Shown: positions 1-64,000 of the stretch, piece after piece
Position numbering within the stretch: the stretch's first letter is position 1
Layout: each line of letters opens with the position of its first letter
NCBI GenBank assembly: GCA_958295895.1
Contig: CATQHI010000003.1
Span: forward strand, 248,001-312,000
Reading direction: 5' to 3'
Origin: Saprospiraceae bacterium
GTDB taxonomy: Bacteria; Bacteroidota; Bacteroidia; Chitinophagales; Saprospiraceae
DNA: 64,000 nucleotides
Notes under the pieces: generated by a model
Databases searched by the model: none
Seen by the model: only the letters and a program-made list of their open reading frames with translations
Told to the model about the DNA's origin: nothing
Made by a program: the position numbers and the translations under genes

Positions 1-211
1 CGTTGCCGGCAGCGGTATTTACCACCTACCTTACCTGCTGAGCGCCATTGAGATTATGGGCATCGATCGGGTAATGTACGCCACGGACTACCCCTTCGTG
101 TACCATCCCGACGGCCTGGCCCGGCACTTTCTGGAAACCGCGCCCCTGTCGGAAACTGATAGGACGAAAATCGCGCACGGTAACGCCGAACGGCTGCTAC
201 GGTTGAGCTGA
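1..211 (+). CDS. Amidohydrolase family protein, C-terminal part only
   Basis: The gene enters from the left edge; the open frame begins at base 2 and stops with TGA at 209-211, leaving 69 codons. The visible part contains MYATDYPFVY and ends in HGNAERLLRL. An Asp in a T-D-Y-P-F context followed by a terminal N-A-x-x-L-L helix is the usual end of metal-dependent TIM-barrel amidohydrolases of the ACMSD-like group, where this Asp is a metal/catalytic ligand. The substrate cannot be judged from the fragment. It is convergent with the SDR gene at 363-1130, with about 150 bp between them in which I see nothing. Confidence 0.7.
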   Translation, partial: VAGSGIYHLPYLLSAIEIMGIDRVMYATDYPFVYHPDGLARHFLETAPLSETDRTKIAHGNAERLLRLS

Positions 212-362
212 AAACATGATTCTTGAAGAATTTAGATGGAGGTAGCGGCTCTTTGTGGCTGAGAGAATCACACTTATCAACTCTAAGGCTATGGTATGAG
301 GCGCCCGTTGAACGAGGTTGAACATCAATTGCGCTTGAGTATAACAGCTAGCAACCGACAGC

Positions 363-1130
363 TCAGAGATTAGCTAACGCCGGTTCTAGTCCCTTGCTGA
401 GCTGCTTGAGTACCAAGCCGGGTGCCAGCCGGCTCATGATGCGTAGGACGCCGGCCAGGCCGGGATACATCGTCTTCTTGTCGCGTTGGATATCCCGAAG
501 GGCACCGGCAACCAATTTGGTGGGAGTTAACAGGCTGGTCATGTCCTCGCCTCCAGCAAACCGATCGTTCATGGGCGTATCTACGGCCGGCGGTACTAAC
601 TCAAATACCTGCACGCGGGTCTGCGCCAGCTGCACCCGCAGCGCCTGGGTGTAGGAGCGCAGGCCGGCCTTGGTAGCGCCGTAGATGGGCGCGAGCGGGA
701 AAGGCGTCAGGGCTAGCCCCGAAGTCACGTTCACGATGGCGGCCGTGGGCTGCCGAAGCAGGTGCGGCAGAAACTGCTGCACCATGTGAATCGGCCCCGC
801 CAGATTGATGTCCACTTCCCGCGTAATGTCGGCGACTTCGGAGTCTTGCAGGTTGAGCTTGCGCAACTCGCCCGCGTTGTTAATCAGCAGGTTGAGGGAC
901 GGAAACTGCGCGGTTACCCGCGCAAACAGCTCCCGGATGGCGGCCGGGTCGCGCAGGTCGCTCTGGAAGGTGTGCACCTGGGGCAGGCGCTGCTTGGTTT
1001 GGTCGAGCTTGGCCTGGTCGCGGCCCGTGACCAGCACGGTATTGCCCAGCTGAAGCAATTGGGCGGCAAACTCGTAGCCGATGCCGCTGGTGCCCCCGGT
1101 GATGAGGACGGTGTTGTGGTGCAGTTCCAT
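363..1130 (-). CDS. SDR family oxidoreductase (DltE-like)
   Basis: 255 residues, a full-length classical short-chain dehydrogenase. The cofactor loop TGGTSGIG is at residues 11-18, a NNAG motif near residue 85, and the catalytic Ser/Tyr/Lys lie in NVTSG and YGATK (Tyr about 150). It should be a cytosolic NAD(P)(H)-dependent carbonyl/alcohol oxidoreductase; the substrate is unknown. The promoter (TTTG-N19-TACCTTTG, reverse strand 1176-1206) and two palindromes lie between it and the divergent CGNR regulator at 1383, which is the likely controller. No defects seen. Confidence 0.9.
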   Translation of the reverse strand: MELHHNTVLITGGTSGIGYEFAAQLLQLGNTVLVTGRDQAKLDQTKQRLPQVHTFQSDLRDPAAIRELFARVTAQFPSLNLLINNAGELRKLNLQDSEVADITREVDINLAGPIHMVQQFLPHLLRQPTAAIVNVTSGLALTPFPLAPIYGATKAGLRSYTQALRVQLAQTRVQVFELVPPAVDTPMNDRFAGGEDMTSLLTPTKLVAGALRDIQRDKKTMYPGLAGVLRIMSRLAPGLVLKQLSKGLEPALANL

Positions 1131-1150
1131 GAAGTAATGGTATTGACTTT

Positions 1151-1174
1151 ACCGCCTAAATAATTTTAGGTGGT
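1151..1174. promoter_or_regulatory. Palindromic operator candidate over the SDR start site
   Basis: ACCGCCTAAA-TAAT-TTTAGGTGGT: ten-base arms with one mismatch and a 4-bp centre, just downstream of the -7 box of the reverse promoter and therefore over the predicted transcription start. A second palindrome, CAAAAA-TTA-TTTTTG (1203-1217), covers the -33 element. Both sit between the SDR gene and the divergent CGNR regulator. A repressor bound at either would block the SDR promoter; assigning it to the CGNR protein is inference. Confidence 0.5.
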
Positions 1175-1175
1175 C

Positions 1176-1206
1176 CAAAGGTAAAGTAACTATTCCTACC
1201 ACCAAA
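1176..1206 (-). promoter_or_regulatory. Bacteroidota-type promoter of the SDR gene 363-1130
   Basis: On the reverse strand TTTG (1203-1206) is followed after exactly 19 nt by TACCTTTG (1176-1183), matching the Bacteroidota primary sigma consensus TTTG-N19-21-TAnnTTTG. The start point would lie near 1170, giving a leader of about 40 nt before the ATG at 1130. It is the best full promoter match in the window. Confidence 0.75.
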
Positions 1207-1219
1207 AATTATTTTTGAA

Positions 1220-1306
1220 GTAAAGTAACACGGATTTGCTAACCCTTTGTTAAACGGTTAGTTAAAGGTTGTAATGGGTCAACTTTACCGTCTGAAAGTA
1301 TTTTTG
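1220..1306 (+). promoter_or_regulatory. Leader of the CGNR regulator with -7 box TATTTTTG
   Basis: TATTTTTG at 1299-1306 fits TAnnTTTG and would start RNA about 70 nt before the GTG at 1383. No TTTG lies 19-21 nt upstream, so activation or a weak promoter is possible. The ten-mer GTAAAGTAAC occurs twice (1181-1190 and 1220-1229), and related AT-rich repeats fill 1230-1290. Confidence 0.4.
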
Positions 1307-1382
1307 CTGGCCGCTTATCTTCCCACAGCGTACCTTGCCAGACGGCCACTAGCCTGGCTTCCATCACCTTAGTTCCCTTCTC

Positions 1383-1973
1383 GTGTCCGACTCGCCCAGC
1401 CCGAACAAGTACCTCTGCATCGACTTTTTGAACACCGAGTATGCGCTGAAGAACACCCGCGTGGAGACGCTGACGACGGCCGCGCAGGTGGCGGACTGGC
1501 TCCTGGCCCAGGGCCTGTTCGCGGAGCCCGCCGACCAGGCGCGCCTGCAAAGTTGGGTTCAGCAGGTGCCCTACGAGCTACTGGCTCTTTTTCAGGCGCT
1601 GCGAGCGGATATGCGGCAATTGCTAACCGCCTGGCAGCAGCAGCAGCCGTTGCCGCAGGCCGAGCTGGCGCGCTTGCAGGCGCTGCTGCAAAGCAGCAGC
1701 CGCTCATCCACCCTAGTAAAGGGAGCGGAAGGCTGGCAACTGCACTCGCGCCTCGCGCTGCCGCGGCCGGCGGCCCTGACCATTCCGGTAGCCGAGTCAC
1801 TGGCCAGTTTGCTCTTAGCGGACGAAGCCGGGCGCATTAAAAGCTGCGCTAACTCCGCCTGCTCCATTTTGTTCTACGATACTACCAAAAACCGAGGTCG
1901 GATCTGGTGCAGCGCGTGCGGCACGAGGGCCAAAGCCCTGCGTTACTACCACAAACAAAAAACGGCCGATTAG
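1383..1973 (+). CDS. CGNR zinc-finger transcriptional regulator
   Basis: 196 residues from a GTG start, chosen because a stop lies shortly upstream and the protein then begins with the family's typical CIDFLNTEY segment (residues 12-20). The first two thirds form the helical stress-response (ABATE-type) domain; the C-terminus carries a zinc finger with CANSAC (about 154-159) and CSACGTR (about 177-183), where most relatives have C-G-N-R. Four Cys are kept. Such proteins are DNA-binding regulators. It is divergent from the SDR at 363-1130 and separated from it by palindromes, so it probably controls that gene and itself. Confidence 0.85.
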   Translation: MSDSPSPNKYLCIDFLNTEYALKNTRVETLTTAAQVADWLLAQGLFAEPADQARLQSWVQQVPYELLALFQALRADMRQLLTAWQQQQPLPQAELARLQALLQSSSRSSTLVKGAEGWQLHSRLALPRPAALTIPVAESLASLLLADEAGRIKSCANSACSILFYDTTKNRGRIWCSACGTRAKALRYYHKQKTAD

Positions 1974-2378
1974 TCGCGCGCTTACCGCTAGTCTATTCTC
2001 CGCCCCAGGCGAGCTTAGATGTTTGAATATAAGCAGTTTGTGTTTGTCTTAACCACCGAAAGATACTGCCGCACTATAACCATCTAGAACCGAAATTATT
2101 TTAATGCTGCTTCATTTACAGCCACTTGTAGTCACTATCCTATTAGCCCCCACTCGGCTTACATATCGTCCCCTTTACACGCCTCCTGCCCATAGAGTCC
2201 TGCTCAACGACGGATATTTGGGCGATGCGGCAGTGGCTGGAAGTTGACGGCCAGGCATTTTTTTCCGCCGCCGGAAACGTATTTTCTGGGCAATTGATGT
2301 AGATGGACGGTATAGGGGTTCAAGGGAAAAGCAGGAGGCGGTGGCGATGGAAGGAGCAGGTCCCGCGCCGGGCCCAAC
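1974..2378. other. Intergenic region, no gene recognised
   Basis: About 400 bp between the CGNR gene and the convergent SDR gene. No open frame with family resemblance was seen. It contains TTTGAAT-N14-TTTGTCT at 2022-2049, similar to the operator described elsewhere in this window, but without the downstream box or a target gene. Confidence 0.5.
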
Positions 2379-3143
2379 TCAGGCGTGGTCCGGCTCAGCG
2401 GCCGTAGCTATGGCCAGGGCTTGCCACTGCGCCATGTCGGCCTGCAGGTTCTTGATTTTGGTGTCGGCCATCCTGTAGGCATCTTCGCCTAGCAGCAGGT
2501 GCAGGTGCAGGTGCAGGGGCGCGTTGGGCGCAGTGGCTACGGCAATGATGGCCGCAGCGGCTTTGGCCGGGTCGCCAAGTTGGCCGTTGGCTTCCTGTAG
2601 CTGGTCATGATACGTCTCGTTGTCGCGCACGATTTTGTACTCGGGCAGCTTTTCATTGGCCAGCTTCAGGGGGCCCGGCTTAAGGAAGTTGGTGCGGAAG
2701 TAGCCGGGGGCCACCACCGTCACCCGGATGCCGAACGGCGCGACTTCGGCCGCCAGCGCCTCCGACAACCCTTCCACGGCAAATTTGGTGGCACAGTACA
2801 CGCCCCAGCCTGGAAAGCCGCCTAGAATGCCGGCAATGGACGAGAAGTTGAAGATGTGCCCGCTGCCCTGCCGGCGCAACTGCGGCATGACGTGGCGAAT
2901 GACGTTGAGCGTGCCGAATACGTTCACGTCGAAGTTCTCGCGGGCCTCGGTGGTCAGGTCCACGGCCAGCGGTAAGAACTTATCTGACTTACTGCCAACA
3001 GCTTGGCGTAGCTCGTTGAGGTCGCGGGAGGTGGCGGCTACCTGGTGGCCGGCGTGTAGCAGTTGCTGCACTATTTCCAGGCCGAAGCCCTTGGAAGCGC
3101 CGGTGATAAACCAAGTTTGGGTTTTTTTTGCTGGATTGTCCAT
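2379..3143 (-). CDS. SDR family oxidoreductase with internal deletion
   Basis: 254 residues. The cofactor loop TGASKGFG (14-21), the Ser at 101-102 and Tyr116/Lys120 (YCATK) are present. Between residues 64 and 66 the chain jumps from the end of strand beta-3 (LAVDLT) to EARENFDVNVFG, which in relatives is the alpha-E helix; about 35-40 residues including the NNAG motif are missing without a frameshift (junction near 2949). The Rossmann fold would lack beta-4, so the product is probably inactive. The gene is preceded by an AraC remnant and by operator module 3199-3263, as in the other AraC-SDR cassettes. Confidence 0.8.
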   Translation of the reverse strand: MDNPAKKTQTWFITGASKGFGLEIVQQLLHAGHQVAATSRDLNELRQAVGSKSDKFLPLAVDLTTEARENFDVNVFGTLNVIRHVMPQLRRQGSGHIFNFSSIAGILGGFPGWGVYCATKFAVEGLSEALAAEVAPFGIRVTVVAPGYFRTNFLKPGPLKLANEKLPEYKIVRDNETYHDQLQEANGQLGDPAKAAAAIIAVATAPNAPLHLHLHLLLGEDAYRMADTKIKNLQADMAQWQALAIATAAEPDHA

Positions 3144-3198
3144 TGGGGGGTAGGGATTGACATTCGTACAGCGCCTACGGGGCGCGTTCTAATGAGTA

Positions 3199-3263
3199 CA
3201 AAGGTCAGCCAGCTACCCCGGCAAGAGTTTATCAAATTCAACCCGATACTTATGAAATTCAAA
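3199..3263 (-). promoter_or_regulatory. AraC-SDR operator/promoter module, copy 1
   Basis: Reverse strand: half-site TTTGAAT (3257-3263), 14 bp containing AAGTATCGG, second half-site GTTGAAT (3236-3242), 29 bp, then GACCTTTG (3199-3206), 55 bp before the SDR start at 3143. The TGA stop of the AraC remnant (3259-3261) is part of the first half-site. Same geometry as six other copies in this window. Confidence 0.7.
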
Positions 3264-3402
3264 CCCGCCGGAAAGCCGAGGGGGCTAGCTCGGTCTGCTT
3301 CTTGAAGAAGTAGTTGAAGTTGGCCGGCTCGTCGAAGTCCAGGCTGTAGCCGATTTCGGCCAGGTTCCAATCGGTGTGCCGGAGCCGGGCGCGCGCCCTG
3401 AT
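3259..3402 (-). pseudogene. AraC family regulator, C-terminal remnant
   Basis: About 47 codons survive, reading RHTDWNLAEIGYSLDFDEP and then NYFFKKQTELAPSAFRRV before TGA. This is the second helix-turn-helix of the AraC paralogues at 5546, 16462 and 59615; everything upstream has been lost and replaced by the start region of the forward AraC gene at 3425. The fragment keeps only the end of the gene that overlaps the operator. Too short to function. Confidence 0.8.
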
Positions 3403-3424
3403 GTGATATTCGTAACTTCGTGAG

Positions 3425-4351
3425 ATGCAAAAACCCCAAACCCTGGCGGCTTTCCAGGAGCAGTACCTGAATCTGATTCCGGCACCTGTGCAGGCGGAAA
3501 TGAGCCGGTTTAATGTGTTTCGCCTGGCGGACGTGGCCGAGGCGGAAACGAAATGCTCCTCTTACGGGCGCAGGCAATTTTTCAAAATTAGCCTCCTCTC
3601 GGGTAGCAGCACTTATCACTACGCCGACAGGTCCATTCGGGTCGAAAGAAACGCCCTGGTCTTCAGCAATCCGCTGGTTCCGTACCATTGGGATTTCCAC
3701 GGGGAAAAGCAGGCCGCCGTTTTTTGCGTGTTCACGGATGCTTTTCTGCCGCGGTTCGCGTCGATGCCGTTGGCAGAAAGCCCTGTCTTTCGCCCCGGCG
3801 GCCAGCCCGTATTTGCGCTTACCGATAGCCAGTACCAAGCCATGGCCGCCATTTTCGAGCACATGATAGCGGAGCTGCAGGCAGATTACGCCTTCAAGTA
3901 CGACGTGCTGCGCAACGCCGTCCGGGACTTGCTGCACGGGGCCCACCGGCTGCAGCCGGTGGCGGCGGGCCCCGTGCCCGTCACGGCGGCCAGTCGCTTG
4001 GCCACTCTGTTTCTGGAATTATTGGAGCGCCAATACCCCATTGAAGCGCCGGAACAGCGCGTGCGCCTGCGCTTTCCCCTGGAGTTTGCCCGTCAGCTAA
4101 CCGTGCACGTCAATCATTTGAATAAAGTGCTAAAGGACATAACCGGGCAAACCACTTCGGCCTTGATAGCCGCGCGCCTCACCCAAGAGGCGAAGGTCTT
4201 GCTGATGCACACGCAGTGGAGCGTGTCAGAAATCGCGTGGTGTCTGGGGTTTGAAGAATTGTCGCATTTCACCAATTTTTTCAAGAAGAACGCGCAGGTC
4301 ACGCCCATATCCTTTCGGCGGGATTCTCGTCCTTTCAGCGGAATTATTTGA
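3425..4351 (+). CDS. AraC family transcriptional regulator
   Basis: 308 residues. The N-terminal half (about 1-195) is a cupin-like sensing domain shared by all the paralogues here (FNVFRLADV, FFKISLLSGSSTYHYAD, NPLVPYHW, FCVFTDAFL). The C-terminal third holds two helix-turn-helix motifs (FARQLTVHVNHLNKVLKDIT and WSVSEIAWCLGFEELSHF). The TGA stop overlaps the first half-site of module 4347-4411, which precedes the co-oriented reductase gene at 4456. It probably activates that gene in response to a small molecule; the ligand is unknown. Intact. Confidence 0.88.
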   Translation: MQKPQTLAAFQEQYLNLIPAPVQAEMSRFNVFRLADVAEAETKCSSYGRRQFFKISLLSGSSTYHYADRSIRVERNALVFSNPLVPYHWDFHGEKQAAVFCVFTDAFLPRFASMPLAESPVFRPGGQPVFALTDSQYQAMAAIFEHMIAELQADYAFKYDVLRNAVRDLLHGAHRLQPVAAGPVPVTAASRLATLFLELLERQYPIEAPEQRVRLRFPLEFARQLTVHVNHLNKVLKDITGQTTSALIAARLTQEAKVLLMHTQWSVSEIAWCLGFEELSHFTNFFKKNAQVTPISFRRDSRPFSGII

Positions 4352-4411
4352 TTTTTGTAAGTAATTGATTGCCTTTCGCAGGGCCCTCGCTGCGGGACCC
4401 CGGTACCTTTG
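4347..4411 (+). promoter_or_regulatory. AraC-SDR operator/promoter module, copy 2
   Basis: TTTGATT (4347-4353), 14 bp with TAAGTAATTG, weak second half-site ATTGCCT (4368-4374), 29 bp, then TACCTTTG (4404-4411), a perfect Bacteroidota -7 box, 44 bp before the ATG at 4456. The AraC stop codon (4349-4351) lies in the first half-site. Confidence 0.65.
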
Positions 4412-4455
4412 CCCCATCTTATTTGCTTCTTTTTCTCTTACTAGTTGCATAGTGC

Positions 4456-5385
4456 ATGGGTAGTACTTCCATTCTTGTTTTAGGGGCCGGCGAACTCGGC
4501 ATGGCCGTGCTTCGCCACGTTGCCCAACGCACGGCGCAGCTTCCCGGCACCGCGCTCACCGTGCTGCTGCGGCCCGCCACGCTGGCCTCCGAAGAGCCGG
4601 CCAAACAGCGGAAATTAGCCGAACTCCAGTCCTTGGGCATCCAGTTTCTCCCCGGCGACCTGGCGGCTGTTTCGCCGGCAGAATTGGCGGTCCTCTTTGC
4701 GGACTTTCACACGGTAATCGGCTGCACGGGGTTCGTGGGCGGGCGCGGCACGCAGCTCAAGCTCGCCCGCGCCGTGCTCGATGCCGGCGTGGCCCGCTAT
4801 ATTCCCTGGCAGTTTGGCGTTGACTACGACCTGATTGGCCGGGGCAGCGCGCAGGACCTCTTCGACGAGCAGTTGGACGTGCGCGACCTGTTGCGGTCGC
4901 AGGACCGTACGCACTGGGTCATCATCTCCACCGGGATGTTCACCAGCTTTTTGTTCGAGCCGGCCTTTGGCGTTGTTGACCTGGCCCACGCTACCGTGCG
5001 GGCGTTGGGCGATTGGGACATCGCCGTTACCGTCACCACTCCCGAAGACGTTGGCAGGTTAACGGCGGCCATTCTCTTGGCAGAGCCTCCCTTCACCAAC
5101 TGCATCGTTTACACAGCGGGCGACACGGTATCCTACGGGCAGTTGGCCGATGTAATAGAATCGGTTTCAGGCCGAAAGGTCCAACGGGAGCGTTGGAGCG
5201 TCCCACACCTAAAGCAGGAGCTAGCCCAAAGTCCAGACGACGAGATGCGAAAATACCGGGTTGTTTTCGCCGAAGGCGTAGGGGTGGCATGGGAGCGCGC
5301 GCGAACCTTCAACTTTCAACAGGGAATTGAGGTAGTGGACGTTGCACAATGGCTGCGGGAACACGCGCCCGGCGGTAGTAGGTAG
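4456..5385 (+). CDS. NmrA-type NAD(P)-binding protein, aromatic alcohol reductase-like
   Basis: 309 residues. It starts with the cofactor loop VLGAGELG (residues 8-15), typical of atypical SDRs related to isoflavone/phenylcoumaran reductases and fungal aromatic alcohol reductases. It continues with VIGCTGFVG, the RYIPWQFGVDYD segment and WVIISTGMFTSF, all usual in that group. The classical Tyr-x3-Lys pair is absent, as expected. Likely a cytosolic NADPH-dependent reductase or a redox-sensing NAD(P) binder; the substrate is unknown. It follows AraC gene 3425-4351 in the same orientation and has operator module 4347-4411 in front. Confidence 0.8.
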   Translation: MGSTSILVLGAGELGMAVLRHVAQRTAQLPGTALTVLLRPATLASEEPAKQRKLAELQSLGIQFLPGDLAAVSPAELAVLFADFHTVIGCTGFVGGRGTQLKLARAVLDAGVARYIPWQFGVDYDLIGRGSAQDLFDEQLDVRDLLRSQDRTHWVIISTGMFTSFLFEPAFGVVDLAHATVRALGDWDIAVTVTTPEDVGRLTAAILLAEPPFTNCIVYTAGDTVSYGQLADVIESVSGRKVQRERWSVPHLKQELAQSPDDEMRKYRVVFAEGVGVAWERARTFNFQQGIEVVDVAQWLREHAPGGSR

Positions 5386-5545
5386 AACCGCGGCGTGAGC
5401 CTGCCCGAAGTCATTAGCGGCCCTGGCAATGAATCAGGCTTGGGCATATTGGCCCGCCAATACCGCTGCTACGCGGCTCTTTATAGCTTAGCACGGCCCT
5501 AAACTATAGACCTAACGGCGCTACGCGCCTACGCCGCAACTTGAG
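5386..5545. other. Intergenic region
   Basis: 160 bp between the reductase stop and the corrected end of the AraC pseudogene. No gene, hairpin with T-run or operator module recognised. Confidence 0.5.
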
Positions 5546-6458
5546 TTAAGTAATTGAAGCTCGCCGAATAGTCGAAGGTGTCACGCCCGTATGCTTCTTA
5601 AAAAAGTTAGTTGAAATTAGCTGGCTCATCGAAGCCTAAACTGTAGCCGATCTCAGCCACATTCCAGTCGGTGTGCCGCAGCAGGGCGCGAGCTTCGCCG
5701 ACTAGACGCTCGGCAATGTAAGCAGTAGGGGTTTTGCCGGTTGTGGCCCGCACGCAGCGGTTAAGGTGGTTGACGTGCACGGCTAACTGCTGGGCAAAGT
5801 CACCGGCCGAACGCAGGGTGAATCGGTGGTCAGGCGACTCAATCGGGAACTGCCTCTCCAGCAGCTCGATGAAAACGGCCGTTAGCCGCGATCGGGCATC
5901 GGGATGGGGGTAGCGGGCCGTGGTAGGTCGCAGCTTGAGAGCGTAATGCACTAACTCAGCCGCATAGTTGCGCAATAGGTCGTGTTTTAGGGGGTAGTCC
6001 GAGAACAGCTCGGCCAGCATTTTTCCGTAGAGCGCGCTCACCTCTGCGTCCTGGACATCTGTGAGGGGGTAGGTCACGTTGCCGCCGGGCCGAAAAAGGG
6101 GCAGATCAAGCAGACTAGCGCCGTCGCGTGCCTGGAGAAATTCTTCCCGAAAAATGCAGAAAAATCCGGTCGCGTCGGCCGACAGCGGCTGCCAGGTGTA
6201 GGGCACCTGGGGGTTGAAAAACAGCAACGTCGGCCCGGCTATCTCCAGGCTCTTGTCGGCGTAATGGTAGGCATTGTCCCCCCGGATGAGAGTGATCTTG
6301 TAAAAATCGCGGCGGCTGTACTGCACCGGTACAGCGCTAGGGGCCAGCACGTCTTCCAGCCGAAATACGTTCACCTGTCCTATGGCCGCGGGCGGAGTTA
6401 CGGGCAACGTCCGGAAATTTTGCTGATAGAATTCGGGCAGGGTTTCAGATTGAGCCAT
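5546..6458 (-). pseudogene. AraC family regulator, frameshifted near its end
   Basis: The first 283 codons are a normal member of the local AraC family (FNVFRLEDV, YSRRDFYKITLIRG, NPQVPYTW, VNHLNRCVRATTGKTPTAY, DWNVAEIGYSLGFDEP). After PANFN the frame meets TAA at 5607-5609. Removing one A restores YFFKKHTGVTPSTIRRASIT and a stop at 5546-5548, so a single-base insertion cuts off the last 20 residues, part of the second DNA-binding motif. It may be a real mutation or a sequence error. It is divergent from the NmrA gene at 6846; no operator module follows it. Confidence 0.8.
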
Positions 6459-6532
6459 GCGGCAAAATTATTAAATTCAAGCTAGTTACCGGTTTCTTGA
6501 GCCGCGTTCGGGACAATTTCAACCCTTATTAA

Positions 6533-6754
6533 CCTAACGCTGGCGAATTTGCCCTGGCCGGCGGCGTAGGACTTGCTGGCCAACACCTCCAACTCAGCCA
6601 ATCGCACGGCAGCGTTTTGGCCTGTGGGGAATACAACCTCTCCGACCCACCCTCGCCGAATAGGGCTCCGTTTGGCCTAAACCTGATTGCAGCCTGGCAA
6701 GCCACCAAGCAAACCCGCGTAGCAACGAGTTGGCAGTTTATGCTATTTGTTTGA
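6533..6754 (+). pseudogene. Open frame without start, possible gene remnant
   Basis: From just after a TAA (6530-6532) to TGA (6752-6754) the forward frame stays open for 73 codons without an ATG at its beginning. It reads like protein (for example APFGLNLIAAW and TSWQFMLFV). I do not recognise the family. It may be the tail of a lost gene, or chance in GC-rich DNA. Confidence 0.25.
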
Positions 6755-6812
6755 CAACAACCTAAATAAGGAAGCCTCGTTCTCTCACAAATATGGGCGG
6801 GCGGGGGCTTGG

Positions 6813-6820
6813 TAATTTTG
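6813..6820 (+). promoter_or_regulatory. -7 box TAATTTTG of the NmrA gene
   Basis: Exact match to TAnnTTTG, 25 bp before the ATG at 6846, giving a leader of about 20 nt. No TTTG at the -33 distance was found. Confidence 0.5.
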
Positions 6821-6845
6821 CCCACATAACCATTTAACTTTTCAC

Positions 6846-7766
6846 ATGACAAGTCCTCAAGCGCCGGCCACCGGTACCTCCCCCACCATACTCATTAGCG
6901 GGGCCACGGGCAACATCGGTACCGAACTAACTAAGCACCTCGCCGTCCGGGGCGTGCCCTTCCGGGCAATGGTGCGCAATCCGGACGAAAAGTCCGCCCA
7001 GGGCCTGCGGGACTTGTCCGGCGCGGAATTGGTGGCCGCCGACTTCAACGACCCGGCCAGCGTGGGGCGGGCCCTGAGCGGCATTGAGCGGGCGTTTTTG
7101 CTCACCCACTCCTCGGCCCAGGCAGAAGCGCAACAACTGAGCTTCGTGGAGCAGGCCCGGCAGGCCGGGGTCCGGCACTTAATCAAGCAGTCGCAGTGGG
7201 CTGCCAGCGCCGAGTCGCCGGTGCGGTTCCTGCGCTACCACGCCGTGGTCGAACAGGCCATCGAGGACAGCGGCCTGGCCTATACCTTTTTGCGGCCCAA
7301 CCTGTTTATGCAGGGCCTGCTGGCCTTCAAGCAGAGCATCCAGGCGCAGGGTCAGCTGTTTGCCCCCATCGGGGAAGCGAAAGTTAGCGTGGTGGACGTG
7401 CGCGACATTGCCGCGGCGGCAGCGGCGGCCCTCACCGAACCGGGCCACGCCAACAAAACCTACAACCTGACGGGCCCGCAGGCGCTGACCCATCGCGAGA
7501 TGGCCGCCGAACTCAGCGCCGCACTGCACCGGCCCGTAGCCTTTGTGGATGTGGGCCCAGCAGAGCTGCTGGCCTTTTTGCGCAAAACGGGCATGGATAC
7601 TTGGATGGCAGAGGGGCTGGTGGAGGACTATGCCCACTACCACCGCGGCGAGGCCGCCGAAGTTGCGCTCGGCGTGCAGGAGGCCACCGGCCAGCCTCCG
7701 CGCTCCTTCGTCACGTTTGCCCACGACTACGCACCGGTTTTTAACGATGACTCGCCAGGGCATTAA
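6846..7766 (+). CDS. NmrA family NAD(P)-binding protein
   Basis: 306 residues. The cofactor loop SGATGNIG (about 18-25) and the PFRAMVRNPDEK segment place it among NmrA/HSCARG-like atypical SDRs, which include NAD(P)H:quinone-type reductases and redox sensors. Further family features are the RAFLLTHSS stretch, HLIKQSQWAA, YTFLRPNLFMQ and VDVRDIAAAAAAAL. It lacks the Tyr-x3-Lys pair. Length is normal and the gene looks intact. Its divergent neighbour is the frameshifted AraC gene 5546-6458, and the AraC-oxidoreductase association here suggests AraC control, though the 65-bp module is absent. Confidence 0.85.
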   Translation: MTSPQAPATGTSPTILISGATGNIGTELTKHLAVRGVPFRAMVRNPDEKSAQGLRDLSGAELVAADFNDPASVGRALSGIERAFLLTHSSAQAEAQQLSFVEQARQAGVRHLIKQSQWAASAESPVRFLRYHAVVEQAIEDSGLAYTFLRPNLFMQGLLAFKQSIQAQGQLFAPIGEAKVSVVDVRDIAAAAAAALTEPGHANKTYNLTGPQALTHREMAAELSAALHRPVAFVDVGPAELLAFLRKTGMDTWMAEGLVEDYAHYHRGEAAEVALGVQEATGQPPRSFVTFAHDYAPVFNDDSPGH

Positions 7767-7838
7767 CGGAGCGGCTGGTACCTAGTGTGGGCCAACTCGT
7801 GGCCCGCCCGCGCTGGGTTGATTTGCTTATCTTCGTAG

Positions 7839-8183
7839 ATGCCGCTGCCAAACCTAACGCCGCTAGTTTCGCCTACCCGGGCTGGGGACCAAAACCCTGC
7901 CGCTACGCTGCCGTCCGTCGTGGCTACGGCCCAGTTCAATGTGTATGCCCGCGAGCAGTTCCGCACCCACGCGCTGGCGTACGGGCGGCGCGATACGCCT
8001 TTCAAAGTGAATGCCGTAGACCCCGGCTACACCGCCACCGATTTCAACCATCACAGTGGGCTTGGCACCGTGACTGAGGCCGCCGCCCGCGTGGTGAAAG
8101 CCGCTTTGCTAGGCCCGGATGGCCTGACCAGCCAGTTTTTCAGCGAGGAAAGCGCGCCGGAAACGGGTGTCATCCCGTGGTAG
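7839..8183 (+). pseudogene. SDR family oxidoreductase, C-terminal remnant
   Basis: The end of the frame, from about 7960 on, reads DTPFKVNAVDPGYTATDF and then AALLGPDGLTSQFFSEES. It is clearly collinear with the last 70 residues of the intact SDR at 19370-20107 (KPFKVNAVCPGYTKTDF, ALLGPDGPTGQFFSEE). The cofactor loop, NNAG and most of the catalytic region are missing; the preceding 40 codons show no SDR similarity. A dead 3' fragment lying directly behind the NmrA gene. Confidence 0.8.
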
Positions 8184-8379
8184 CAACCGAGCGGGCCGGG
8201 CGCGGACCGGGCTCATTTTTCGCTACTTCCTCAATTTCCTTCCAGTAGCGTGAGCCCCGCCGGGCCCGGCAACCACGCCGAAGTGCCCGACTAGCGACAA
8301 CCAAGGGGTAGCCGACCAGTGAATGCCCGAGTTGCTACCCGTCCCTACCCTCGACGGCCGCGTGCGCCTGAGTGCGCGG

Positions 8380-8955
8380 CTAGGGATAGGTCGAAAAGGA
8401 CTGAAGCCCGCCCCGAATCAGGGAGAAAAACGCCGCCGCCGCTTCTGGCTCGCTGCACTGCCCTTGCACCATCACCCGGCAGAGCGCTTCGCCTGCCCCG
8501 ACCAGCCCGACGCAGCGCCGCTGAAGCTCGTCGGGCGGCAGGGGGCTATGCGGTGCCAGCGCCGCGGCGAACAGCTGCGCGTATCCCGCCAGCACCTCCT
8601 GGTGCACCGCCCCCATTTCCTCACTGCCCGACAGCGCCGCGCCCACTGCGTAGATTTCGCCATTCGTGTCTGCAGCACAGTGAATGTAGGCGGCCACCAG
8701 CACATCGGCCGTCTCCCCCGGATTCTGCTGCACGCTTTGCAAAGCTTCCTTCAAGGCTGACACCTGCGCTTGGTCGAGCGACTTGTAGAGTTCGGCCAGC
8801 AGACCCGACCGGGTACCGAAGTGTTCGTACGTGATGGGCTTGGAAACCCCAGCCCGCGCCGCCAGGCGGCCCAGCGTCAGGCTATCAGCTCCTTCCTCGC
8901 ACACCAGCACGAGGGCCGTATCGAGTAGCTGGCGCCGTCTGGCCGCTTCCGGGAG
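8380..8955 (-). pseudogene. TetR family regulator lacking its N-terminal start
   Basis: The frame reads RRRQLLDTALVLVCEEG, then LTLGRLAARAGVSKPITYEHFG, the classical TetR helix-turn-helix, followed by a helical ligand domain to the stop at 8380. Upstream the frame meets a stop (8956-8958) before any ATG, and the usual first 10-20 residues are missing; a GTG at 8908-8910 could give a shorter product with an intact HTH core. The upstream edge abuts a truncated HxlR gene on the other strand. Probably not expressed normally. Confidence 0.65.
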
Positions 8956-9207
8956 TTAAGCCGCGAAATCGGCATCTCCCCGCGCGTGTTGTCCAAAGAA
9001 TTGCAGGAAATGGAAGGCCACCAGCTCGTCAGCCGCACCGTGTGCGACACCCGGCCCATCACGGTGGAGTACGCCAGCACGGCCCACAGCCGCACGCTGC
9101 TGGGCGTGGTGCAGGCCCTGAGCGACTGGGGCTACCTGCACCACGAAGCCGTGGTCGGCACCCGCCGGCCCGACGACCCGGCCCTGCTGGTGGTGGCCCT
9201 GGTCTAG
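8943..9207 (+). pseudogene. HxlR family regulator, N-terminally truncated
   Basis: The frame from about 8943 reads RFRELSREIGISPRVLSKEL, then EGHQLVSRTVCDTRPITVEY and ends ...VVALV before TAG. This is the recognition half of an HxlR winged helix (compare the intact HxlR at 22555-22908). The N-terminal part with the conserved Cys is gone; the similarity starts at the point where the TetR similarity on the opposite strand ends. Confidence 0.7.
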
Positions 9208-9330
9208 CGCCCTGCGTCATTTATCCCGCCCCCCTGGCTCACCAGACGTACAGGCTCGGCTTGGCTACGAACACGGACTTGCACCCCTTCGAGCAGAACC
9301 CGTAGGTTTTGTCCTGGTGGGCAAAGTGGG

Positions 9331-9373
9331 GCGTCGTTGGCCTTGGTTAAAAGGTTGGTACAAAAGTTAAACG
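9331..9373 (+). repeat. Left 43-bp imperfect inverted repeat of the 9.3-13.5 kb block
   Basis: Reverse-complementary to 13460-13502 with 36 of 43 positions identical, including the 19-bp core CGTTTAACTTTTGTACCAA without a mismatch. Its inner edge lies on the end of the serine-recombinase relic. Length and position resemble terminal inverted repeats of Tn3-type transposons, whose TIRs are about 38 bp; this assignment is inference. Confidence 0.65.
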
Positions 9374-9560
9374 GGCGGGTGGCTGGGGGCAGGTTTGCGG
9401 TGGGCGTGGATGACCACTTTGCGGTGGCGTAAGTATTTGTAGAGGGTGAGTTTGGAAATGCGCAGGCGCTGGGCAATCTCATTCACTCCGGGTTGCTGCT
9501 CCCGATATAGCGTTTAACTGAACACTTCTTCGTTGAGGGGTATACCGGTTCCGGCGGTGC
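9367..9560 (-). pseudogene. Serine recombinase (resolvase/invertase), C-terminal remnant
   Basis: Reverse strand 9513-9367 reads TLYREQQPGVNEIAQRLRIS followed by KLTLYKYLRHRKV and a short tail before TAA. This is the DNA-binding helix-turn-helix that ends resolvases and invertases of the Tn3/Hin type. A TAA (9514-9516) interrupts the frame just before it, and about 15 further upstream codons could still belong to it. The catalytic domain is absent. It ends inside the 43-bp inverted repeat. Confidence 0.65.
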
Positions 9561-9840
9561 TGCACATAGCCCAGCCCAGTTCAGTTTGCTTCTCCTTGTC
9601 GTTATACTGGTACTGGGTGAGGGCTTTGAGGCCAGGGGGGCGGTAGTCGAGGCCGGCCAGGCTCAAGCCCCAGGGGTCGTAGTGGTTCTCTTGGAGCGTG
9701 GCCGGGTCCATCACCGGCAGAGCCAGGCCGTCGAAGTAATCCGCCGCGCCTTCGTTCGCTCCGCTTACGCGCACGTAGCTCGCGCTGTTGGTCCTCACCG
9801 GCGTGGTGCGAATTGGTTTAGCGCCGGAGAGAGAATGAAT
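9561..9840 (-). pseudogene. RHS-repeat-associated core domain fragment
   Basis: The reverse frame contains YVRVSGANEGAADYFDGLAL, ENHYDPWGLSLAGL and YQYNDKEKQTELGW. The motif H-Y-D-P-W-G followed by Y-Q-Y-N-x-K-E is the hallmark of RHS-repeat-associated core domains of polymorphic toxins or large surface proteins in Bacteroidota. Both ends are missing: it is fused to the recombinase relic downstream and has no proper start. Only about 90 codons of what is normally a protein of more than 1000 residues. Confidence 0.65.
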
Positions 9841-9945
9841 AAGGGGGCTCTAATACTTCTGAGCTGAGCCGATTAGCTTATATTAGGACCGCGCCGGCTG
9901 TCGGCGAGCAGTTTACTGCGATAACTGTTACGGTATGCCTAAACG

Positions 9946-11467
9946 TAGGGTGTGTAATCTGATACCTTTACCCATCCCCGTTTTTTAGCAGTTCCCGCTC
10001 CATCCGTTTGCGGATTCCGTAGCGGTTGTGGCATATGTTTTGGTTACGCCACTGCTCAAGTTGTGGGCCACTGACCTGCCGCATAGCCGTTTGCACGAAC
10101 GGGATCGATAGGGGCTGGTTGTACAGGGCGATGGTCAGCACATCGGCCGAGATGGCCTTCATGCCACCCTTGTTTTTGTAGCGGCCGAAGATGCTCTCGA
10201 TGATATCCGAACAGCACAGCAGTTTATTGTCCGTGGCGTAAGCGGCCGCATGCTCCGTGAAGTAGGCGATTATACCCTCGATGAAAGCCCTGGCCGGTAC
10301 GGTCAGTTTTGTGTTTGAACGAAGGCAATGATCTGCAGCAACCACTTGTCGTAACTACTCTGACTCAACCCCTCATGCTTAACCAGTTTAGCCGTCAGAA
10401 CCAGCAACTCGTAGACCTGTCGCAAGCGTAGGTCCAGTCAGCGATTCCGGCCGGCACTCAGTCGGCCATACAGTTCGGCATTCAGTCCCGCAGCGGCGTA
10501 GCGGTCGATGCAATCCATCCAGGGCACCAGGGTAAAGATGCGACCGAAGCGGTCACGATCGCGTAGGGTGGCCGGTAGGGCGAAGGCATAGTCGGTCAGC
10601 AGTAAACGTTGGCGCAACTCACCGATCTGGGCGCAGAGCTTGCTCAGCGCGGTGTCGTCCCGGACGATTCGTTTGACCAGATTCATCATCACGTGGCTGC
10701 AGTCACTAACCATCGGCAGGGCCAGGGCACGCAGGGCTGCCAGCAGATTGCCGCACCGATCACAGACCACGTAGCGCAAGCGCAGGCCTGGACGCTCAGC
10801 CAGGGTGCGACGCATAAAATCAGCCACCTCATCCCCATTCCAGGAAGACTGGACCTCCAGGCCCAAGATCTCGACATCGGCTCCCCTTAGCGGGCGGTCC
10901 AAGCTCGCGGCGTGCTCCGCCCTAACCCCCAGCAGCAGCAACAATTGTTCTTTACTGATCTGAATGCTGGGGCCGAGGATGCCCACGTATTCCCCGCTGA
11001 GGGTCTTGGTCAGCCTGAGGGCATACAGTCCACACCGTTCCACCCAGTTGCTCATGCTCTTGAAGGCCGGGGCGGAGAACCTCCAGCCCATGAGCTCGGC
11101 GTAAAAGCCGGCCGTAGCCGCCGCGCAGCGCAATGATCTACCATGGAGGACCACGAAAACAGCCAGGGCCATCATTTGGGCCGGATAGCTACAGTTGAAC
11201 ACCTTTTGCGGGTCAACAACGGCACGCAGGTGTTCGATTTCCTGACGCTGTCGAGCAATGATTCGATCACGGTGACGGAGTTGCTCCTTAAGCCTACGCC
11301 GCTCTTGGGTACGATCTTTTCTCCGCGATCTTAGCTGCTGGATCGTACTTTGAAGCGTGCCCAGACTGGTGAAGTTTTCTGTTTCAGACCTCAAAGCTAT
11401 GCCACGTCTGGGCACACTTTTTGACAGAAATACGTAGGCCACTTTTGTATCCAAAATACACACCCTA
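9946..11467 (-). mobile_element. Insertion sequence, 1522 bp, with 10-bp target duplication
   Basis: Bounded by the 11-bp inverted repeats TAGGGTGTGTA (9946-9956) and TACACACCCTA (11457-11467) and flanked by the direct repeat TGCCTAAACG (9936-9945 and 11468-11477). It contains one degraded transposase gene. The right copy of the duplication contains codons 1-4 of the esterase gene at 11467, and the last base of the element supplies the A of its ATG. I cannot name the IS family; the long target duplication is compatible with IS4-like groups. Confidence 0.85.
9968..11463 (-). pseudogene. Transposase of the 1.5-kb IS, broken
   Basis: The N-terminal 341 codons (11463-10438) have a basic coiled coil (residues about 45-80), then a catalytic-looking region with YVVCDRCGNLLAAL and VSDCSHVMMNLVKRI. 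A TGA at 10438-10440 interrupts the frame; it continues as LDLRLRQVYELLVL, then shifts frame near 10310 and ends as CSDIIESIFGRYKNKG...LLKNGDG at 9968. The pattern Asp...Asp...Glu fits a DDE transposase. One nonsense and one frameshift mutation make it inactive. Confidence 0.75.
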
Positions 11468-13346
11468 TGCCTAAACGCTTGCTTTTACTCTCCGGGCTAG
11501 CGTTCCTGCTCGCTTGCTCCCAGCCCATTTCTTCCGAAAAGCCGGTAGACTACCTGGGGTTCACCCCCCAACTGGATGGGGTGCTCGATTCTTCCTTGGC
11601 CGCCCTACCTAGCCGGCAGTTTGGCTACTTCTCTCAATTCAACAACCCACCCACTGACACCATCCCCGTCAGCTACCGGCTGGCCTACAACGAGGACTAC
11701 TTGTATGTCTACCTTGAGGTCGCCGCCGACAGCATTACGCACCGCGAGCGGGGCTTCACGGCCGGCGATGGGGCTAAGCTACTCGTGGGTATGCCCAAGG
11801 ACAGCCTGACGGATGAGTTCTATGAACTCGTGTTTTCGCCTTCGCGCAAGCAAAACTATTGGGAGCGTAAACGCATCTGGACTTACAATGTCGAAACCGT
11901 GGTGCGCGACCTGAGCCCCGACTCGGATTTTGCCACGCACAGCGAGCCGGGCCGCACCGGCTTTGAATTTCTCGTCAGTTGGCGCGACATGAAGCCTTAC
12001 CACCCCTGGTTCACCCCAGAAATCGGGATGAACCTATACTTTGCCAAGGGCATCGGCGACACGATTACCAACGGCTACGCTATGTACGCTGATGAGGGAT
12101 TGTGGGACGAGGGCGTGAAGCGCCGGGCCGTTAAGCAAGCCTTCGCCCTACCCGAAAAAACCAACCGGCTGCGGCTCCACAGTCAACTTACGCGCCATCA
12201 CAGCCAAACCGGCGAGCTGGTGGAGCTAGCGGTGGCCAGCATTGCGCCCCAAACAACGACCACCCAGCTGCGCGTGCTCATTAAAAACGCAGCCGGCCAG
12301 CCGGTCTACCAGCAACGAGCGAGCATTACCAGTACGCCGCGCTTTGCCCGTCAGCGCATTGCCCTCGACCTGAAAAAGCTCCCTCCCGGCCCCTACACCG
12401 TCGTTACCCAGGTAGGCGTGGACAGTCGCCCGCGCAGCGCGTCCCTCACCATTTTTCCCCCTGTAGATTGGCGGGCGGCCCAGCAGGCCCTGGCCCGTAA
12501 TCCGAAGCCCGCCTTGCAAGGCGCGCGCAACAGCTTAATTTTCGCCTTGCAGGATGTGACGGACAAGCTCAGCCGCCTGAAGCCCTACGATAGCGGTGAG
12601 GCCCTGTACCAGCAGCAGCGGCAGTTTCAGCAGCGGCTAAAGGCCTTTGAGCAAGGCCACGACCCTTACGCCGGATTGCGCCAGAACCACCGCCGGGCCT
12701 ACCGCTCGAACCTGGACGGGACGTATCAGCCTTATTCCCTTAAGCTGCCGGCCGATTATAACCCTACCAAAAAATACCCCTTGCTGGTCGTACTCCACGG
12801 TAGTGGGGTGAGCGAGGAAAATATGCTCAACCAAGCCTGGAGCGACGGCTCCTTTATCGAGCTGGCTCCCTTGGGCCGCGACATCTACGGCTGCTACGAC
12901 TCCAAAGCCGCGCAGGCCGACATTCGCGAAGCCATTGCCGACGTCAAGCACCACTTTGCCGTCGACAAAAACCAGGTCATTATCAGCGGCTTTTCCATGG
13001 GTGGCTACGGGGCCCTGCGCACCTACTACGAGCAGCCGCAGCTGTTCAAGGGCGTGGCGGTATTCTCCGGTCATCCGGACCTGCTCAACTTCTGGCAGGA
13101 GACGAGCACCTACCCAACTTTCTGGATGATCGCTACCTGGCCGGCTTCCGGAACACGCCAGTATTTATTTTCCACGGCAAAAAAGACGGCATTCCGTACT
13201 CCTTGCTGGAAAAAACGGCCGCCAAGCTCCGGCAGCACGGCGCCCAAGTCGAGTTGAATCTCGCGCCGGACAAAGGCCACGAGTACCCCGACCCGCGCAC
13301 GTTTCAGCGGTACGTGGCCTGGCTGCGCAAGCTGACGGGCAACTAG
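11467..13346 (+). pseudogene. Secreted lipoprotein esterase with CBM9-like domain, frameshifted
   Basis: Signal peptide with lipobox LLACS (Cys17). Residues about 25-210 resemble the CBM9-like carbohydrate-binding fold (PQLDGVLDSSLAAL, YNEDYLYVYLEV). From about 410 comes an alpha/beta-hydrolase: KYPLLVVLHGSG, nucleophile GFSMGG, then VFSGHPDLLNFW. Near 13113 one base is missing; the other frame restores FLDDRYLAGF, VFIFHGKKDGIPY (acid Asp) and KGHEYPDP (His) to a TAG at 13344-13346. The uncorrected frame stops at 13257 and lacks Asp and His of the triad. The IS at its start codon removes the native leader. Confidence 0.75.
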
Positions 13347-13391
13347 ACGAATCTAATTCAAGCCCGAGTCCTCCCATGCGAGCAGCAAGGC

Positions 13392-13417
13392 AGCGCCCTG
13401 CTCTGAGGCGCTTTTTT
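13392..13417 (+). terminator. Rho-independent terminator candidate
   Basis: AGCGCC, 9-nt loop, GGCGCT followed by a run of six T in total, about 45 bp after the esterase stop. Short stem, so moderate confidence. Confidence 0.5.
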
Positions 13418-13459
13418 AGCTAAATCATCCGGCTACAAAGAGCTACACGACAAATCGCT

Positions 13460-13502
13460 CGTTTAACTTTTGTACCAAAATTTTAACCAGGGCCATCGTT
13501 GT
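13460..13502 (-). repeat. Right 43-bp imperfect inverted repeat
   Basis: Partner of 9331-9373 (36 of 43 identical in inverted orientation). Together the two repeats bound the recombinase relic, RHS fragment, IS and esterase gene, a 4.2-kb block. Confidence 0.65.
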
Positions 13503-13554
13503 CAGCGCGGCGGGTACATTACCTCCTCCTTATATAGCAGCGCAGCCGGTTTGG

Positions 13555-13998
13555 TTACTGGCCCTGGGCCCGCACTACGCACTCCAGCTCTTCCAAGCAT
13601 ATCTGAAAAATGTCGTGGCGGACCCACTCCACCACCGGGGCGGGGTCGCCGCTCACGTCGAAGTTGGCCGTCCAGTCGGCGTAGGTGCGGCCGTCGGCCT
13701 GCACCTCGTGGATGGTGAGCGTGGCGCTGAAGTTCTGGGTCGGCACGTCGCCCTTGGTGAGGGCGTACATGATGCGCCGGTCGCGGTCGGAGAGTTCGAG
13801 CAAGGTTTCCTCGATAAGCGCCCCCTCGGCCACGGTGTTGACGCGCACGGCTCCAACCTGGGCCGCGGTGGCACCGTTTTTCAGCTCGCAGTGGGAAACG
13901 AAGGGAAACCAGCGGTCGAGGGCACCGAAATCGCGCACGAGCGCCCAGACCTGCGCGGCCGGAGCCTCGATAACTTTACTATACTGAACGTAAGGCAT
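13555..13998 (-). CDS. SRPBCC family protein (polyketide cyclase/START-like)
   Basis: 147 residues, the usual length of a single SRPBCC helix-grip domain. It begins YSKVIEAPAAQVWALVRDFG and LDRWFPFV, the family's typical beta-1 and first helices, and ends with a long C-terminal helix (EWVRHDIFQICLEELECVV). Such proteins bind hydrophobic ligands in a deep cavity; here the ligand is unknown. It is the first of a run of reverse-strand genes with NTF2-like, Atu4866 and SDR genes, but the gaps (about 90-130 bp) leave open whether they form one operon. Confidence 0.85.
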   Translation of the reverse strand: MPYVQYSKVIEAPAAQVWALVRDFGALDRWFPFVSHCELKNGATAAQVGAVRVNTVAEGALIEETLLELSDRDRRIMYALTKGDVPTQNFSATLTIHEVQADGRTYADWTANFDVSGDPAPVVEWVRHDIFQICLEELECVVRAQGQ

Positions 13999-14091
13999 GA
14001 GAAGGAATGGTGGGTGAGTAAGTAAGTGAGTAAAAGAAAACGGGCGCGTTGGACCGGCTGATTGGCCCGGCGACCCCCCCCCCGGCGCGGC

Positions 14092-14619
14092 TTATTCCGC
14101 CGGAACGCGCCGGAGCACGTCCAGGTAGGGAATCAGATCCAGAAACGCCGTGGCGTGGGTGATGCGGTCTGCTTTTAGCGTCATGGCCCAGCAGTAGGTG
14201 TTGCGGTAGGGCTGTCCGTCCTTGGCCGTGGCCACGCCATCCCAAAAGGCTACTACCACGTCGCCATCGGGGTACAGCTTGTGCACCGTGGGCACTATGG
14301 GGGTAGCCAGCCGCACGGTCAGGGGCGCGGCGGCCTCGGCCAGAAACTGCTGCTTGCCGGAGTAGGTTTTGGAATAGGCGGAGCTGCCCGTGATGGTCCA
14401 CTGCACGTCGTCGGCCAGCAGGTCGAAGAAGTTGCCGGTTCCGGCCGCCCACTGGTCGAAGGCTTGCTCAATCAGTTGCTTGTTGTGCGCCTCGGTGGCC
14501 GCTACCGCCTGGGCATCCCCTGCCCGGGACGTGCAGCCGGCCAGCAGCAGCGTTGCGCTCACGCCCGCCACCACGCCCAGGGCGTGCCGGCGGCAGAAAG
14601 AAAAAAGGGAATCGCTCAT
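14092..14619 (-). CDS. NTF2-like (SnoaL-type) lipoprotein
   Basis: 175 residues. A signal peptide ends in the lipobox LLLAGC (Cys about 29), so a membrane-anchored periplasmic or outer-membrane lipoprotein is expected. The mature part is an NTF2-like fold with FDQWAAGTGNFFDLLADDVQ, WTITGSSAYSKTYSGKQQFL and VVVAFWDGVATAKDGQPY, as in SnoaL-like proteins. A close relative with the same domain order lies at 36442-36987, again next to an Atu4866 gene. Catalytic residues cannot be assigned; a small-molecule binding or isomerase-like role is possible. Confidence 0.82.
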   Translation of the reverse strand: MSDSLFSFCRRHALGVVAGVSATLLLAGCTSRAGDAQAVAATEAHNKQLIEQAFDQWAAGTGNFFDLLADDVQWTITGSSAYSKTYSGKQQFLAEAAAPLTVRLATPIVPTVHKLYPDGDVVVAFWDGVATAKDGQPYRNTYCWAMTLKADRITHATAFLDLIPYLDVLRRVPAE

Positions 14620-14745
14620 GTATGTAAAGAAGATTGGTAAGGTTTCCTGCTGGCAGCAGCGTGCCTTTTTTTATGGCAACAAACTGCTTAATAGTACTTT
14701 ACAGATGCGGGCTCGGGCTGAACGCGGTGTGCCCTCCGCCCGACA

Positions 14746-15516
14746 TCACCCGCCGCCATCGGCGTTCAGGTTTGCTTCCACCTCGCTGATCGGCACTTCC
14801 ACCGTGGAGTTATGCTCGCGCACGATTTTCCAGCCGGCCCCGGTGGCGTGCCACACCAAAGAGCTGAGCGTTCGAATCCCCGTCACCTTGCCGGCCTTGG
14901 ATTCCAGGCGGGCCTCAAACTGGAGGGCAGAGGTAGCCAGGGCACCGTCTACCAGCACGGCAGGCGCGATGGAAACCTGGTGCCGGGCGCTGCGCAGTGC
15001 CGAAAAGGCCGGCTCCCAGATGGCCCCGTACGCGGCGGCGCTGCGCACGACGCGGTGCTGCGGGTCGAAGTCGTCGTAAAGCAGCAAATTTGGGTCGGTG
15101 AAGTCATAGTACTTTCCGAGTTTCTGCCGAAAGTCGAGCGGCTCGTCACCGGCCTTCTGCTCCCAGCCCACCAAAATCCATTCCCGGTGAAGCGCGGCTA
15201 CCTCCCTTGCGGAGGCAGTCAGGGCGGCCAGTTGGCCCGGCGTCCGGTAGAGCACCATGCCGCCGTGGTAAAGTACGCCGTCACGGAAGTCGCCATCGGC
15301 CGTGAAGCCCGTATCGTCCACGTAGTCGATATGGTCACCAGTGATGGTGTAGCGGCCCTGGTAAGCGCTTTCGCGGGTGCCGCGGGCCTTGTCGTAGCGG
15401 CCGTTGGGCAGCAGCTCGTGGCGGACGCGGCCATCCTGGGTCACCCACATGCCCACGTAGGACGTCTGGGGGGTGGGGGTGGTCATTTCGGTGGGGGGCT
15501 TGGGAGGTTGGTCCAT
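14746..15516 (-). CDS. Atu4866-domain / NTF2-like fusion protein
   Basis: 256 residues in two parts. Residues about 20-95 match the small Atu4866-type beta-barrel (YVGMWVTQDGRVRHELLPNG, DDTGFTADGDFRDG, VLYHGGMVLYR). Residues about 105-250 form an NTF2-like domain (REVAALHREWILVGW, FDPQHRVV and a strand-rich end). In the second copy of this group at 36442-37363 the two domains are encoded by separate genes, which supports a functional link. No signal peptide is obvious. Function unknown; a fused binding/scavenging protein is a guess. Confidence 0.78.
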   Translation of the reverse strand: MDQPPKPPTEMTTPTPQTSYVGMWVTQDGRVRHELLPNGRYDKARGTRESAYQGRYTITGDHIDYVDDTGFTADGDFRDGVLYHGGMVLYRTPGQLAALTASAREVAALHREWILVGWEQKAGDEPLDFRQKLGKYYDFTDPNLLLYDDFDPQHRVVRSAAAYGAIWEPAFSALRSARHQVSIAPAVLVDGALATSALQFEARLESKAGKVTGIRTLSSLVWHATGAGWKIVREHNSTVEVPISEVEANLNADGGG

Positions 15517-15625
15517 ACGGGGGGGTAGGCCGGGGCCTGTCGTTGGGGGCAGAAGAGAAGTGAAAACGCTTCGCTACGGGCAGTTGCTACCGAAGTCGGG
15601 GCGGAAACCTGGCGGGGCTACTTCG

Positions 15626-16381
15626 CTAGTAGGACCGCTGCCCGGCCGGGCGCACCACCAGCTCGTTCACGTCCACGTCGGCGGGTTGAGCCAGGGCGTA
15701 GGCAATGGCGCGGGCAATGGCTTCGGCCGGCAGCAGGTGGATGCGAAACTGCTCGATGGCCGCCTTCTTCATTGCCGGGTCGGAAATGGTGTTGGGCAGC
15801 TCCGACTCGGTGGCGCCGGGCGCGACGAGCGTCACGCGGATGCTGGGAGGGCACTCCTGGCGCAGCCCTTCGGTGAGCGCGCGCACGGCGAACTTGGTGG
15901 CGCTATACACGGCCGACGTCGGCCCCACCCACCGGTCGCCCACCGATGTGATGTGCACAAAATGGCCGGCCTGCTGGGCCTCGAACACGGGCAGCGCCGC
16001 GGCAATGCCGTAGAGCACGCCCTTCAGGTTCACGTCTACCATCTGATCCCACTCGGCCACTTTGCCGTCTTTCAAGTAGGAAAGTGGCATCACGCCGGCG
16101 TTGCTCACCAGCACGTCGAGGCGGCCGAACTCGGCTTGCGCAAACGCCACAAAGGCGGCGAGCTGGGCGGCATTAGTGACGTCGAGTTCCCGGTAGCGAG
16201 CCGTGCCGCCGGCGGCTTCTAGCTCGGTTACGATGGTGGCCAGCTTTTCGGTGCGGCGGGCTCCGAGCACAACATGAGCCCCCTGGGCGGCCAGGTAGCG
16301 GGCGGCGGCTTCGCCGATACCACTGCTGGCTCCGGTGATGGCCACGACTTTGCCGGTTAATTCGGTGGTTGGGGTAGGCAT
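15626..16381 (-). CDS. SDR family oxidoreductase
   Basis: 251 residues from the ATG at 16381, chosen over an in-frame GTG at 16402 because that GTG overlaps the promoter box of module 16402-16466. Cofactor loop TGASSGIG (about 17-24), SNAG near 95, catalytic Ser in HITSVG and Tyr/Lys in YSATK. It resembles YdfG-type NADP-dependent hydroxy acid/serine dehydrogenases. It lies downstream of AraC gene 16462-17364 on the same strand and is the cleanest intact example of the AraC - operator - SDR cassette. Confidence 0.88.
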   Translation of the reverse strand: MPTPTTELTGKVVAITGASSGIGEAAARYLAAQGAHVVLGARRTEKLATIVTELEAAGGTARYRELDVTNAAQLAAFVAFAQAEFGRLDVLVSNAGVMPLSYLKDGKVAEWDQMVDVNLKGVLYGIAAALPVFEAQQAGHFVHITSVGDRWVGPTSAVYSATKFAVRALTEGLRQECPPSIRVTLVAPGATESELPNTISDPAMKKAAIEQFRIHLLPAEAIARAIAYALAQPADVDVNELVVRPAGQRSY

Positions 16382-16401
16382 AATAGGTAATTGGTTTGAC
16401 A

Positions 16402-16466
16402 CAAAGGTCTGCTAACTCACCCTCAATAGGCTTGTTCTACTCAAACCAATACTTTCGAAAATCAAA
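16402..16466 (-). promoter_or_regulatory. AraC-SDR operator/promoter module, copy 3
   Basis: Reverse strand: TTTGATT (16460-16466), 14 bp with AAAGTATTGG, TTTGAGT (16439-16445), 29 bp, GACCTTTG (16402-16409), 20 bp before the SDR ATG. The AraC stop TGA (16462-16464) lies within the first half-site. This copy has both regulator and target intact and is the best one for testing. Confidence 0.75.
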
Positions 16467-17364
16467 CCATCCGAGCCGCCGAAGGCACCCGCCCCGTGTG
16501 CTTGCGGAAAAAGGTGGTGAAGTGGGCCGGCTCCTCGAAGCCTAAGCAGTATGCCACCTGAGCCACAGACCAGTCGGTGTGGCGCAGCAGAGCCTGCGCC
16601 TCCTGCACCAGACGCTCGGCCAGCAACTGCGTAGTTGTTTTGCCGGTTACGGTTTTCAGGACCCGATTGAGGTGGTTGACGTGCACGGCCAGCTGCCCGG
16701 CAAAGGCTTGTGCCGTACGCAGGCGTACCCGCTGCTGCGGCGATTCAATGGGAAACTGCCGGCTCAGCAGCTCGGTAAATAGCGAGGTGATGCGCAGGGC
16801 GGCGCTGCTGCTGTGGTATAGTACCGAGGCGGGCACTAGCTTCTGCGCCTCGTGTATCAATTCCACCAGGTAGGCTCGCAGCAGGTCGTATTTGTAGGCG
16901 TAGGCCGACTCAATCTCGGTCAGCATCTTCTCGAAGATAGCCGCTGTGGCCGTGCATTGGTCGGCTGTGAGCACGTAAATGGGCTGGCCACCCGGCTCGA
17001 ATACCGGGAAGACGGTTCGCGTACCGGCCGGGGTAAGGGGCAAAAAGGCGTCGGTGAAAATGCAAAAAAAACCACCTTGCGGACCTTCCAGTTGCTCCCA
17101 GTGGTAGGGTACGAGCGGATTGGCAAACAGCAGCGCCGGCCCCTCAATGCCCACTACCTTGTCGGCGTAGTGGTAGCGGTTGCGGCCCAAAATCAGGCTG
17201 ACTTTATAAAAATCCTTACGGCTGTAAGGCACCGGACGGGCGTGTGGCCCCACGTACTCTTCCGTACGAAACACGTTGAAATGGCCCAGGTCCTGTTGCA
17301 GGTTCGCGGGCATCCACTGCATCTTGTCGCGGTAAAACTGCTCCAGGCTGACATGATCTACCAT
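16462..17364 (-). CDS. AraC family transcriptional regulator
   Basis: 300 residues, intact. N-terminal cupin-like domain with FNVFRTEEYV, YSRKDFYKVSLILGRNRYHY, NPLVPYHWEQL and FFCIFTDAFLP; C-terminal double helix-turn-helix with VNHLNRVLKTVTGKTTTQLL and DWSVAQVAYCLGFEEPAHF. It closely resembles the AraC genes at 3425, 5546, 34014 and 59615. Downstream on the same strand come operator module 16402-16466 and the SDR at 15626. A -7 box (TACGTTTG, 17384-17391) precedes it. Confidence 0.9.
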   Translation of the reverse strand: MVDHVSLEQFYRDKMQWMPANLQQDLGHFNVFRTEEYVGPHARPVPYSRKDFYKVSLILGRNRYHYADKVVGIEGPALLFANPLVPYHWEQLEGPQGGFFCIFTDAFLPLTPAGTRTVFPVFEPGGQPIYVLTADQCTATAAIFEKMLTEIESAYAYKYDLLRAYLVELIHEAQKLVPASVLYHSSSAALRITSLFTELLSRQFPIESPQQRVRLRTAQAFAGQLAVHVNHLNRVLKTVTGKTTTQLLAERLVQEAQALLRHTDWSVAQVAYCLGFEEPAHFTTFFRKHTGRVPSAARMV

Positions 17365-17383
17365 GCGGCGAAGCTACGATAAA

Positions 17384-17391
17384 CAAACGTA
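17384..17391 (-). promoter_or_regulatory. -7 box TACGTTTG of the AraC gene 16462-17364
   Basis: Exact match to TAnnTTTG on the reverse strand, 19 bp before the ATG. No TTTG at the expected -33 spacing. Confidence 0.5.
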
Positions 17392-17636
17392 TTGCTCTAA
17401 GCAAAAAGGGGGATTTAACGTCGGGTTTAGAGGCTGGCACTACGGAAATGGCGGCCGGTTCGATGGGCAGCCGGTCTACTTAAACGTACCCTGGCGCCGC
17501 CGCTGGGCCGCGTCCGCCAGCCGCGGCGGCCGGATAGAGATTGTATGGGCAGTGGCCTCGTTTCTTACCAAATGTTCAGTAACGTCTTGCGCCGTCGGGA
17601 GATCTTTGCCTTATTCATCCTAACTAGCATCGCCTC

Positions 17637-18536
17637 ATGGATTACTCCCTGCTGATTACCGGCGGCCACACCAGCCTCGGTCTTGCCGCCAGCCGCCACC
17701 TGCTGGCCACCGCTCCGGAAGCCCACTTGATCTGGGCGACCCGCTCGCGGCAGGCAGCCGAGCAGGCCACCGCAGACCTGGGGGCCCCGGACCGCATTAC
17801 CATCCTGCCGCTCGACCTAAACACGCTCGCCAGCGTGCGCCACTTCGCCGACGACCTGCTGGCCCGCTTGCACGCCGGCACGCTCCTGCCGCTGCGCGTT
17901 CTGGTGTGCAACGCCGGCATTCAGTTTGCCCAGGGCCAGCACTGGACGGCGGAGGGCATCGAGCAAACCTTTGGCGTCAATTACCTGGCGCATTTCGTTC
18001 TTGTCGAGCGGCTGCTCCCCGCCCTGGAGCCGGCGGGCCGCCTGGTGCTGGTCGGCAGCGGCACCCACTTCGACGCGCCCCGTATCTGGACGGCCGCGAT
18101 ATTCGGGATGCCGCCCGCGCAGTACCTGGGCGTGGCGCCCCTGGCCCGCGGCGAGGTGCCCGCGGCGTTGCCACCCGCCAGCGCCCCCGCCAATCAGTTC
18201 CGCTACGCCACCTCTAAGCTCTGCACGCTGATGTACATGTACGAGCTGGACCGCCGCCTGCGGGCCGCAGGCTCCCGCGTCACCGTTACCACCTTCGACC
18301 CCGGCCTGATGCCCGGCACGGGGCTGGGTCGGGCCAATACGGGGGCGGCGCTTTGGGCCTGGAAAAACGTGCTGCCCGTACTGCGGCTGTTTCCGGGCGT
18401 CAATTCCACCAAGACTTCTGGCCGCCACCTGGCGTGGCTGGCCACCAGCCCCGCTGTGGCGGGGGTAACGGGCAAGTACTTCGAAGGCCGTCAGGCCGTA
18501 TCTTCCTCCGCACTATCGCGCCAGCCGAAGCTGTAG
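17637..18536 (+). CDS. SDR family oxidoreductase with premature TAG
   Basis: 299 residues. Cofactor loop ITGGHTSLG (about 7-15), CNAG near 90, and Tyr/Lys in YATSK (about 195), with a long insertion between the Ser and Tyr as in protochlorophyllide-reductase/retinol-dehydrogenase-like SDRs. The frame stops at TAG 18534-18536, but the next codons read AELWGDTEQLLAVQPAL to TAA at 18603-18605, the usual C-terminal helix of this subfamily. So the stop truncates the protein by about 22 residues; the catalytic core is complete and some activity may remain. Followed by a Crp/Fnr gene. Confidence 0.82.
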   Translation: MDYSLLITGGHTSLGLAASRHLLATAPEAHLIWATRSRQAAEQATADLGAPDRITILPLDLNTLASVRHFADDLLARLHAGTLLPLRVLVCNAGIQFAQGQHWTAEGIEQTFGVNYLAHFVLVERLLPALEPAGRLVLVGSGTHFDAPRIWTAAIFGMPPAQYLGVAPLARGEVPAALPPASAPANQFRYATSKLCTLMYMYELDRRLRAAGSRVTVTTFDPGLMPGTGLGRANTGAALWAWKNVLPVLRLFPGVNSTKTSGRHLAWLATSPAVAGVTGKYFEGRQAVSSSALSRQPKL

Positions 18537-18659
18537 GCCGAACTTTGGGGAGACACCGAACAGCTGCTAGCAGTGCAGCCGGCCCTGGGGGGTCCTCACC
18601 GCTAAGACCTGCCATAGTACGCTTTTGGCCGAGCCATCATCTTTCCCATCTGCTCCCGC

Positions 18660-19256
18660 ATGAGCTACCCTGCCTTAGAAAATTTCCTGCTGCAATTTAT
18701 GCCCTTTACGCCGCAACAGCTGGCCCTGATTGCCAACCAGGCGACGGAAAAACCCTATCCGGCCGGCGCGTATTTTTCGGAGGCTGGTCGGGTAGCCCGC
18801 GAAATAGGCTTCGTGCTGGAGGGCATTTTTCGGGTGTCCTATTTCAATAAGGACGGGGAAGAAATCACGAAGTACTTCCTGGAGGAGCACCGCTTCATGG
18901 CCGACCTGAATAGCTACCAATACCAGTTGCCCGCCACGGAGTATCTGCAGGCCGTTACCCCGGCCCGGGTGCTGGTCTTCGCGGCCCGCGACTGGCAGAC
19001 GCTGGGCCAGACCATCGGGGGCTGGCCCGAAACGGAGCGCAACATCATCACGCGGGCGCTGCTGGAAAAAGTAAACCGCGTGAGTCCGCTCGGGCACGAA
19101 GATGCGTCCACCAAGTATCAGAACTTTCTAACCACCTACCCGCACCTGGCCAACCGCGTTCCCCTGGCCCAACTGGCTTCTTACCTGGGCATTACCCCGC
19201 AGTCGCTGAGCCGGGTGCGCAGAAACCTCGGCCGCTCGGCCGCCACGCCCAACTGA
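18660..19256 (+). CDS. Crp/Fnr family transcriptional regulator
   Basis: 198 residues: an N-terminal cyclic-nucleotide-binding-type beta-roll (about 10-120; EKPYPAGAYFSEAGRVAREI, FVLEGIFRVSYF) and a C-terminal winged helix (VPLAQLASYLGITPQSLSRV). The phosphate-binding Arg-Ala pair of true cAMP receptors is not evident, as is common in Bacteroidota members. It follows the SDR at 17637 in the same orientation and faces the SDR at 19370. A dead close relative lies at 35030-35250. Confidence 0.88.
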   Translation: MSYPALENFLLQFMPFTPQQLALIANQATEKPYPAGAYFSEAGRVAREIGFVLEGIFRVSYFNKDGEEITKYFLEEHRFMADLNSYQYQLPATEYLQAVTPARVLVFAARDWQTLGQTIGGWPETERNIITRALLEKVNRVSPLGHEDASTKYQNFLTTYPHLANRVPLAQLASYLGITPQSLSRVRRNLGRSAATPN

Positions 19257-19369
19257 CGGGCAGCGCGGTCCGCTGCTCCGAAAACAGCCCTTTTCTTTTT
19301 GGTCCTGGTTTAGGCACCGTTGCCAGTTTTTTTGCCCGCGGCTCGTTGACCAGGTGCCGCCCTGGCGGC

Positions 19370-20107
19370 TTACCACGGGCACGTCGCCGGGGCCGGGAAG
19401 TATTCCTCGCTGAAGAACTGGCCGGTGGGGCCGTCGGGGCCCAGCAGCGCGTACTTGGCGATGCGCTGTCCGGCTTCTTCGACCGTGCTGCTGCCCTGCT
19501 GGCCCGTGAAGTCGGTTTTGGTGTAGCCGGGGCACACCGCGTTAACCTTGAAGGGCTTGTCGCGCAGCTCGTAGGCCAGCTGGATGGTGTACATGTTCAG
19601 GGCCGCCTTCGATGCCTGGTATACCGGCAGCCGATACGCGTAGGTATCGTTGGCGAAGTCAGCGTACAGCGTCAGCGAAGCCATCGACGTGCTCACGTTC
19701 ACGATGCGCGGCTGCGGCGCTTGCTCCAGCAGGTCCACGAACGCCTGCGTAACGCCGGCGACCCCGAACACGTTGGTTTCAAACACGGCCCGAAACTGTG
19801 CCAGCGTGGCGTTCAGGGCCGTCTGGGGCATCCCGCCGTTGATGCCAGCATTGTTAACGAGCACATCCAACACTGGCGTTTTCGCGCCAATGGCAGCGCG
19901 GGCGGCCTGGATGGAGGCGGGGTCCGTGACATCGAGCTGGACGGCTTCCATGGTTGTGAGCCCGCTGGTGCGGAGCCGTTGCACGGCATCTTGGCCGTTG
20001 GCTAGGTTGCGGCTGCCGAGGTACACGAAAAAGCCCTGTTGGGCGAGTAATTGGGCGACTTGTAGGCCAATGCCTTTGTTGGCGCCGGTTACTAATGCTG
20101 AATTCAT
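19370..20107 (-). CDS. SDR family oxidoreductase
   Basis: 245 residues, intact. Cofactor loop VTGANKGIG (about 6-14), VLVNNAGINGG near 85-95, Ser in NVSTSMASL and Tyr/Lys in YQASKAALN. C-terminal PGYTKTDF and ALLGPDGPTGQFFSEE are typical of carbonyl-reductase-like SDRs of Gram-negative bacteria. The C-terminal third is the template for the dead fragment at 7839-8183. The AraC gene 20214-21038 lies upstream on the same strand and may regulate it, but the 65-bp module is not present. Confidence 0.88.
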   Translation of the reverse strand: MNSALVTGANKGIGLQVAQLLAQQGFFVYLGSRNLANGQDAVQRLRTSGLTTMEAVQLDVTDPASIQAARAAIGAKTPVLDVLVNNAGINGGMPQTALNATLAQFRAVFETNVFGVAGVTQAFVDLLEQAPQPRIVNVSTSMASLTLYADFANDTYAYRLPVYQASKAALNMYTIQLAYELRDKPFKVNAVCPGYTKTDFTGQQGSSTVEEAGQRIAKYALLGPDGPTGQFFSEEYFPAPATCPW

Positions 20108-20213
20108 GAGTTGAGTTGGTTGAATTGATGAAAAACGAGCCGATAAGATTCTTCTAATTGAGAAAGCAGGCTAAGAGCGTATTCTCATCGGTGAGATGAT
20201 TATTGGTGTCGTG

Positions 20214-21038
20214 TCAAGCGCCTCGCCCGGCCAGGGTCGATGGGGAGTAGCCATACTGCTTCTTAAACGCATAGGAGAAATGCGCTAGGTTCTCGAAGCC
20301 TACCTCCAGGTACAGTTCCGCGGGCCGGCGGCTTTTTTCCGTGAGCTGGTAGTGGGCCAGCGCCAGCCGTTTCTGCGTGAGCCAGCGCTGGGGGCTTAGC
20401 GCAAACGCTTTCTTAAAGTCGCGCTTGAAGGTGGTCAGGCTGCGGCCGGTCAGGTAGCTGAATTTGGCCAGGGGCAGGTTGAACATGTAATTCGCTTCCA
20501 TAAACTCAATCAGATTCAGTTTGCCGGGCTCGGTGAAGTCGGCCAGTACAGCATCGGTGCACGGGTCGAGGCTGCGCACAATTTCCAACGTCTCCGCCAT
20601 TTTGACGGCCAGCAGCTTGTCGGGCAGGCGCTGCTCCAGCCCCAGGTAGGGCAGCAGGGAAGCGAAGAGGCTTCGCAGGAGCGGGCTCTGGGGCAACAGC
20701 AGCGGGCCCGGGGCCACCGACCGGGCCGGAGTCGGGGCCGGGGCGTTTTCCGCGTAGTAGGCCCGCAGCAGGGCCAGGGGCAGCTTCAGCACTACGGCCT
20801 GGTACGCAGTGCCGTCTTGGGTGGGATACTTGAGCAGCGTGGCGGGCTGTAGACGGGGCAGAAGCAGCGTGTCGCCGGTGCCGCAGTAGTGCGTGCGGTC
20901 GGCCTGCACCACTTTCAACTCGCCCGCCAGCACCCCCACCAGCACGTTATCGTCGCAGACCAGTTCCCGGCCGTAGCGCCGGTCGCCCTGGCAAACAGCC
21001 ACCAGGTCTGCGTAGGGGTTTACCTGTTTGATTGGCAT
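20214..21038 (-). CDS. AraC family regulator, ExsA-like type
   Basis: 274 residues and clearly different from the other AraC proteins of this window. The N-terminal part (GRELVCDDNVLVGVLAGELK, DTLLLPRLQPATLLKYP) is the sensing domain of the ExsA/YesN-like group; the C-terminus has FSYLTGRSLTTFKRDFKKAF and YLEVGFENLAHFSYAFKKQY. A TACCTTTG box (reverse strand 21102-21109) lies upstream and overlaps an inverted repeat, consistent with autoregulation. It is divergent from the Crp/Fnr gene at 21241 and upstream of the SDR at 19370. Confidence 0.87.
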   Translation of the reverse strand: MPIKQVNPYADLVAVCQGDRRYGRELVCDDNVLVGVLAGELKVVQADRTHYCGTGDTLLLPRLQPATLLKYPTQDGTAYQAVVLKLPLALLRAYYAENAPAPTPARSVAPGPLLLPQSPLLRSLFASLLPYLGLEQRLPDKLLAVKMAETLEIVRSLDPCTDAVLADFTEPGKLNLIEFMEANYMFNLPLAKFSYLTGRSLTTFKRDFKKAFALSPQRWLTQKRLALAHYQLTEKSRRPAELYLEVGFENLAHFSYAFKKQYGYSPSTLAGRGA

Positions 21039-21101
21039 AACTTAGGGCGGTTAGCGGCTGGCACGGTAGCTTGCGGCGGTGGCCCGCGCTACCTGACTCG
21101 A

Positions 21102-21133
21102 CAAAGGTAGGTGGCCCAATACCAACCTACCTT
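21102..21133. promoter_or_regulatory. Promoter of AraC 20214-21038 with overlapping inverted repeat
   Basis: TACCTTTG on the reverse strand (21102-21109) fits the -7 consensus. The 9-bp arms AAGGTAGGT (21104-21112) and ACCTACCTT (21125-21133) form a perfect inverted repeat with a 12-bp spacer; the left arm lies over the -7 box. It is located between the AraC and the divergent Crp/Fnr gene and could be the site through which either represses the AraC promoter. Confidence 0.5.
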
Positions 21134-21240
21134 GTTTAAAAGGCCAAATTTGCTTTGCTCAGCGGGCCACTTGGGCTGCTGAGCCGGCGTGGCGGCAAAC
21201 GTCCCGTAGCGCCCGTAGTCTCCTACCGCCCCCCCGTGCC

Positions 21241-21819
21241 ATGCAGCAACCACTTCCAGCGCACCTGCTTAGACAGCACTTCGAAACGATCTTCCCGCTT
21301 ACGGACGAGGAGTTTGCCCAGATGCTGGCCCGCTTCACGCTCAGGCGCTTTAAAAAGCACCAGTTCCTCATCCAGCCCGGCAAGCTGGTGCGCTATAATT
21401 ATTTCGTGGTGTCAGGCCTGCTTAAGCTCGTGTATACCGATACGGCGGGTAAGCCTTACCTGCTCGCGTTTGCGCCGGAAGACTGGTGGGAAAGCGACTT
21501 GCAGGCCTATTATACCCAAACTGCGGCCACGCTCTCGCTGGAATGCCTGGAAGACACGGCCGTGTATTGTTTGGCGCTGGAGGACTACCACCAGCTCTGC
21601 GCCGAGCTGCCCAAGCTGGCGCGCTTCTTTTTGCACAAAGCTGTTCTGGGATCCATTGCAACCCAACAGCGCCTGCTCTCGCTACTAACCACCCCCGCCC
21701 AGCAGCGCTACTACCAGTTACTAGACAAGTACCCGGCCCTTGGACAACGGGTATCGAAAACCCTGCTGGCCTCCTACCTAGGCGTGTCGCGCGAAACGCT
21801 GAGCCGGCTGATGGCCTAG
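21241..21819 (+). CDS. Crp/Fnr family transcriptional regulator
   Basis: 192 residues: cyclic-nucleotide-binding-type domain (about 15-120; RRFKKHQFLIQPGKLVRYNY, FVVSGLLKLVYTD) followed by a helix-turn-helix (VSKTLLASYLGVSRETLSRL). Intact. It is divergent from the AraC at 20214 and followed by a strong inverted repeat made of two CRP-like sites (21835-21873) and then the RidA-family gene. That arrangement suggests it controls ridA-like gene 22018. Confidence 0.88.
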   Translation: MQQPLPAHLLRQHFETIFPLTDEEFAQMLARFTLRRFKKHQFLIQPGKLVRYNYFVVSGLLKLVYTDTAGKPYLLAFAPEDWWESDLQAYYTQTAATLSLECLEDTAVYCLALEDYHQLCAELPKLARFFLHKAVLGSIATQQRLLSLLTTPAQQRYYQLLDKYPALGQRVSKTLLASYLGVSRETLSRLMA

Positions 21820-21834
21820 TGCAGCTCCCGCCGG

Positions 21835-21873
21835 TGTGACCTGTCGCACACTGTAATAGTGCGGTAGGTCACA
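21835..21873. promoter_or_regulatory. Double CRP-like operator upstream of the RidA-family gene
   Basis: Two 15-bp arms (21835-21849 and 21859-21873) are reverse complements at 13 of 15 positions with a 9-bp spacer. Each is itself close to the CRP/FNR consensus TGTGA-N6-TCACA: TGTGA-CCTGTC-GCACA (21835-21850, 9 of 10) and AGTGC-GGTAGG-TCACA (21858-21873, 8 of 10). It starts 15 bp after the stop of a Crp/Fnr gene. No T-run follows, so it is unlikely to be a terminator. Confidence 0.65.
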
Positions 21874-21895
21874 CATTTGCGGTGGGCCGGCATCC

Positions 21896-21903
21896 TAATT
21901 TTG
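21896..21903 (+). promoter_or_regulatory. -7 box TAATTTTG for the RidA-family gene
   Basis: Exact TAnnTTTG; TTTG at 21876-21879 lies 16 nt upstream, slightly short of the consensus spacing. The CRP-like sites lie just upstream of this -33-like TTTG, where an activator would be placed. Confidence 0.5.
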
Positions 21904-22017
21904 CCCGCTCAGTTACCCGCCCCGCGTGTACGGTGGTAGCTGGCTCCTGCCTCTCGACTTACTCGCCACCGTGCCCGCGTTGGCTCAGTCCTTCTCAACC
22001 ACAAAACTAACCATCAA

Positions 22018-22407
22018 ATGGAAAAACGTGCGATCAACCCCTGGCAGTGGCAGGACCAACGCAGCTACGTGCAGGCCGTAGAAGTCAAGCAAGCCACCAG
22101 TACGCTCTACTGCGCCGGGCAGGCGGCCGTCGACGGGGCCGGCCATTCGAGTGCCGCCGACATGAACACGCAACTCGTTCAGGCCCTGGAGAATGTAGAA
22201 CGGGTGTTACGGGAGGCAGGCTACGAGCCCCGCCACATCGTGCGGCTAAACATTTACACTACTTCGACCGCGGAGCTTATGGCTTGCTTTGCCGTCTTCC
22301 AGGAGTGGGTAGCCCAACACAGCCTCAAGCAAACGACGACGCTGCTGGAAGTAAACAGCCTGTTTGAAACCCTGAAAGTGGAACTGGAAGTTACCGCCGT
22401 CAAGTAA
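22018..22407 (+). CDS. RidA/YjgF-family protein with altered active site
   Basis: 129 residues, usual length and order for the family: LYCAGQAAVDGAG, MNTQLVQALENVERVLREAG, IVRLNIYTTS and a C-terminal strand ending KVELEVTAV. Genuine RidA enamine deaminases have an Arg in the P-A-R-S/T-x-V-E-V motif before the last strands; here the aligned stretch is KQTTTLLEVNSL with no Arg. It therefore belongs to the non-archetypal Rid groups and may not deaminate 2-aminoacrylate. Preceded by a -7 box and a double CRP-like site, which suggests Crp/Fnr control. Confidence 0.85.
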   Translation: MEKRAINPWQWQDQRSYVQAVEVKQATSTLYCAGQAAVDGAGHSSAADMNTQLVQALENVERVLREAGYEPRHIVRLNIYTTSTAELMACFAVFQEWVAQHSLKQTTTLLEVNSLFETLKVELEVTAVK

Positions 22408-22554
22408 GCCGGCCGCCGCGCCGGCCCGGGAGCCCGCCGCAACCAGCGCCGAACCAATCAGGCCAAAGAGCGAACGTCCTTTCGACCAACGGGGGAGAAC
22501 AGCAAAAAATGGGGCTCTACGTCCCCGCTACGCAATGGGGGAGTGCGTAGCGTC

Positions 22555-22908
22555 CTACTCCTCGGCCAGTAGAAGGTGTTCCAGGCGAGGCCGGTTTTCG
22601 GTCCCCCAGTTGCTCATGGCTTCGATGACGGGTAGCAGGGTGCAGCCAAAATCGGTCAGGCTGTACTCAACTTTCGGCGGCAGCTGAGGATAAATCCTTT
22701 TGCTAATAAGGCCGTGCCGCTCCAGCTCGTTGAGCTGCACATTGAGCACGCGCCGGGTAGCCTCCGGGATGTGGCGCTGTAGGTCGCTGGGCCGTTGCAC
22801 GCCCCGCCAGATTTGATAGAGCAGGGAGGGTTTCCACTTGCCATTGAGCACTTCCTTGGTCAGCGCCAGGCCACAGTCGAAGGATTGAGTTATTTTTTTC
22901 TGATACAT
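22555..22908 (-). CDS. HxlR family transcriptional regulator
   Basis: 117 residues from the ATG at 22908, chosen because HxlR proteins start just before the Cys-containing QSFDCGLALT segment and because the promoter box at 22962-22969 would place the RNA start at about the upstream in-frame ATG (22956). The winged helix is complete: VLNGKWKPSLLYQIW, RRVLNVQLNELERHGLISKR and PPKVEYSLTDFG. The single Cys (residue 10) is at the position used for sensing reactive electrophiles in YodB/HypR-type members. It is divergent from the crotonase gene at 23113. Confidence 0.88.
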   Translation of the reverse strand: MYQKKITQSFDCGLALTKEVLNGKWKPSLLYQIWRGVQRPSDLQRHIPEATRRVLNVQLNELERHGLISKRIYPQLPPKVEYSLTDFGCTLLPVIEAMSNWGTENRPRLEHLLLAEE

Positions 22909-22961
22909 AACGCGCAAATTGGGTAGCGGCTGGTGGTGGGGCACATGACGGGCCATAAGGA

Positions 22962-22969
22962 CAAATGTA
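22962..22969 (-). promoter_or_regulatory. -7 box TACATTTG of the HxlR gene
   Basis: Reverse-strand exact match to TAnnTTTG. Start point expected near 22955, giving a leader of about 47 nt to the ATG at 22908. The stretch 22980-23010 is AT-rich and contains TATC-N7-GATA, a possible HxlR operator. Confidence 0.5.
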
Positions 22970-23112
22970 GCCCTAAGGGCTAAAAGTATCTATAGGCGAT
23001 AAGTTTATCCGGGATTGTCTGCCAATGCAAAGCGGCCGAAATTTGTGGTGCCTAATCAATCCTGTGCTAGAGGCTACGCACGCTATCATTTTACTTATTG
23101 ATTTTCAATATA

Positions 23113-23979
23113 ATGTCAGAAAACATTTCCGCTCCAGCTGCGGCCAGCTACCAGGGTTACCAGGCCCTGCGCATTGCGCTCGACCAGGGCCTGGCCGCCG
23201 TCACTATTGACCATCCGCCGCTGAACGTGCTCGACATTCCGCTCATCACGGACCTGCTGCGCTTCACGGCCACCGTGCGGGCCGACGAGCGGGTGCGCGT
23301 CATCGTGTTTGAGAGTGCCGACCCGGAGTTCTTCATTGCCCACGGCGACATGCACTTCATTACCGACCCGGCATCGGTGGCGGCGTTCGTGGCCGATGCT
23401 GCGCCGTCGCCGCTCAATCCCATGCAGGAACTGCACGAGCAGCTGCGCACGCTGCCCCAAATCACGATAGGCAAGATTGCCGGGCTGGCGCGTGGCGGCG
23501 GCAACGAACTGCTGCTGGCCCTGGATATGCGCTTCGCCGCCCTCGGGCCAACCGGCTTGGCCCAGCCCGAAGTGCTGATGGGCATCATTCCCGGCGGCGG
23601 GGCCACCCAGTACCTGACGCACCTGGCGGGCGCGCCGCGCGCTCTGGAAGCCATCCTCGGCGCGGCGCTGTTTGATGCCGCGCTGGCCGAGCGCTACGGC
23701 TGGATTAACCGCGCCCTGCCGGCCGACGAGCTGGACGGGTTCGTGGCGACGCTGGCCCGGCGGATTGCGGCCTTGCCCGCAGGCGTAGCGGCGGCGGCCA
23801 AGGCCGCAGTGCGGGCGGCATCGGGGCCGCTGCCGGAGGGGCTCGCGCAAGAAAACACATTGATGGGCGGGCTTTTCCAGACCTCGACCGCCGTGGAGCG
23901 CACGGGCCGGGCGCTGGCGGCCGGCGCCCAAACGCGGACCGGCGAGCGGGACCTGGAAGGACTGCTCAACAACCTATAA
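23113..23979 (+). CDS. Enoyl-CoA hydratase/isomerase family protein
   Basis: 288 residues from the ATG at 23113 (a TTG five codons upstream is less likely). Crotonase fold: [10 protein letters not shown] near the N-terminus, oxyanion-hole segment [20 protein letters not shown] and [19 protein letters not shown]. Both glutamates used by hydratases are present, one in G-G-G-x-E-L and one in Q-P-E. So hydratase activity on an enoyl-CoA is possible; the substrate is unknown. Thioredoxin follows 28 bp downstream in the same direction and probably shares its transcript; HxlR is the divergent neighbour. Confidence 0.87.
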
Positions 23980-24007
23980 GTACCCTCATTTAACTTCTTA
24001 TAACTGC

Positions 24008-24337
24008 ATGATTCGCAAAGCAATAGAGATAACCGATGCCAACTTTGAGCAGCTTATCCAGTCGGATAAGCCGGTGCTCGTGGATTTTTGGGCCGAGTGG
24101 TGCGGCCCCTGCCGGATGGTGGCCCCGGTGGTGGAAGAGCTGGCCGGCGACTACGAAGGCCGCGCCATTGTCGGCAAGCTGGACCTGGAAGCCAACTCCC
24201 AGGTACCGATTAAATACGGTGTCCGCAGCATCCCTACCCTGCTGGTTTTCAAAAACGGCCAGCTGGTAGACAAGCAGGTAGGGGCCGTGCCCAAGCACGT
24301 GCTGGCCCAAAAGCTCGATGCCCACTTAACGACCTAG
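24008..24337 (+). CDS. trxA: Thioredoxin
   Basis: 109 residues, the normal length of a single thioredoxin domain. Active site WCGPC (residues about 31-35) in [16 protein letters not shown], buried Asp in LVDFWA and the cis-Pro in [11 protein letters not shown] cytosolic protein disulfide reductase. It follows the crotonase gene by 28 bp and is closed by a strong terminator, so the two form one operon. With an electrophile-type HxlR regulator next door, a role in thiol stress defence is plausible. Confidence 0.95.
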
Positions 24338-24356
24338 GCCGCTAGCTTCTGGTGCC

Positions 24357-24389
24357 AAAAAGCCCTGACCGATGCGGTCAGGGCTTTTT
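24357..24389 (+). terminator. Rho-independent terminator
   Basis: AAAAAGCCCTGACCG, loop ATG, CGGTCAGGGCTTTTT: a perfect 15-bp stem with A and T tracts on both sides, 19 bp after the trxA stop. Because of the symmetry it can work in both directions. Confidence 0.92.
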
Positions 24390-24450
24390 GTTGTTAATCT
24401 GACAGGGCAATCCGGTTTTTAGGCTATGGTTCTCAGACTAAACGCATTTA

Positions 24451-24720
24451 GGGTGTTGTTGAACAAATAGGGGAAACCCTCCGACTCAGCAACCAAATAG
24501 CGCTAATGCTACTGATAAGGCGTGAACGCGCCACAAGAGTAGCGAGGAACGATAGTTTTACACGTCCCTTAATGCTATTGAAGGAGAATAGCGAAAACGA
24601 GCGTTAAGACTAGCGTTTTGGCCACATGCCTGGGTAACATACTGTCAAACAGGGTATTAATTACGGAAATTAGGCGGCTGTGCGCCCGAGTCGGAGGTTT
24701 TCCCTATTTGTTTAACACCC
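24451..24720. mobile_element. MITE-like element, 270 bp
   Basis: Left end GGGTGTTGTTGAACAAATAG... (24451-24487) and right end (24688-24720) are inverted repeats: after allowing for a 4-base gap near the tip they share AACAAATAGGG, then AACC and TCCGACTC. There is no gene inside. Ends with G-T-T-G-T-T-G-A-A-C-A-A are seen in IS5/IS1182-type elements, so this is probably a deleted, non-autonomous derivative. No clear target duplication was found. Confidence 0.7.
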
Positions 24721-24768
24721 AACGGGGGAAATAACGACCTATCAGGACAGGCGCTTAGGATAAATAGC

Positions 24769-26151
24769 AGCAGTTCTCACTATCGGTCAGATGAGCCTGA
24801 CGCAGTACAGGTCGATGAGCTGATCGTGCAGAGCGTCCATGGACTGGACGGGCACGACCCGGAAGACCGCACGGGTGGCGTCCCATAACTTGACGCGCGT
24901 TTTGAGTTTAGTGAGCAGGGCCCAAAACTTGCGGTTGGCAGCCTGCTGGAGTTGGTCGACCCAGAAGGCAAGCAGCATCACGTAGGCCATGACCGTGCAG
25001 AGATGCTGCTGGCCGTGACCGTAATTATGTTCAAAGTGATAGCCCTGGTTTTTGAGCGTGTTGAACGTCTCGTTTTCGATCTTCCAGCGCGCGCGCCCCA
25101 CGGCCAATAACTCCGCTACGTTGTCGGGGCTCAGCTCCAGGTTGGTGATGAAGGTGAAGGTCGTCTCCTTACCCTTAGCGTCGCGGATAATGGCGTAGAG
25201 CATGTTGACCGCCACCTCAGCGTTGGTGGCGTTCAGCTCCAGCCCATTAGCGTAGCCTATTGCATAGTCCTCCCCGGCCTTCGTCTTCCACTCCTGCCAG
25301 GGGACCTGGTACTGGCTATCCAGTTCATCGAACTGGGTAAACAGGTGGGCGTGGCCCTTGTCCTTGACGCCGATGAGGTAGCGCCAGTGTGCGTTTTGGC
25401 CGATGCGTTGGACCACCGGGGCACAGGCGTAGAGCGCATCGAGCACGAAGATGGTCGCCAGTTCGGGGTGGGTCGCCTCGAAGTTAGCCAGCAGCCGGTG
25501 CACGGCCGTACGCTCACAGTCGTTTTTGACCTCTCCGTCCTGCTGCGTCATCGGCTCGTGGTCCCAGGGCAGCACCTCGGCCAGTCCGGGTTTGACCATG
25601 ACCGCACTCAGCATGGCATGGTAGTTGGACACACTCCCGTCGCGGTGACGCCGCTGTAGACAACGCGGGCAGGAGACCTGCTTGGAGCAAAAGTGCTCCA
25701 CCCCGTCCACGCTGACGGCCACGTAGTCCTCGTAGACGTGGTAGCGCTGGAGGAGTCCGCTTGCCTTGACGTGCTCGGCCAGGTGAGCAAAGCCGGCGCG
25801 CAGAGCGGCCGGGTCTAGCCCATCGAGCAGCTTACGCAGGCCGTTATCGCTGGGGATACGACCGATTTTGTAGACCGTGCTCAGGTTGTGATCTTCGGCC
25901 TGGGACATCGTACGGAACTGAAACAGGGAGGGTATCTTGAGCGAGTAGATGGCAAAGGCAGCCTTGAGCGCATCCAGCAGCGCATAGCTGGCGTTGAAGG
26001 CTCTGCCGTCATCTAGGGAGCGGAAAAAGGGGACGATCAATTGGTTGTAGAGGTGGTCGAAGCTGAGCTGTTCGCTGAGCGGAGACGTATCGGGGCCGGC
26101 CATAAACAAAAGTAGCAACCCTGGCTAAGATGACCGATAGTGAGAACTGCT
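24769..26151 (-). mobile_element. IS4-like insertion sequence, 1383 bp
   Basis: Perfect 21-bp inverted repeats (24769-24789 and 26131-26151, outer sequence AGCAGTTCTCACTATC) and an 11-bp direct repeat GGATAAATAGC on both sides (24758-24768 and 26152-26162). An 11-bp duplication is typical of IS4-type elements. The transposase gene inside is intact and uses the left repeat for its stop codon. The element landed at the end of the MOSC remnant. Perfect repeats and duplication suggest a recent, possibly active insertion. Confidence 0.92.
24787..26103 (-). CDS. Transposase of the IS4-like element
   Basis: 438 residues from the ATG at 26103 (a TTG five codons upstream is less likely). DDE-type transposase: first Asp region AVSVDGVEHFCS, second TIFVLDALYACAP, and the IS4-type signature around the last Glu, RARWKIENETFNTLKNQG, with the conserved YGHGQQHL afterwards. 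A Cys-rich stretch CSKQVSCPRCLQ may bind zinc. Full length with no frameshift. The stop lies inside the left inverted repeat. Confidence 0.9.
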   Translation of the reverse strand: MAGPDTSPLSEQLSFDHLYNQLIVPFFRSLDDGRAFNASYALLDALKAAFAIYSLKIPSLFQFRTMSQAEDHNLSTVYKIGRIPSDNGLRKLLDGLDPAALRAGFAHLAEHVKASGLLQRYHVYEDYVAVSVDGVEHFCSKQVSCPRCLQRRHRDGSVSNYHAMLSAVMVKPGLAEVLPWDHEPMTQQDGEVKNDCERTAVHRLLANFEATHPELATIFVLDALYACAPVVQRIGQNAHWRYLIGVKDKGHAHLFTQFDELDSQYQVPWQEWKTKAGEDYAIGYANGLELNATNAEVAVNMLYAIIRDAKGKETTFTFITNLELSPDNVAELLAVGRARWKIENETFNTLKNQGYHFEHNYGHGQQHLCTVMAYVMLLAFWVDQLQQAANRKFWALLTKLKTRVKLWDATRAVFRVVPVQSMDALHDQLIDLYCVRLI

Positions 26152-26162
26152 GGATAAATAGC

Positions 26163-26475
26163 TACCACCCCACCGGTCCGCCGCGACCGAGCGCACTAGC
26201 AGCAGTTGCGAAATTTCGTGAATGGTGACGGTGGTGGCCACCGCTTCGAGCAGGGTGAGCAGGTGGCCGCCCCGGACCGTGCCCGGCTCCTCCACCCGAA
26301 AGTAAATGCCAGGGCGGCCCAGGCGGGCGAAGCGCGCCGCCATCCCCCCGTCGTTGAAACGAGCGCTGAGCTCGTAGCAGGGATGCCAGGGCTACACAGC
26401 GCGCACCCGAGCCGTGCCTAGGCCATACAGGTCGCCGATGCGCACCGCCGTTTCGAGCCGCCCGTCCGTGGTTGG
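26163..26475 (-). pseudogene. MOSC domain protein, C-terminal remnant
   Basis: The reverse strand reads AVRIGDLYGLGTARVRAV, a TAG where relatives have Gln, then PWHPCYELSARFND and RFARLGRPGIYFRVEEPGTV. This is the core of YiiM-type MOSC proteins, with the conserved Cys in H-P-C-Y. The N-terminal half is not recognisable, one nonsense codon interrupts the rest, and the IS4-like element has inserted within the last codons (without it the frame would end ...YLS at 24755). Confidence 0.7.
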
Positions 26476-27122
26476 GCGTGCCAGTACACGGGCTAAGCTT
26501 ACATCGTCGCGGGCAGCCTCCTGTTTGCCCGGAAGAACTTTCTGGCCAGGTTTACCAAGCAGCCGGTATCAACCGGCCCCTATTGAGCCATTACCGTGGT
26601 GTTTGACTCCGTGTTGCTCCACAAGTTTTGCTCGCAGCACAGCGGCAAGCGGCCCGGACCGGCCATCACGCACCTACTACACGAATCAAGTCAAAGTCCG
26701 CGGCCGGAATCTGAAAGCAACCCAAGCTGAAGCGGTAGCTCCAGGGGGCTTTATCCTGAATAAAGACCAGGTGCTCTAACAGGAGGTGAATCGGGGCTTC
26801 GATAACAGGCTGGTAGCGCACCCGGCACCGTCTGCGCGACGTTCGGCGACAGCGCTATGGACTCTACCTACCGCAGGAGCTGCGCACCGCTGTAGATACT
26901 GTAACCGGTTTCTCAAAGCTCGTGGGCTTGGTGGCGCAGCGCGAAGCAAGGGCGGTTAACTACTTTATCTGCCGGCTTTTGGCCTCGTGTTCCGCCTTAA
27001 GGACGAGTTTCAGATTCGTGTATCGTATCATTCACGGGGTGCCGCCTCCCCCTACCTCCTGTTTCGGTAAAGTACCGCTGGATGGCTTGGTGGGTAGATT
27101 TGCTCTTTTGGAAGAAGTCTCC
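26476..27122. other. Degraded region, nothing recognised
   Basis: About 650 bp between the MOSC remnant and the LVIVD gene. Several short open stretches exist on both strands (for example around 26600-26780 and 26830-26970) but none resembles a family I know. It probably consists of gene debris like its neighbours. Confidence 0.4.
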
Positions 27123-28481
27123 CTACGGAACGGGGCCGGTGTACCGGACTATCCACAGGCCCTGATTTTTATCCGTGAGGTAGACAAACCCGCGCCGGTC
27201 CACGAGCACATCTTCGGACTGCAGCACGAGCTGGCCCTGCGGCATCGGGCCGTAGCGTTTGGTGGGCTCCGGCGGCAGGAAGTAGCCGACTTCCGTGGGC
27301 TGACGCGGGTTGGCGACGTTGAACACCCGCAGCCCGGCGTTGAAATAGGCCATGTAGAGCAGGTTGCCCTGGGGCTGCACCGCGGGGTTGTGGAGCAGCA
27401 TCGACATATTGTGCGGTCCCGACCACCCGCCCCTTTCGGCGAAGCTGCGGTACGGAACCTCAGCCGGCGGCACCGGCTCGGGCAGCGTGGCCAGCAGCCG
27501 CGGCTGCTCGGGGCGCGCCAGGTCCACGATGGCGGCGTAGTGCGCCGGCCCTTTGCCGTAAGACACGTCCTCGGAATTGACGTAGGCCACCCCGCGCTCC
27601 GGCACGGGTAGCACGGTGTGCACGCCGAACTTCCGGTGAAACGGGGGGCTGAAATCGAGCTGGCCGACCAGCTTGGGCCGGTGCACGTCGCTGATGTCGA
27701 GCGTAATCATGCCGGCCGCCCCGTAGGGCAGGTAGGCGCGGTTACCCAGCACGTAGGGCGGGCCGTGGAGGGAGGTTTCGGGTTCGGCGGGCTTTTCCCG
27801 GCCGGCCGTGTGCTGTCCCGGCACCCACCAGCGGCCGGCTTCCACGGGCTTAGCGGGGTTGCTGATGTCCAGGATGACGTAGATGTTGCCTTCGTAGCCG
27901 GGCACCCCGGCGGCCAGATGCACGTAGCGGCCCCCGGCGTAGAAGTTGCGGTGCGTGCCGGTGCCGCCGGTGCGGTAGGCCCCCACCTGCTGCGGGTTCA
28001 CCGGGTCGGTAATGTCCCAGAGCAGCACGCCCCCCCGGTGCGCCTGCGTCGAATCACCGCCGAAGCCGGGCAGAATTTTTTCCAGCGCGGTGACCATCAT
28101 GTTGCCGGACAGTTCCATCTGCCCGGTGAATGTGTTGGCCGGCCCCGGCACGAATTTGACTACGACTGGTGCCGCCGGGTCGGTCACGTCCACAATGCTC
28201 CAGCCCCGGTGCCAGAAGTGCCCCAGGTACAGGTACCACCGCCCCCGGTGCTCCCGAATCGACATTTTGAAGGCGGGCCGGCCATTCAGGTCGCTGTAGC
28301 CGACGGCCTGCACCTGCTTCCCCTGATAGCCCGGCGGCAAAGCTTGTGCCTGCGCGGAAAGAGTCCGACCAAGAGTAAAAGTTAGCAGGGCTACCAGCCC
28401 CACCAGCCACGGCCAGCCCGCGCGGCTTGGCCGTGACTGGGAGCCCGCGCGGGAGCGGAGTGAAAAGCGGAAATTCGTCAT
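27123..28481 (-). CDS. Secreted LVIVD-repeat protein
   Basis: 452 residues from the ATG at 28481, which is followed by a signal peptide (WPWLVGLVALLTFTLG...LSAQA); an in-frame start 14 codons upstream adds no sensible sequence. The mature protein has repeated beta-propeller-like blades: WSIVDVTDPAAPVVV, LLWDITDPVNPQQVG, VILDISNPAKPVEAG, ITLDISDVHRPKLVG and RVFNVANPRQPTEVG. LVIVD-repeat proteins are exported propellers of unknown function. It is the last gene of a reverse-strand run with crotonase, MFS and aldo/keto reductase genes. Confidence 0.82.
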   Translation of the reverse strand: MTNFRFSLRSRAGSQSRPSRAGWPWLVGLVALLTFTLGRTLSAQAQALPPGYQGKQVQAVGYSDLNGRPAFKMSIREHRGRWYLYLGHFWHRGWSIVDVTDPAAPVVVKFVPGPANTFTGQMELSGNMMVTALEKILPGFGGDSTQAHRGGVLLWDITDPVNPQQVGAYRTGGTGTHRNFYAGGRYVHLAAGVPGYEGNIYVILDISNPAKPVEAGRWWVPGQHTAGREKPAEPETSLHGPPYVLGNRAYLPYGAAGMITLDISDVHRPKLVGQLDFSPPFHRKFGVHTVLPVPERGVAYVNSEDVSYGKGPAHYAAIVDLARPEQPRLLATLPEPVPPAEVPYRSFAERGGWSGPHNMSMLLHNPAVQPQGNLLYMAYFNAGLRVFNVANPRQPTEVGYFLPPEPTKRYGPMPQGQLVLQSEDVLVDRRGFVYLTDKNQGLWIVRYTGPVP

Positions 28482-28557
28482 CGTAATCGCGAGAAATTTA
28501 GTGGACAAAAAACGGGCACGCAAGCGTGACGCGCGGAGTTCATTAGGCCAAACCGTT

Positions 28558-29331
28558 TCAAGGTTGGGTCTTGGCAGAGGCCGCTAAGCCTTCCAGCGCC
28601 AGACCGAGCGGCACGCCTTCGGCAATGCGGCGGCTGAGGCGGTGCCGAATCGTGACGGCCAGAAAGCGGGTCAGCATCGGGTCTTTGGCGGCCAGCGTTT
28701 CGGCCAGGGCCTGCGCGCGGGCCAGCACCTGCCGAAGCGGCACCACCTCGGCCACCACGCCCCAGGCCTGCGCTTGCTCGGCGGTGAAGGAGTTGCCGGT
28801 CAGGGCCAGGTAGCGCGAGCGGTTCAGCCCCAGCACCTCTTCCCAGACCAGGGCAACGCCGTCGCCGGGCACGGTGCCGAACGCGGGGTGCGAATAGTCG
28901 GAGAACACCGTCGTGTCGGCGGCCAGCACGGCGTCGGCGGCCAGCGCCCATTCGCTGTGAATGCTGGCCGGGCCGTTGACGGCGGCAATGACGGGCATTT
29001 CCAGGTCGACCAGCCGCTGCATGGCCCGGCGTCCCCGCGAAAAAATGCCGTCCCAGGTGGCGGCCTGCGTCAAGTCGCCCAGGCTGGCTTTGTCTACGTC
29101 CGTCATAAACCGGTCGCCGGTGCCGGTCAGCACCAGTACGCGGTTGGCGCGGTCCTCGCCTATCTCGTAGAGGGCCTGCGGAAATTCCGCCTGCATAGGA
29201 CCGGAGAAAGCCGCCGGACCGTCGTGGGTGTGGAAGCGCAGCGTCAGCACGCCGGACGCCGTGCGGCTGAGGGCCAGCGTGGAGTAGGCGCTGAAATAAG
29301 CCGGCGCGGCGGAAGAAGGGGAAGGGGTCAT
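28558..29331 (-). CDS. Crotonase-fold hydrolase, 6-oxocamphor hydrolase-like
   Basis: 257 residues. Crotonase fold, but without the hydratase glutamates. Instead it has NGPASIHSEW (His125), YSHPAFGTVPGDG (His148 and Asp157) and LGLALEGLAA (Glu247). The residues reported for 6-oxocamphor hydrolase, His122, His145, Asp154 and Glu244, have exactly the same spacing (offset +3 throughout). That enzyme cleaves the C-C bond of a cyclic beta-diketone by retro-Claisen reaction. So C-C hydrolysis of a beta-diketone is the best guess. Neighbours are an MFS exporter (upstream) and an LVIVD protein (downstream) on the same strand. Confidence 0.85.
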   Translation of the reverse strand: MTPSPSSAAPAYFSAYSTLALSRTASGVLTLRFHTHDGPAAFSGPMQAEFPQALYEIGEDRANRVLVLTGTGDRFMTDVDKASLGDLTQAATWDGIFSRGRRAMQRLVDLEMPVIAAVNGPASIHSEWALAADAVLAADTTVFSDYSHPAFGTVPGDGVALVWEEVLGLNRSRYLALTGNSFTAEQAQAWGVVAEVVPLRQVLARAQALAETLAAKDPMLTRFLAVTIRHRLSRRIAEGVPLGLALEGLAASAKTQP

Positions 29332-29419
29332 GGCTATTAAGTTTTAAATGATTGAACTGCCGCCGGGCCGCCGCCCGGTCAGGCGGCGGGCGGAGCAGCG
29401 GGTTCGGGTAGTTAAGTTG

Positions 29420-30610
29420 TCAATGGTCGCCTACCCCTACCCCGCGGGCGGGGCGGGTCAGGCCGGGGAGCGTCAGCAGCAGCGCCGCCAGCAGCCAGAG
29501 CAGCAGCTGCCAGCACACCAGGCTCCAGCCGCCCCATTTCCAGGCCTGCACCCCGGCGAAGGTTCCGGCCGCGCCCCCCACAAAGACCACCGTCATGTAG
29601 ATGGTATTGAGGCGGCTATGGGCCGTTTCATCCAGCGAATACACCTGCGCGATATTGGTTACCTGCGTCGCCTGCACGCCCACGTCCAGCAGCAGCGTGG
29701 CGACGATAAAGGCCGGCAGCGACGCCGGCAGCCACTGCATAAGCAGGACGCTGACCAGCACCAGCCCCATTGTGAGCACCTGCGTGCGGGCCGGGTTGCC
29801 GGTGCCGGCCAGCCGCCCGACCAGCGGCGCGGCCAGGGCCCCGCCTACCCCCAGCACCCCAAACAGCCCGATAACGTCGCTCTGAAAATGAAACGGCGCG
29901 CCGCTCAGGTGAAAGGTGAGTGTGGTCCAGAACGAGCAGAACGCCCCGAACACGAGCGCGCCCAGCAAGGCAATGCGGCGCAGCAGCGGGAAGCGCCCCA
30001 GCTGCGCCACGGTAGAAGCCAGCAGCGCCCCGTACGACCCGGTGTAGCGCGGGGGCACCGTGGGCACCAGCCGTGCTATCAGCACCGTGGTGCCCAGCAA
30101 CAGCCCCGCCGACAAGCCGTAGACGTAGTGCCAGGAAAACCACTGCGCAAGGTAGCCACTCACGATTCGGGCACCCAGAATGCCAATCAGCGCCCCGGAA
30201 AACACCGTACCCACCACTTTGCCCTTGTTGGTGGTGGCCAGCGCCGCCGCCAGCGGCATAATAACCTGCGTGGCGACGGCAAAAAAGCCGAGTAGAAAAC
30301 TCAGGCCGTACAGCAGCCAGGCGGTGCGCGCGAGCGTGAGGCCCACGAGCACGAGCAGCAGCAGCCCCTGCAAGACGATGATGAGCCGCTTGCGCGCCAC
30401 TTTGTCGCCCAGCGGGGTCAGCAGCAGCAGCCCCAGCCCGTAGCCCACCTGCGAGAGCACCGGCAAATTGCCCGCCTGCTCGGGGCGCAGGCCCACGTCG
30501 GCGGCAATGGCCGGCAGAATCGGCTGGCTGTAGTAGATGTTGGCCACGCAAACGCCCGCCGCAACGGCCAGCAGCCAGAGTTGGGAGTTAGAGAGGTCCT
30601 CGCTTTGCAT
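29420..30610 (-). CDS. MFS transporter
   Basis: 396 residues from the ATG at 30610 (MQSEDLSNSQLWLLAV); a start 45 codons upstream would add a long Arg/Pro-rich stretch and overlap the aldo/keto reductase gene. About 12 hydrophobic segments, with the family loop LLLTPLGDKVARKRLI after the second one and IYYSQPILPAIAADVG in the first. It resembles YnfM/arabinose-efflux-type drug:H+ antiporters of the inner membrane. Probably exports a toxic small molecule; situated between the aldo/keto reductase and crotonase-like hydrolase genes. Confidence 0.87.
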   Translation of the reverse strand: MQSEDLSNSQLWLLAVAAGVCVANIYYSQPILPAIAADVGLRPEQAGNLPVLSQVGYGLGLLLLTPLGDKVARKRLIIVLQGLLLLVLVGLTLARTAWLLYGLSFLLGFFAVATQVIMPLAAALATTNKGKVVGTVFSGALIGILGARIVSGYLAQWFSWHYVYGLSAGLLLGTTVLIARLVPTVPPRYTGSYGALLASTVAQLGRFPLLRRIALLGALVFGAFCSFWTTLTFHLSGAPFHFQSDVIGLFGVLGVGGALAAPLVGRLAGTGNPARTQVLTMGLVLVSVLLMQWLPASLPAFIVATLLLDVGVQATQVTNIAQVYSLDETAHSRLNTIYMTVVFVGGAAGTFAGVQAWKWGGWSLVCWQLLLWLLAALLLTLPGLTRPARGVGVGDH

Positions 30611-30708
30611 CAAAACTAATTTCGGGTCGGAACTCGGGGCCGGGCGGCGCGCGGCTGCCCGGCCCCCGCTACCGGAGCAGGGGGATAGGAAAACGAAAGG
30701 CCGGGCAA

Positions 30709-31731
30709 CTATTTCCGGTCGCCGGCCTGCGTGCGCACCATCCACTCGGGGTAGAGCACGGGGCGCTGGCTAACCGCGTCGATGGCGCGCAGGTCGTCGG
30801 CCGTCAGCAGCACGTCCACAGAAGCCAGGTTGGAGCGCAGCTGTTCGGAGGTGCGCGCCCCGATGATGGTGCTCGTCACGCCGGCCTGCATTCGCACCCA
30901 GGCCAGGGCCACTTCGGCCACCGACACCCGGTGCTGTTCGGCAATGCCTTGCAGCGTCTCCACGATACTGTAAGCTTTTTCTTTGTCGAGGGGCGGAAAG
31001 TCAAACGTGTCGCGGCGCGAGTTGCCGGCCTTAGCGGTGTCGCGGGTGTATTTACCGCTCAAAAAGCCCCCCGCCAGCGGGCTCCAGGGCATCAACGGTA
31101 AATGCAGCTCACGAGCCAGGGGCAGCACGTCGGCCTCGATGTCGCGGCAGGCCGCCGAGTAGAAGTACTGCAGGGCGCTAAACTTCTTCCAGCCGTGGCG
31201 CTCGGCCACGGCCTGCGCCTGCATTACCTTATAGGCCCGCCAGTTGCACACGCCCACGTAGCGCGCCTTGCCGCTGGCCACCACGTCGTGGAGCGTAGCC
31301 ATGATTTCCTCGACCGACGTAAAGGCGTCCTCGCCGTGCACGTAAAACAGGTCGATGTGGTCAACTTGCAGGCGCTGCAAGCTCTCGTCGAGCGAGTGGA
31401 AAACGTGGTAGCGCGAGAGGCCCACGTTGTTGGGCCCCGGCTGCATTTGGCCCCGCGCCTTGGTGGCCAGCACCAACTGGTTGCGGTCAATGCCGGTGGT
31501 TTTCAGGGCCTGGCCCAGCAGCTGCTCTGCCTCCCCTAAGGAATACACATTGGCCGTATCGATGAAGTTGATGCCCCCGTCCACGGCGGCTTTCACGAGC
31601 TGGTTCACGTCGTCCTGCTGCACCTTGCCCATCTCGGCAAAAACCCCGCCGTGGCTGCCGCCAAACGTCATCGTGCCCAAGCACAGCTCGGACACCAGCA
31701 GGCCGGTGTCGCCCAAAAGATTGTAGTTCAT
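30709..31731 (-). CDS. Aldo/keto reductase
   Basis: 340 residues. TIM-barrel aldo/keto reductase with the Asp/Tyr of the active site in FIDTANVYSLGEAEQLLGQA, Lys in LATKARG and His in LFYVHGEDA. The C-terminal NADPH-binding part has LMPWSPLAGGFLSGKY and STIIGARTSEQLRSNL. A cytosolic NADPH-dependent carbonyl reductase. It is the first gene of a four-gene reverse-strand run. Confidence 0.92.
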   Translation of the reverse strand: MNYNLLGDTGLLVSELCLGTMTFGGSHGGVFAEMGKVQQDDVNQLVKAAVDGGINFIDTANVYSLGEAEQLLGQALKTTGIDRNQLVLATKARGQMQPGPNNVGLSRYHVFHSLDESLQRLQVDHIDLFYVHGEDAFTSVEEIMATLHDVVASGKARYVGVCNWRAYKVMQAQAVAERHGWKKFSALQYFYSAACRDIEADVLPLARELHLPLMPWSPLAGGFLSGKYTRDTAKAGNSRRDTFDFPPLDKEKAYSIVETLQGIAEQHRVSVAEVALAWVRMQAGVTSTIIGARTSEQLRSNLASVDVLLTADDLRAIDAVSQRPVLYPEWMVRTQAGDRK

Positions 31732-31845
31732 GGTTGTGGAAGTGTTGATGAATAAAGAATTGTCATCGGCAAAAAAGAAGTAAAAAGTTCCGCCAACTCG
31801 CCCTTTACGGTCCGGCTCCGGTGCGTGAGCACTCAGGAGTAGCCA

Positions 31846-32141
31846 TCAGATAGAGGAGCCGCCGTTGATGGCCAAATGGTGGCCGTTCACGAAGCTGGCT
31901 TCCTCAAAAAACAGAACGCCGCGACGTTGGCCACGTCGGCAGGCAGGGCCATCCGGCCCAGGGGCGAGGCCTTCGAACACGTTAACATCGAACGCCTACC
32001 GGACTTCGTCGGTCGTGAGTTCTTCCGTGCTGCCCCCCCCCCCAGGCCGTAGCCCGCGTTGGCGGCTAGCAATTGCTGCGTCAGTGCCAGCCCGAGTCCC
32101 TGCGAGACTCCGGTAATAAACCAGGTTTGGGAAGTGTCCAT
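31846..32141 (-). pseudogene. SDR family oxidoreductase, three pieces joined by deletions
   Basis: The start MDTSQTWFITGVSQGLGLAL is a good SDR N-terminus. It jumps directly to NAGYGLGGG, where an 11-bp C tract (32036-32046 on the forward strand) shifts the frame, then STEELTTDEVR, a stop, AFDVNVF, another jump and a typical classical-SDR end, EEASFVNGHHLAINGGSSI, before TGA. About two thirds of the gene have been lost. Operator module 32164-32228 in front is still well preserved. Confidence 0.8.
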
Positions 32142-32163
32142 GTTAGATAGAACTAGTACCCAT

Positions 32164-32228
32164 TAAAGGTAAAGGGGCTCCGCAGTCCCTGGCTTATTCT
32201 TTTCGAACGGATACCTACCCTAATCAAA
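32164..32228 (-). promoter_or_regulatory. AraC-SDR operator/promoter module, copy 4
   Basis: Reverse strand: TTTGATT (32222-32228), 14 bp with AGGTATCCG, degenerate second half-site TTCGAAA (32201-32207), 29 bp, TACCTTTA (32164-32171), 22 bp before the SDR pseudogene start. No AraC gene or remnant was recognised directly upstream. Confidence 0.55.
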
Positions 32229-32286
32229 CATTTTGCCCCACTTGACAGCCATAGTAGCAATTGGAAAAGCAGTTACGCCCGCGGTA

Positions 32287-32440
32287 CTACCGACATTCGG
32301 TACGCCGCGAGAAACAGACGACCTGCCGGACCTGCGCCTCCTGGGCCAAATCAAGCGCGAATAACGCTTGCATCAGCTCCGAAGGCGAGACGGCGTTGAG
32401 CAGAAACATGGTCTCGACGCCGGGCAGTGCCGCCGATCAT
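32287..32440 (-). pseudogene. NmrA-type protein, short internal remnant
   Basis: Reverse frame from about 32440 reads ALPGVETMFLLNAVSPSELM then QALFALDLAQEAQVRQVV and CFS before losing similarity; a stop follows at 32287-32289. The stretch L-F-L-L-N-A-V...E-L...A..L.L.A...G-V-R-x-V-V is typical of NmrA/HSCARG proteins around residue 70-110. Only about 50 codons remain. Confidence 0.6.
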
Positions 32441-32533
32441 GAGAATAGCCATAAGCTGGATTGCATAAAGGGTCCGTCGTCCGCCCACAACTGGGATTGG
32501 CACGAAAGTCTGGACGAGGGATGCTGGTCTGGC

Positions 32534-33058
32534 TTACTTCACGCGCTGCCACACAATGACGATTTTGGTGCCTTCCGGCCGCGTGAAGGTCTCCAGCATC
32601 CGGTCGCCGTCCACAACCATTTGCAGTTCCTGGCGCGTACGCACGCTTCCAACCCAGTTAGGGAAAGTAGCGCCCGCGACCCGGTTGCCGCTGAACTCCC
32701 CGGTTTCGTCCACAGTATAAGTGCCAAAAAGGCCGAGGCTGCCCGCCATCGCGGCTTGATTTTCCTGCGCGGTTCCCTTGCCGCGCTCGTTAGACGCAAA
32801 TTTGGGAATCGTCGAATCGGTCAACACTTCCACGAAGTGCATATTGGCAGCAAAGACGAGCAGGCCATTAGGGTTGGCACCGTAGGCGGGCAGGTTTCGA
32901 CCGTCCGGATCAATCTGTGCCGACACCATACGCCAGGTACCGGCCACGTTGTTTGGGCGGTTTTCGATTTGCTGGATTTGGGCTTGGTCACAAGCCGACG
33001 TAGCCAGGACGAGGGCTAAAGTAGCTCCTAACTGCACTCGTTTCAGGTAAGTGGACAT
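32534..33058 (-). CDS. Lipocalin-like lipoprotein
   Basis: 174 residues. Signal peptide with lipobox LATSAC (Cys23). The mature part begins VAGTWRMVSAQIDPDGRNLP and has GLLVFAANMHFVEVL, GTYTVDETGEFSGNRVAG and a long beta-rich end, the layout of the lipocalin-like domain proteins often found beside oxidoreductases in Bacteroidota. It is probably a membrane-anchored small-molecule binder. Intact, surrounded by pseudogenes. Confidence 0.8.
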   Translation of the reverse strand: MSTYLKRVQLGATLALVLATSACDQAQIQQIENRPNNVAGTWRMVSAQIDPDGRNLPAYGANPNGLLVFAANMHFVEVLTDSTIPKFASNERGKGTAQENQAAMAGSLGLFGTYTVDETGEFSGNRVAGATFPNWVGSVRTRQELQMVVDGDRMLETFTRPEGTKIVIVWQRVK

Positions 33059-33102
33059 GCTGCTGGGGTTCAGTCGTCAGAAAAATTGTACTAGCTGTAT
33101 GT

Positions 33103-33929
33103 TCAATCGTCCGCCTCCGCGGCAAAAGCCACGGCCTGCTGCGCATCCAGGGCGGCCAGGCGCTCGACCAGGGCTGCCCGAATCTTGGCGTAGGCCCCGC
33201 GCCCAAGCGTTAGCCGCCGCGGAGCCGGACTTTGGTCCACGGAATGGAGCATGGCGTCCACCATTTTAGCCGGGTCACCGTTTACGGTAAAGCTGCCGTC
33301 TCCAATACCGCGCCGGACGGCGCCGGCGGGTGTGGCCTCGTACACGGTCAGGGGGGTCGCGTGGATCAGGCCGCTGCCGAAGCTCGTGCGGGCCGGGCCG
33401 GGCTCGACCAGCGTAAACTCGATGCCGAACGGCGCGACTTCTTGAGCCACGGCCTCTACGAAGCCCTCAATGCCCCACTTGGTGGCGTGGTAGTAGCTAA
33501 AATTGGGGTAAGTAATCTGCCCGCCCTCCGACGAGAGTTGCAGCACGCGCCCGCCACCCTGAGCCCGCAGGTGGGCAGCGCGGCGCGGATAACTTGAATC
33601 GAGCCGGTTAGGTTAGTGTCCAGCTGCTGCTGAATCTGGTCGTCGTCGCTTCTTCGCCCGCGCCGAACAGGGCGTAAGCGGCGTTGTTGACGACGACGTC
33701 GATACGACCCAACTCGGCAAAGGCCTGGTTTATTACGCGGCGCACGGCGGCGGTATCGGTCACGTCCAGTGGAGCTACCCAGAGCAGGTCGCCGTACTGC
33801 GCCTTCAAGTCGTTAAGCACGTCGGGTTGGCGCAAGGTAGCGGCGACCCGTGCGCCACGGGCCAACAGTTTTTCGGTTAACAACCGGCCGAAGCCGGAGG
33901 AGGTACCCGTGATAAACCACGTTTTTCAT
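33103..33929 (-). pseudogene. SDR family oxidoreductase with several frameshifts
   Basis: Joined over the frameshifts the gene reads MKTWFITGTSSGFGRLLTEK, VVVNNAAYALFGAGEEAT, DDQIQQQLDTNLTGSIQVIR, LQLSSEGGQITYPNFSYYHA and TKWGIEGF to a stop at 33103: a complete SDR with all motifs. A 5-A run after the ATG (33919-33926 area) puts the cofactor loop out of frame, and two more shifts lie near 33650 and 33560. Operator module 33953-34018 and an AraC pseudogene precede it. Confidence 0.82.
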
Positions 33930-33952
33930 AAGACTATTGGTTAAGTATGCCA

Positions 33953-34018
33953 CAAAGGTCACGGTGTCAAGCAGCATTTGGCTAACGCCAGGACAAACCA
34001 ATACTGACGCCAATCAAA
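33953..34018 (-). promoter_or_regulatory. AraC-SDR operator/promoter module, copy 5
   Basis: Reverse strand: TTTGATT (34012-34018), 14 bp with TCAGTATTGG, TTTGTCC (33991-33997), 30 bp, GACCTTTG (33953-33960), 23 bp before the SDR pseudogene start. The AraC pseudogene stop TGA (34014-34016) is in the first half-site. Preserved although both neighbouring genes are dead. Confidence 0.65.
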
Positions 34019-34891
34019 TCTTCCGCAGGGACGAGGGCGTATAGCCGACCACCCGCCGGAAAAGCTGGGCAAAATGCGTGGGCTCGTCAAAGCCCAGGCA
34101 GTAGCTGATTCGACTGATGGGCCAGTCGGTATGCAGCAGTAAGGTGCGGGCCTCCTGCACCAGGGCGCTCAGCCAGCAGTTGGGTAGTGGTTTTACCCGT
34201 GGCTGCCTTCAGCACCCGGTTGAGGTAGTTGACATGCACGGCCAGGCGGTCGGCGAAATCAGCCGGGGTGCGCAGGTGCAGGCGCCGGGCCGGAGTGACA
34301 ATGGGATACTGGCGGGCCAGCAGCGCGTGGAATGCGGCTACAAGCGCTCCGGACCACTTGTCGCGCGCAGCACCTGTGAGGGCGCAAATTTCAGTGCCCC
34401 GTGGATGCATGTCATCAGGTAATGGTACAGTAATTCGTCCTTGGCGGGGTAGTCGGAATCCTGCTCCACCAGCATCTGCTCGAATAAGCGGGCTAAACTG
34501 GGCGTGCTGGGCCGGCGTAAGGCGAAAAAGCCGGGCCGGTCGGGCGCGAAAACGGCCCAGTCGGCGGGCTGCACGAGCGTGCGGGTGGGCACAAATCCTT
34601 CGTAAAAACGCAGCAGTACCCGTGGCAGGTAGCTGCGTCGGGCAGCTCCCATGCGTAGGGTACCTGTGTATTGGTAAACACCAGCGCGGGTTCCGCGGAG
34701 GCCAGTTCCAGGCGCTGGTCGGCGTAGTGGTAGGTAGCGGGCCCGAAGCTCAGGGTGACTTTAAAAAAATCCTTGCGGCTGTAGACGCCCATCAGCTCAA
34801 AATCGGAGAGGAAATCTTCCAGTCGCCACGCCCGAAAGTGCCCCCCGGTCGGCCAGTTTAGCACCGGGCCGCTGCGCGGGCTTATCAGCAT
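34014..34891 (-). pseudogene. AraC family regulator with several frameshifts
   Basis: Pieces in three frames: HFRAWRLEDFLSDFELMGVY, YHYADQRLEL and NTQVPYAWEL from the start; then FFALRRPSTPSLARLFEQML; then FADRLAVHVNYLNRVLKAAT and GKTTTQLLAER; finally TDWPISRISYCLGFDEPTHF and a TGA at 34014. Together they cover a full member of the local AraC family. At least three frame changes (near 34640, 34400 and 34165) make it non-functional. Confidence 0.8.
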
Positions 34892-35029
34892 AATAGTCAG
34901 TCAATTTTAGCTGGTGAATCATTTTAAAATGGGGTTTTTTCGCCTGGGCAAATATAAGCCATATAACTTTTAGCGGCTAGCTACCAGCTTTGTTCTGTTT
35001 AACAGCATTTTAGGAGGCCGGCGGGAATG

Positions 35030-35250
35030 ACCAGGCAGGAGCGGGCTTTTTCTGGAGGCCGGCCGCATTGCCCAGGAGGTCGGCTTCATCGCACAGGGAG
35101 TTTTCCGGGTCTGCTACTTCGACCGCGCGAGCGCGGAAATCACCACTTACTTTTTGGAAGAAAACAACTTTGTGGTGAATCCGCAAAGCTACCGGTACCG
35201 GCCTGCCCTCCACCAAGTACGTGCAGGCCGTGACCGAAGCCCAGGCCCCA
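35030..35250 (+). pseudogene. Crp/Fnr family regulator, internal remnant
   Basis: One forward frame reads LEAGRIAQEVGFIAQGVFRV, CYFDRASAEITTYFLEENNF and VVNPQSYRYRPA, collinear with residues about 40-95 of the intact Crp/Fnr protein at 18660-19256. The start, the rest of the sensor domain and the DNA-binding domain are missing. Confidence 0.7.
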
Positions 35251-35376
35251 AGCAGTTACACCCCTAACCTCACGTTACGCTACAATTTTGTAGCCATTTG
35301 GGAATTAGAGGATATGCATGCTATTTTCAGACCGCGCCCTTGCGCGAGGATTGTCTGAAGATTCGTATATTCTAGG

Positions 35377-36400
35377 ATGGATGTTACAAAAATAATCACC
35401 AACGACCGTCAACTACAGGCTCTTACGAGTTTGAACCCGTCGGAGTTCCAGGAGCTTCTACCAATTTTCACCCACCGCTTTGAGCAGAAGTACAAGCATT
35501 TCGGCATGACGGGTAAAAGAAGGAAAAAGCCCCTTAGCGTTAGAGCAATCACTAGTCCCACTAAGACGCTGCCAGGAACAATTGACAAATTACTGTTTAT
35601 CCTGTACCATTTCAAAATCGATGCCATTCAGTTTGCCGAAGCAGCTTTCTTCGAACTTAGCCAGAGTCAAACCAGCCGGTGGATTAAGTACTTGCAACCG
35701 GTACTACAGCAAACGATTGTCGATCTACACCTGCACCCCGCCAGGAATTTAGACGAGTTAATCCGATTATTCAGAAACCGACAACGGTCCGCGTCGGTGG
35801 TGGATAAGCCAGCAGCCAGAACGCTCCATGCCGACGCTACCGAGCGTGAGATCAGCCGTAACGTAGACTACGAAGCCCAGCGCTATGACTACTCGGGCAA
35901 GCAGGGTAAGCACTGTGTGAAGAACACTGTGTGAAGAACACTGTGTGAAGAACACTGTGATCAACGATGAATTTCAGTTTATTCACTTCTTAGGATATAC
36001 CCATCGGGGTGCTATTCACGACAAAAAGCTTCTGGAAGAAGAACTGCCTCACTTGAACTACGGGGTATTTGCTGAACTTTGGTTTACAAAAGATTCCGGA
36101 TATCAAGGATACCTACCCGGTGGAGTGCACTGCATGCAACCATACAAGAAAAGAAGAGGCATGCTGCGCACAGCAATGCAAAAGGAATTTAATACCTGGC
36201 TTGCATCAATACGCGCAGTATCGGAAAACACGATTGGCAGCCTAAAGAAGTTACGAGGTTTAAAGCATAAACGCAGACGGTTCAGATTAAAACAGACTGA
36301 CTTGAGCGCCCTGATCGCGGCAGGGCTACATAATTTGCGGGTAAGCCGCCGCCAAACAACCTACGAATCGGGACTTGCTCGTGTACGCGCGAACTTGTAA
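35377..36400 (+). pseudogene. IS5-type transposase, split by a tandem repeat
   Basis: The first part (35377-35934) carries the N-terminal helix-turn-helix (KLLFILYHFKIDAIQFAEAA, SQTSRWIKYLQPVL) and ends in YDYSGKQGKHCVKNTV. The second (35945-36400) continues KNTVINDEFQFIHFLGYTHR, DSGYQGYLPG and ENTIGSLKKLRGL, containing the last catalytic Glu. With one copy of the 14-bp unit at 35911 the two parts would form one DDE frame; the two extra copies (28 bp) shift it. Confidence 0.85.
35911..35959 (+). repeat. 14-bp tandem repeat (3.5 copies) inside the IS5 transposase
   Basis: Three exact copies of CACTGTGTGAAGAA plus a partial CACTGTG. Relatives of the encoded protein would need one copy plus the partial (KHCVKNTVIN). 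It is a slippage-type expansion; 14 is not a multiple of 3, so each copy changes frame and three more copies would be needed to return. Confidence 0.9.
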
Positions 36401-36441
36401 AATTCTTATGCATATCCTCTATTACTCAACTCTTTTCATCC

Positions 36442-36987
36442 CTACTCCCCCACCAATTTGCTGAGGGTATACGTATCCAAAAAGGCATCCACTGCTATAA
36501 TCTTTCCGCTATCGCCAAACCTGAGTTTCCAGGCATATTCGTTTAGGTAAGGGTCGCCGTTGACGGCGGTAGCGGCCCCCTTCCACTGCAACCATACCAC
36601 ATCTCCGGATGCATTAATGTCGATAAGCTCGGGCTTTATGCTAGTGCTTAAGTAGTCATTTATCGGGACTACCGCCTTGTCAATGAATTCCTGCTTCCCG
36701 CGGTACACCCCCGAAAAAGGGGCCCTCCCGGTTACCTGCCAGACCATGTTTTCGTCCAGCAAATCAAAAAGGCTTCCTTTTTCCTCGACCCAGTCATCAA
36801 ACGCGCGTTCGACAATTTTTCGATTTTTGTCCGTTGTCCCGTCGTTCATTGATGTGATATCGTTTCGTTCTTCATCGCGTAAGTCAAGTGTCACCGTTTT
36901 GGAATCGTCCCCTTGGGATGCTTTCTTTTCGCAGGCCGAAAGCGCGCAGACGCTTAGTACCAGCGCGATCTTGATATTATTCTTCAT
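36442..36987 (-). CDS. NTF2-like lipoprotein
   Basis: 181 residues. Lipobox CALSAC (Cys19). Mature part VERAFDDWVEEKGSLFDLLD, ENMVWQVTGRAPFSGVYRGK and VVWLQWKGAATAVNGDPYLN matches the NTF2-like lipoprotein at 14092-14619 segment by segment, though codon use is more AT-rich. It is the last gene behind an Atu4866 gene (10 bp gap), so they are co-transcribed. Function unknown; see the duplicated-group finding. Confidence 0.82.
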   Translation of the reverse strand: MKNNIKIALVLSVCALSACEKKASQGDDSKTVTLDLRDEERNDITSMNDGTTDKNRKIVERAFDDWVEEKGSLFDLLDENMVWQVTGRAPFSGVYRGKQEFIDKAVVPINDYLSTSIKPELIDINASGDVVWLQWKGAATAVNGDPYLNEYAWKLRFGDSGKIIAVDAFLDTYTLSKLVGE

Positions 36988-36997
36988 AGAATTGATT

Positions 36998-37363
36998 TTA
37001 TTGCTCGCTTTTGTAAAGGATCATCCCGCCATGGTACAGTACACCATCCTTAAAATCCCCATCGGCAGTAAAGCCGGTGTCGTCCTTGTACTCGATATGG
37101 TTGCCCTCCACCCAGTAGATGCCTTGATAGGCGCTTTCCCGATCGCCGCGAGCTTCGTCGTAACGACCATCGGGCAGTAGATGGTGACGGATACGACCGT
37201 CTTCGGTTACCCACAGGCCTACGTACGCTCCGGTCTCTTCGATCGTTTCTTTGATTTCCATTTCTTTGCTTTCTTTATCAAGACTGTCTGTTTGACCGTA
37301 GCAGCTCGCACACAAGGGGAAGACTAGTAAAAAAAGTAGCCTGAAGGAATTTGTCCTACTCAT
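36998..37363 (-). CDS. Secreted Atu4866-domain protein
   Basis: 121 residues. Hydrophobic N-terminus (LLFLLVFPLCASCYGQ) that can serve as a signal peptide, possibly with a lipid-modified Cys. Residues about 45-118 are the Atu4866 domain (YVGLWVTEDGRIRHHLLPDG, DDTGFTADGDFKDG, VLYHGGMILYK), almost the same as the N-terminal domain of the fusion protein at 14746-15516. Upstream of and 10 bp from the NTF2-like lipoprotein gene. Confidence 0.83.
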   Translation of the reverse strand: MSRTNSFRLLFLLVFPLCASCYGQTDSLDKESKEMEIKETIEETGAYVGLWVTEDGRIRHHLLPDGRYDEARGDRESAYQGIYWVEGNHIEYKDDTGFTADGDFKDGVLYHGGMILYKSEQ

Positions 37364-37616
37364 AACTTTCTCGTTTAAAATGTGATCTTATAGTTGAATA
37401 TACCATCGGTGGTATAATTATAAACTCCCCCGTAAGTGCTTATGCTGGGGGGACTGTTCCCCGGGGTGCCGTATCGGTGTAGATAGCCGTGTGATGGCAC
37501 GTATCGGTAACGGTCTGTGTGTTTTAATCGGCCCGGGGCGAATGGTGAATTCGCAGACCACCGCAAGCCAAGCCAAACCCAGCAATGGGTGGTAGGTGCT
37601 CCCGGCGGTAGTTACG
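37364..37616. other. Intergenic region with a possible protein tail
   Basis: About 250 bp between the Atu4866 and SDR genes. The reverse strand has an open stretch ending GVYNYTTDGIFNYKITF at 37378, which looks like the end of a beta-rich protein but has no recognisable start. Nothing else seen. Confidence 0.35.
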
Positions 37617-38321
37617 CTACCAGGCCCACTCCATGTTTTTGTAGTCGAGGTACAGGTTCTTTTTAGATTCCATATTCCTGAGCACTACCGCATACACCCC
37701 GTCAATGCTTTCAGCAACGGATATTTCCGCCGATACTGTTCCGTCCAGTGTCCCCATCTCCGTGGCTACCCAACCGGGATGAATGTGCAAGACCGTAATG
37801 TTCTTCCGGTTGAATTCCGAGAAGAGGCCACGCGCCATAATGTTGAGGCCGGCTTTAGACGCTCGGTATAGCTCCAACCCTCCTTCGATGTTCCTGTCTA
37901 CGCTGCCGCGGTGAGAAGACATAAAACAGAGTGTGCCCCTGTCCTTCAACCGGTCCATCAGCCTGCGGGCCAGGCGGATAGGGCCAATCGTGTTGGTCAT
38001 AAAGAGCTGATGTAGCTCAGCATCGGTCACCTCAGCGGCTGATTGGTGTAACGGGCCCCATACTCCGGCATTCATGTAAATGATATCAAAGGAGGTACTC
38101 TCGGGTAGCTTTTCGCAAAAGGTGACTACGGAGTCGTTTTGGATCGTATCGAGAAACATAACAGTCAACGCCCCGCCGAATGCTTCCCGCAACTTATTTA
38201 TTTCTTGCTGGTCGTCGGTTTCCCGCACCGTCGCGGTAACCCGCCAATCGTTGTCGAGAAATTTTCGGGTTAATGCCAACCCCAATCCTTTGTCAGTTCC
38301 CACGATCAAAATACTTCTCAT
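37617..38321 (-). CDS. SDR family oxidoreductase
   Basis: 234 residues. Cofactor loop IVGTDKGLG (about 6-14, with G-T-D-K instead of the usual T-G-A-S/T), MNAGVWGP near 82, Ser in CFMSSHRG and Tyr/Lys in YRASKAGLN. C-terminal HIHPGWVATEMG is typical of sniffer-like/C-factor SDRs. More AT-rich than the SDRs of the first 34 kb. Operator module 38374-38438 precedes it, but no AraC gene does. Confidence 0.86.
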   Translation of the reverse strand: MRSILIVGTDKGLGLALTRKFLDNDWRVTATVRETDDQQEINKLREAFGGALTVMFLDTIQNDSVVTFCEKLPESTSFDIIYMNAGVWGPLHQSAAEVTDAELHQLFMTNTIGPIRLARRLMDRLKDRGTLCFMSSHRGSVDRNIEGGLELYRASKAGLNIMARGLFSEFNRKNITVLHIHPGWVATEMGTLDGTVSAEISVAESIDGVYAVVLRNMESKKNLYLDYKNMEWAW

Positions 38322-38373
38322 ATCTTTTTTGTTTAATTTAAATTCGGTTAGCGCAAGTACGATTAATGCCCCA

Positions 38374-38438
38374 TAAAGGTCTTACCAGAAGCAAGCTTTC
38401 TACTAGCCCTAATCAAACCAATACTATCGATAATCAAA
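38374..38438 (-). promoter_or_regulatory. AraC-SDR operator/promoter module, copy 6
   Basis: Reverse strand: TTTGATT (38432-38438), 14 bp with ATAGTATTGG, a second identical TTTGATT (38411-38417), 29 bp, GACCTTTA (38374-38381), 52 bp before the SDR start. The two half-sites are perfect repeats, making this the best copy by sequence. No intact AraC gene lies directly upstream. Confidence 0.7.
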
Positions 38439-38513
38439 CAATAGTTGCTACGGCGATAGTCCGCCGGCCCCAGCCTGGGCAAGTTCGGAGTCCTGCTATC
38501 ACCCCGGCCGCGC

Positions 38514-39506
38514 TTATTCCCCCCGGGTGCCTCCGGGCCGGGTGGCCGCGCCGTCGGTGGTGATCACCGTTTGCCCGGCCAGGTTACGTCTCTGCAACCC
38601 CTGCGCTCGGTAGTCACTCACCAGCGCATTGATTTGTGAGAGACTCTTCTCCTGGTCCTTCACGAACAGGACCCAGTCCACCTGCATAGTGGTAGTGCGG
38701 TTGGCCGTGCTCTCGCCTATTTGACTGACGCCACCCTCAGAAATAATCCAGTTGGCGAAGGCAATTTGCATGGGAGCGCGCGGATACACCGGCAGGCCCG
38801 CCTGGGTTTCGTTGTCCGTCACGGACTGCGCCCCCAGGTAAGTATCATCGATCCAGTACTTGACGTTCACGCCATCCGTGCAGGAAGCAATGAAGGTGTG
38901 CCAGCCCGCCCACGATGTATCTGAGTGGAAGTAGGTCTTATAAGGTCTCCATGGCTCGGTCTGGTACTTGTGGTACGAGGTGGTATACAGAACCGGCTTA
39001 TCCGGCGATAGGCCCCACTTGTCCGAGGCCAGGTACTCGACAATGTCCAACTCGCTGTACTTGCTGCCGTCGTCGGCCAGGCTAGAGCTCACGATGGTGT
39101 AAAACGTCTGCACGTTGCCATCCGAGTACTTACTCGGTAGATCGCTCAAGCACACCCGGGCGGCGTAGGTACCCGTGAAGTACTCAAAGCTGTTTTCTAT
39201 TCGGGCATTCGTGACGGCTCTGGTCGTGCCATTCACCGTGGCACTCACCGTCATCAGTTTGTTGCTGGCATCATCCGGGTCAGTAACAAACCCGATGTTG
39301 TCCCTGCGGTACGTAGCCCCCTGGGGCGGTCCGCTACGGCCATCGACGATGCTCCATTTGTTGAAGTTGAGCAATTGGCTATCGTTGACCCCAGTATAGG
39401 TGAAATCATCAAACGTGATGACTTGTCCGTAGCTGGCACCGCAACAAACGAAGTAGAGCAATACTAATGCGGCTAACTTGCGTAAAGAATGAATTTTCGT
39501 CTGCAT
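38514..39506 (-). CDS. GH16-like secreted glycoside hydrolase
   Basis: 330 residues. Signal peptide (LAALVLLYFVCCGASYGQ). The jelly-roll core contains FTGTYAARVCLSDLPSKYSD, then SELDIVEYLASDKWG, which fits the GH16 catalytic motif E-x-D-x-x-E (E-L-D-I-V-E), followed by SWAGWHTFIASCTDGVNVKY and YWIDD. GH16 enzymes are endo-acting on beta-1,3/1,4-glucans or galactans. The last 60 residues do not resemble the domain. It lies near the SusCD operon but on the other strand. Confidence 0.78.
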   Translation of the reverse strand: MQTKIHSLRKLAALVLLYFVCCGASYGQVITFDDFTYTGVNDSQLLNFNKWSIVDGRSGPPQGATYRRDNIGFVTDPDDASNKLMTVSATVNGTTRAVTNARIENSFEYFTGTYAARVCLSDLPSKYSDGNVQTFYTIVSSSLADDGSKYSELDIVEYLASDKWGLSPDKPVLYTTSYHKYQTEPWRPYKTYFHSDTSWAGWHTFIASCTDGVNVKYWIDDTYLGAQSVTDNETQAGLPVYPRAPMQIAFANWIISEGGVSQIGESTANRTTTMQVDWVLFVKDQEKSLSQINALVSDYRAQGLQRRNLAGQTVITTDGAATRPGGTRGE

Positions 39507-39587
39507 GACCTGGCGTTGATGTGATATGGTGAGGTGGTCGGGTTAAATGGGACAGTTTTGAAAAGGAGTTTTGCTAAGATGACGGGT

Positions 39588-39940
39588 TTAGTTCCGTAGC
39601 GGGAGTTTCTCTGGTCTAGCCCCGTAAAAGACTCCGGAGGGGGCTGGAGCAAAGAAAACGTGTACTACCGCGTTTTTGAAGCGGCTGAAGAGCGACTCGG
39701 CTTGGGCATTGTCGTAGTGGTTGTCGCGGCGCGTCCTGCTGGACCGATGGCCGGCCGCCGTCAGCCGCTGGCGAAAAGCAATCGAACTGTACTGGCCGCC
39801 CCCATCGGAGTGAACGATGAGTTCGTCGCCGGGGTCACCCAGCGGTAGTAGGCCGAGCGTGGTAGGTCCATCGCGGCACAGAGCAAGCTTAGCGGATGGT
39901 GCCGACGCTGCTGGTGAATGAACTGCATACGGTCTAGTCG
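39588..39940 (-). pseudogene. IS3 family transposase OrfB, internally deleted
   Basis: The reverse strand starts with FIHQQRRHHPLSLLCAAMDL and PRSAYYRW (N-terminal helix-turn-helix of OrfB), then jumps to ELIVHSDGGGQYSSIAF and DNAQAESLFSRFKNAV, the second Asp and the Glu of the DDE triad, ending at TAA 39588-39590. The region with the first Asp is deleted. Confidence 0.75.
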
Positions 39941-40218
39941 GTCTGGCTGAAAATGCGCAAGGCTTTTTTTAGAATGTCGATCTCCTGTTCGCGGGCCTTG
40001 AGCTGCTTGGTCAGTCGCTTGACTTCCTCCAGCATCGCCGCCGGTTGTTTAGCCTGGGACTTCCAGTTGTGCAGCAGACTGGACTTTACCCCCAGCGACT
40101 CCACCAGTTCAGTCACCGACGTGCCGCGCTCGAGTTGTTTGACGGCTTCGGCCTTGAAGTTGGCGTCGTAGCGCCGGTAGGCGCGCCTGCCCGGTTTGGT
40201 GAATTTTTTTGCTTCCAT
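39934..40218 (-). CDS. IS3 family transposase OrfA
   Basis: 94 residues. YRRYDANFKAEAVKQLERGT, VTELVESLGVKSSLLHNWKS and a C-terminal coiled coil (EEVKRLTKQLKAREQEIDIL) are the standard OrfA of IS3-type elements (helix-turn-helix plus leucine-zipper). OrfB behind it is deleted, so the element cannot move alone. Its upstream end has cut the alcohol dehydrogenase gene at about 40265. Confidence 0.88.
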   Translation of the reverse strand: MEAKKFTKPGRRAYRRYDANFKAEAVKQLERGTSVTELVESLGVKSSLLHNWKSQAKQPAAMLEEVKRLTKQLKAREQEIDILKKALRIFSQTD

Positions 40219-40264
40219 AGTCGGGAGAATCTACAAAGTTTTTGTGTCCCCCCTGGGAAGACCA

Positions 40265-40606
40265 TCTCAGAGCAAACTGGCTGGCTTTGGCCGCGCAGTA
40301 CTCGGCGTAGCTGCCATCGCCGGGGAAATTGGGTACCCCGTACACGGCATCGCCTTTTTGCAGCCCGCTCACCGCGCTGCCGACCTCCGCCACCACGCCG
40401 GCCGCATCCCAGCCCAGGGTCAGCGGCAAGTTAAACAGCGACCTCATGGCGTCATTGCTACCTTTCCGAATACCCCAGTCGACCGGGTTGACGCCGCTGG
40501 CAACCACCTTAACTAAAATCTCATCCGGTGCCGGCACCGGGCGCGCCACGTCTTCTACTTGCAGGACCTCGGAGCCGCCAAAGGTCTGAATCCTGACTGC
40601 CTTCAT
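40265..40606 (-). pseudogene. Zinc-type alcohol dehydrogenase/quinone oxidoreductase, 5' part only
   Basis: From ATG 40606: MKAVRIQTFGGSEVLQVEDV, then LVKVVASGVNPVDWGIRKG, LPLTLGWDAAGVVAEVG and GDGSYAEYCAAKASQFAL, the N-terminal GroES-like half of an MDR-family quinone oxidoreductase. After AAKASQFAL the reading enters the IS3 relic. The nucleotide-binding half is not found on the other side of the IS, so insertion was followed by a deletion. It has a well-formed promoter region (40642-40701). Confidence 0.82.
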
Positions 40607-40641
40607 AACGAATTTGTTGGTTTGGTTGGTTGATGATGGCA

Positions 40642-40701
40642 CAAAGGTCGCCCCGGCTTACCCGGCAGCGTTAGCCAAAATGCCGGTTGTGTTAGCCAAA
40701 A
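40642..40701 (-). promoter_or_regulatory. Promoter region of the dehydrogenase remnant with 21-bp spaced direct repeat
   Basis: Reverse strand: TTTTGGCTAAC occurs twice (40691-40701 and 40670-40680), exactly 21 bp apart, followed after 20 bp by GACCTTTG (40642-40649). The box and the 21-bp period are the same as in the seven AraC-SDR modules, but the half-site sequence and the 20-bp gap differ. Possibly the site of a related AraC protein with another specificity. Confidence 0.55.
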
Positions 40702-40813
40702 GGACGGAGCGTTGTGGTTCACAACTGAGTAATTTTGACCTGCCTGAAATGCATCAATGTCCCATCACAGACCACTGTTGTGCTACACCGTCAACTTGAT
40801 TTTCACCGGACTA

Positions 40814-41707
40814 TTACAATTTCTTGGCGCGGTATTGGGAGGGGGGCACACCGGTTTTCTTTCGGAATAGTCTCGAGAAATGAAAGAGGGATTCAAATCC
40901 TGTTCGGTGAGCGATTTCCGTGATGGTAAGGTCTGTTTCCTGAAGCATTTGAGCAGCCTTCTCAATTTTTATCTTCAAGTGGTACTGACCCGGTGCTACT
41001 CCCATCACATCTTTAAACGCTTTTCTCAGCCATACGTAGCTAACATTTCTTTCCTTAGCTAGCTCCTTAAAATCAATCGAACGCTCCCAATTTCCGTGAA
41101 CTTGGTAGCGTACTTCATACACAATTTGCTGGCGGCGGTTTTGGCTCGTGTGGCTCGATAAGGCCGATGAGTATACCAATCCTAACAGTTGAATGATTTG
41201 ACAAGTAGCAATTTGCTGGTAAGCTGTTCCTTCATACTTGAGTGTATCGATCAGGCGGGTAAACACACTTAGTAGTTCCAGCCGAAAGCTTATATTTATC
41301 AGCGGGCGACATGGATCGAAGCACTCCTGACGCATCAAATAGTCAGCGTAGTGTCCCCGAAAACCAACCCAAAATTCTTCCCAACCTGTGCCATCTGACG
41401 GCTTGAATCTGTGCCACACCCCCGGATATAATAAAAATGCCGTACCACCCTCTACTAGCGTAGGAGCTGTGGTCCTAGATTCAAATATGCCCTGCCCGTT
41501 AGTGATGTAGACCAATTGAAACTCGTTCAAAACGCGCCCTTCGTTCCAGTTGAAGAAGTACTGGTTAGGATGATTGTGATCCGGATACTGGCTGCGGGCA
41601 CGGTGTACGTTATGTCCGATTGTCAAGATGTCTATCCCCCAGCTAGGGCTTTGCGTTGATATGTCGCCTAGCTGCTTCTCGTCAAAATACTTTCTGTATG
41701 TATTCAT
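40814..41707 (-). CDS. AraC family regulator next to the SusCD operon
   Basis: 297 residues. N-terminal cupin (FNWNEGRVLNEFQLVYITNG, GTAFLLYPGVWHRFKP) and C-terminal double helix-turn-helix (FKELAKERNVSYVWLRKAFK, LTITEIAHRTGFESLFHFSR). It belongs to the XylR/AraC sugar-sensing group and is not close to the AraC paralogues of the SDR cassettes. Divergent from the SusC gene at 42018, so it probably activates that operon in response to a sugar. Confidence 0.87.
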   Translation of the reverse strand: MNTYRKYFDEKQLGDISTQSPSWGIDILTIGHNVHRARSQYPDHNHPNQYFFNWNEGRVLNEFQLVYITNGQGIFESRTTAPTLVEGGTAFLLYPGVWHRFKPSDGTGWEEFWVGFRGHYADYLMRQECFDPCRPLINISFRLELLSVFTRLIDTLKYEGTAYQQIATCQIIQLLGLVYSSALSSHTSQNRRQQIVYEVRYQVHGNWERSIDFKELAKERNVSYVWLRKAFKDVMGVAPGQYHLKIKIEKAAQMLQETDLTITEIAHRTGFESLFHFSRLFRKKTGVPPSQYRAKKL

Positions 41708-42017
41708 ACCAAAATGGTTAAACTATGTATCATTTTCACCATTGGTGTCACCGTTAACGATGCATAAATTTACACCAACTTAAATATTCCATATCATGAA
41801 TGAGGCAAACTATTAGCTCGTCATAATGGGTTTGAACCAGAAGGAGATAGGTTTCAAGATTGTTTACACGAGGAGATGCCCCCACTCTTGAACACCCTCA
41901 CCGTAAATTCAGTAGGTTTTCACATCCACGATTTGTTCTTTTTGACATTTGCAACGAGTTGACACTAATGCCACTGCTCTTACGTCACAAACACTGCTGC
42001 CCACTATAATTTATACT
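41708..42017. promoter_or_regulatory. Divergent control region between AraC and SusC
   Basis: 310 bp, AT-rich. GGTGT (41743-41747) and ACACC (41772-41776) form a spaced inverted repeat near the AraC start. ACATTTG near 41946 resembles the end of a -7 box about 65 bp before the SusC ATG (42018), but no exact TAnnTTTG was found. The AraC product probably binds here. Confidence 0.4.
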
Positions 42018-45000
42018 ATGAAAAAAATACATCTTTTCGTGTTCCTTGTCATGTTAGCAACATCGGCCAGCGGTCTGGGATGTGTGACATGTCCGGAAGC
42101 CCTAGAGTCGCGTTCTTTTGCGGGTAAACTGCTGTATGCTGGCACCAGCCTCATAGCCCCCCCGGCACCCCACTCATTATCTTCGCAAGAAATTGTAGTG
42201 TCGGGCAAAGTCATAGACGACACGGGAGTTGACCTTCCGGGGGTCAATGTTATCATCATGGACTCAACCCAGAGTTCTATTCAGGGCACTACAACCGACG
42301 AGACCGGTAGTTTTAGCCTGACCGTTCCCGGCCCAGGCACGGTGCTTGCGTTCAGTTTCATTGGTTACGCAAGGCAAGAAGTTACGGTTGGAAGTGAAAC
42401 CTTCCTAACGGTTACACTTTTACCCGATGACCAGACACTAGACGAGGTGGTAGTAGTGGGATACGGCTCACGACGTAGGCGGGACATCACATCGGCCATC
42501 TCGGTCATCGATTTGCGCGATGCGGGTGAGCAGCCTGCTAACAATCCAAATCAGATTCTCCAGGGCCGCGCAGCCGGCGTTGTCGTTAAGCAGACAAGCG
42601 GAGCACCGGGCGGCGAGTTTCAGGTGCGGGTACGGGGCATTGGTTCACTAGGTGCGGGTAGCGATCCGCTCTACGTGATCGACGGATTCGTAGTGGGCAC
42701 CTCGGTTGGTCAAAACCTCAATTCAAACGATATTGAAAGCGTTTCGGTGCTAAAGGATGCTGCCGCTACCGCGATTTACGGAGCCAGGGGATCAAATGGG
42801 GTAGTGTTGATCACAACGAAGCAAGCCAAGGAAGGAGTGGTAAATGTGAATTTAGCCCTCGACTACGGCATTCAGAATGTCCCACAATCAAGACGGACGT
42901 CGATGATGAACGGAGTCGAATTTGCTCAGTTCAAGAAGGACGTTTTTATGGACCAGATCCGGATTCTCCAGAACCGGGAACCGACAGAAGACGAGGTGCC
43001 AATTGGGTATCGATTTCCGGAACAAACTGAACATTCGACCAACTGGTATGATCTAATTACTCGCGACAACGCACCCTACTCAGATCTCAACCTGACTATT
43101 TCTTCCGGAACTGGCCCCGTTAGAGGCCTAGTATCAGCAGGATACTATAAAGAGGATGGTGTTGTCAAGCGTACCGATTATGATAGATTTTCCCTTCGGA
43201 CAAACTTGGGGGGGCAGTTGAACGATATCATGAATTTTGGCTTAAATATTAACGCCTCCTATACCCGCCAGAACTTAGCAAACACTACGGGGCGGGGGGG
43301 TGTGGTCGGAAGTTCTTTGGTCATGGATCCCCGGGCAGCGGCCTACAATCCTGATGGTTCTCTGGTGCCATACATCGACGGAGTAGACGGCGTTTTCGGT
43401 TTTCCTAACCCTCTGTATGTTCTGGAGAATGTGCAACGGCGCAGGAATATCTCTGAGCTGTTAACGACCGGATTTATTGAACTTTCGTTTCTCAAATATT
43501 TTACGTTCAGGACGTCCGCTAACATTCGGCGTAGGGACAATACAATTAAGGAGTTTATTCCTTCAACCATCGGTTTGGCCGTAACCCCAGGCTCGGCGGG
43601 AGCGCCACCGAGGAACGCATCGGAGACGGACCAAACGGAAGAATTGACAAATTATTCGCTCGATCAACTCCTTACCTTCACACCAGAACTGTCCTCTAAC
43701 CATAGCCTTGACGTGCTGGTAGGTTATACAGCACAGCAGGAACAAGTGCGGGGCCTAATAGGTAGTGGTAATACCTTCCCCGATGATTTGGTCCCGTTCC
43801 TGGGATCAGCCTCCATTCGGTCGGCTAATTCTTACGAATTCGGATGGTCATTGCTGGCCTTTCTCAGTCGGGTAAATTATTCTTACAAAGACAAGTACCT
43901 GTTGACGGCGCTGTTTCGCAGGGAAGGCAGCTCCCGCTTAGGTACCAACAACCAGTACGGCAGTTTTCCGGCAGCCTCCGCCGGATGGCGTATAAGCCAG
44001 GAGCCATTCATGCCAGAAATCCCGTGGGTCTCCGACCTCATGCTCCGGGCAAGTTGGGGCATAACGGGAAATAACGCTATTGGCAACTATCCCAGTTTGG
44101 CATTCGTGGGGGGTAATAACTACATTCTGGGCAACTCATTCGCTGCAGGCAAGATCGTTGGTTCATTTGCTAACCAAGATTTGAGATGGGAGAAATCCAA
44201 CCAAGTCGATATTGGACTAGACCTGGCGCTATTCGACAATAAGCTGGTGTTCAATTTCGAATATTACAGAAAAATTACGAATGATATGCTGTTGCCGGTC
44301 TCAATACCTGCAGTATCGGGCTTTACCAATAGCCTGGCTAACATCGGCAAAGTAGAAAATCACGGTTTTGAAATAGGGTCTGATTTCCGCACCAGCCTCG
44401 GGCAGTTCAACCTTCGGACCAACGCCAACCTTAGTATCAACCGTAACAAGATTCTGGCTATCCAGGGACCTAACGATGCCCTTTATTACGGCGAATTCTA
44501 CAGTGGATATAGCGTCCAGAAAGTGGGACGCCCGGTTGGTATGATCTACGGTTACGAGAAAATTGGCATATTCAACACGGTGGAAGAGATTGAAGCCGCA
44601 CCAACACAGGATGGTGCTATTCCTGGCGCCATGCAGTTTGCCGATACGAACGGAGATGGAGTTATCTCCTACGATACAAAAGATATGGTAGAAATTGGCA
44701 ATCCCAATCCAGCCTTTAACTGGGCTTGGACCTTAGGGGGCGACTACAAGCAGTTCGACTTCAGTGTGCTCTTTTTAGGTGCCCACGATTTTGATATCTA
44801 CCGCAACATCGAGTCATCAACAATGAATATGGACGGGGTTTTCAATGTGCAGACAAAAGCAAAGGACCGGTGGCGATCCGCCGAAAATCCGGGGCCAGAT
44901 CCATCCGATGTACACTCACAGGGGGGAACTAGCTATTTTAAATGGTCACGCGAGAGTAGCAATCGGTACGTGTATGATGCGAGCTACGTATGGCTGAAAA

Positions 45001-45209
45001 CCGTAACTATTGGTTACACACTACCCAGTTTTACCTCAGTTCTTAGTAATGCCCGTATCTTCCTTACTGCCAACAACCTATTTTTATTTACCAAATATCC
45101 GGGTAGCAACCCCGACGTAAGCACCCGTAGTACGACCGAACCTAACATTGATGATGAGGCGTATCCCGTGCCTAGAACAATCGCCGCTGGCCTCAAACTT
45201 AACTTCTAA
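42018..45209 (+). CDS. SusC/RagA family TonB-dependent transporter
   Basis: 1063 residues from the ATG at 42018, which starts the signal peptide (KKIHLFVFLVMLATSASGLG); an earlier in-frame start adds 23 non-signal residues. Domain order: carboxypeptidase-like regulatory domain (about 50-130; SGKVIDDTGVDLPGVNVIIM), TonB-box-like DEVVVVGYGS, plug (LQGRAAGVVVKQTSGAPGG, DPLYVIDGF) and a long beta-barrel ending in AAGLKLNF. It imports an oligosaccharide across the outer membrane with the SusD protein encoded 5 bp downstream. Intact. Confidence 0.95.
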   Translation: MKKIHLFVFLVMLATSASGLGCVTCPEALESRSFAGKLLYAGTSLIAPPAPHSLSSQEIVVSGKVIDDTGVDLPGVNVIIMDSTQSSIQGTTTDETGSFSLTVPGPGTVLAFSFIGYARQEVTVGSETFLTVTLLPDDQTLDEVVVVGYGSRRRRDITSAISVIDLRDAGEQPANNPNQILQGRAAGVVVKQTSGAPGGEFQVRVRGIGSLGAGSDPLYVIDGFVVGTSVGQNLNSNDIESVSVLKDAAATAIYGARGSNGVVLITTKQAKEGVVNVNLALDYGIQNVPQSRRTSMMNGVEFAQFKKDVFMDQIRILQNREPTEDEVPIGYRFPEQTEHSTNWYDLITRDNAPYSDLNLTISSGTGPVRGLVSAGYYKEDGVVKRTDYDRFSLRTNLGGQLNDIMNFGLNINASYTRQNLANTTGRGGVVGSSLVMDPRAAAYNPDGSLVPYIDGVDGVFGFPNPLYVLENVQRRRNISELLTTGFIELSFLKYFTFRTSANIRRRDNTIKEFIPSTIGLAVTPGSAGAPPRNASETDQTEELTNYSLDQLLTFTPELSSNHSLDVLVGYTAQQEQVRGLIGSGNTFPDDLVPFLGSASIRSANSYEFGWSLLAFLSRVNYSYKDKYLLTALFRREGSSRLGTNNQYGSFPAASAGWRISQEPFMPEIPWVSDLMLRASWGITGNNAIGNYPSLAFVGGNNYILGNSFAAGKIVGSFANQDLRWEKSNQVDIGLDLALFDNKLVFNFEYYRKITNDMLLPVSIPAVSGFTNSLANIGKVENHGFEIGSDFRTSLGQFNLRTNANLSINRNKILAIQGPNDALYYGEFYSGYSVQKVGRPVGMIYGYEKIGIFNTVEEIEAAPTQDGAIPGAMQFADTNGDGVISYDTKDMVEIGNPNPAFNWAWTLGGDYKQFDFSVLFLGAHDFDIYRNIESSTMNMDGVFNVQTKAKDRWRSAENPGPDPSDVHSQGGTSYFKWSRESSNRYVYDASYVWLKTVTIGYTLPSFTSVLSNARIFLTANNLFLFTKYPGSNPDVSTRSTTEPNIDDEAYPVPRTIAAGLKLNF

Positions 45210-45214
45210 CCACC

Positions 45215-46708
45215 ATGAACCAAAAGCTTCTTCTTGTAGCGTTACTTGTATGCACGACTCAGTTCTCGTGTACGGAGGATTTTTTGTCAACCACTGATCC
45301 GACGCGGATTGGCACTGAAGTCTTTTACCAAAATGAAACGCAATTCCTTCAGGCACTCAATGGGGTGTACGGTCAACTACAGTCCATCACGAATTCCGCC
45401 TACATATTCAAGGAGTTGCCTTCGGACAACACCACTGTCGATCTCAATCCCCTCGACCGGGGAAATGCGGTGCGGTGGGAAGCATTTGAATTTTCAACTG
45501 TAAACGCCGGAAATACAGAAATCGGTGGTCTCTGGAATCAGTATTATTCGGCGCTGTACAACACGAACTACACGCTTGAAAGGTTGACCGAGAGTGATCT
45601 CGATCCGAGCGTGAAAGGCCCAATAGAGGGTCAACTAAAATTCTTGCGTGCTTACTTTTACTCCGATCTGGTGCAGTATTTTGGCGATGTGGTACTGGTT
45701 ACCTCAACGGTAGACAATCCTAACCAGGCTTTCGATCTCGTCCGTTCACCGCAAGCCGAGGTATGGGCCCAGATTGAAACAGATTTGTCGGATGCCGCCG
45801 CCAGTTTACCAGCAACTTATCCAGACGATCAGGTAGGTAGTGCCACCAAGGGTGCAGCACTAGCGCTGCTGGGGAAGGTCTATTTAACGCAGAAAAAATA
45901 CGATGAGGCCATAGCAACCTTAAAGCAGGTAACGGGCTATTCCCTAACCCCGGTCTACGCGGATAACTTTGATCCATCGAGTAAAAATGGCCCCGAGTCC
46001 ATATTCGAGGTCCAGTACCAGGGGGGAAATGATCTAGGGGAGTGGAGCAGTTTTGCCTATACATTTGCTCCCCGGGCTTCGGAGGGAGCAATTACCGGCT
46101 TTGCCAATACACCACCCGGCGGCCGGAACATACCGACTAATGATTTGATTGCCGCTTATGAGCCCGGTGACTTAAGGAAGGATGCCTCCCTGCAAACAAG
46201 TTACATGCTCAACGATTCAGTAGTGAATGTTCCCTACATCACTAAGTTCACCTACCCCCATACCATAAGTGGACGGACAGACAACAACTGGCCGGTGCTG
46301 CGCTATGCAGATGTACTGCTGATGCTGGCAGAAGCCATAAACGAGCAATCAGGCCCTACATCGGAAGCGTTTGGATACCTAAGTCAGGTTCGGAGACGGG
46401 CGGGGTTGGATGATTTAGTCGGCCTGGACCAGGCTGCGTTCAGAACAGCTGTGATGAAAGAACGGCGCGTCGAGTTGGCTTTTGAAAACCAGCGCTGGTT
46501 TGACCTTAAACGAACTATGACACCGGCGGAGTTAGCCGCTTTCATGAATGCCTATGGTGCTAGAGAAAAGGCCAATCCAACCGTTTCCAGGGGAGGTATT
46601 TCCTTCACCGCCCAGGATTATGACTATAGTGACTACGAATACTATCTGCCGATTCCTGCTCCCGAAATACTCCTGAACAGCGATCTAACTCAGAACCCCG
46701 GCTACTAA
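45215..46708 (+). CDS. SusD/RagB family outer-membrane lipoprotein
   Basis: 497 residues. Lipobox FSC (Cys19). TPR-type SusD fold: FLRAYFYSDLVQYFGDVVLV, ATKGAALALLGKVYLTQKKY, WPVLRYADVLLMLAEAIN and ERRVELAFENQRWFDLKRT, the usual RagB/SusD signatures, with a final YLPIPAPEILLN. It caps the SusC pore and binds the glycan. Five bp behind SusC, hence co-transcribed; the GH43 gene follows after 118 bp. Confidence 0.95.
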   Translation: MNQKLLLVALLVCTTQFSCTEDFLSTTDPTRIGTEVFYQNETQFLQALNGVYGQLQSITNSAYIFKELPSDNTTVDLNPLDRGNAVRWEAFEFSTVNAGNTEIGGLWNQYYSALYNTNYTLERLTESDLDPSVKGPIEGQLKFLRAYFYSDLVQYFGDVVLVTSTVDNPNQAFDLVRSPQAEVWAQIETDLSDAAASLPATYPDDQVGSATKGAALALLGKVYLTQKKYDEAIATLKQVTGYSLTPVYADNFDPSSKNGPESIFEVQYQGGNDLGEWSSFAYTFAPRASEGAITGFANTPPGGRNIPTNDLIAAYEPGDLRKDASLQTSYMLNDSVVNVPYITKFTYPHTISGRTDNNWPVLRYADVLLMLAEAINEQSGPTSEAFGYLSQVRRRAGLDDLVGLDQAAFRTAVMKERRVELAFENQRWFDLKRTMTPAELAAFMNAYGAREKANPTVSRGGISFTAQDYDYSDYEYYLPIPAPEILLNSDLTQNPGY

Positions 46709-46826
46709 CTGTAGCTATAATTTTCTCACCCGGCTGGTTATTGTCCAAAAGTGATCGGTCTTTGAATTTCCTCCACCTTAGTTTAAGAATTCTGCTAAGC
46801 ATAAACAAATCATAAATACAGTTTAA

Positions 46827-48452
46827 ATGGTAATCAATACTCCATTGCGCATGACGTGTGTGTTGCTCCTATTACTTGGCTTGTTTAGCCAGGCAATGTT
46901 TGCCCAGGTGGGCCATTCGGATGCCACAGAGTTGAACCAAGACACGAATATGGAGGCCGCATCCCCCGTTCGTTTACGTAATTTTACACAGCAGGGCGAC
47001 CAAATAACTCGATTTGATGACATGGGCGATGCCGTTGATGCTCACGATGGAGAAATCGCCTACTTTGAGGGAATCTACTACCTATACGGCACTAGCTACG
47101 ATTGCGGCTTTGCTTGGCAGAATGAGGAAGCTCCCTTTTGCGGCTTCAAAGTATATTCTTCGCGCGATATGGTTACCTGGTCGGATGAGGGGTACCTATT
47201 TGACGCTACCACTCCTGTGTGGCAGACACGTTGCGATGGAAACACGTATGGCTGTTTTCGCCCCCACGTAATTTTCAATCAAAAGACAGGTAAATATGTA
47301 CTGTGGATTAACGTATATGACAATGTGGTAGGCTTTCGGGTATTTACTAGTTCGTCCCCTACGGGACCCTTCACAGAAGTGGACGAACCAACGCTGGCCA
47401 TCAATCGCGACGCACCCAAGGCCGGGTTAAACAACGGCGACCACGATACTTTTATCGATGAGGATGGAACAGGATACATCGCGTATACGGACTGGCGGGT
47501 CAAAGGAGCAATCGTTATCGAACAATTAACGGAGGACTACCTCTCGGGAACCAACCGGTACGTAAACTCAGTAACGCCCGAGAGAACGGAGGCTCCGGGA
47601 CTATTTGAGCGCAGAGGCATCTACTACGTTACGTACTCTGATCCCAACTGTGGGTATTGTTCGGGTACCGGCACGTCCTATCGCACGGCCCCGTCCCCGC
47701 TGGGGCCCTGGTCGGAAGGAAGAGCTATCAGTGACAAATCATGTGGTGGACAGCCTTCCTTCGTTTCTACCTTTCACCTAGCCGAAGACTCCATGTATAT
47801 TTACGGGAGTGATTTATGGAATGATGCAGCTCGCAACGAAGCACTTGCCAACTACTTCTGGACTCCCCTGAGTTTCGCGGCAGATGGCTCCATTTTACCC
47901 ATTGCCTGCGAGGAAACCCCCGCCCTGCCGATTCGTGTTGATCAGTCGAGGAACGAAACATCTGCTGCCCGTGGGTCACGTTCCGTTTCGCAACCTTCAG
48001 AACCTGAGTACACCATTGAATGCAGTGTCGTCGACGGCAACGCGCAGAGCCAATCATTCGTTGCTTCCCAGACCGGCCTCCTATCGGAGGTTTCCGTAAC
48101 GGCATTTAAGAAAGATGATCCTAATGCTCCCCTTGAATTGGCCATATTTTCGGAGGAAAGCACCTCAGACTCCACCGCACAACCTCTCTACAGTGTGCTT
48201 TTGCCGACAGACTCGATCAGTTGGGCGGCCCGGAATCGAATCATTCAGCCCAACTTGCGTGTTTCGGCAGGAGAGCACTACGTACTCCAAGTTCGTTCAG
48301 CGGCTACCGTGGGTTGCTACGGCTTAGCCTACACAGCTGGGAAAACGCAAACCGACCGTCGGACGCCGAATCAAAGTGAAAACGGAGTGTCCAAAACAGA
48401 CAAAATAAGGCAAACATTCAAGTTTCAGACAGTTATTCAGAAAGAAAAGTAA
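46827..48452 (+). CDS. GH43-like secreted glycoside hydrolase
   Basis: 541 residues. Signal peptide (MTCVLLLLLGLFSQAMFAQ). Five-bladed propeller of GH43: VDAHDGEIAYFEGIYYLYGT (catalytic base Asp region), GCFRPHVIFNQKTGKYVLWI, DTFIDEDGTGYIAYTDW and RTEAPGLFERRGIYYVTYS (general acid Glu). The disulfide-like Cys pattern YDCGF...PFCGFK suggests the galactanase/arabinanase-like subfamilies. The C-terminal 150 residues form an extra beta-domain. It belongs to the SusCD locus; substrate probably an arabinan or galactan side chain (inference). Confidence 0.82.
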   Translation: MVINTPLRMTCVLLLLLGLFSQAMFAQVGHSDATELNQDTNMEAASPVRLRNFTQQGDQITRFDDMGDAVDAHDGEIAYFEGIYYLYGTSYDCGFAWQNEEAPFCGFKVYSSRDMVTWSDEGYLFDATTPVWQTRCDGNTYGCFRPHVIFNQKTGKYVLWINVYDNVVGFRVFTSSSPTGPFTEVDEPTLAINRDAPKAGLNNGDHDTFIDEDGTGYIAYTDWRVKGAIVIEQLTEDYLSGTNRYVNSVTPERTEAPGLFERRGIYYVTYSDPNCGYCSGTGTSYRTAPSPLGPWSEGRAISDKSCGGQPSFVSTFHLAEDSMYIYGSDLWNDAARNEALANYFWTPLSFAADGSILPIACEETPALPIRVDQSRNETSAARGSRSVSQPSEPEYTIECSVVDGNAQSQSFVASQTGLLSEVSVTAFKKDDPNAPLELAIFSEESTSDSTAQPLYSVLLPTDSISWAARNRIIQPNLRVSAGEHYVLQVRSAATVGCYGLAYTAGKTQTDRRTPNQSENGVSKTDKIRQTFKFQTVIQKEK

Positions 48453-48818
48453 GTCAACCATCCCCCCTCCTGTATTCGACCGAGTTAATCCGCGCGCCTA
48501 AGTACCCTTTATCGACAATCCGGAGTTTGACCCTGCAGTCCGACAAAACCGAATCCCCCTACTGTATAAAAGGATGGTTGGATCAATTGGTAAAATACTA
48601 TACCAAACTCAGGAAGGGAGTGTAGTTTATTACTTTGAGTTAAGTACAACTAATCGGAGTCAATTGATTCGGTAGTTGCGACTGATAAAAACAGGTTAAA
48701 TACGCGTACACCAAGGGCTACAACCTAATGTTCTTGCTCTACAGCGGCTGTTTCCTAAGATGGGGCAACCGTACTTTTACGAAGTCATAACACACCGGGG
48801 CACTCCCCCCACCAGCCC
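48453..48818. other. Intergenic region
   Basis: 366 bp between the GH43 and isomerase genes. No gene, terminator hairpin or repeat that I can support. Confidence 0.5.
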
Positions 48819-50243
48819 ATGATCCCACCACTTCGTATCGGTCTTTTCGGCATCGGCTTGGCGGAATATTGGCCACAATTTCCCGGACTGGAACAGCGGC
48901 TATTGGACTACCTGGCGAAAGTGCGAACCCGCCTGGCAACCTACGGGAGCGAAATAGTAGAACTAGGCCTAGTTGATACCACCGATAAGGCCTTCTCCGC
49001 GGGCAGTCGTTGTCGCCGCGAGGAAGTGGACATACTATTCTTGTACGTAACGACCTACGCGCTGTCTGGCACCGTACTTCCGGTGGTGCAGCGGGCAGGG
49101 GTGCCGGTAATTGTGCTGAACCTAGCGCCCAAGCCAGCGATTGACTACGCCTGCTTCAATGCGCTAGGCAACCGGACGATTATAACCGGGGAGTGGCTTG
49201 CCTACTGCGCCGCCTGTCCGGTGCCGGAGATCGCTAATGTGTTTCGGCGGGCCGGGATTCCGTTTCACCAGGTAACCGGAGTCCTGGAAAACGACCCCGT
49301 AGGTTGGACAGAGATTGAGGGGTGGGTAGAAGCCGCTACGGTGGCCAAGACGCTATCGCTTAACCGGATGGGTTGCATGGGCCACTATTACGGCGGAATG
49401 CTTGATATCTATACCGATACCACGCTGCAACTGGCTACCTTCGGGGGACACTTTGAGCTGATTGAGGTCGATGAACTGGCGGCGCTCCGGCGGCAGGTGC
49501 CCCAGGCCGCCATTGAGGCGCGGGTTACGGAGTTTAGGGAAGTATTCGACGTGCAACCTGACTGTACGGAAGACGAACTGCGGCGGGCTGCCCGCACTAG
49601 TGTTGCCCTTGACTGGCTCGTAGCAAAGTACAAGCTAGGATCCATTGCCTACTACTACAAGGGCGTGGGGAGCGCCGAAAACCTCGATACTATGAGCTCG
49701 GTGATCCTCGGTAATTCGCTACTGACCGCCCGCCATATACCCGTGGCCGGAGAGTACGAGATCAAGAATGCCCAGGCGATGAAAATACTGGACGGCTTCG
49801 GAGTAGGGGGCTCATTTACCGAGTTTTATGCCTTGGACTTCACCGACGATGTCGTATTGATGGGTCACGACGGGCCTGGTCATTCGGCCATCGCCGAAGG
49901 CAGGCCAAAAGTGAAGCCGTTGGAGGTATACCATGGCAAGGTTGGTCACGGATTGAGCATTGAGATGTCGGTGCGGCATGGTCCAGTCACCCTACTATCT
50001 GTAATTGAGTCGGCGGCCGGGCTGGCATTACTAATAGCCGAGGGAGAGTCCGTAGCAGGACCAATCTTAGAAATAGGTAACACCAACAGTCGGTACCGCT
50101 TCTCGCCCGGAGTACGTCAGTTTGTTGAGGCTTGGAACGCCAAAGGCCCAGCTCACCACTGCGCCGTTGGCGCTGGGCACATTGCCGGTAAGCTGCACAA
50201 ATTAGGAGCGCTACTACGGCTACCCGTACACCAGATTTGCTAA
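48819..50243 (+). CDS. L-arabinose/L-fucose isomerase family protein
   Basis: 474 residues. Starts LRIGLFGIGLAEYWPQFPGL, with LFLYVTTYALSGTVLPVVQR, RMGCMGHYYGGMLDIYTDTT, YYYKGVGSAENLDTMSSVIL and GHDGPGHSAIAEGRPKVKPL, features of the araA-like branch of the sugar isomerase superfamily in Bacteroidota. Metal ligands (Glu and His residues around AGEYEIKNAQ and GHDGPGHS) are present. It would isomerise a pentose or deoxyhexose aldose to a ketose in the cytosol. The adjacent rhaT remnant suggests an L-rhamnose/L-arabinose type substrate. Confidence 0.8.
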   Translation: MIPPLRIGLFGIGLAEYWPQFPGLEQRLLDYLAKVRTRLATYGSEIVELGLVDTTDKAFSAGSRCRREEVDILFLYVTTYALSGTVLPVVQRAGVPVIVLNLAPKPAIDYACFNALGNRTIITGEWLAYCAACPVPEIANVFRRAGIPFHQVTGVLENDPVGWTEIEGWVEAATVAKTLSLNRMGCMGHYYGGMLDIYTDTTLQLATFGGHFELIEVDELAALRRQVPQAAIEARVTEFREVFDVQPDCTEDELRRAARTSVALDWLVAKYKLGSIAYYYKGVGSAENLDTMSSVILGNSLLTARHIPVAGEYEIKNAQAMKILDGFGVGGSFTEFYALDFTDDVVLMGHDGPGHSAIAEGRPKVKPLEVYHGKVGHGLSIEMSVRHGPVTLLSVIESAAGLALLIAEGESVAGPILEIGNTNSRYRFSPGVRQFVEAWNAKGPAHHCAVGAGHIAGKLHKLGALLRLPVHQIC

Positions 50244-50983
50244 TGGGCGCGCTTACACGCCGTAGGTGGATTTGCGGCCGGAAGCTTTTATATCCCCCTA
50301 AAGCGGGTGCGCGGCTGGGCATGGGAAAGCGGCTGGTTAGTCAGCGATGTAGCGGCCTGGATTCTGCTGCCACTCACGGTAGCATTATTGACCGTACCCG
50401 GTACGCTGGCCGTACTCGGGCGGTCAATGGAAGACCAGCCGGTAGCGGCAAGCTACACCTTTATTTCTGGCTTAATGTGGGGTATTGGCGGACTCACTTT
50501 CGGGCTTTCCATCCGCTACCTAGGCGTGGCACTGGGTACAACCGTCGCGCTAGGGTTTAGCACCGCCTTCGGTATTCTCATCCCACCACTGGTCGAGGGC
50601 CGGTTGCTACAGAGCTTTGCTTCGGCAGGGGGGGGGCTGGTGTTGCTCGGCCTACTGATTTGCGGTACCGGAATGGCGCTTGCCGGTGTACAGCAGCTTT
50701 TAACGGTCATCAGGTGGGTAACTTCGCCTGCGCGGCCCTGGCGGGATCGATCTGGTACTTTCAGTTTATGTTCTACGGAATGGGTTCGTCATACCTAGGC
50801 CCTGCCTATGAGTTTGCAAGCTGGTCGATCCATATGGCCTTCATTATTTTCTTCAGTAATCTGTGGGGACTCTATTTTCAGGAGTGGGCGGCGGTAGACG
50901 GTGCCACGCGCCGGCTACTCTACCTAGCGCTCCTTCTTCTGGTAATTTCAGTCGTACTGATCGGGGTGGGCAGTAATACGTAA
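50244..50983 (+). pseudogene. rhaT: L-rhamnose/proton symporter RhaT, deleted and frameshifted
   Basis: After removing one extra base near 50256 the frame reads MGALHAVGGFAAGSFYIPLK and RVRGWAWESGWLVSDVAAW, the start region of RhaT. It continues to GMALAG near 50690, then changes frame to NFACAALAGSIWYFQFMFYG, YEFASWSIHMAFIIFFSNLW and ends ...VVLIGVGSNT at 50983. The full protein has about 340 residues and ten membrane segments; here about 90 central residues are missing. It overlaps the isomerase stop, as in an operon. Confidence 0.8.
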
Positions 50984-50997
50984 TAGGAAAAATTATA

Positions 50998-53748
50998 TCA
51001 TGCCCCCCGCAACACACTCCCCGGCGTCTCCCCGTACCTCTCCCGGTACACCTTTACGAAATAGGTCGTGCTGCTAAAGCCGGTAGCGTGACCCACTTCG
51101 GCCACGGTCACCGCCGCGCCGGCGGTCAGTAAATCGTGGGCCCGCTGTAGCCGCACCGACTGGATGAACTGATTGGTAGACTGATCCAGCAGGCTACGGA
51201 GCTTCCGGTTCAGACTGGCCGGACTCATGCTGACGGCACCGGCCAAATCTGCCACCCGAAATTCTTCCTCGCTCAGGTGGGCTTCCACTACGTCCAGACA
51301 CCGCTGCAAAAAGTCCGAGTCTGCGGGTGTGGTAGTTACCTCCGCGGGCTTGAGCGCAATCGAGGTAGCGTAGCGCTGCCGCAGCAATTTTCTCGATTCG
51401 AGCAGGTTCGTCACCCGGGCCAGTAATTCCCGGTGATTGAAGGGTTTGGTGAGGTAAGCATCCGCTCCTACCCGCAATCCACTGATGCGGTCCTCGCTAC
51501 CGGCACGGGCAGTGAGTAGGATGATCGGTATGTGACTTACCTCGACGTCCTGCTTGATGGCCTCCACCAGTTCGTAGCCGTCCATGACCGGCATGGCCAC
51601 GTCACTGATGATGAGATCGGGGTGTACCTGCTTGGCGGCAAGGAGTCCGGCCCGCCCGTCCTCCGCTTCGGTAATCCGATACCCATCCCGTAGGGTCAGT
51701 TGGAGTAGTTCGCGCAGCGGAGCATTGTCCTCTACGAGCAGGAGCAGCGGCCGATCCCCCTGCGCGGCTACTCTTTCCGGCGCAGTACGCGCCACCGGTG
51801 TATTCAGCTGATCGGCAACTGAGTCATGCTGCGCTGTTTCTAATGCTTCGTCGGTTACTACGGCATTCGGGAGGTCAATCGTGAAGGTGGTGCCCTCCCC
51901 CACCTGGCTCGCTACCCGGACCGTGCCCCCGTGCAGGCGTACCAGTTCCCTGACCAGTGACAGCCCCAGGCCAGTACCCTCCACCTCCCCGCGTTCGGCG
52001 TCCGGGGCCCGGAAAAAGCGTTCGAAGATGGTAGAAAGCTGCGCCTGGCTAATCCCTACTCCCGTATCGCAGACCGCAATCCGCACATCGCTACCCCGCT
52101 CCCCTACCCTGACCGTTACCGCACCACCGGCGGGGGTAAATTTGATGGCATTGGTGATGAGGTTGAGCAGTACATCCTCGATCTTTTGGGCATCGAGGCG
52201 TGCAAGTATCCGCTCGGGGGTAGCGACGCACTGCAGGGATACCCTACGCTGTTCGGCCAGGTGGATGAAATCGGCCACCGTAGTCTCCACCAGGCTCACC
52301 GCGTCGACCACGGCAAGATCCAGCCCGGTCGCATCGGCCTCCAGGCGCGAAAGCTGTAGGATGCGGTTCACAAGCTCGAGTTGGCGTTTGGCATTGGTAT
52401 GGGCCAGGGTGAGTAACGCATGGTCGTTGTCTGCCCCCTCCTGATCCGGCGGGTGACGCTCCAGCAACTGCTCCAGTGGACTCATAATCAGGGTAAGTGG
52501 GGTACGGAACTCGTGTGAAATGTTGGCGAAAAACCGCGATTTAAGCTCCGTCTGCTCCGTAAGCCGCTCGGTCGTACTGCGCATATCGCGGATCTGCCGG
52601 GCCAGCGCCCGCACCAGCACGGCGGTAAAGGAGAGGCTACCGAACTGTAAGCCGTACTGTAACCAGTTGCTCAGCGCACTGGTCAGCATCAGTTGGCTGA
52701 TGTAGGCCAGACCGGGAAGGGCCAGCATGAGCGAGGAGATTAGTAGCTGCCGTGCCGCCGGGTCCCCCCTACGGCTCAGTACCAGGATGGGAGCCAGTAT
52801 GGTGAGTATCCACACGAGGAGCAGGAGGTTGGCGAGCCGTATGATCGACAGCAGGTGCCAACCCAGCAGGTAGGGTACGAACTGTGCGGCCACCGTAAGG
52901 AGTACCACCAGCCAGTAGAATCTATTGTACATGGGGTAGGTACAGGGCAGGCGTACAAAGCGTGCAATAAAGCCCGACATAGACACCACCAGCGAGGTGA
53001 TCACCAACTGTAAACTGCCTACCCCAACGCTGATCGGTGAGGGGAGGCCCAGCACGTCGGTCATGACGTTGACGACCAAAAAATAGGCCCCGAAGCTCAG
53101 CGTCACCCAGGCAAACAGTACCAGCGAACGGTCGCGGAACATCACAAATACGAACAGACTCAGCAGACTGATCGATAGCATAATACCGGCGTAAAAAAAG
53201 TGCCAGGCCGTGGAGGAGAGCTGGGCGTTCATGACCGCCCCCATCTCGTGACGCGTGGCCGCGGCAATGGTAACCAGCGGCCAGGGATCGCGGAAGTGCA
53301 GCCGCGCGTACACCGTCACCGAATCGTGCGGACGCAGACTCACCGGGTAAGTAGCCGGCAGTAAGCTTGCGTAGTGCGCCCGACTACCGGAGGCAGTCCG
53401 CAGGCCGAGGTACTCGATTTTCGCCCCCGTGCGCTGCGTATACACCCACGCACTATCGGCATCCCGGTTCAACAGCAGCAGTTCGGCTACCGAATGGTCG
53501 GTGGGGTTATCCATTCCCATCCTTGTCCAGACGTAGTAGTCCGTGAGCCGCGCCTGATCCTGCTTACCGGGCGTGACCCAGTCGCGACGTGCCATCACCT
53601 CATCAATCGACAGCCGCCCGGCGGTGTCCAGGAGGCAGCTACCGGCCAGCAGCCGGGCACCGGCCAGGGAGGTGTTCTGCGCCCTACCCTCGGGGGGAAG
53701 TAGTGCACACAGGAGGAGCAAAAAAAGCAGACGGACCGGGGCGAGCAT
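50998..53748 (-). CDS. Hybrid two-component regulator (7TMR-DISM, kinase, receiver, AraC)
   Basis: 916 residues in one chain. Signal peptide; extracytoplasmic 7TMR-DISM-type domain (about 25-180); seven membrane segments (about 185-395); HisKA with FFANISHEFRTPLTLI; HATPase with NAIKFTP, DTGVGIS and GTGLGLSLV; receiver with LLLLVEDN and DLIISDVAMPVMDGYE; AraC helix-turn-helix at the end (FRVADLAGAVSMSPASLNRK, TVAEVGHATGFSSTTYFVKV). All catalytic residues are visible. Unlike classical HTCS proteins it senses through a 7TMR-DISM module instead of periplasmic propellers. Divergent from DUF1080 gene 53825, its probable target. Confidence 0.92.
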   Translation of the reverse strand: MLAPVRLLFLLLLCALLPPEGRAQNTSLAGARLLAGSCLLDTAGRLSIDEVMARRDWVTPGKQDQARLTDYYVWTRMGMDNPTDHSVAELLLLNRDADSAWVYTQRTGAKIEYLGLRTASGSRAHYASLLPATYPVSLRPHDSVTVYARLHFRDPWPLVTIAAATRHEMGAVMNAQLSSTAWHFFYAGIMLSISLLSLFVFVMFRDRSLVLFAWVTLSFGAYFLVVNVMTDVLGLPSPISVGVGSLQLVITSLVVSMSGFIARFVRLPCTYPMYNRFYWLVVLLTVAAQFVPYLLGWHLLSIIRLANLLLLVWILTILAPILVLSRRGDPAARQLLISSLMLALPGLAYISQLMLTSALSNWLQYGLQFGSLSFTAVLVRALARQIRDMRSTTERLTEQTELKSRFFANISHEFRTPLTLIMSPLEQLLERHPPDQEGADNDHALLTLAHTNAKRQLELVNRILQLSRLEADATGLDLAVVDAVSLVETTVADFIHLAEQRRVSLQCVATPERILARLDAQKIEDVLLNLITNAIKFTPAGGAVTVRVGERGSDVRIAVCDTGVGISQAQLSTIFERFFRAPDAERGEVEGTGLGLSLVRELVRLHGGTVRVASQVGEGTTFTIDLPNAVVTDEALETAQHDSVADQLNTPVARTAPERVAAQGDRPLLLLVEDNAPLRELLQLTLRDGYRITEAEDGRAGLLAAKQVHPDLIISDVAMPVMDGYELVEAIKQDVEVSHIPIILLTARAGSEDRISGLRVGADAYLTKPFNHRELLARVTNLLESRKLLRQRYATSIALKPAEVTTTPADSDFLQRCLDVVEAHLSEEEFRVADLAGAVSMSPASLNRKLRSLLDQSTNQFIQSVRLQRAHDLLTAGAAVTVAEVGHATGFSSTTYFVKVYRERYGETPGSVLRGA

Positions 53749-53824
53749 AAAGCGGACAAAGAAGTAAGATAGCCACCCGGGCGGAAAATGACCTACATTA
53801 GTTCCTCAACCGATCGCTTATCGT

Positions 53825-54709
53825 ATGAAAAACGCGTTCCGACACCCGCTACGTATAGTCTTAATGCTCACCCTCACCGGCTGTCTAGCCCGTTGTAGCC
53901 CGCCCCCCGCGGTGGCAGCCACCCCCTCCCCTACCCCGTCAGCTGCTACCACCGCCTGGCAGTCGCTCTTCAACGGCCGTGACCTTACGGGCTGGACCCC
54001 CCACTTCGCCGGTCAGGAGGTAGGCGTCAATTTTCGCAACACCTTTCGCGTGGAGGACGCTATGCTGCGGGTGAGCTACGCGGACTACGACAATTTTGGT
54101 GGTGCCTACGGTCACCTCTACTACCGCCAGCCCTACAGCCACTACAAATTTCGCTTCGAGTACCGCTTCGTGGGCGAGCAGGTGCCCGGGGGCGAAACCT
54201 GGAACGTGCGCAATAGCGGTGTGATGTTCCACTCCCAGTCGGCCGAGAGTAATGAGCTGGCCCAGACCTTCCCGGTTTCCATCGAGCTCCAGCTCCTGGG
54301 CGGACTCAGCGACGGCCAGCCCCGCCCCACCGGTAACGTCTGCACCCCCGGCACGGCGGTTGTGTTCCAGGGCGATACCATCGACTACCGCCACTGCATC
54401 AATTCCAGCAGCGCTACCTACGACGGCGACGGGTGGATACGCGCCGAGGCCATCGTGCGGGGCGGTGAAGGAATGGACTTTCTCATCGAGGGCGACACCG
54501 TACTGCAGTTTACTCAGCCCCAGATCGGCGGCGGCTTCATCTACCGCAGTACGGACCAGGCCGACTGGCAGCAGGCCGGCATCACCACCACGCGCCAGGC
54601 CTGGCTCGACCGCGATGGAGAAATCCTCACCGAGGGTTACATTGCCCTCCAGGCCGAAAGTCACGGCATCGATTTTCGCCGCATCGAATTGCTCGATTTG
54701 ACGGAGTAA
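53825..54709 (+). CDS. DUF1080 (3-keto-disaccharide hydrolase) lipoprotein
   Basis: 294 residues. Lipobox LTGC (Cys about 20). The concanavalin-like DUF1080 domain starts WQSLFNGRDLTGWTPHFAG and has FRVEDAMLRVSYADYDNFGG, YSHYKFRFEYRF, WNVRNSGVMFHSQSAES and FPVSIELQLLGG. Family members hydrolyse 3-keto-glycosides or bind glycans in the periplasm. It is 9 bp ahead of the M14 peptidase gene and divergent from the hybrid regulator, so it forms an operon with the peptidase. Confidence 0.88.
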   Translation: MKNAFRHPLRIVLMLTLTGCLARCSPPPAVAATPSPTPSAATTAWQSLFNGRDLTGWTPHFAGQEVGVNFRNTFRVEDAMLRVSYADYDNFGGAYGHLYYRQPYSHYKFRFEYRFVGEQVPGGETWNVRNSGVMFHSQSAESNELAQTFPVSIELQLLGGLSDGQPRPTGNVCTPGTAVVFQGDTIDYRHCINSSSATYDGDGWIRAEAIVRGGEGMDFLIEGDTVLQFTQPQIGGGFIYRSTDQADWQQAGITTTRQAWLDRDGEILTEGYIALQAESHGIDFRRIELLDLTE

Positions 54710-54718
54710 GTTTGCCCC

Positions 54719-56023
54719 ATGCTACGATTTCTATTTCTGGTGTGCTACGCCCTTTCGGGCCTCCAGTGTGGGGCTGGGAGTAGTTCCGATACGCTGGCAC
54801 CTGCGGCCGCGCCCGATCCCTTCCCGGAGGCTGCCGTGCGGGCATCCCTTGACAGCTACCGCACGCAAACCATCACGACCCGGCGCTTCAAACAGTCGGA
54901 TCTGGAGCCGCTCCTCCGGGCACTTCCGGAAGGTTTTACCGTCGATACGGCGGGGCGTTCGGTGGAGGACCGTCCGCTCTGGCGCGTAAGCTGGGGGGGC
55001 GGGGGCACGCAGGTGCTACTCTGGTCGCAAATGCACGGCGACGAACCCACGGCTACGGCGGCCCTGTTTGACTTATTCAACTGGCTGGAGGGAACGGAAC
55101 CGGAACTGGACTCCCTGCGTACCCTGCTGCGCGAGGAGTTACACCTCACCTTCCTACCGATGCTCAACCCCGACGGCGCGGCACGTTACCAGCGGCGCAA
55201 CGCCCTGGGCATCGACCTTAACCGAGATGCCCTGCACCTCACCAGTCCCGAGGCACGCCTACTGAAGGAAGAACGCGACCGACTGGATGCCGCCTGGGGC
55301 TTTAATCTCCACGATCAGGGTATTTACTACTCGGCCGGCTTTCCGGCCGAACGAGGCTGCGCGCTTTCCATCCTGGCCCCAGCCTACGACTGGGAAAAAA
55401 CGATGGGCCCGAAGCGCGAAGATGCCGCCCAGCTCATCGCCCTCATGAACCACTACTGGCAGGACAGTCTGCCCGCTCAGGTGGGCCGCTACAACGACGA
55501 CTTCGAGCCGCGGGCCTTTGGGGATAACCTTCAGAAGTGGGGTACCCGCACTATCCTGATCGAGTCCGGCGGACTGGCTAGTGACCCGGAGAAGCAGCGC
55601 ATAAGGCGGCAAAATCTGCTGGGGATCATCGCCGGTCTACACGGTATCGCCACCGGGGCCTACGAAAGTTATCCCCTAGCTGACTACTGGCAAATCCCCG
55701 AAAACCAGTCGAATGGCATGCACGAGGTAATCCTAGAAAACGTGGCCGTGGAGCGGGACGGGCAGACCTACGTCATGGATGTCGGCCTACGTATCCGTGA
55801 GCGTACTACTGGACCCGACTACCGGGAATTTACCCCTACGGCCTACGTCAGCGACCTCGGCGATCTGCACACCTTTGGGGCTTTCTATCGCTACGACGCG
55901 GCCGGGCAGCGCATGGAGCTGGATGGCACCCTCGACATCGGGGCTCCGGCAAATTTCAAATTTTTCGGTCTGGACGGCGCGCTCCTGACTACGGTGATTG
56001 ACGGCCGGCTCAGCAAACGCTGA
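54719..56023 (+). CDS. M14 family zinc carboxypeptidase lipoprotein
   Basis: 434 residues. Short signal peptide with a lipobox LQCG (Cys18). Zinc ligands in WSQMHGDEPTATAALFD (H-x-x-E) and NLHDQG (His); substrate-binding LPMLNPDGAARYQRRNALG followed by IDLNRDA; catalytic Glu in LIESGGLASD. This is the M14 succinylglutamate-desuccinylase/peptidoglycan-carboxypeptidase-like group. It probably cleaves peptides or muropeptides in the periplasm. The last 120 residues are an additional domain. Intact. Confidence 0.87.
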   Translation: MLRFLFLVCYALSGLQCGAGSSSDTLAPAAAPDPFPEAAVRASLDSYRTQTITTRRFKQSDLEPLLRALPEGFTVDTAGRSVEDRPLWRVSWGGGGTQVLLWSQMHGDEPTATAALFDLFNWLEGTEPELDSLRTLLREELHLTFLPMLNPDGAARYQRRNALGIDLNRDALHLTSPEARLLKEERDRLDAAWGFNLHDQGIYYSAGFPAERGCALSILAPAYDWEKTMGPKREDAAQLIALMNHYWQDSLPAQVGRYNDDFEPRAFGDNLQKWGTRTILIESGGLASDPEKQRIRRQNLLGIIAGLHGIATGAYESYPLADYWQIPENQSNGMHEVILENVAVERDGQTYVMDVGLRIRERTTGPDYREFTPTAYVSDLGDLHTFGAFYRYDAAGQRMELDGTLDIGAPANFKFFGLDGALLTTVIDGRLSKR

Positions 56024-56059
56024 GGGGCGGGGGCAACGCATTTTAACTTGCCCACTTTG

Positions 56060-58024
56060 TTACTGCAGTATAGCGGCAAAACCGCCGTTGCGAACCATTC
56101 TGATGGTCATTACGTCGCCCGATTTTACCTGTTTGGTTTTCCGGCGGTAATCCATGGCCTGACGACCGGCATTGATACCATCCTCGAAGTACGTCATGGT
56201 GTAGCTTTTGCCCTCAGACAGGAAGTCAAAGTGAACCTCGATGTCCCGAGTTTCTTCTTCTCCATTGGTGATACCACCGATGAACCACTCATCGCCTTTC
56301 CGTTTTGCTACCACAGCTACTTGACCCGCCTCGGCGGCCAAGGCTTTTGTTTCGTCCCAGGTGGTGGGGACGGACGTGATGAATTCGGTACAATCGGGGT
56401 TCCGGTAGTACAGCGTCGGGTTGTCGGCCAGCATTTGAATACCGCTCTCGAACACGACAAATAGGGCTAACTGGTACGCGCGCGTACTCGGGCTGGCTGA
56501 GTTAGGGCGTGACGCATTGTAGCGGTCCGGTTGCATATTGATCATTGCTCCGGGGGTATAGTCCATTGGACCAACTGCATTTCGCATAAAGGGAAAGTAC
56601 AAACTGTTGTCGGGCACGGCACCCCCCATTTGCTCCATGCCCCGCACTCCTTCATACGAGATCAGGTTGGGATACTTGTATTCCAGTCCGGCCGGTTTGA
56701 ATGCACCATGAAAGTCGACGAATATCTCATGTTTTGCGGCCTCCTTTACAACGTCTTCGTAATAATTCACCATCCACTGATCGCTGCGGTCCATGAAGTC
56801 AATTTTTACGCCCTTTACGCCCCACTCTTGAAAGGTTTTGAATAGATCCATGTTATTGTGGACCGCCAACCAGGTTAACCAGAGAATGACATCTACGTTC
56901 TTTTCTTTGCCGTAGCGAATAATTTCGTGCACGTCTACGTCTGGATTCGGCGTATAGGGGTCAGTCGTGCTATTGGCCCAACCTTCATCCATCACGATGT
57001 ACCTGATGCCGTATTTCGACGCGAAGTCGATGTAGTACTTGTACGTATCGAGGTTGTAACCCGACACGAAGTTGACGTCCGGCCCGTAGGGGGATGCACC
57101 GTTCCACCATTCCCAGCTAGCCTGTCCCGGCTTGATCCATGACGGATCGGCAATAACCGATTCAGGAGCCAGTTTGAGGGTCATGGTGTTTTCCATCAAC
57201 TGCTTGTCATCCTGAGTGATGACGAAATATCGCCAGGGAAGCGAACGCGTACCGGTGGTCTTAGCGATATACGGAGCAGTTTTAAGTATTTCCTGGCTAC
57301 GGTCGCCATCCGGTCCGAACTCCAGCGGATTTTTTGGGAAGGTGCCCTCGGCTCCGTTCTGGCCGTTGCTCTTTAGGAACATACAGGGATAATCAACGAC
57401 GTCCGCTTCGCTGAGCAGGATCTTGTACCCGCGTTTGGTATCCATCAAAACAGGAAGGGTCGACATTTTGTCGGAAGCGTCCCAGTCAGTCGAGGCCAGG
57501 TGGGAGTAAGGCTCCTCATAGGACGTCTTGAAGCCGTTGGCTTGCTGCAGATCAAGAGCGTACTCTGCGGGAAAATTGATGGCAAAGCCTTCGTCTAGAA
57601 TTTCGACCTCACCCTCTTTACTGAGGATGAAGCGGTAGGCAACCCCATCATCGAACGCGCGAAATTCAACAGCGTAATCACCTTCGAACGTCAGCAATAA
57701 GTTATTGTAGTTATTGCGTACCGAGGCGAATTTGAGACTGATGTACGGCTCGATCACTTCGTCACCTTCCCCTTCTTCTGTAGATAGCAAGTCAGGGTTT
57801 TCTCCCAACAGCGTGCCATCGACATCAAGCGTCAGTCGGTTGTTGGAAAGCAGTTCTTCGTCGTTGCCCGATATGGTGTATTCTATCTGGTCACCAACGG
57901 TGACTGCTATCGTTAGTTGGCCGTTCGGCGATGAAAGATCGAATGTTTCTTCCTGGGCATGCACCCATGAGGTAAGGGTGAAAGCGACGAATAAGCACCA
58001 GAGGAGGGGGAATGGAAATTTCAT
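56060..58024 (-). CDS. GH97 family glycoside hydrolase
   Basis: 654 residues from the ATG at 58024 (signal peptide LLWCLFVAFTLTSWVHAQ). N-terminal beta-sandwich typical of GH97 (SPNGQLTIAVTVGDQIEYTI), catalytic barrel with WEWWNGASPYGPDVNFVSGY, RYIVMDEGWA, GVKGVKIDFMDRSDQWMV and ISYEGVRGMEQ. The Asp in V-K-I-D-F-M is the nucleophile of the retaining branch (alpha-galactosidase-like), whereas inverting GH97 alpha-glucosidases use Glu bases. So a periplasmic alpha-galactosidase or related retaining activity is likely. Convergent with the M14 gene. Confidence 0.92.
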   Translation of the reverse strand: MKFPFPLLWCLFVAFTLTSWVHAQEETFDLSSPNGQLTIAVTVGDQIEYTISGNDEELLSNNRLTLDVDGTLLGENPDLLSTEEGEGDEVIEPYISLKFASVRNNYNNLLLTFEGDYAVEFRAFDDGVAYRFILSKEGEVEILDEGFAINFPAEYALDLQQANGFKTSYEEPYSHLASTDWDASDKMSTLPVLMDTKRGYKILLSEADVVDYPCMFLKSNGQNGAEGTFPKNPLEFGPDGDRSQEILKTAPYIAKTTGTRSLPWRYFVITQDDKQLMENTMTLKLAPESVIADPSWIKPGQASWEWWNGASPYGPDVNFVSGYNLDTYKYYIDFASKYGIRYIVMDEGWANSTTDPYTPNPDVDVHEIIRYGKEKNVDVILWLTWLAVHNNMDLFKTFQEWGVKGVKIDFMDRSDQWMVNYYEDVVKEAAKHEIFVDFHGAFKPAGLEYKYPNLISYEGVRGMEQMGGAVPDNSLYFPFMRNAVGPMDYTPGAMINMQPDRYNASRPNSASPSTRAYQLALFVVFESGIQMLADNPTLYYRNPDCTEFITSVPTTWDETKALAAEAGQVAVVAKRKGDEWFIGGITNGEEETRDIEVHFDFLSEGKSYTMTYFEDGINAGRQAMDYRRKTKQVKSGDVMTIRMVRNGGFAAILQ

Positions 58025-58242
58025 TTTGTTTGTAGCGTTTTGGTAGGTACAATTCAAAAAACCGGTTGTGGCCGGGCCAAAAGTAGCGATTTTACCTTTT
58101 CCAAACGCAGGTGCCTGTGAGTACGACGGTAGGAACGTCCGGCTAATTTAGCTGTTTGCTTAGGCTACTCAGGGGTGGGACTGGGAGTCGGGAAATGTTG
58201 GTACCGTTTAACCTACCGTTTCGTCCCGGTGTTACCTACCAC

Positions 58243-59025
58243 ATGGAGAAACTCATCAACCTCACCAGAGCGCTAGGCATCGGGATGCTAATTGTCGTTG
58301 CCGCCGCTCTCCCTAGCTGCGACTCGGAAACCCGCCCGGCACAGACTCCTGCGGACCAGTCCATCGAGGCCACCGTTGGCGATCCTACCACCGCCGGCAA
58401 ACACATAAAACCCTTCCGGGAAGACCTGCCGACCATCGGACTACTCATGTACGACGGCGTCCTACAGAGTGAAGTAGTGGCCACCTCCGATGTATTCGGC
58501 AAACCTACCGAAGACGGGCAGCAGCTCTTTAATGTGGTCACCATCGCGCAGTCTACCGAGCCCATCACCACCGAGGAGGGCCTTAAACTGGTTCCGGACT
58601 ACACCTTCGAGGACTCCCCTACCCTGACGGCCCTCTTCGTACCTAGTGCCTACGATATGTACGAGCAGGTGCACAATGAACGCATCGTAGAATTCATTCG
58701 CGATAAGAATAAGGAAACTACCTACACGGTGAGTAACTGTGCCGGTGCCCAACTGATTGGAGCCTCCCACATCGCGGACGGACACAAAATTGTTACCTGG
58801 ATTGGAGGGGGTGAACAATTGCAAATAGACTACCCCAACCTAAAGGTGCAGGACGATAGCCAGGTCACCTACGTGGAGGACGGCAAGTTTAGCTCCTCGA
58901 ACGGAAACCTCACCAGCTACATCTCGGCCCTACACCTGCTGGAAAAGATGAGTAGTCCGGACCACCGGAAGTTCGTCGAATCTTACCTGTACCTGGAGCG
59001 GCTCCAGGATTATAAGTGGAACTAG
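58243..59025 (+). CDS. DJ-1/PfpI family lipoprotein
   Basis: 260 residues from the ATG at 58243, which gives a signal peptide with lipobox ALPSC (Cys23); in-frame starts at 58156 and 58198 add non-signal sequence. DJ-1/PfpI domain: IGLLMYDGVLQSEVVATSDV, FVPSAYDMYEQVHN and the nucleophile elbow TVSNCAGAQL (Cys), then SHIADGHKIVTWIGGGEQLQ. Usually cytosolic or fused to AraC; an exported lipidated version is less common. It may sense or detoxify reactive carbonyls. Followed by EthD, AraC and epimerase genes. Confidence 0.82.
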   Translation: MEKLINLTRALGIGMLIVVAAALPSCDSETRPAQTPADQSIEATVGDPTTAGKHIKPFREDLPTIGLLMYDGVLQSEVVATSDVFGKPTEDGQQLFNVVTIAQSTEPITTEEGLKLVPDYTFEDSPTLTALFVPSAYDMYEQVHNERIVEFIRDKNKETTYTVSNCAGAQLIGASHIADGHKIVTWIGGGEQLQIDYPNLKVQDDSQVTYVEDGKFSSSNGNLTSYISALHLLEKMSSPDHRKFVESYLYLERLQDYKWN

Positions 59026-59205
59026 GTGACTCGCCGATAGAAATTCAGCCCGGCGAAGCTTCTTTCCACCATCCAGCGCTTAGGCACTACCACAAACCCC
59101 TTGGTCTACCTGGGCCGTACCGGACACTCAAACGCTAGCGTATCAGGGCTGGCCAACAGCTCGGCAAACTGCCCCCATGTAGGCCTTACTCAAAAGGATA
59201 CTTTT

Positions 59206-59544
59206 ATGATAAAGATGATCATCACCATAAAGCGTCGAGAAGGCTTAAGCCATGAGGAATTCCTCCATTATCAGCGTGAAATTCACCGACCACTCCTGAT
59301 GTCGATCCCTGAGTCACGGCGTTATATCCGGCGGTTCGTAGTATCGTACCCGATTTCCTCACCAGACTATTCTGGTCCGGATTACAACTCAGTCGTCGAG
59401 GCATGGTTCGACAGCATGGAGGACATGAACGCGCTGTACTTTTCGGAGAACTTTCTGACCAAAGTCGATCCCGACCACAAGAACTTCATGGACATGTCCG
59501 CCTTCGGTCGCATCGTTGCCGAAGAGACGGTGGTGATGGAATGA
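59206..59544 (+). CDS. EthD-domain protein
   Basis: 112 residues from the ATG at 59206; the longer frame upstream has no family resemblance. Dimeric alpha/beta-barrel ferredoxin-like fold of the EthD type: IITIKRREGLSHEEFLHYQR, HRPLLMSIPESRRYIRRF and VEAWFDSMEDMNALYFSENF. EthD-like proteins take part in degradation of ethers or in polyketide and dye modification; here the substrate is open. It lies between the DJ-1 and AraC genes, all on the forward strand. Confidence 0.82.
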   Translation: MIKMIITIKRREGLSHEEFLHYQREIHRPLLMSIPESRRYIRRFVVSYPISSPDYSGPDYNSVVEAWFDSMEDMNALYFSENFLTKVDPDHKNFMDMSAFGRIVAEETVVME

Positions 59545-59586
59545 TCAGCTGAACGAATCGGTAGGGCCTCTGGTGGGATAAACGCC

Positions 59587-59594
59587 TATCTTTG
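59587..59594 (+). promoter_or_regulatory. -7 box TATCTTTG of AraC gene 59615
   Basis: Exact TAnnTTTG, 20 bp before the ATG at 59615. No TTTG at the -33 distance. Confidence 0.5.
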
Positions 59595-59614
59595 ATTGGT
59601 ACAAGTTCTTCCCC

Positions 59615-60520
59615 ATGTTGACAACCCCCCTTGCCACCTCCTACGCCGAACTATCCGTTACGCTACCGCTGGATGCGCGCATCGAAGCCGGGCAATTCAA
59701 CGTTTTTGCCGTAGCCGACCTAATGCGTGGCTACCATGCCAAGCCGCCGATGGCTTTCCACCGCCGCCCCTTCTATAAAATCAGCCTGCTGCGCGGACGC
59801 AGCCGTGTGGAGTACGCCGACCAGGCGGTAGAAGTAGATCCGTACGGCCTCTGGTTTGCCACTTCGCGGGTACCCTACCGCTGGGTGCCGCACGACCCGG
59901 CACAAACGGGATACTTCTGCCTGTTTACCGACGAATTCCTGCTGCCTACTAACGGTGGAGTCGTGCTGAACCAACTGCCCATCTTCCAGCCAGGCAACTG
60001 CCCGGTGTTGCCGCTGACGAACCAGGAATACGGGGCTATCGAAGCTATTTTTCACAACATGACCCTAGAGATTGCATCCGGCTACGCCTACAGATATGAC
60101 CTACTTCGGGCTTACCTGCTGGAGTTGATCTACCTCGCGCAAAAGATGCAACCCGCCCCCACACTGCCCCCCGTAACGAATGCGGCGCAGCGGCTGGTGA
60201 AGTCATTTACAGACCTACTGGAGCGGCAGTTTCCCCTGGCTACCCCGCAGCAGTCGCTGAAGCTACGTACGGCCGCTGCCTACGCCCAGCAGTTATCCGT
60301 CCACGTCAATCATCTGAACAGGGTGCTCAAGGGCGCTACCGGCCACACCACTACGGCCCTAATCAACGGCCGGATAGCGCAGGAAGCGCGCCTGCTCCTC
60401 AAGCAAACCCACTGGAACGTTTCGGAAATTGCCGACTGCCTGGGCTTCACTGACGTGGCGCACTTCTGTAACTTCTTTAAGCGGCAGACGGGGCAGGTGC
60501 CGGGAAATCTCCGGGGATAA
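59615..60520 (+). CDS. AraC family transcriptional regulator
   Basis: 301 residues, intact, fifth member of the local AraC family: FNVFAVADLMRGYHAKPPM, FHRRPFYKISLLRGRSRVEY, FCLFTDEFLLP, VNHLNRVLKGATGHTTTAL and HWNVSEIADCLGFTDVAHF. It ends 8 bp before operator module 60529-60593, which precedes the co-oriented epimerase gene. Here, 18 kb beyond the SusC gene and 25 kb from the nearest related AraC gene, the same regulator - operator - oxidoreductase order is repeated. Confidence 0.9.
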   Translation: MLTTPLATSYAELSVTLPLDARIEAGQFNVFAVADLMRGYHAKPPMAFHRRPFYKISLLRGRSRVEYADQAVEVDPYGLWFATSRVPYRWVPHDPAQTGYFCLFTDEFLLPTNGGVVLNQLPIFQPGNCPVLPLTNQEYGAIEAIFHNMTLEIASGYAYRYDLLRAYLLELIYLAQKMQPAPTLPPVTNAAQRLVKSFTDLLERQFPLATPQQSLKLRTAAAYAQQLSVHVNHLNRVLKGATGHTTTALINGRIAQEARLLLKQTHWNVSEIADCLGFTDVAHFCNFFKRQTGQVPGNLRG

Positions 60521-60528
60521 CACGATTG

Positions 60529-60593
60529 TTTGAATGATACAGTAGGTACTTTGACTCGCGCAGCTCGGGTGTCTCGCTGATGCGGGACCTTTG
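60529..60593 (+). promoter_or_regulatory. AraC-SDR operator/promoter module, copy 7
   Basis: TTTGAAT (60529-60535), 14 bp containing CAGTAGGTAC, TTTGACT (60550-60556), 29 bp, GACCTTTG (60586-60593), 36 bp before the ATG at 60630. Same geometry as the copies in the first 38 kb. Confidence 0.7.
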
Positions 60594-60629
60594 TAAGGCA
60601 AAAAAAGTATCACGCTAAAATCATTCTCC

Positions 60630-61527
60630 ATGCGAGTATTCGTTACCGGCGCCACGGGCTACATTGGCGCAGCCGTCGTACATGAATTACACAACGCAGG
60701 CCACCGCGTCGTCGGCCTGGCCCGTTCCGATAAGTCGGCGCGGGCTCTGGCCGCGGCGGGGGCGGAAGCCCACCGGGGAACCCTGGAGGACCTGGATAGC
60801 CTACGCCGCGGTGCGGCGGCGGCGGACGGCGTCCTGCACCTGGCCTTCGTACACGACTTCGACGCCTACGCCACCGCCGGCGAAACGGACCGGCGGGCTG
60901 TGGCGGCGCTGGGCGAAGCCCTCGTGGACTCCGATCGCCCCTTGGTCATCACCTCCGGGATCACCGTGCTCACACCGGGCCACCTAGCCACCGAGGACGC
61001 CCCGGCCGACCCGACTGCCGCCTCGGCTCCCCGCATTCCCTCCGAGGAGGTCATTGACTCCCTGGCGGCGCGGGGCGTGCGGGCTTCGGCGGTTCGCCTG
61101 CCCCCGTCGGTACACGGTCACGGTGACTACGCTTTCGTGCCTACGCTCATCAATATTGCCCGTGAGAGCGGGGTATCGGCCTACCCCGGCGACGGCCAGA
61201 ACCGCTGGCCTGCCGTGCACCGCCTTGATGCTGCGCGACTCTTCCGGCTGGCCCTCGAGCGGGGCACCCCCGGAGCCCGCTACCACGGGGGTAGCCGACG
61301 AGGGTGTGCCCGTCCGCCGCATCGCCGAGGTAATTGGCCAGCACCTAAACCTCCCGGTTGTGTCGAAGCCGGTGGCGGAAGCCACTGACCACTTCGGGTG
61401 GCTCGGCGCTTTTCTCCAGGTCGATGCACCCGCTTCCAGCGCCCTTACCCAGCAGCGCCTGGACTGGCATCCCAGCCAGCCAGATTTACTGACCGACCTA
61501 GCGCAAGGAAACTACTTCGCCGCGTAG
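60630..61527 (+). pseudogene. NAD-dependent epimerase/SDR-like protein, frameshifted
   Basis: Begins MRVFVTGATGYIGAAVVHEL (cofactor loop TGATGYIG) and continues VVGLARSDKSARALAAAG, LHLAFVHDFDAYA and VRLPPSVHGHGDYAFVPTLI. At the G run 61287-61291 one extra G shifts the frame; the first frame stops at 61388. The other frame continues GVADEGVPVRRIAEVIGQHL, HFGWLGAFLQVDAPASSALT and QQRLDWHPSQPDLLTDL to TAG at 61525-61527, so the full protein would have about 298 residues. The cofactor domain is complete; the C-terminal substrate domain is lost unless the indel is a sequence error. Confidence 0.8.
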
Positions 61528-61809
61528 AACCGGCGGGCTGCGGTCAGGACCGGACTTTTCCAGCGCTCCCGTTGATCGTTAGCCAGTGCAGCGAATTAAC
61601 CGTAAGTTTGTGGAGCAACAGTTTGAACTTCATTGAAGGAAGTTTTGGTCGACCCCAAAAGTAGCTGCCTCAGGCTGTTGGATTCAGGGAGACTCGCCCG
61701 GGCCAAATGTTTAGCGGTACGTGTTACCACGTATTTTGCTGCATTTCAGCCTGGTGGTTTGCTATGATCGATACAACAACGCAAAAGCGTTTACAAAAGA
61801 ACTTGTGAC
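61528..61809. other. Intergenic region before the GH2 gene
   Basis: About 280 bp. No gene recognised and no exact TAnnTTTG near the GH2 start. Confidence 0.45.
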
Positions 61810-64000
61810 ATGAAAAGATATAGTTTTCACTGCATTTTCTTACTCCTATTTTTGCCGTTCAGTCCCGCTATAACGCAAGACGAGGCGGAATTTGCCGGCA
61901 CCAGTAAAAAAGCAAGTGCGTTCGATATAGATTGGATAGCTAACGAAAAAGTGTTTGCGGTAAATAAGGAGGAAGGACACGCCACGTTTATTCCTTATGC
62001 CACTAGGGCAGCCATGGAATCAGATGACAATTACCGTGAACCTTGGCATACCCCCACTAAGGCCATGACACTCGATCTGAACGGCACCTGGAAATTCAAG
62101 TGGGTAAAAGGCACGAAGGAAGGTCCGGGCCCGAGTGAGTTTCAAGCAGCCGATTATAATGATAGCAACTGGGATGAGATCCGCGTGCCCATGAACTGGG
62201 AAATGGACAGTCGCTACAATAAACCGACCTACAACAACACCGGTTATCCCTTTGAAAACGAACCGCCCTATGCACGCGCAGGTTATGAAGACCACGGGGT
62301 GATAGACCATAATGCCACCGGTTTTTACCGGCGTACCTTCGAGGTCCCTGAGAGTTGGAATGATAAGCGCGTGTTCCTGCACTTTGACGGAGTGTACAGT
62401 TGCGCCGTAGTTTGGGTGAACGGCAAGTTTGCTGGCTACTCACAGGGGTCAAACAATGATGCAGAGTTTGACATCACCAATTATGCAAAACAGGGTGCTA
62501 ACCAACTCTCCGTCCGTGTTTATCGTTGGTGCGACGGCTCCTACCTCGAAGGCCAGGACCAGTGGCGTTTGAGTGGTATTCACCGTGACGTTTATCTGGT
62601 TGCTACCCCAAAAACCTTCGTTCGCGATCATTACATCACCGTACCGAATCAAAATGAAGATGGCACCAGCAGTAAACTCAATGTAGCACTCGACATCGAC
62701 AATCGCGATGGAGAGGAAGTCACCAAGAACCTTAAGCTTGAACTGCTTGATGCGAACGGGAGTGTTGTCGCTTCTCAGGAGCAAACAGTTAATGTTGCAG
62801 ATACCGCTGCAACGGTTAACCTCACTACCGAAACATTAACCGGGCTTACTCCCTGGAATACCGATAATCCTTACCTCTACACCGTAGTTATCAGCCAGAC
62901 GGCCAACGGCAAGGAAGAGATGGTGTTCTCTACCAAATATGGTTTCCATAACATCCAGTTGGTGGATAGTGGCGACAACCATTACGTTACCATCAACGGC
63001 AAGCGCATCTTCTTCAAGGGTACCAACATACACGACTCGCACCCGCTCTACGGTCGGTATGTGGATGTAGCAACCATGTTGAAAGACATCACCCTGATGA
63101 AGCAGGCCAATGTCAACACCGTCCGCACCAGTCACTATCCGCGTCAACCAAAAATGAATGCTATGTTTGACGCTTACGGGCTTTACGTAATGGATGAAGC
63201 TGACCTTGAATGTCACGGCAACAACAGCTTAACGAGAAACCCAAGCTGGCGAGACGCTTTTGTGGACCGCAACGTGAGAATGGTACTCCGCGACCGCAAT
63301 CATTCAAGCGTCATATTTTGGTCGCTCGGCAACGAAAACGGTGAGGGCAACAACATGAACGAGTGCTACGATGCGGTCAAAAAATTGGACAGTCGCCTCG
63401 TGCACTGCCACGGTAACGAAAGCAGCTCGGACCTGCATTCGGAAATGTACACCAGTGTAGATGCGGCAAGACGCGAGCAGAACGGTAGAAATGGAAAACC
63501 GTTTTTCATTTGTGAATATGCGCACGCCATGGGACAAGCGGTGGGCAACCTCGAGGACTACTGGAAGGTCATCGAAAACAGTAGCGGTATCGTCGGTGCC
63601 TGCATATGGGATTGGGTTGACCAAGCGATCTACGATCCCGTTAAGATTAAAGAAGGCGCGTTGGTAGACAAGGACGGCTTTCACGCCTGGACTACCGGTT
63701 ACGATTATGACGATTACGTCATCAATAATCCCGGACAGTACAACGATCACTCGTTCCAGGGAAACTACCTAAGTAACGGTATTGTCACTGCCGACCGCGC
63801 TTGGACCGCTAAACTCACGGAGGTAAAGAAGGTGTATCAATATGTTGAGTTTTCGGGTTTGACAGCCGACAGCAAGCAGGTTAGCATTAAGAACAAGTAT
63901 CCATTCAATAACCTCGCGGAGCTATTCTATCTGACCTACATGGTACGCAAAGATGGCCGCGTGATTGAAGAAGGAAAGGTGCAGGAGGTAGATATTCCGT
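61810..64000 (+). CDS. GH2 beta-galactosidase (LacZ-like), 3' end outside the window
   Basis: 730 codons are visible and no stop is reached. ATG 61810 starts a signal peptide (YSFHCIFLLLFLPFSPAITQ). Domain order as in LacZ: jelly roll with MTLDLNGTWKFKWVKGTKEG and VPMNWEMDS, sandwich domain, then the TIM barrel with NGKRIFFKGTNIHDSHPLYG, NVNTVRTSHYPRQPKM, acid/base Glu in WSLGNENGEGN and nucleophile Glu in FFICEYAHAMGQAVGN, plus GACIWDWVDQ. An exported beta-galactosidase, fitting the galactan-type substrate proposed for the SusCD locus. Confidence 0.93.
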   Translation, partial: MKRYSFHCIFLLLFLPFSPAITQDEAEFAGTSKKASAFDIDWIANEKVFAVNKEEGHATFIPYATRAAMESDDNYREPWHTPTKAMTLDLNGTWKFKWVKGTKEGPGPSEFQAADYNDSNWDEIRVPMNWEMDSRYNKPTYNNTGYPFENEPPYARAGYEDHGVIDHNATGFYRRTFEVPESWNDKRVFLHFDGVYSCAVVWVNGKFAGYSQGSNNDAEFDITNYAKQGANQLSVRVYRWCDGSYLEGQDQWRLSGIHRDVYLVATPKTFVRDHYITVPNQNEDGTSSKLNVALDIDNRDGEEVTKNLKLELLDANGSVVASQEQTVNVADTAATVNLTTETLTGLTPWNTDNPYLYTVVISQTANGKEEMVFSTKYGFHNIQLVDSGDNHYVTINGKRIFFKGTNIHDSHPLYGRYVDVATMLKDITLMKQANVNTVRTSHYPRQPKMNAMFDAYGLYVMDEADLECHGNNSLTRNPSWRDAFVDRNVRMVLRDRNHSSVIFWSLGNENGEGNNMNECYDAVKKLDSRLVHCHGNESSSDLHSEMYTSVDAARREQNGRNGKPFFICEYAHAMGQAVGNLEDYWKVIENSSGIVGACIWDWVDQAIYDPVKIKEGALVDKDGFHAWTTGYDYDDYVINNPGQYNDHSFQGNYLSNGIVTADRAWTAKLTEVKKVYQYVEFSGLTADSKQVSIKNKYPFNNLAELFYLTYMVRKDGRVIEEGKVQEVDIP

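Follow-up and report, generated by a model that had tools for sequence, protein, structure and literature searches.

An AraC operator predicted at the regulator's own stop codon recurs among Bacteroidota

AraC at the araBAD I1-I2 sites, RhaS, and MelR are class II activators of the AraC family. In the stretch of DNA analysed here, 64,000 nucleotides from a Saprospiraceae bacterium (hereafter the window), AraC-type genes and their putative sites resemble these systems in having two directly repeated boxes that recur with a period of 21 bp, the proximal box lying at the promoter's upstream element, and a regulator with a probable double helix-turn-helix domain. They differ in that the operator overlaps the stop codon of the regulator's own gene, with the target lying downstream in tandem, and in that the promoter is of the Bacteroidetes -33/-7 type rather than the -35/-10 type used by AraC, RhaS, and MelR. 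Binding sites within or at the ends of coding sequences likewise impose two constraints on one stretch of DNA, that of the protein code and that of the operator; unlike such sites in general, the one described here keeps to one register at its regulator's own end in eight named genera and further unnamed ones. Among the open papers listed as matches in a literature search, none described this overlap or motif. The reading favored here, at a probability of about 0.78, is that the AraC operator is located at the gene's own 3' end and would serve the next gene through class II activation. The predicted regulatory arrangement is well supported and recurrent, and from it we infer binding, dimerisation, activation, and an inducer.

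The original prediction held that, at four AraC ends, the TGA closing the gene or its remnant is the TGA within the first TTTGA half-site, and this is indeed seen at 3259-3261(-), 4349-4351(+), 16462-16464(-), and 34014-34016(-). Regulator, site, and target also lie in tandem as one compact unit, just as had been stated (Table 1), although the full unit is larger than that earlier one and comprises the operator, a further 20-22 bp, and then a -7 box. The operator, 36 bp in all, is made up of two direct repeats of 15 bp, TTTGAnTnnnGCAAG, whose starts are 21 bp apart, and six such operators occur inside ~57 kb of the window.

Table 1. Regulators, putative operators, -7-like boxes, and partner genes in the window
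Feature	Position	Strand	Remarks
SDR1	2379..3143	-	without 39 residues, including NNAG segment
-7-like box GACCTTTG	3199..3206	-	21 bp past operator 1
Operator 1, TTTGAATTTCATAAG-6-GTTGAATTTGATAAA	3228..3263	-	PWM 38.0 bits
AraC C-terminal remnant, ~47 codons	3259..3405	-	last codon TGA = TGA of box 1
AraC copy 2, full length	3425..4351	+	HTH_18 match
Operator 2	4347..4382	+	overlaps AraC copy 2 stop; PWM 33.7 bits
-7 box TACCTTTG	4404..4411	+	21 bp past operator 2
NmrA-like partner of AraC copy 2	4456..5385	+	domain match
AraC pseudogene	5607..6458	-	two TAA within match; clade of L134, L021, L022
SDR partner of AraC copy 3	15626..16381	-	lineage differs from partners of copy 3's AraC kin
-7-like box GACCTTTG	16402..16409	-	21 bp past operator 3
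Operator 3	16431..16466	-	overlaps AraC copy 3 stop; PWM 36.5 bits
AraC copy 3	16462..17364	-	placed in Hymenobacter clade
SDR partner of copy 4, frameshifted	33103..33929	-	ORF pieces
-7-like box GACCTTTG	33953..33960	-	22 bp past operator 4
Operator 4, damaged box 2	33983..34018	-	PWM -0.5 bits
AraC copy 4, frameshifted	34014..34891	-	
SDR downstream of orphan operator	37617..38321	-	
-7-like box GACCTTTA, one base off	38374..38381	-	21 bp past orphan operator
Orphan operator, without AraC ahead	38403..38438	-	PWM 28.6 bits; 26-bp consensus match at 38413-38438
AraC copy 5, TAA stop, no overlap	59615..60520	+	
Operator 5	60529..60564	+	starts 8 bp past copy 5 stop; PWM 12.5 bits
-7-like box GACCTTTG	60586..60593	+	21 bp past operator 5
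Epimerase/NmrA-like partner of copy 5	60630..61388	+	domain match

A 26-bp consensus, with up to three mismatches allowed, matched the window four times (sites 1, 3, and 4 and the orphan; site 2 was missed) versus no matches in each of 100 shuffles. A looser pattern with three mismatches recovers site 2, but the match proves nothing alone, at six genome-wide matches versus four in the reversed control. A related pattern with two mismatches gave four matches versus none in the control in the window's genome, and two chance-like matches across the 20 remaining genomes of its genus. A position weight matrix (PWM), trained on the same loci that it scored and cut off at the 99% point of mononucleotide shuffles, placed sites 1-3 at 34-38, the orphan below them, and site 5 lower still; site 4 is a weak operator, with its damaged box 2 and a score just above the cut-off of -0.6. 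At 15 bits, the matrix found one match in 974 kb of shuffled sequence. Across 19 genomes, 24 of 27 genome-wide operator matches had an AraC match in the same locus, with none in the reversed control. The strict pattern was present in seven of 198 genomes, every one in the window's class; it matches just one of the window's own sites, so its absence elsewhere carries little weight.

The regulators themselves carry a C-terminal HTH_18/HTH_AraC domain, as do members of the AraC/XylS family. A structural model of copy 3 (pLDDT 78.8, pTM 0.52) compares, domain by domain, with MarA (TMt 0.78) and the RhaR sensor (0.60-0.64); chains of ToxT and Rns can be aligned to most of its length, at a TM of just 0.26-0.34. 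In NCBIfam, the model for HpaA-type AraC (TIGR02297) ranks first for each of the window's three intact AraCs and covers most of their length, yet they score 57-67 bits against a cut-off of 275 and are not members; copy 3, in particular, was rejected at 67.4 versus the curated 274.65. A more distant AraC-family gene lies in the same region at 40814-41707(-), with 33% identity over C-terminal query residues 230-298, and the operator patterns found no match beside it.

The overlap is by no means confined to the window. It was found in the same register in several genera of Bacteroidota, where related genomes had been proposed as the place to look for it. Of 186 AraC genes scored, including five from the window (three with overlap), 91 overlap the operator, 31 are adjacent to it, 2 have it inside, 12 have it far off, and 50 have none; an operator-like site thus occurs at -60 to +250 of the stop in 136. 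All 91 overlaps share register -2 (start of box 1 relative to the stop), while every other offset is represented by at most four genes. The corresponding counts are 25, 17, 1, 8, and 26 in a class-wide sample of 77, and 56, 4, 0, 4, and 15 in the 79 genes of a set that leans to close kin, having been drawn from named genomes as the best 80 of 269 relatives. By genus, overlap is seen in Hymenobacter (24/25), Mucilaginibacter (9/11), Chitinophaga (9/14), Larkinella (5/5), Dyadobacter (5/8), Pedobacter (1/3), Spirosoma (1/1), and Emticicia (1/1), as well as in one of four loci without a genus name, and in 0/7 across Filimonas, Terrimonas, Chryseosolibacter, Foetidibacter, Ferruginibacter, and Longitalea. 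Matching genomes, with the window's own counted each time, numbered 6 of 21 in the genus (E 1e-40), 11 of 120 in the family, and 44 of 396 in the class (E 1e-60). Matches ending short of query residue 285, spans under 120 residues, ORFs running off the locus edge, and duplicates were dropped, after which removal of four genes below 36% identity reduced 190 to 186.

Relatives whose AraC genes end well away from the operator, named in the original prediction as evidence against it, do exist but form a minority: the 12 far cases and the 50 genes that lack a site near their stop. Sites located elsewhere often lie ahead of AraC, either up to 350 bp away or, on the same strand, at a distance of ~1 kb, suggesting another gene order in some lineages. 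The overlap state has changed at least 22 times on the AraC tree, and the overlap is therefore not essential. In loci L064 and L069, short repeats are visible by eye between the AraC stop (3901) and an operator 299 and 211 bp on, respectively.

The spacing between operator and promoter is strikingly uniform. NAnnTTTG starts 20-22 bp past the operator in 119 of 122 cases (100 of them at 21 bp) versus 4 of 1464 control stretches, and the strict TAnnTTTG follows in 89/122 versus 0/1464. Within the window, the -7-like box lies at 21 bp in five of six cases and at 22 bp past damaged operator 4; the box is GACCTTTG, one base off consensus, in four of the six and GACCTTTA at the orphan. According to two papers (PMC6847099, PMC7366714), the Bacteroidetes promoter has a -7 element, TAnnTTTG, at -12 to -5 and a TTTG near -33, and one of the two reports that the -33 element was not recovered from F. 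johnsoniae RNA-seq. With the -7 element in its published position, the operator would end at about -34. A -33 TTTG, sought at about -38 to -29, was found in only four of the 119 promoters, which is the chance level (control 21/714). The two direct repeats ~21 bp apart, the proximal one placed, by published promoter positions, at an upstream element that is itself poor, correspond to what is expected of a class II AraC activator. A same-strand gene follows 110 of 122 near-stop operators, and a same-strand ORF is found behind 83/91 overlap genes versus 21/50 genes without an operator.

Taken as a mechanism, two DNA-binding units, probably a dimer, would sit on the two repeats, the proximal of which would end where the Bacteroidetes sigma factor would seek TTTG. 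Bound AraC would probably substitute for the missing -33 contact and so bring about class II activation. It is the combination of promoters lacking the -33 TTTG with a proximal repeat ending at that point that makes activation probable; promoter geometry alone would be no proof of it.

In the commonest form, box 1 begins two bases before the stop, the operator thereby supplying the TGA along with the TT that ends the preceding codon, mostly one for Val. Codon usage bears a corresponding mark. Of the 91 overlap genes, 83 have GTT as their last codon, among them 24/24 of those from Hymenobacter, where GTT makes up 10% of other Val codons and where the partners' stops are TGA in 1/20. On these counts, the use of GTT and TGA is a DNA-level constraint on the AraC 3' end. 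Conservation among the 24 Hymenobacter genes is 98% in box 1, 94% in the -7 box, and only 84% in box 2, compared with 80% in the preceding coding bases and 62% in the gap. Two residues follow a conserved arginine in 73/91 overlap proteins and one does so in 25/31 adjacent ones, so that the end of the AraC protein would in part be translated operator. Here, then, is a clean natural case in which a predicted DNA-binding site shapes a stop codon. Moreover, one AraC clade (25 rows in a quick tree) has a changed second recognition helix, its commonest residues being EYPTYF for EEPAHF, and the 3' part of box 1, G[CT]AA, occurs in 0/14 near-stop operators of that clade versus 90/110 elsewhere. The paired changes are suggestive of a recognition link between AraC and operator, though shared descent could yield the same pattern.

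It is conceivable that AraC instead blocks the promoter pending a signal, the operator being a repressor site, since a protein bound to a box reaching ~-34 might hinder RNA polymerase. This is unlikely, in that the distal box falls clear of the promoter on its upstream side and the -33 TTTG occurs at no more than the control rate, as expected of activator-dependent promoters. A feature of the AraC RNA or protein end, with no operator at all, would account for the single codon register and the frequent final GTT; the motif nevertheless also occurs after stops that it does not overlap, ~200 bp off, ahead of AraC, and at the orphan in the window, its distance from the -7 box is fixed, and GTT is preferred to GTG and GTA, all of which makes that explanation extremely improbable. 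A further thought is that the overlap was selected for itself. RNA polymerase transcribing araC could be held up by AraC bound at that gene's stop codon, leaving messages without a stop, in which case one binding event would turn the target on and the regulator off, and operator plus stop would form a built-in off-switch; this is highly improbable.

The original prediction also saw the copies as a self-contained cassette that spread as a block within this genome. The crowding of the six operators is what such copying would produce, and so is the shared best match, L134, of the remnant and SDR1. In relatives, too, AraC and SDR partner identities are correlated (Mantel r 0.76, against a largest value of 0.18 in 999 permutations, with 90 of 109 pairs used), and the regulator and its main SDR partner would thus usually co-evolve. 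That part of the proposed phylogeny held up. The remainder did not: the four near-full-length AraCs of the window, tested jointly, are rejected as one clade (AU p 6.6e-74), copies 2 and 5 have NmrA-like and epimerase-like partners, and copy 3 has a foreign SDR. The eight rows nearest to the copy 3 AraC, all of them Hymenobacter loci, share 64-66% identity with it, but their partners share just 28-34% with its SDR; among 618 other pairs whose AraC identity is 60-68%, the partner median is 58%, the 5% point 51%, and the lowest 21%, so that copy 3 is not the sole exception to co-evolution. With an SDR of another lineage, the copy 3 unit was not copied whole. Block copying within this genome is accordingly quite improbable, and local duplication of the four near-full-length AraCs was ruled out by the trees and the AU test; the units may have come in separately through transfer. 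The trees hold 184 rows, with the last six residues and two genes shorter than 230 aa (one of them copy 4) left out, and the more careful one uses 56 hand-chosen rows; copy 4 and the remnant are outside all trees. Three of the four near-full-length AraCs have kin in other genomes with which they form well-supported groups: Hymenobacter for copy 3, L167 for copy 5, and, for the pseudogene, L134 together with L021 and L022, both loci from the genus of the window. Copy 2, on a long branch and with a best identity of 52%, is of unsure placement.

Under the class II reading, an operator that moves with the regulator's end offers AraC a route to a new target. Any gene arriving behind it would fall under AraC control, and copy 3 may be an example. 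Partners were found at 140 of the 186 AraC genes, 95 of them in one SDR cluster. Ten others were scanned with Pfam (eight at overlap and two at adjacent genes), and comprised two aldo/keto reductases, a cupin, a carboxylesterase, a zinc alcohol dehydrogenase, an S15-type hydrolase, a cyclophilin-like protein, a DUF5916 protein, an HlyD-type protein, and one partner that matched nothing. For ~100 AraC loci, the analysis predicts the operator, the geometry of the promoter, and the cognate regulator, with an oxidoreductase as the commonest target.

Parts of the window bear on the fate of such units. The suggestion that the remnant was kept for the sake of its operator is weak, as SDR1 has lost, in frame, 39 residues including NNAG relative to three relatives and is probably inactive; the remnant may merely await decay. 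Its best match is the L134 AraC (75.6% over 45 aa), and L134 is likewise the best match of SDR1 (56%) and of the pseudogene (69%), at whose end no recognisable operator was found from -60 to +250. A single AraC split into pseudogene and remnant by insertion of cassette 2 was considered and rejected: the C-terminal stretch is present in both (76% DNA identity over 148 bp), and two copies are therefore involved. To judge from its sequence, the window neighbourhood is partly decayed. GC content is 0.49-0.56 at 36001-52000, compared with 0.58-0.61 in five 20-kb stretches elsewhere in the genome. Finally, in Dyadobacter luticola, an operator with a broken SDR (L233:1488-2430) is 92% identical over 943 bp to L229, whose AraC spans the whole query, while the L233 match begins within AraC's last codons; by this alignment, L233 is an independent instance in which an operator was duplicated along with no more than an AraC stub.
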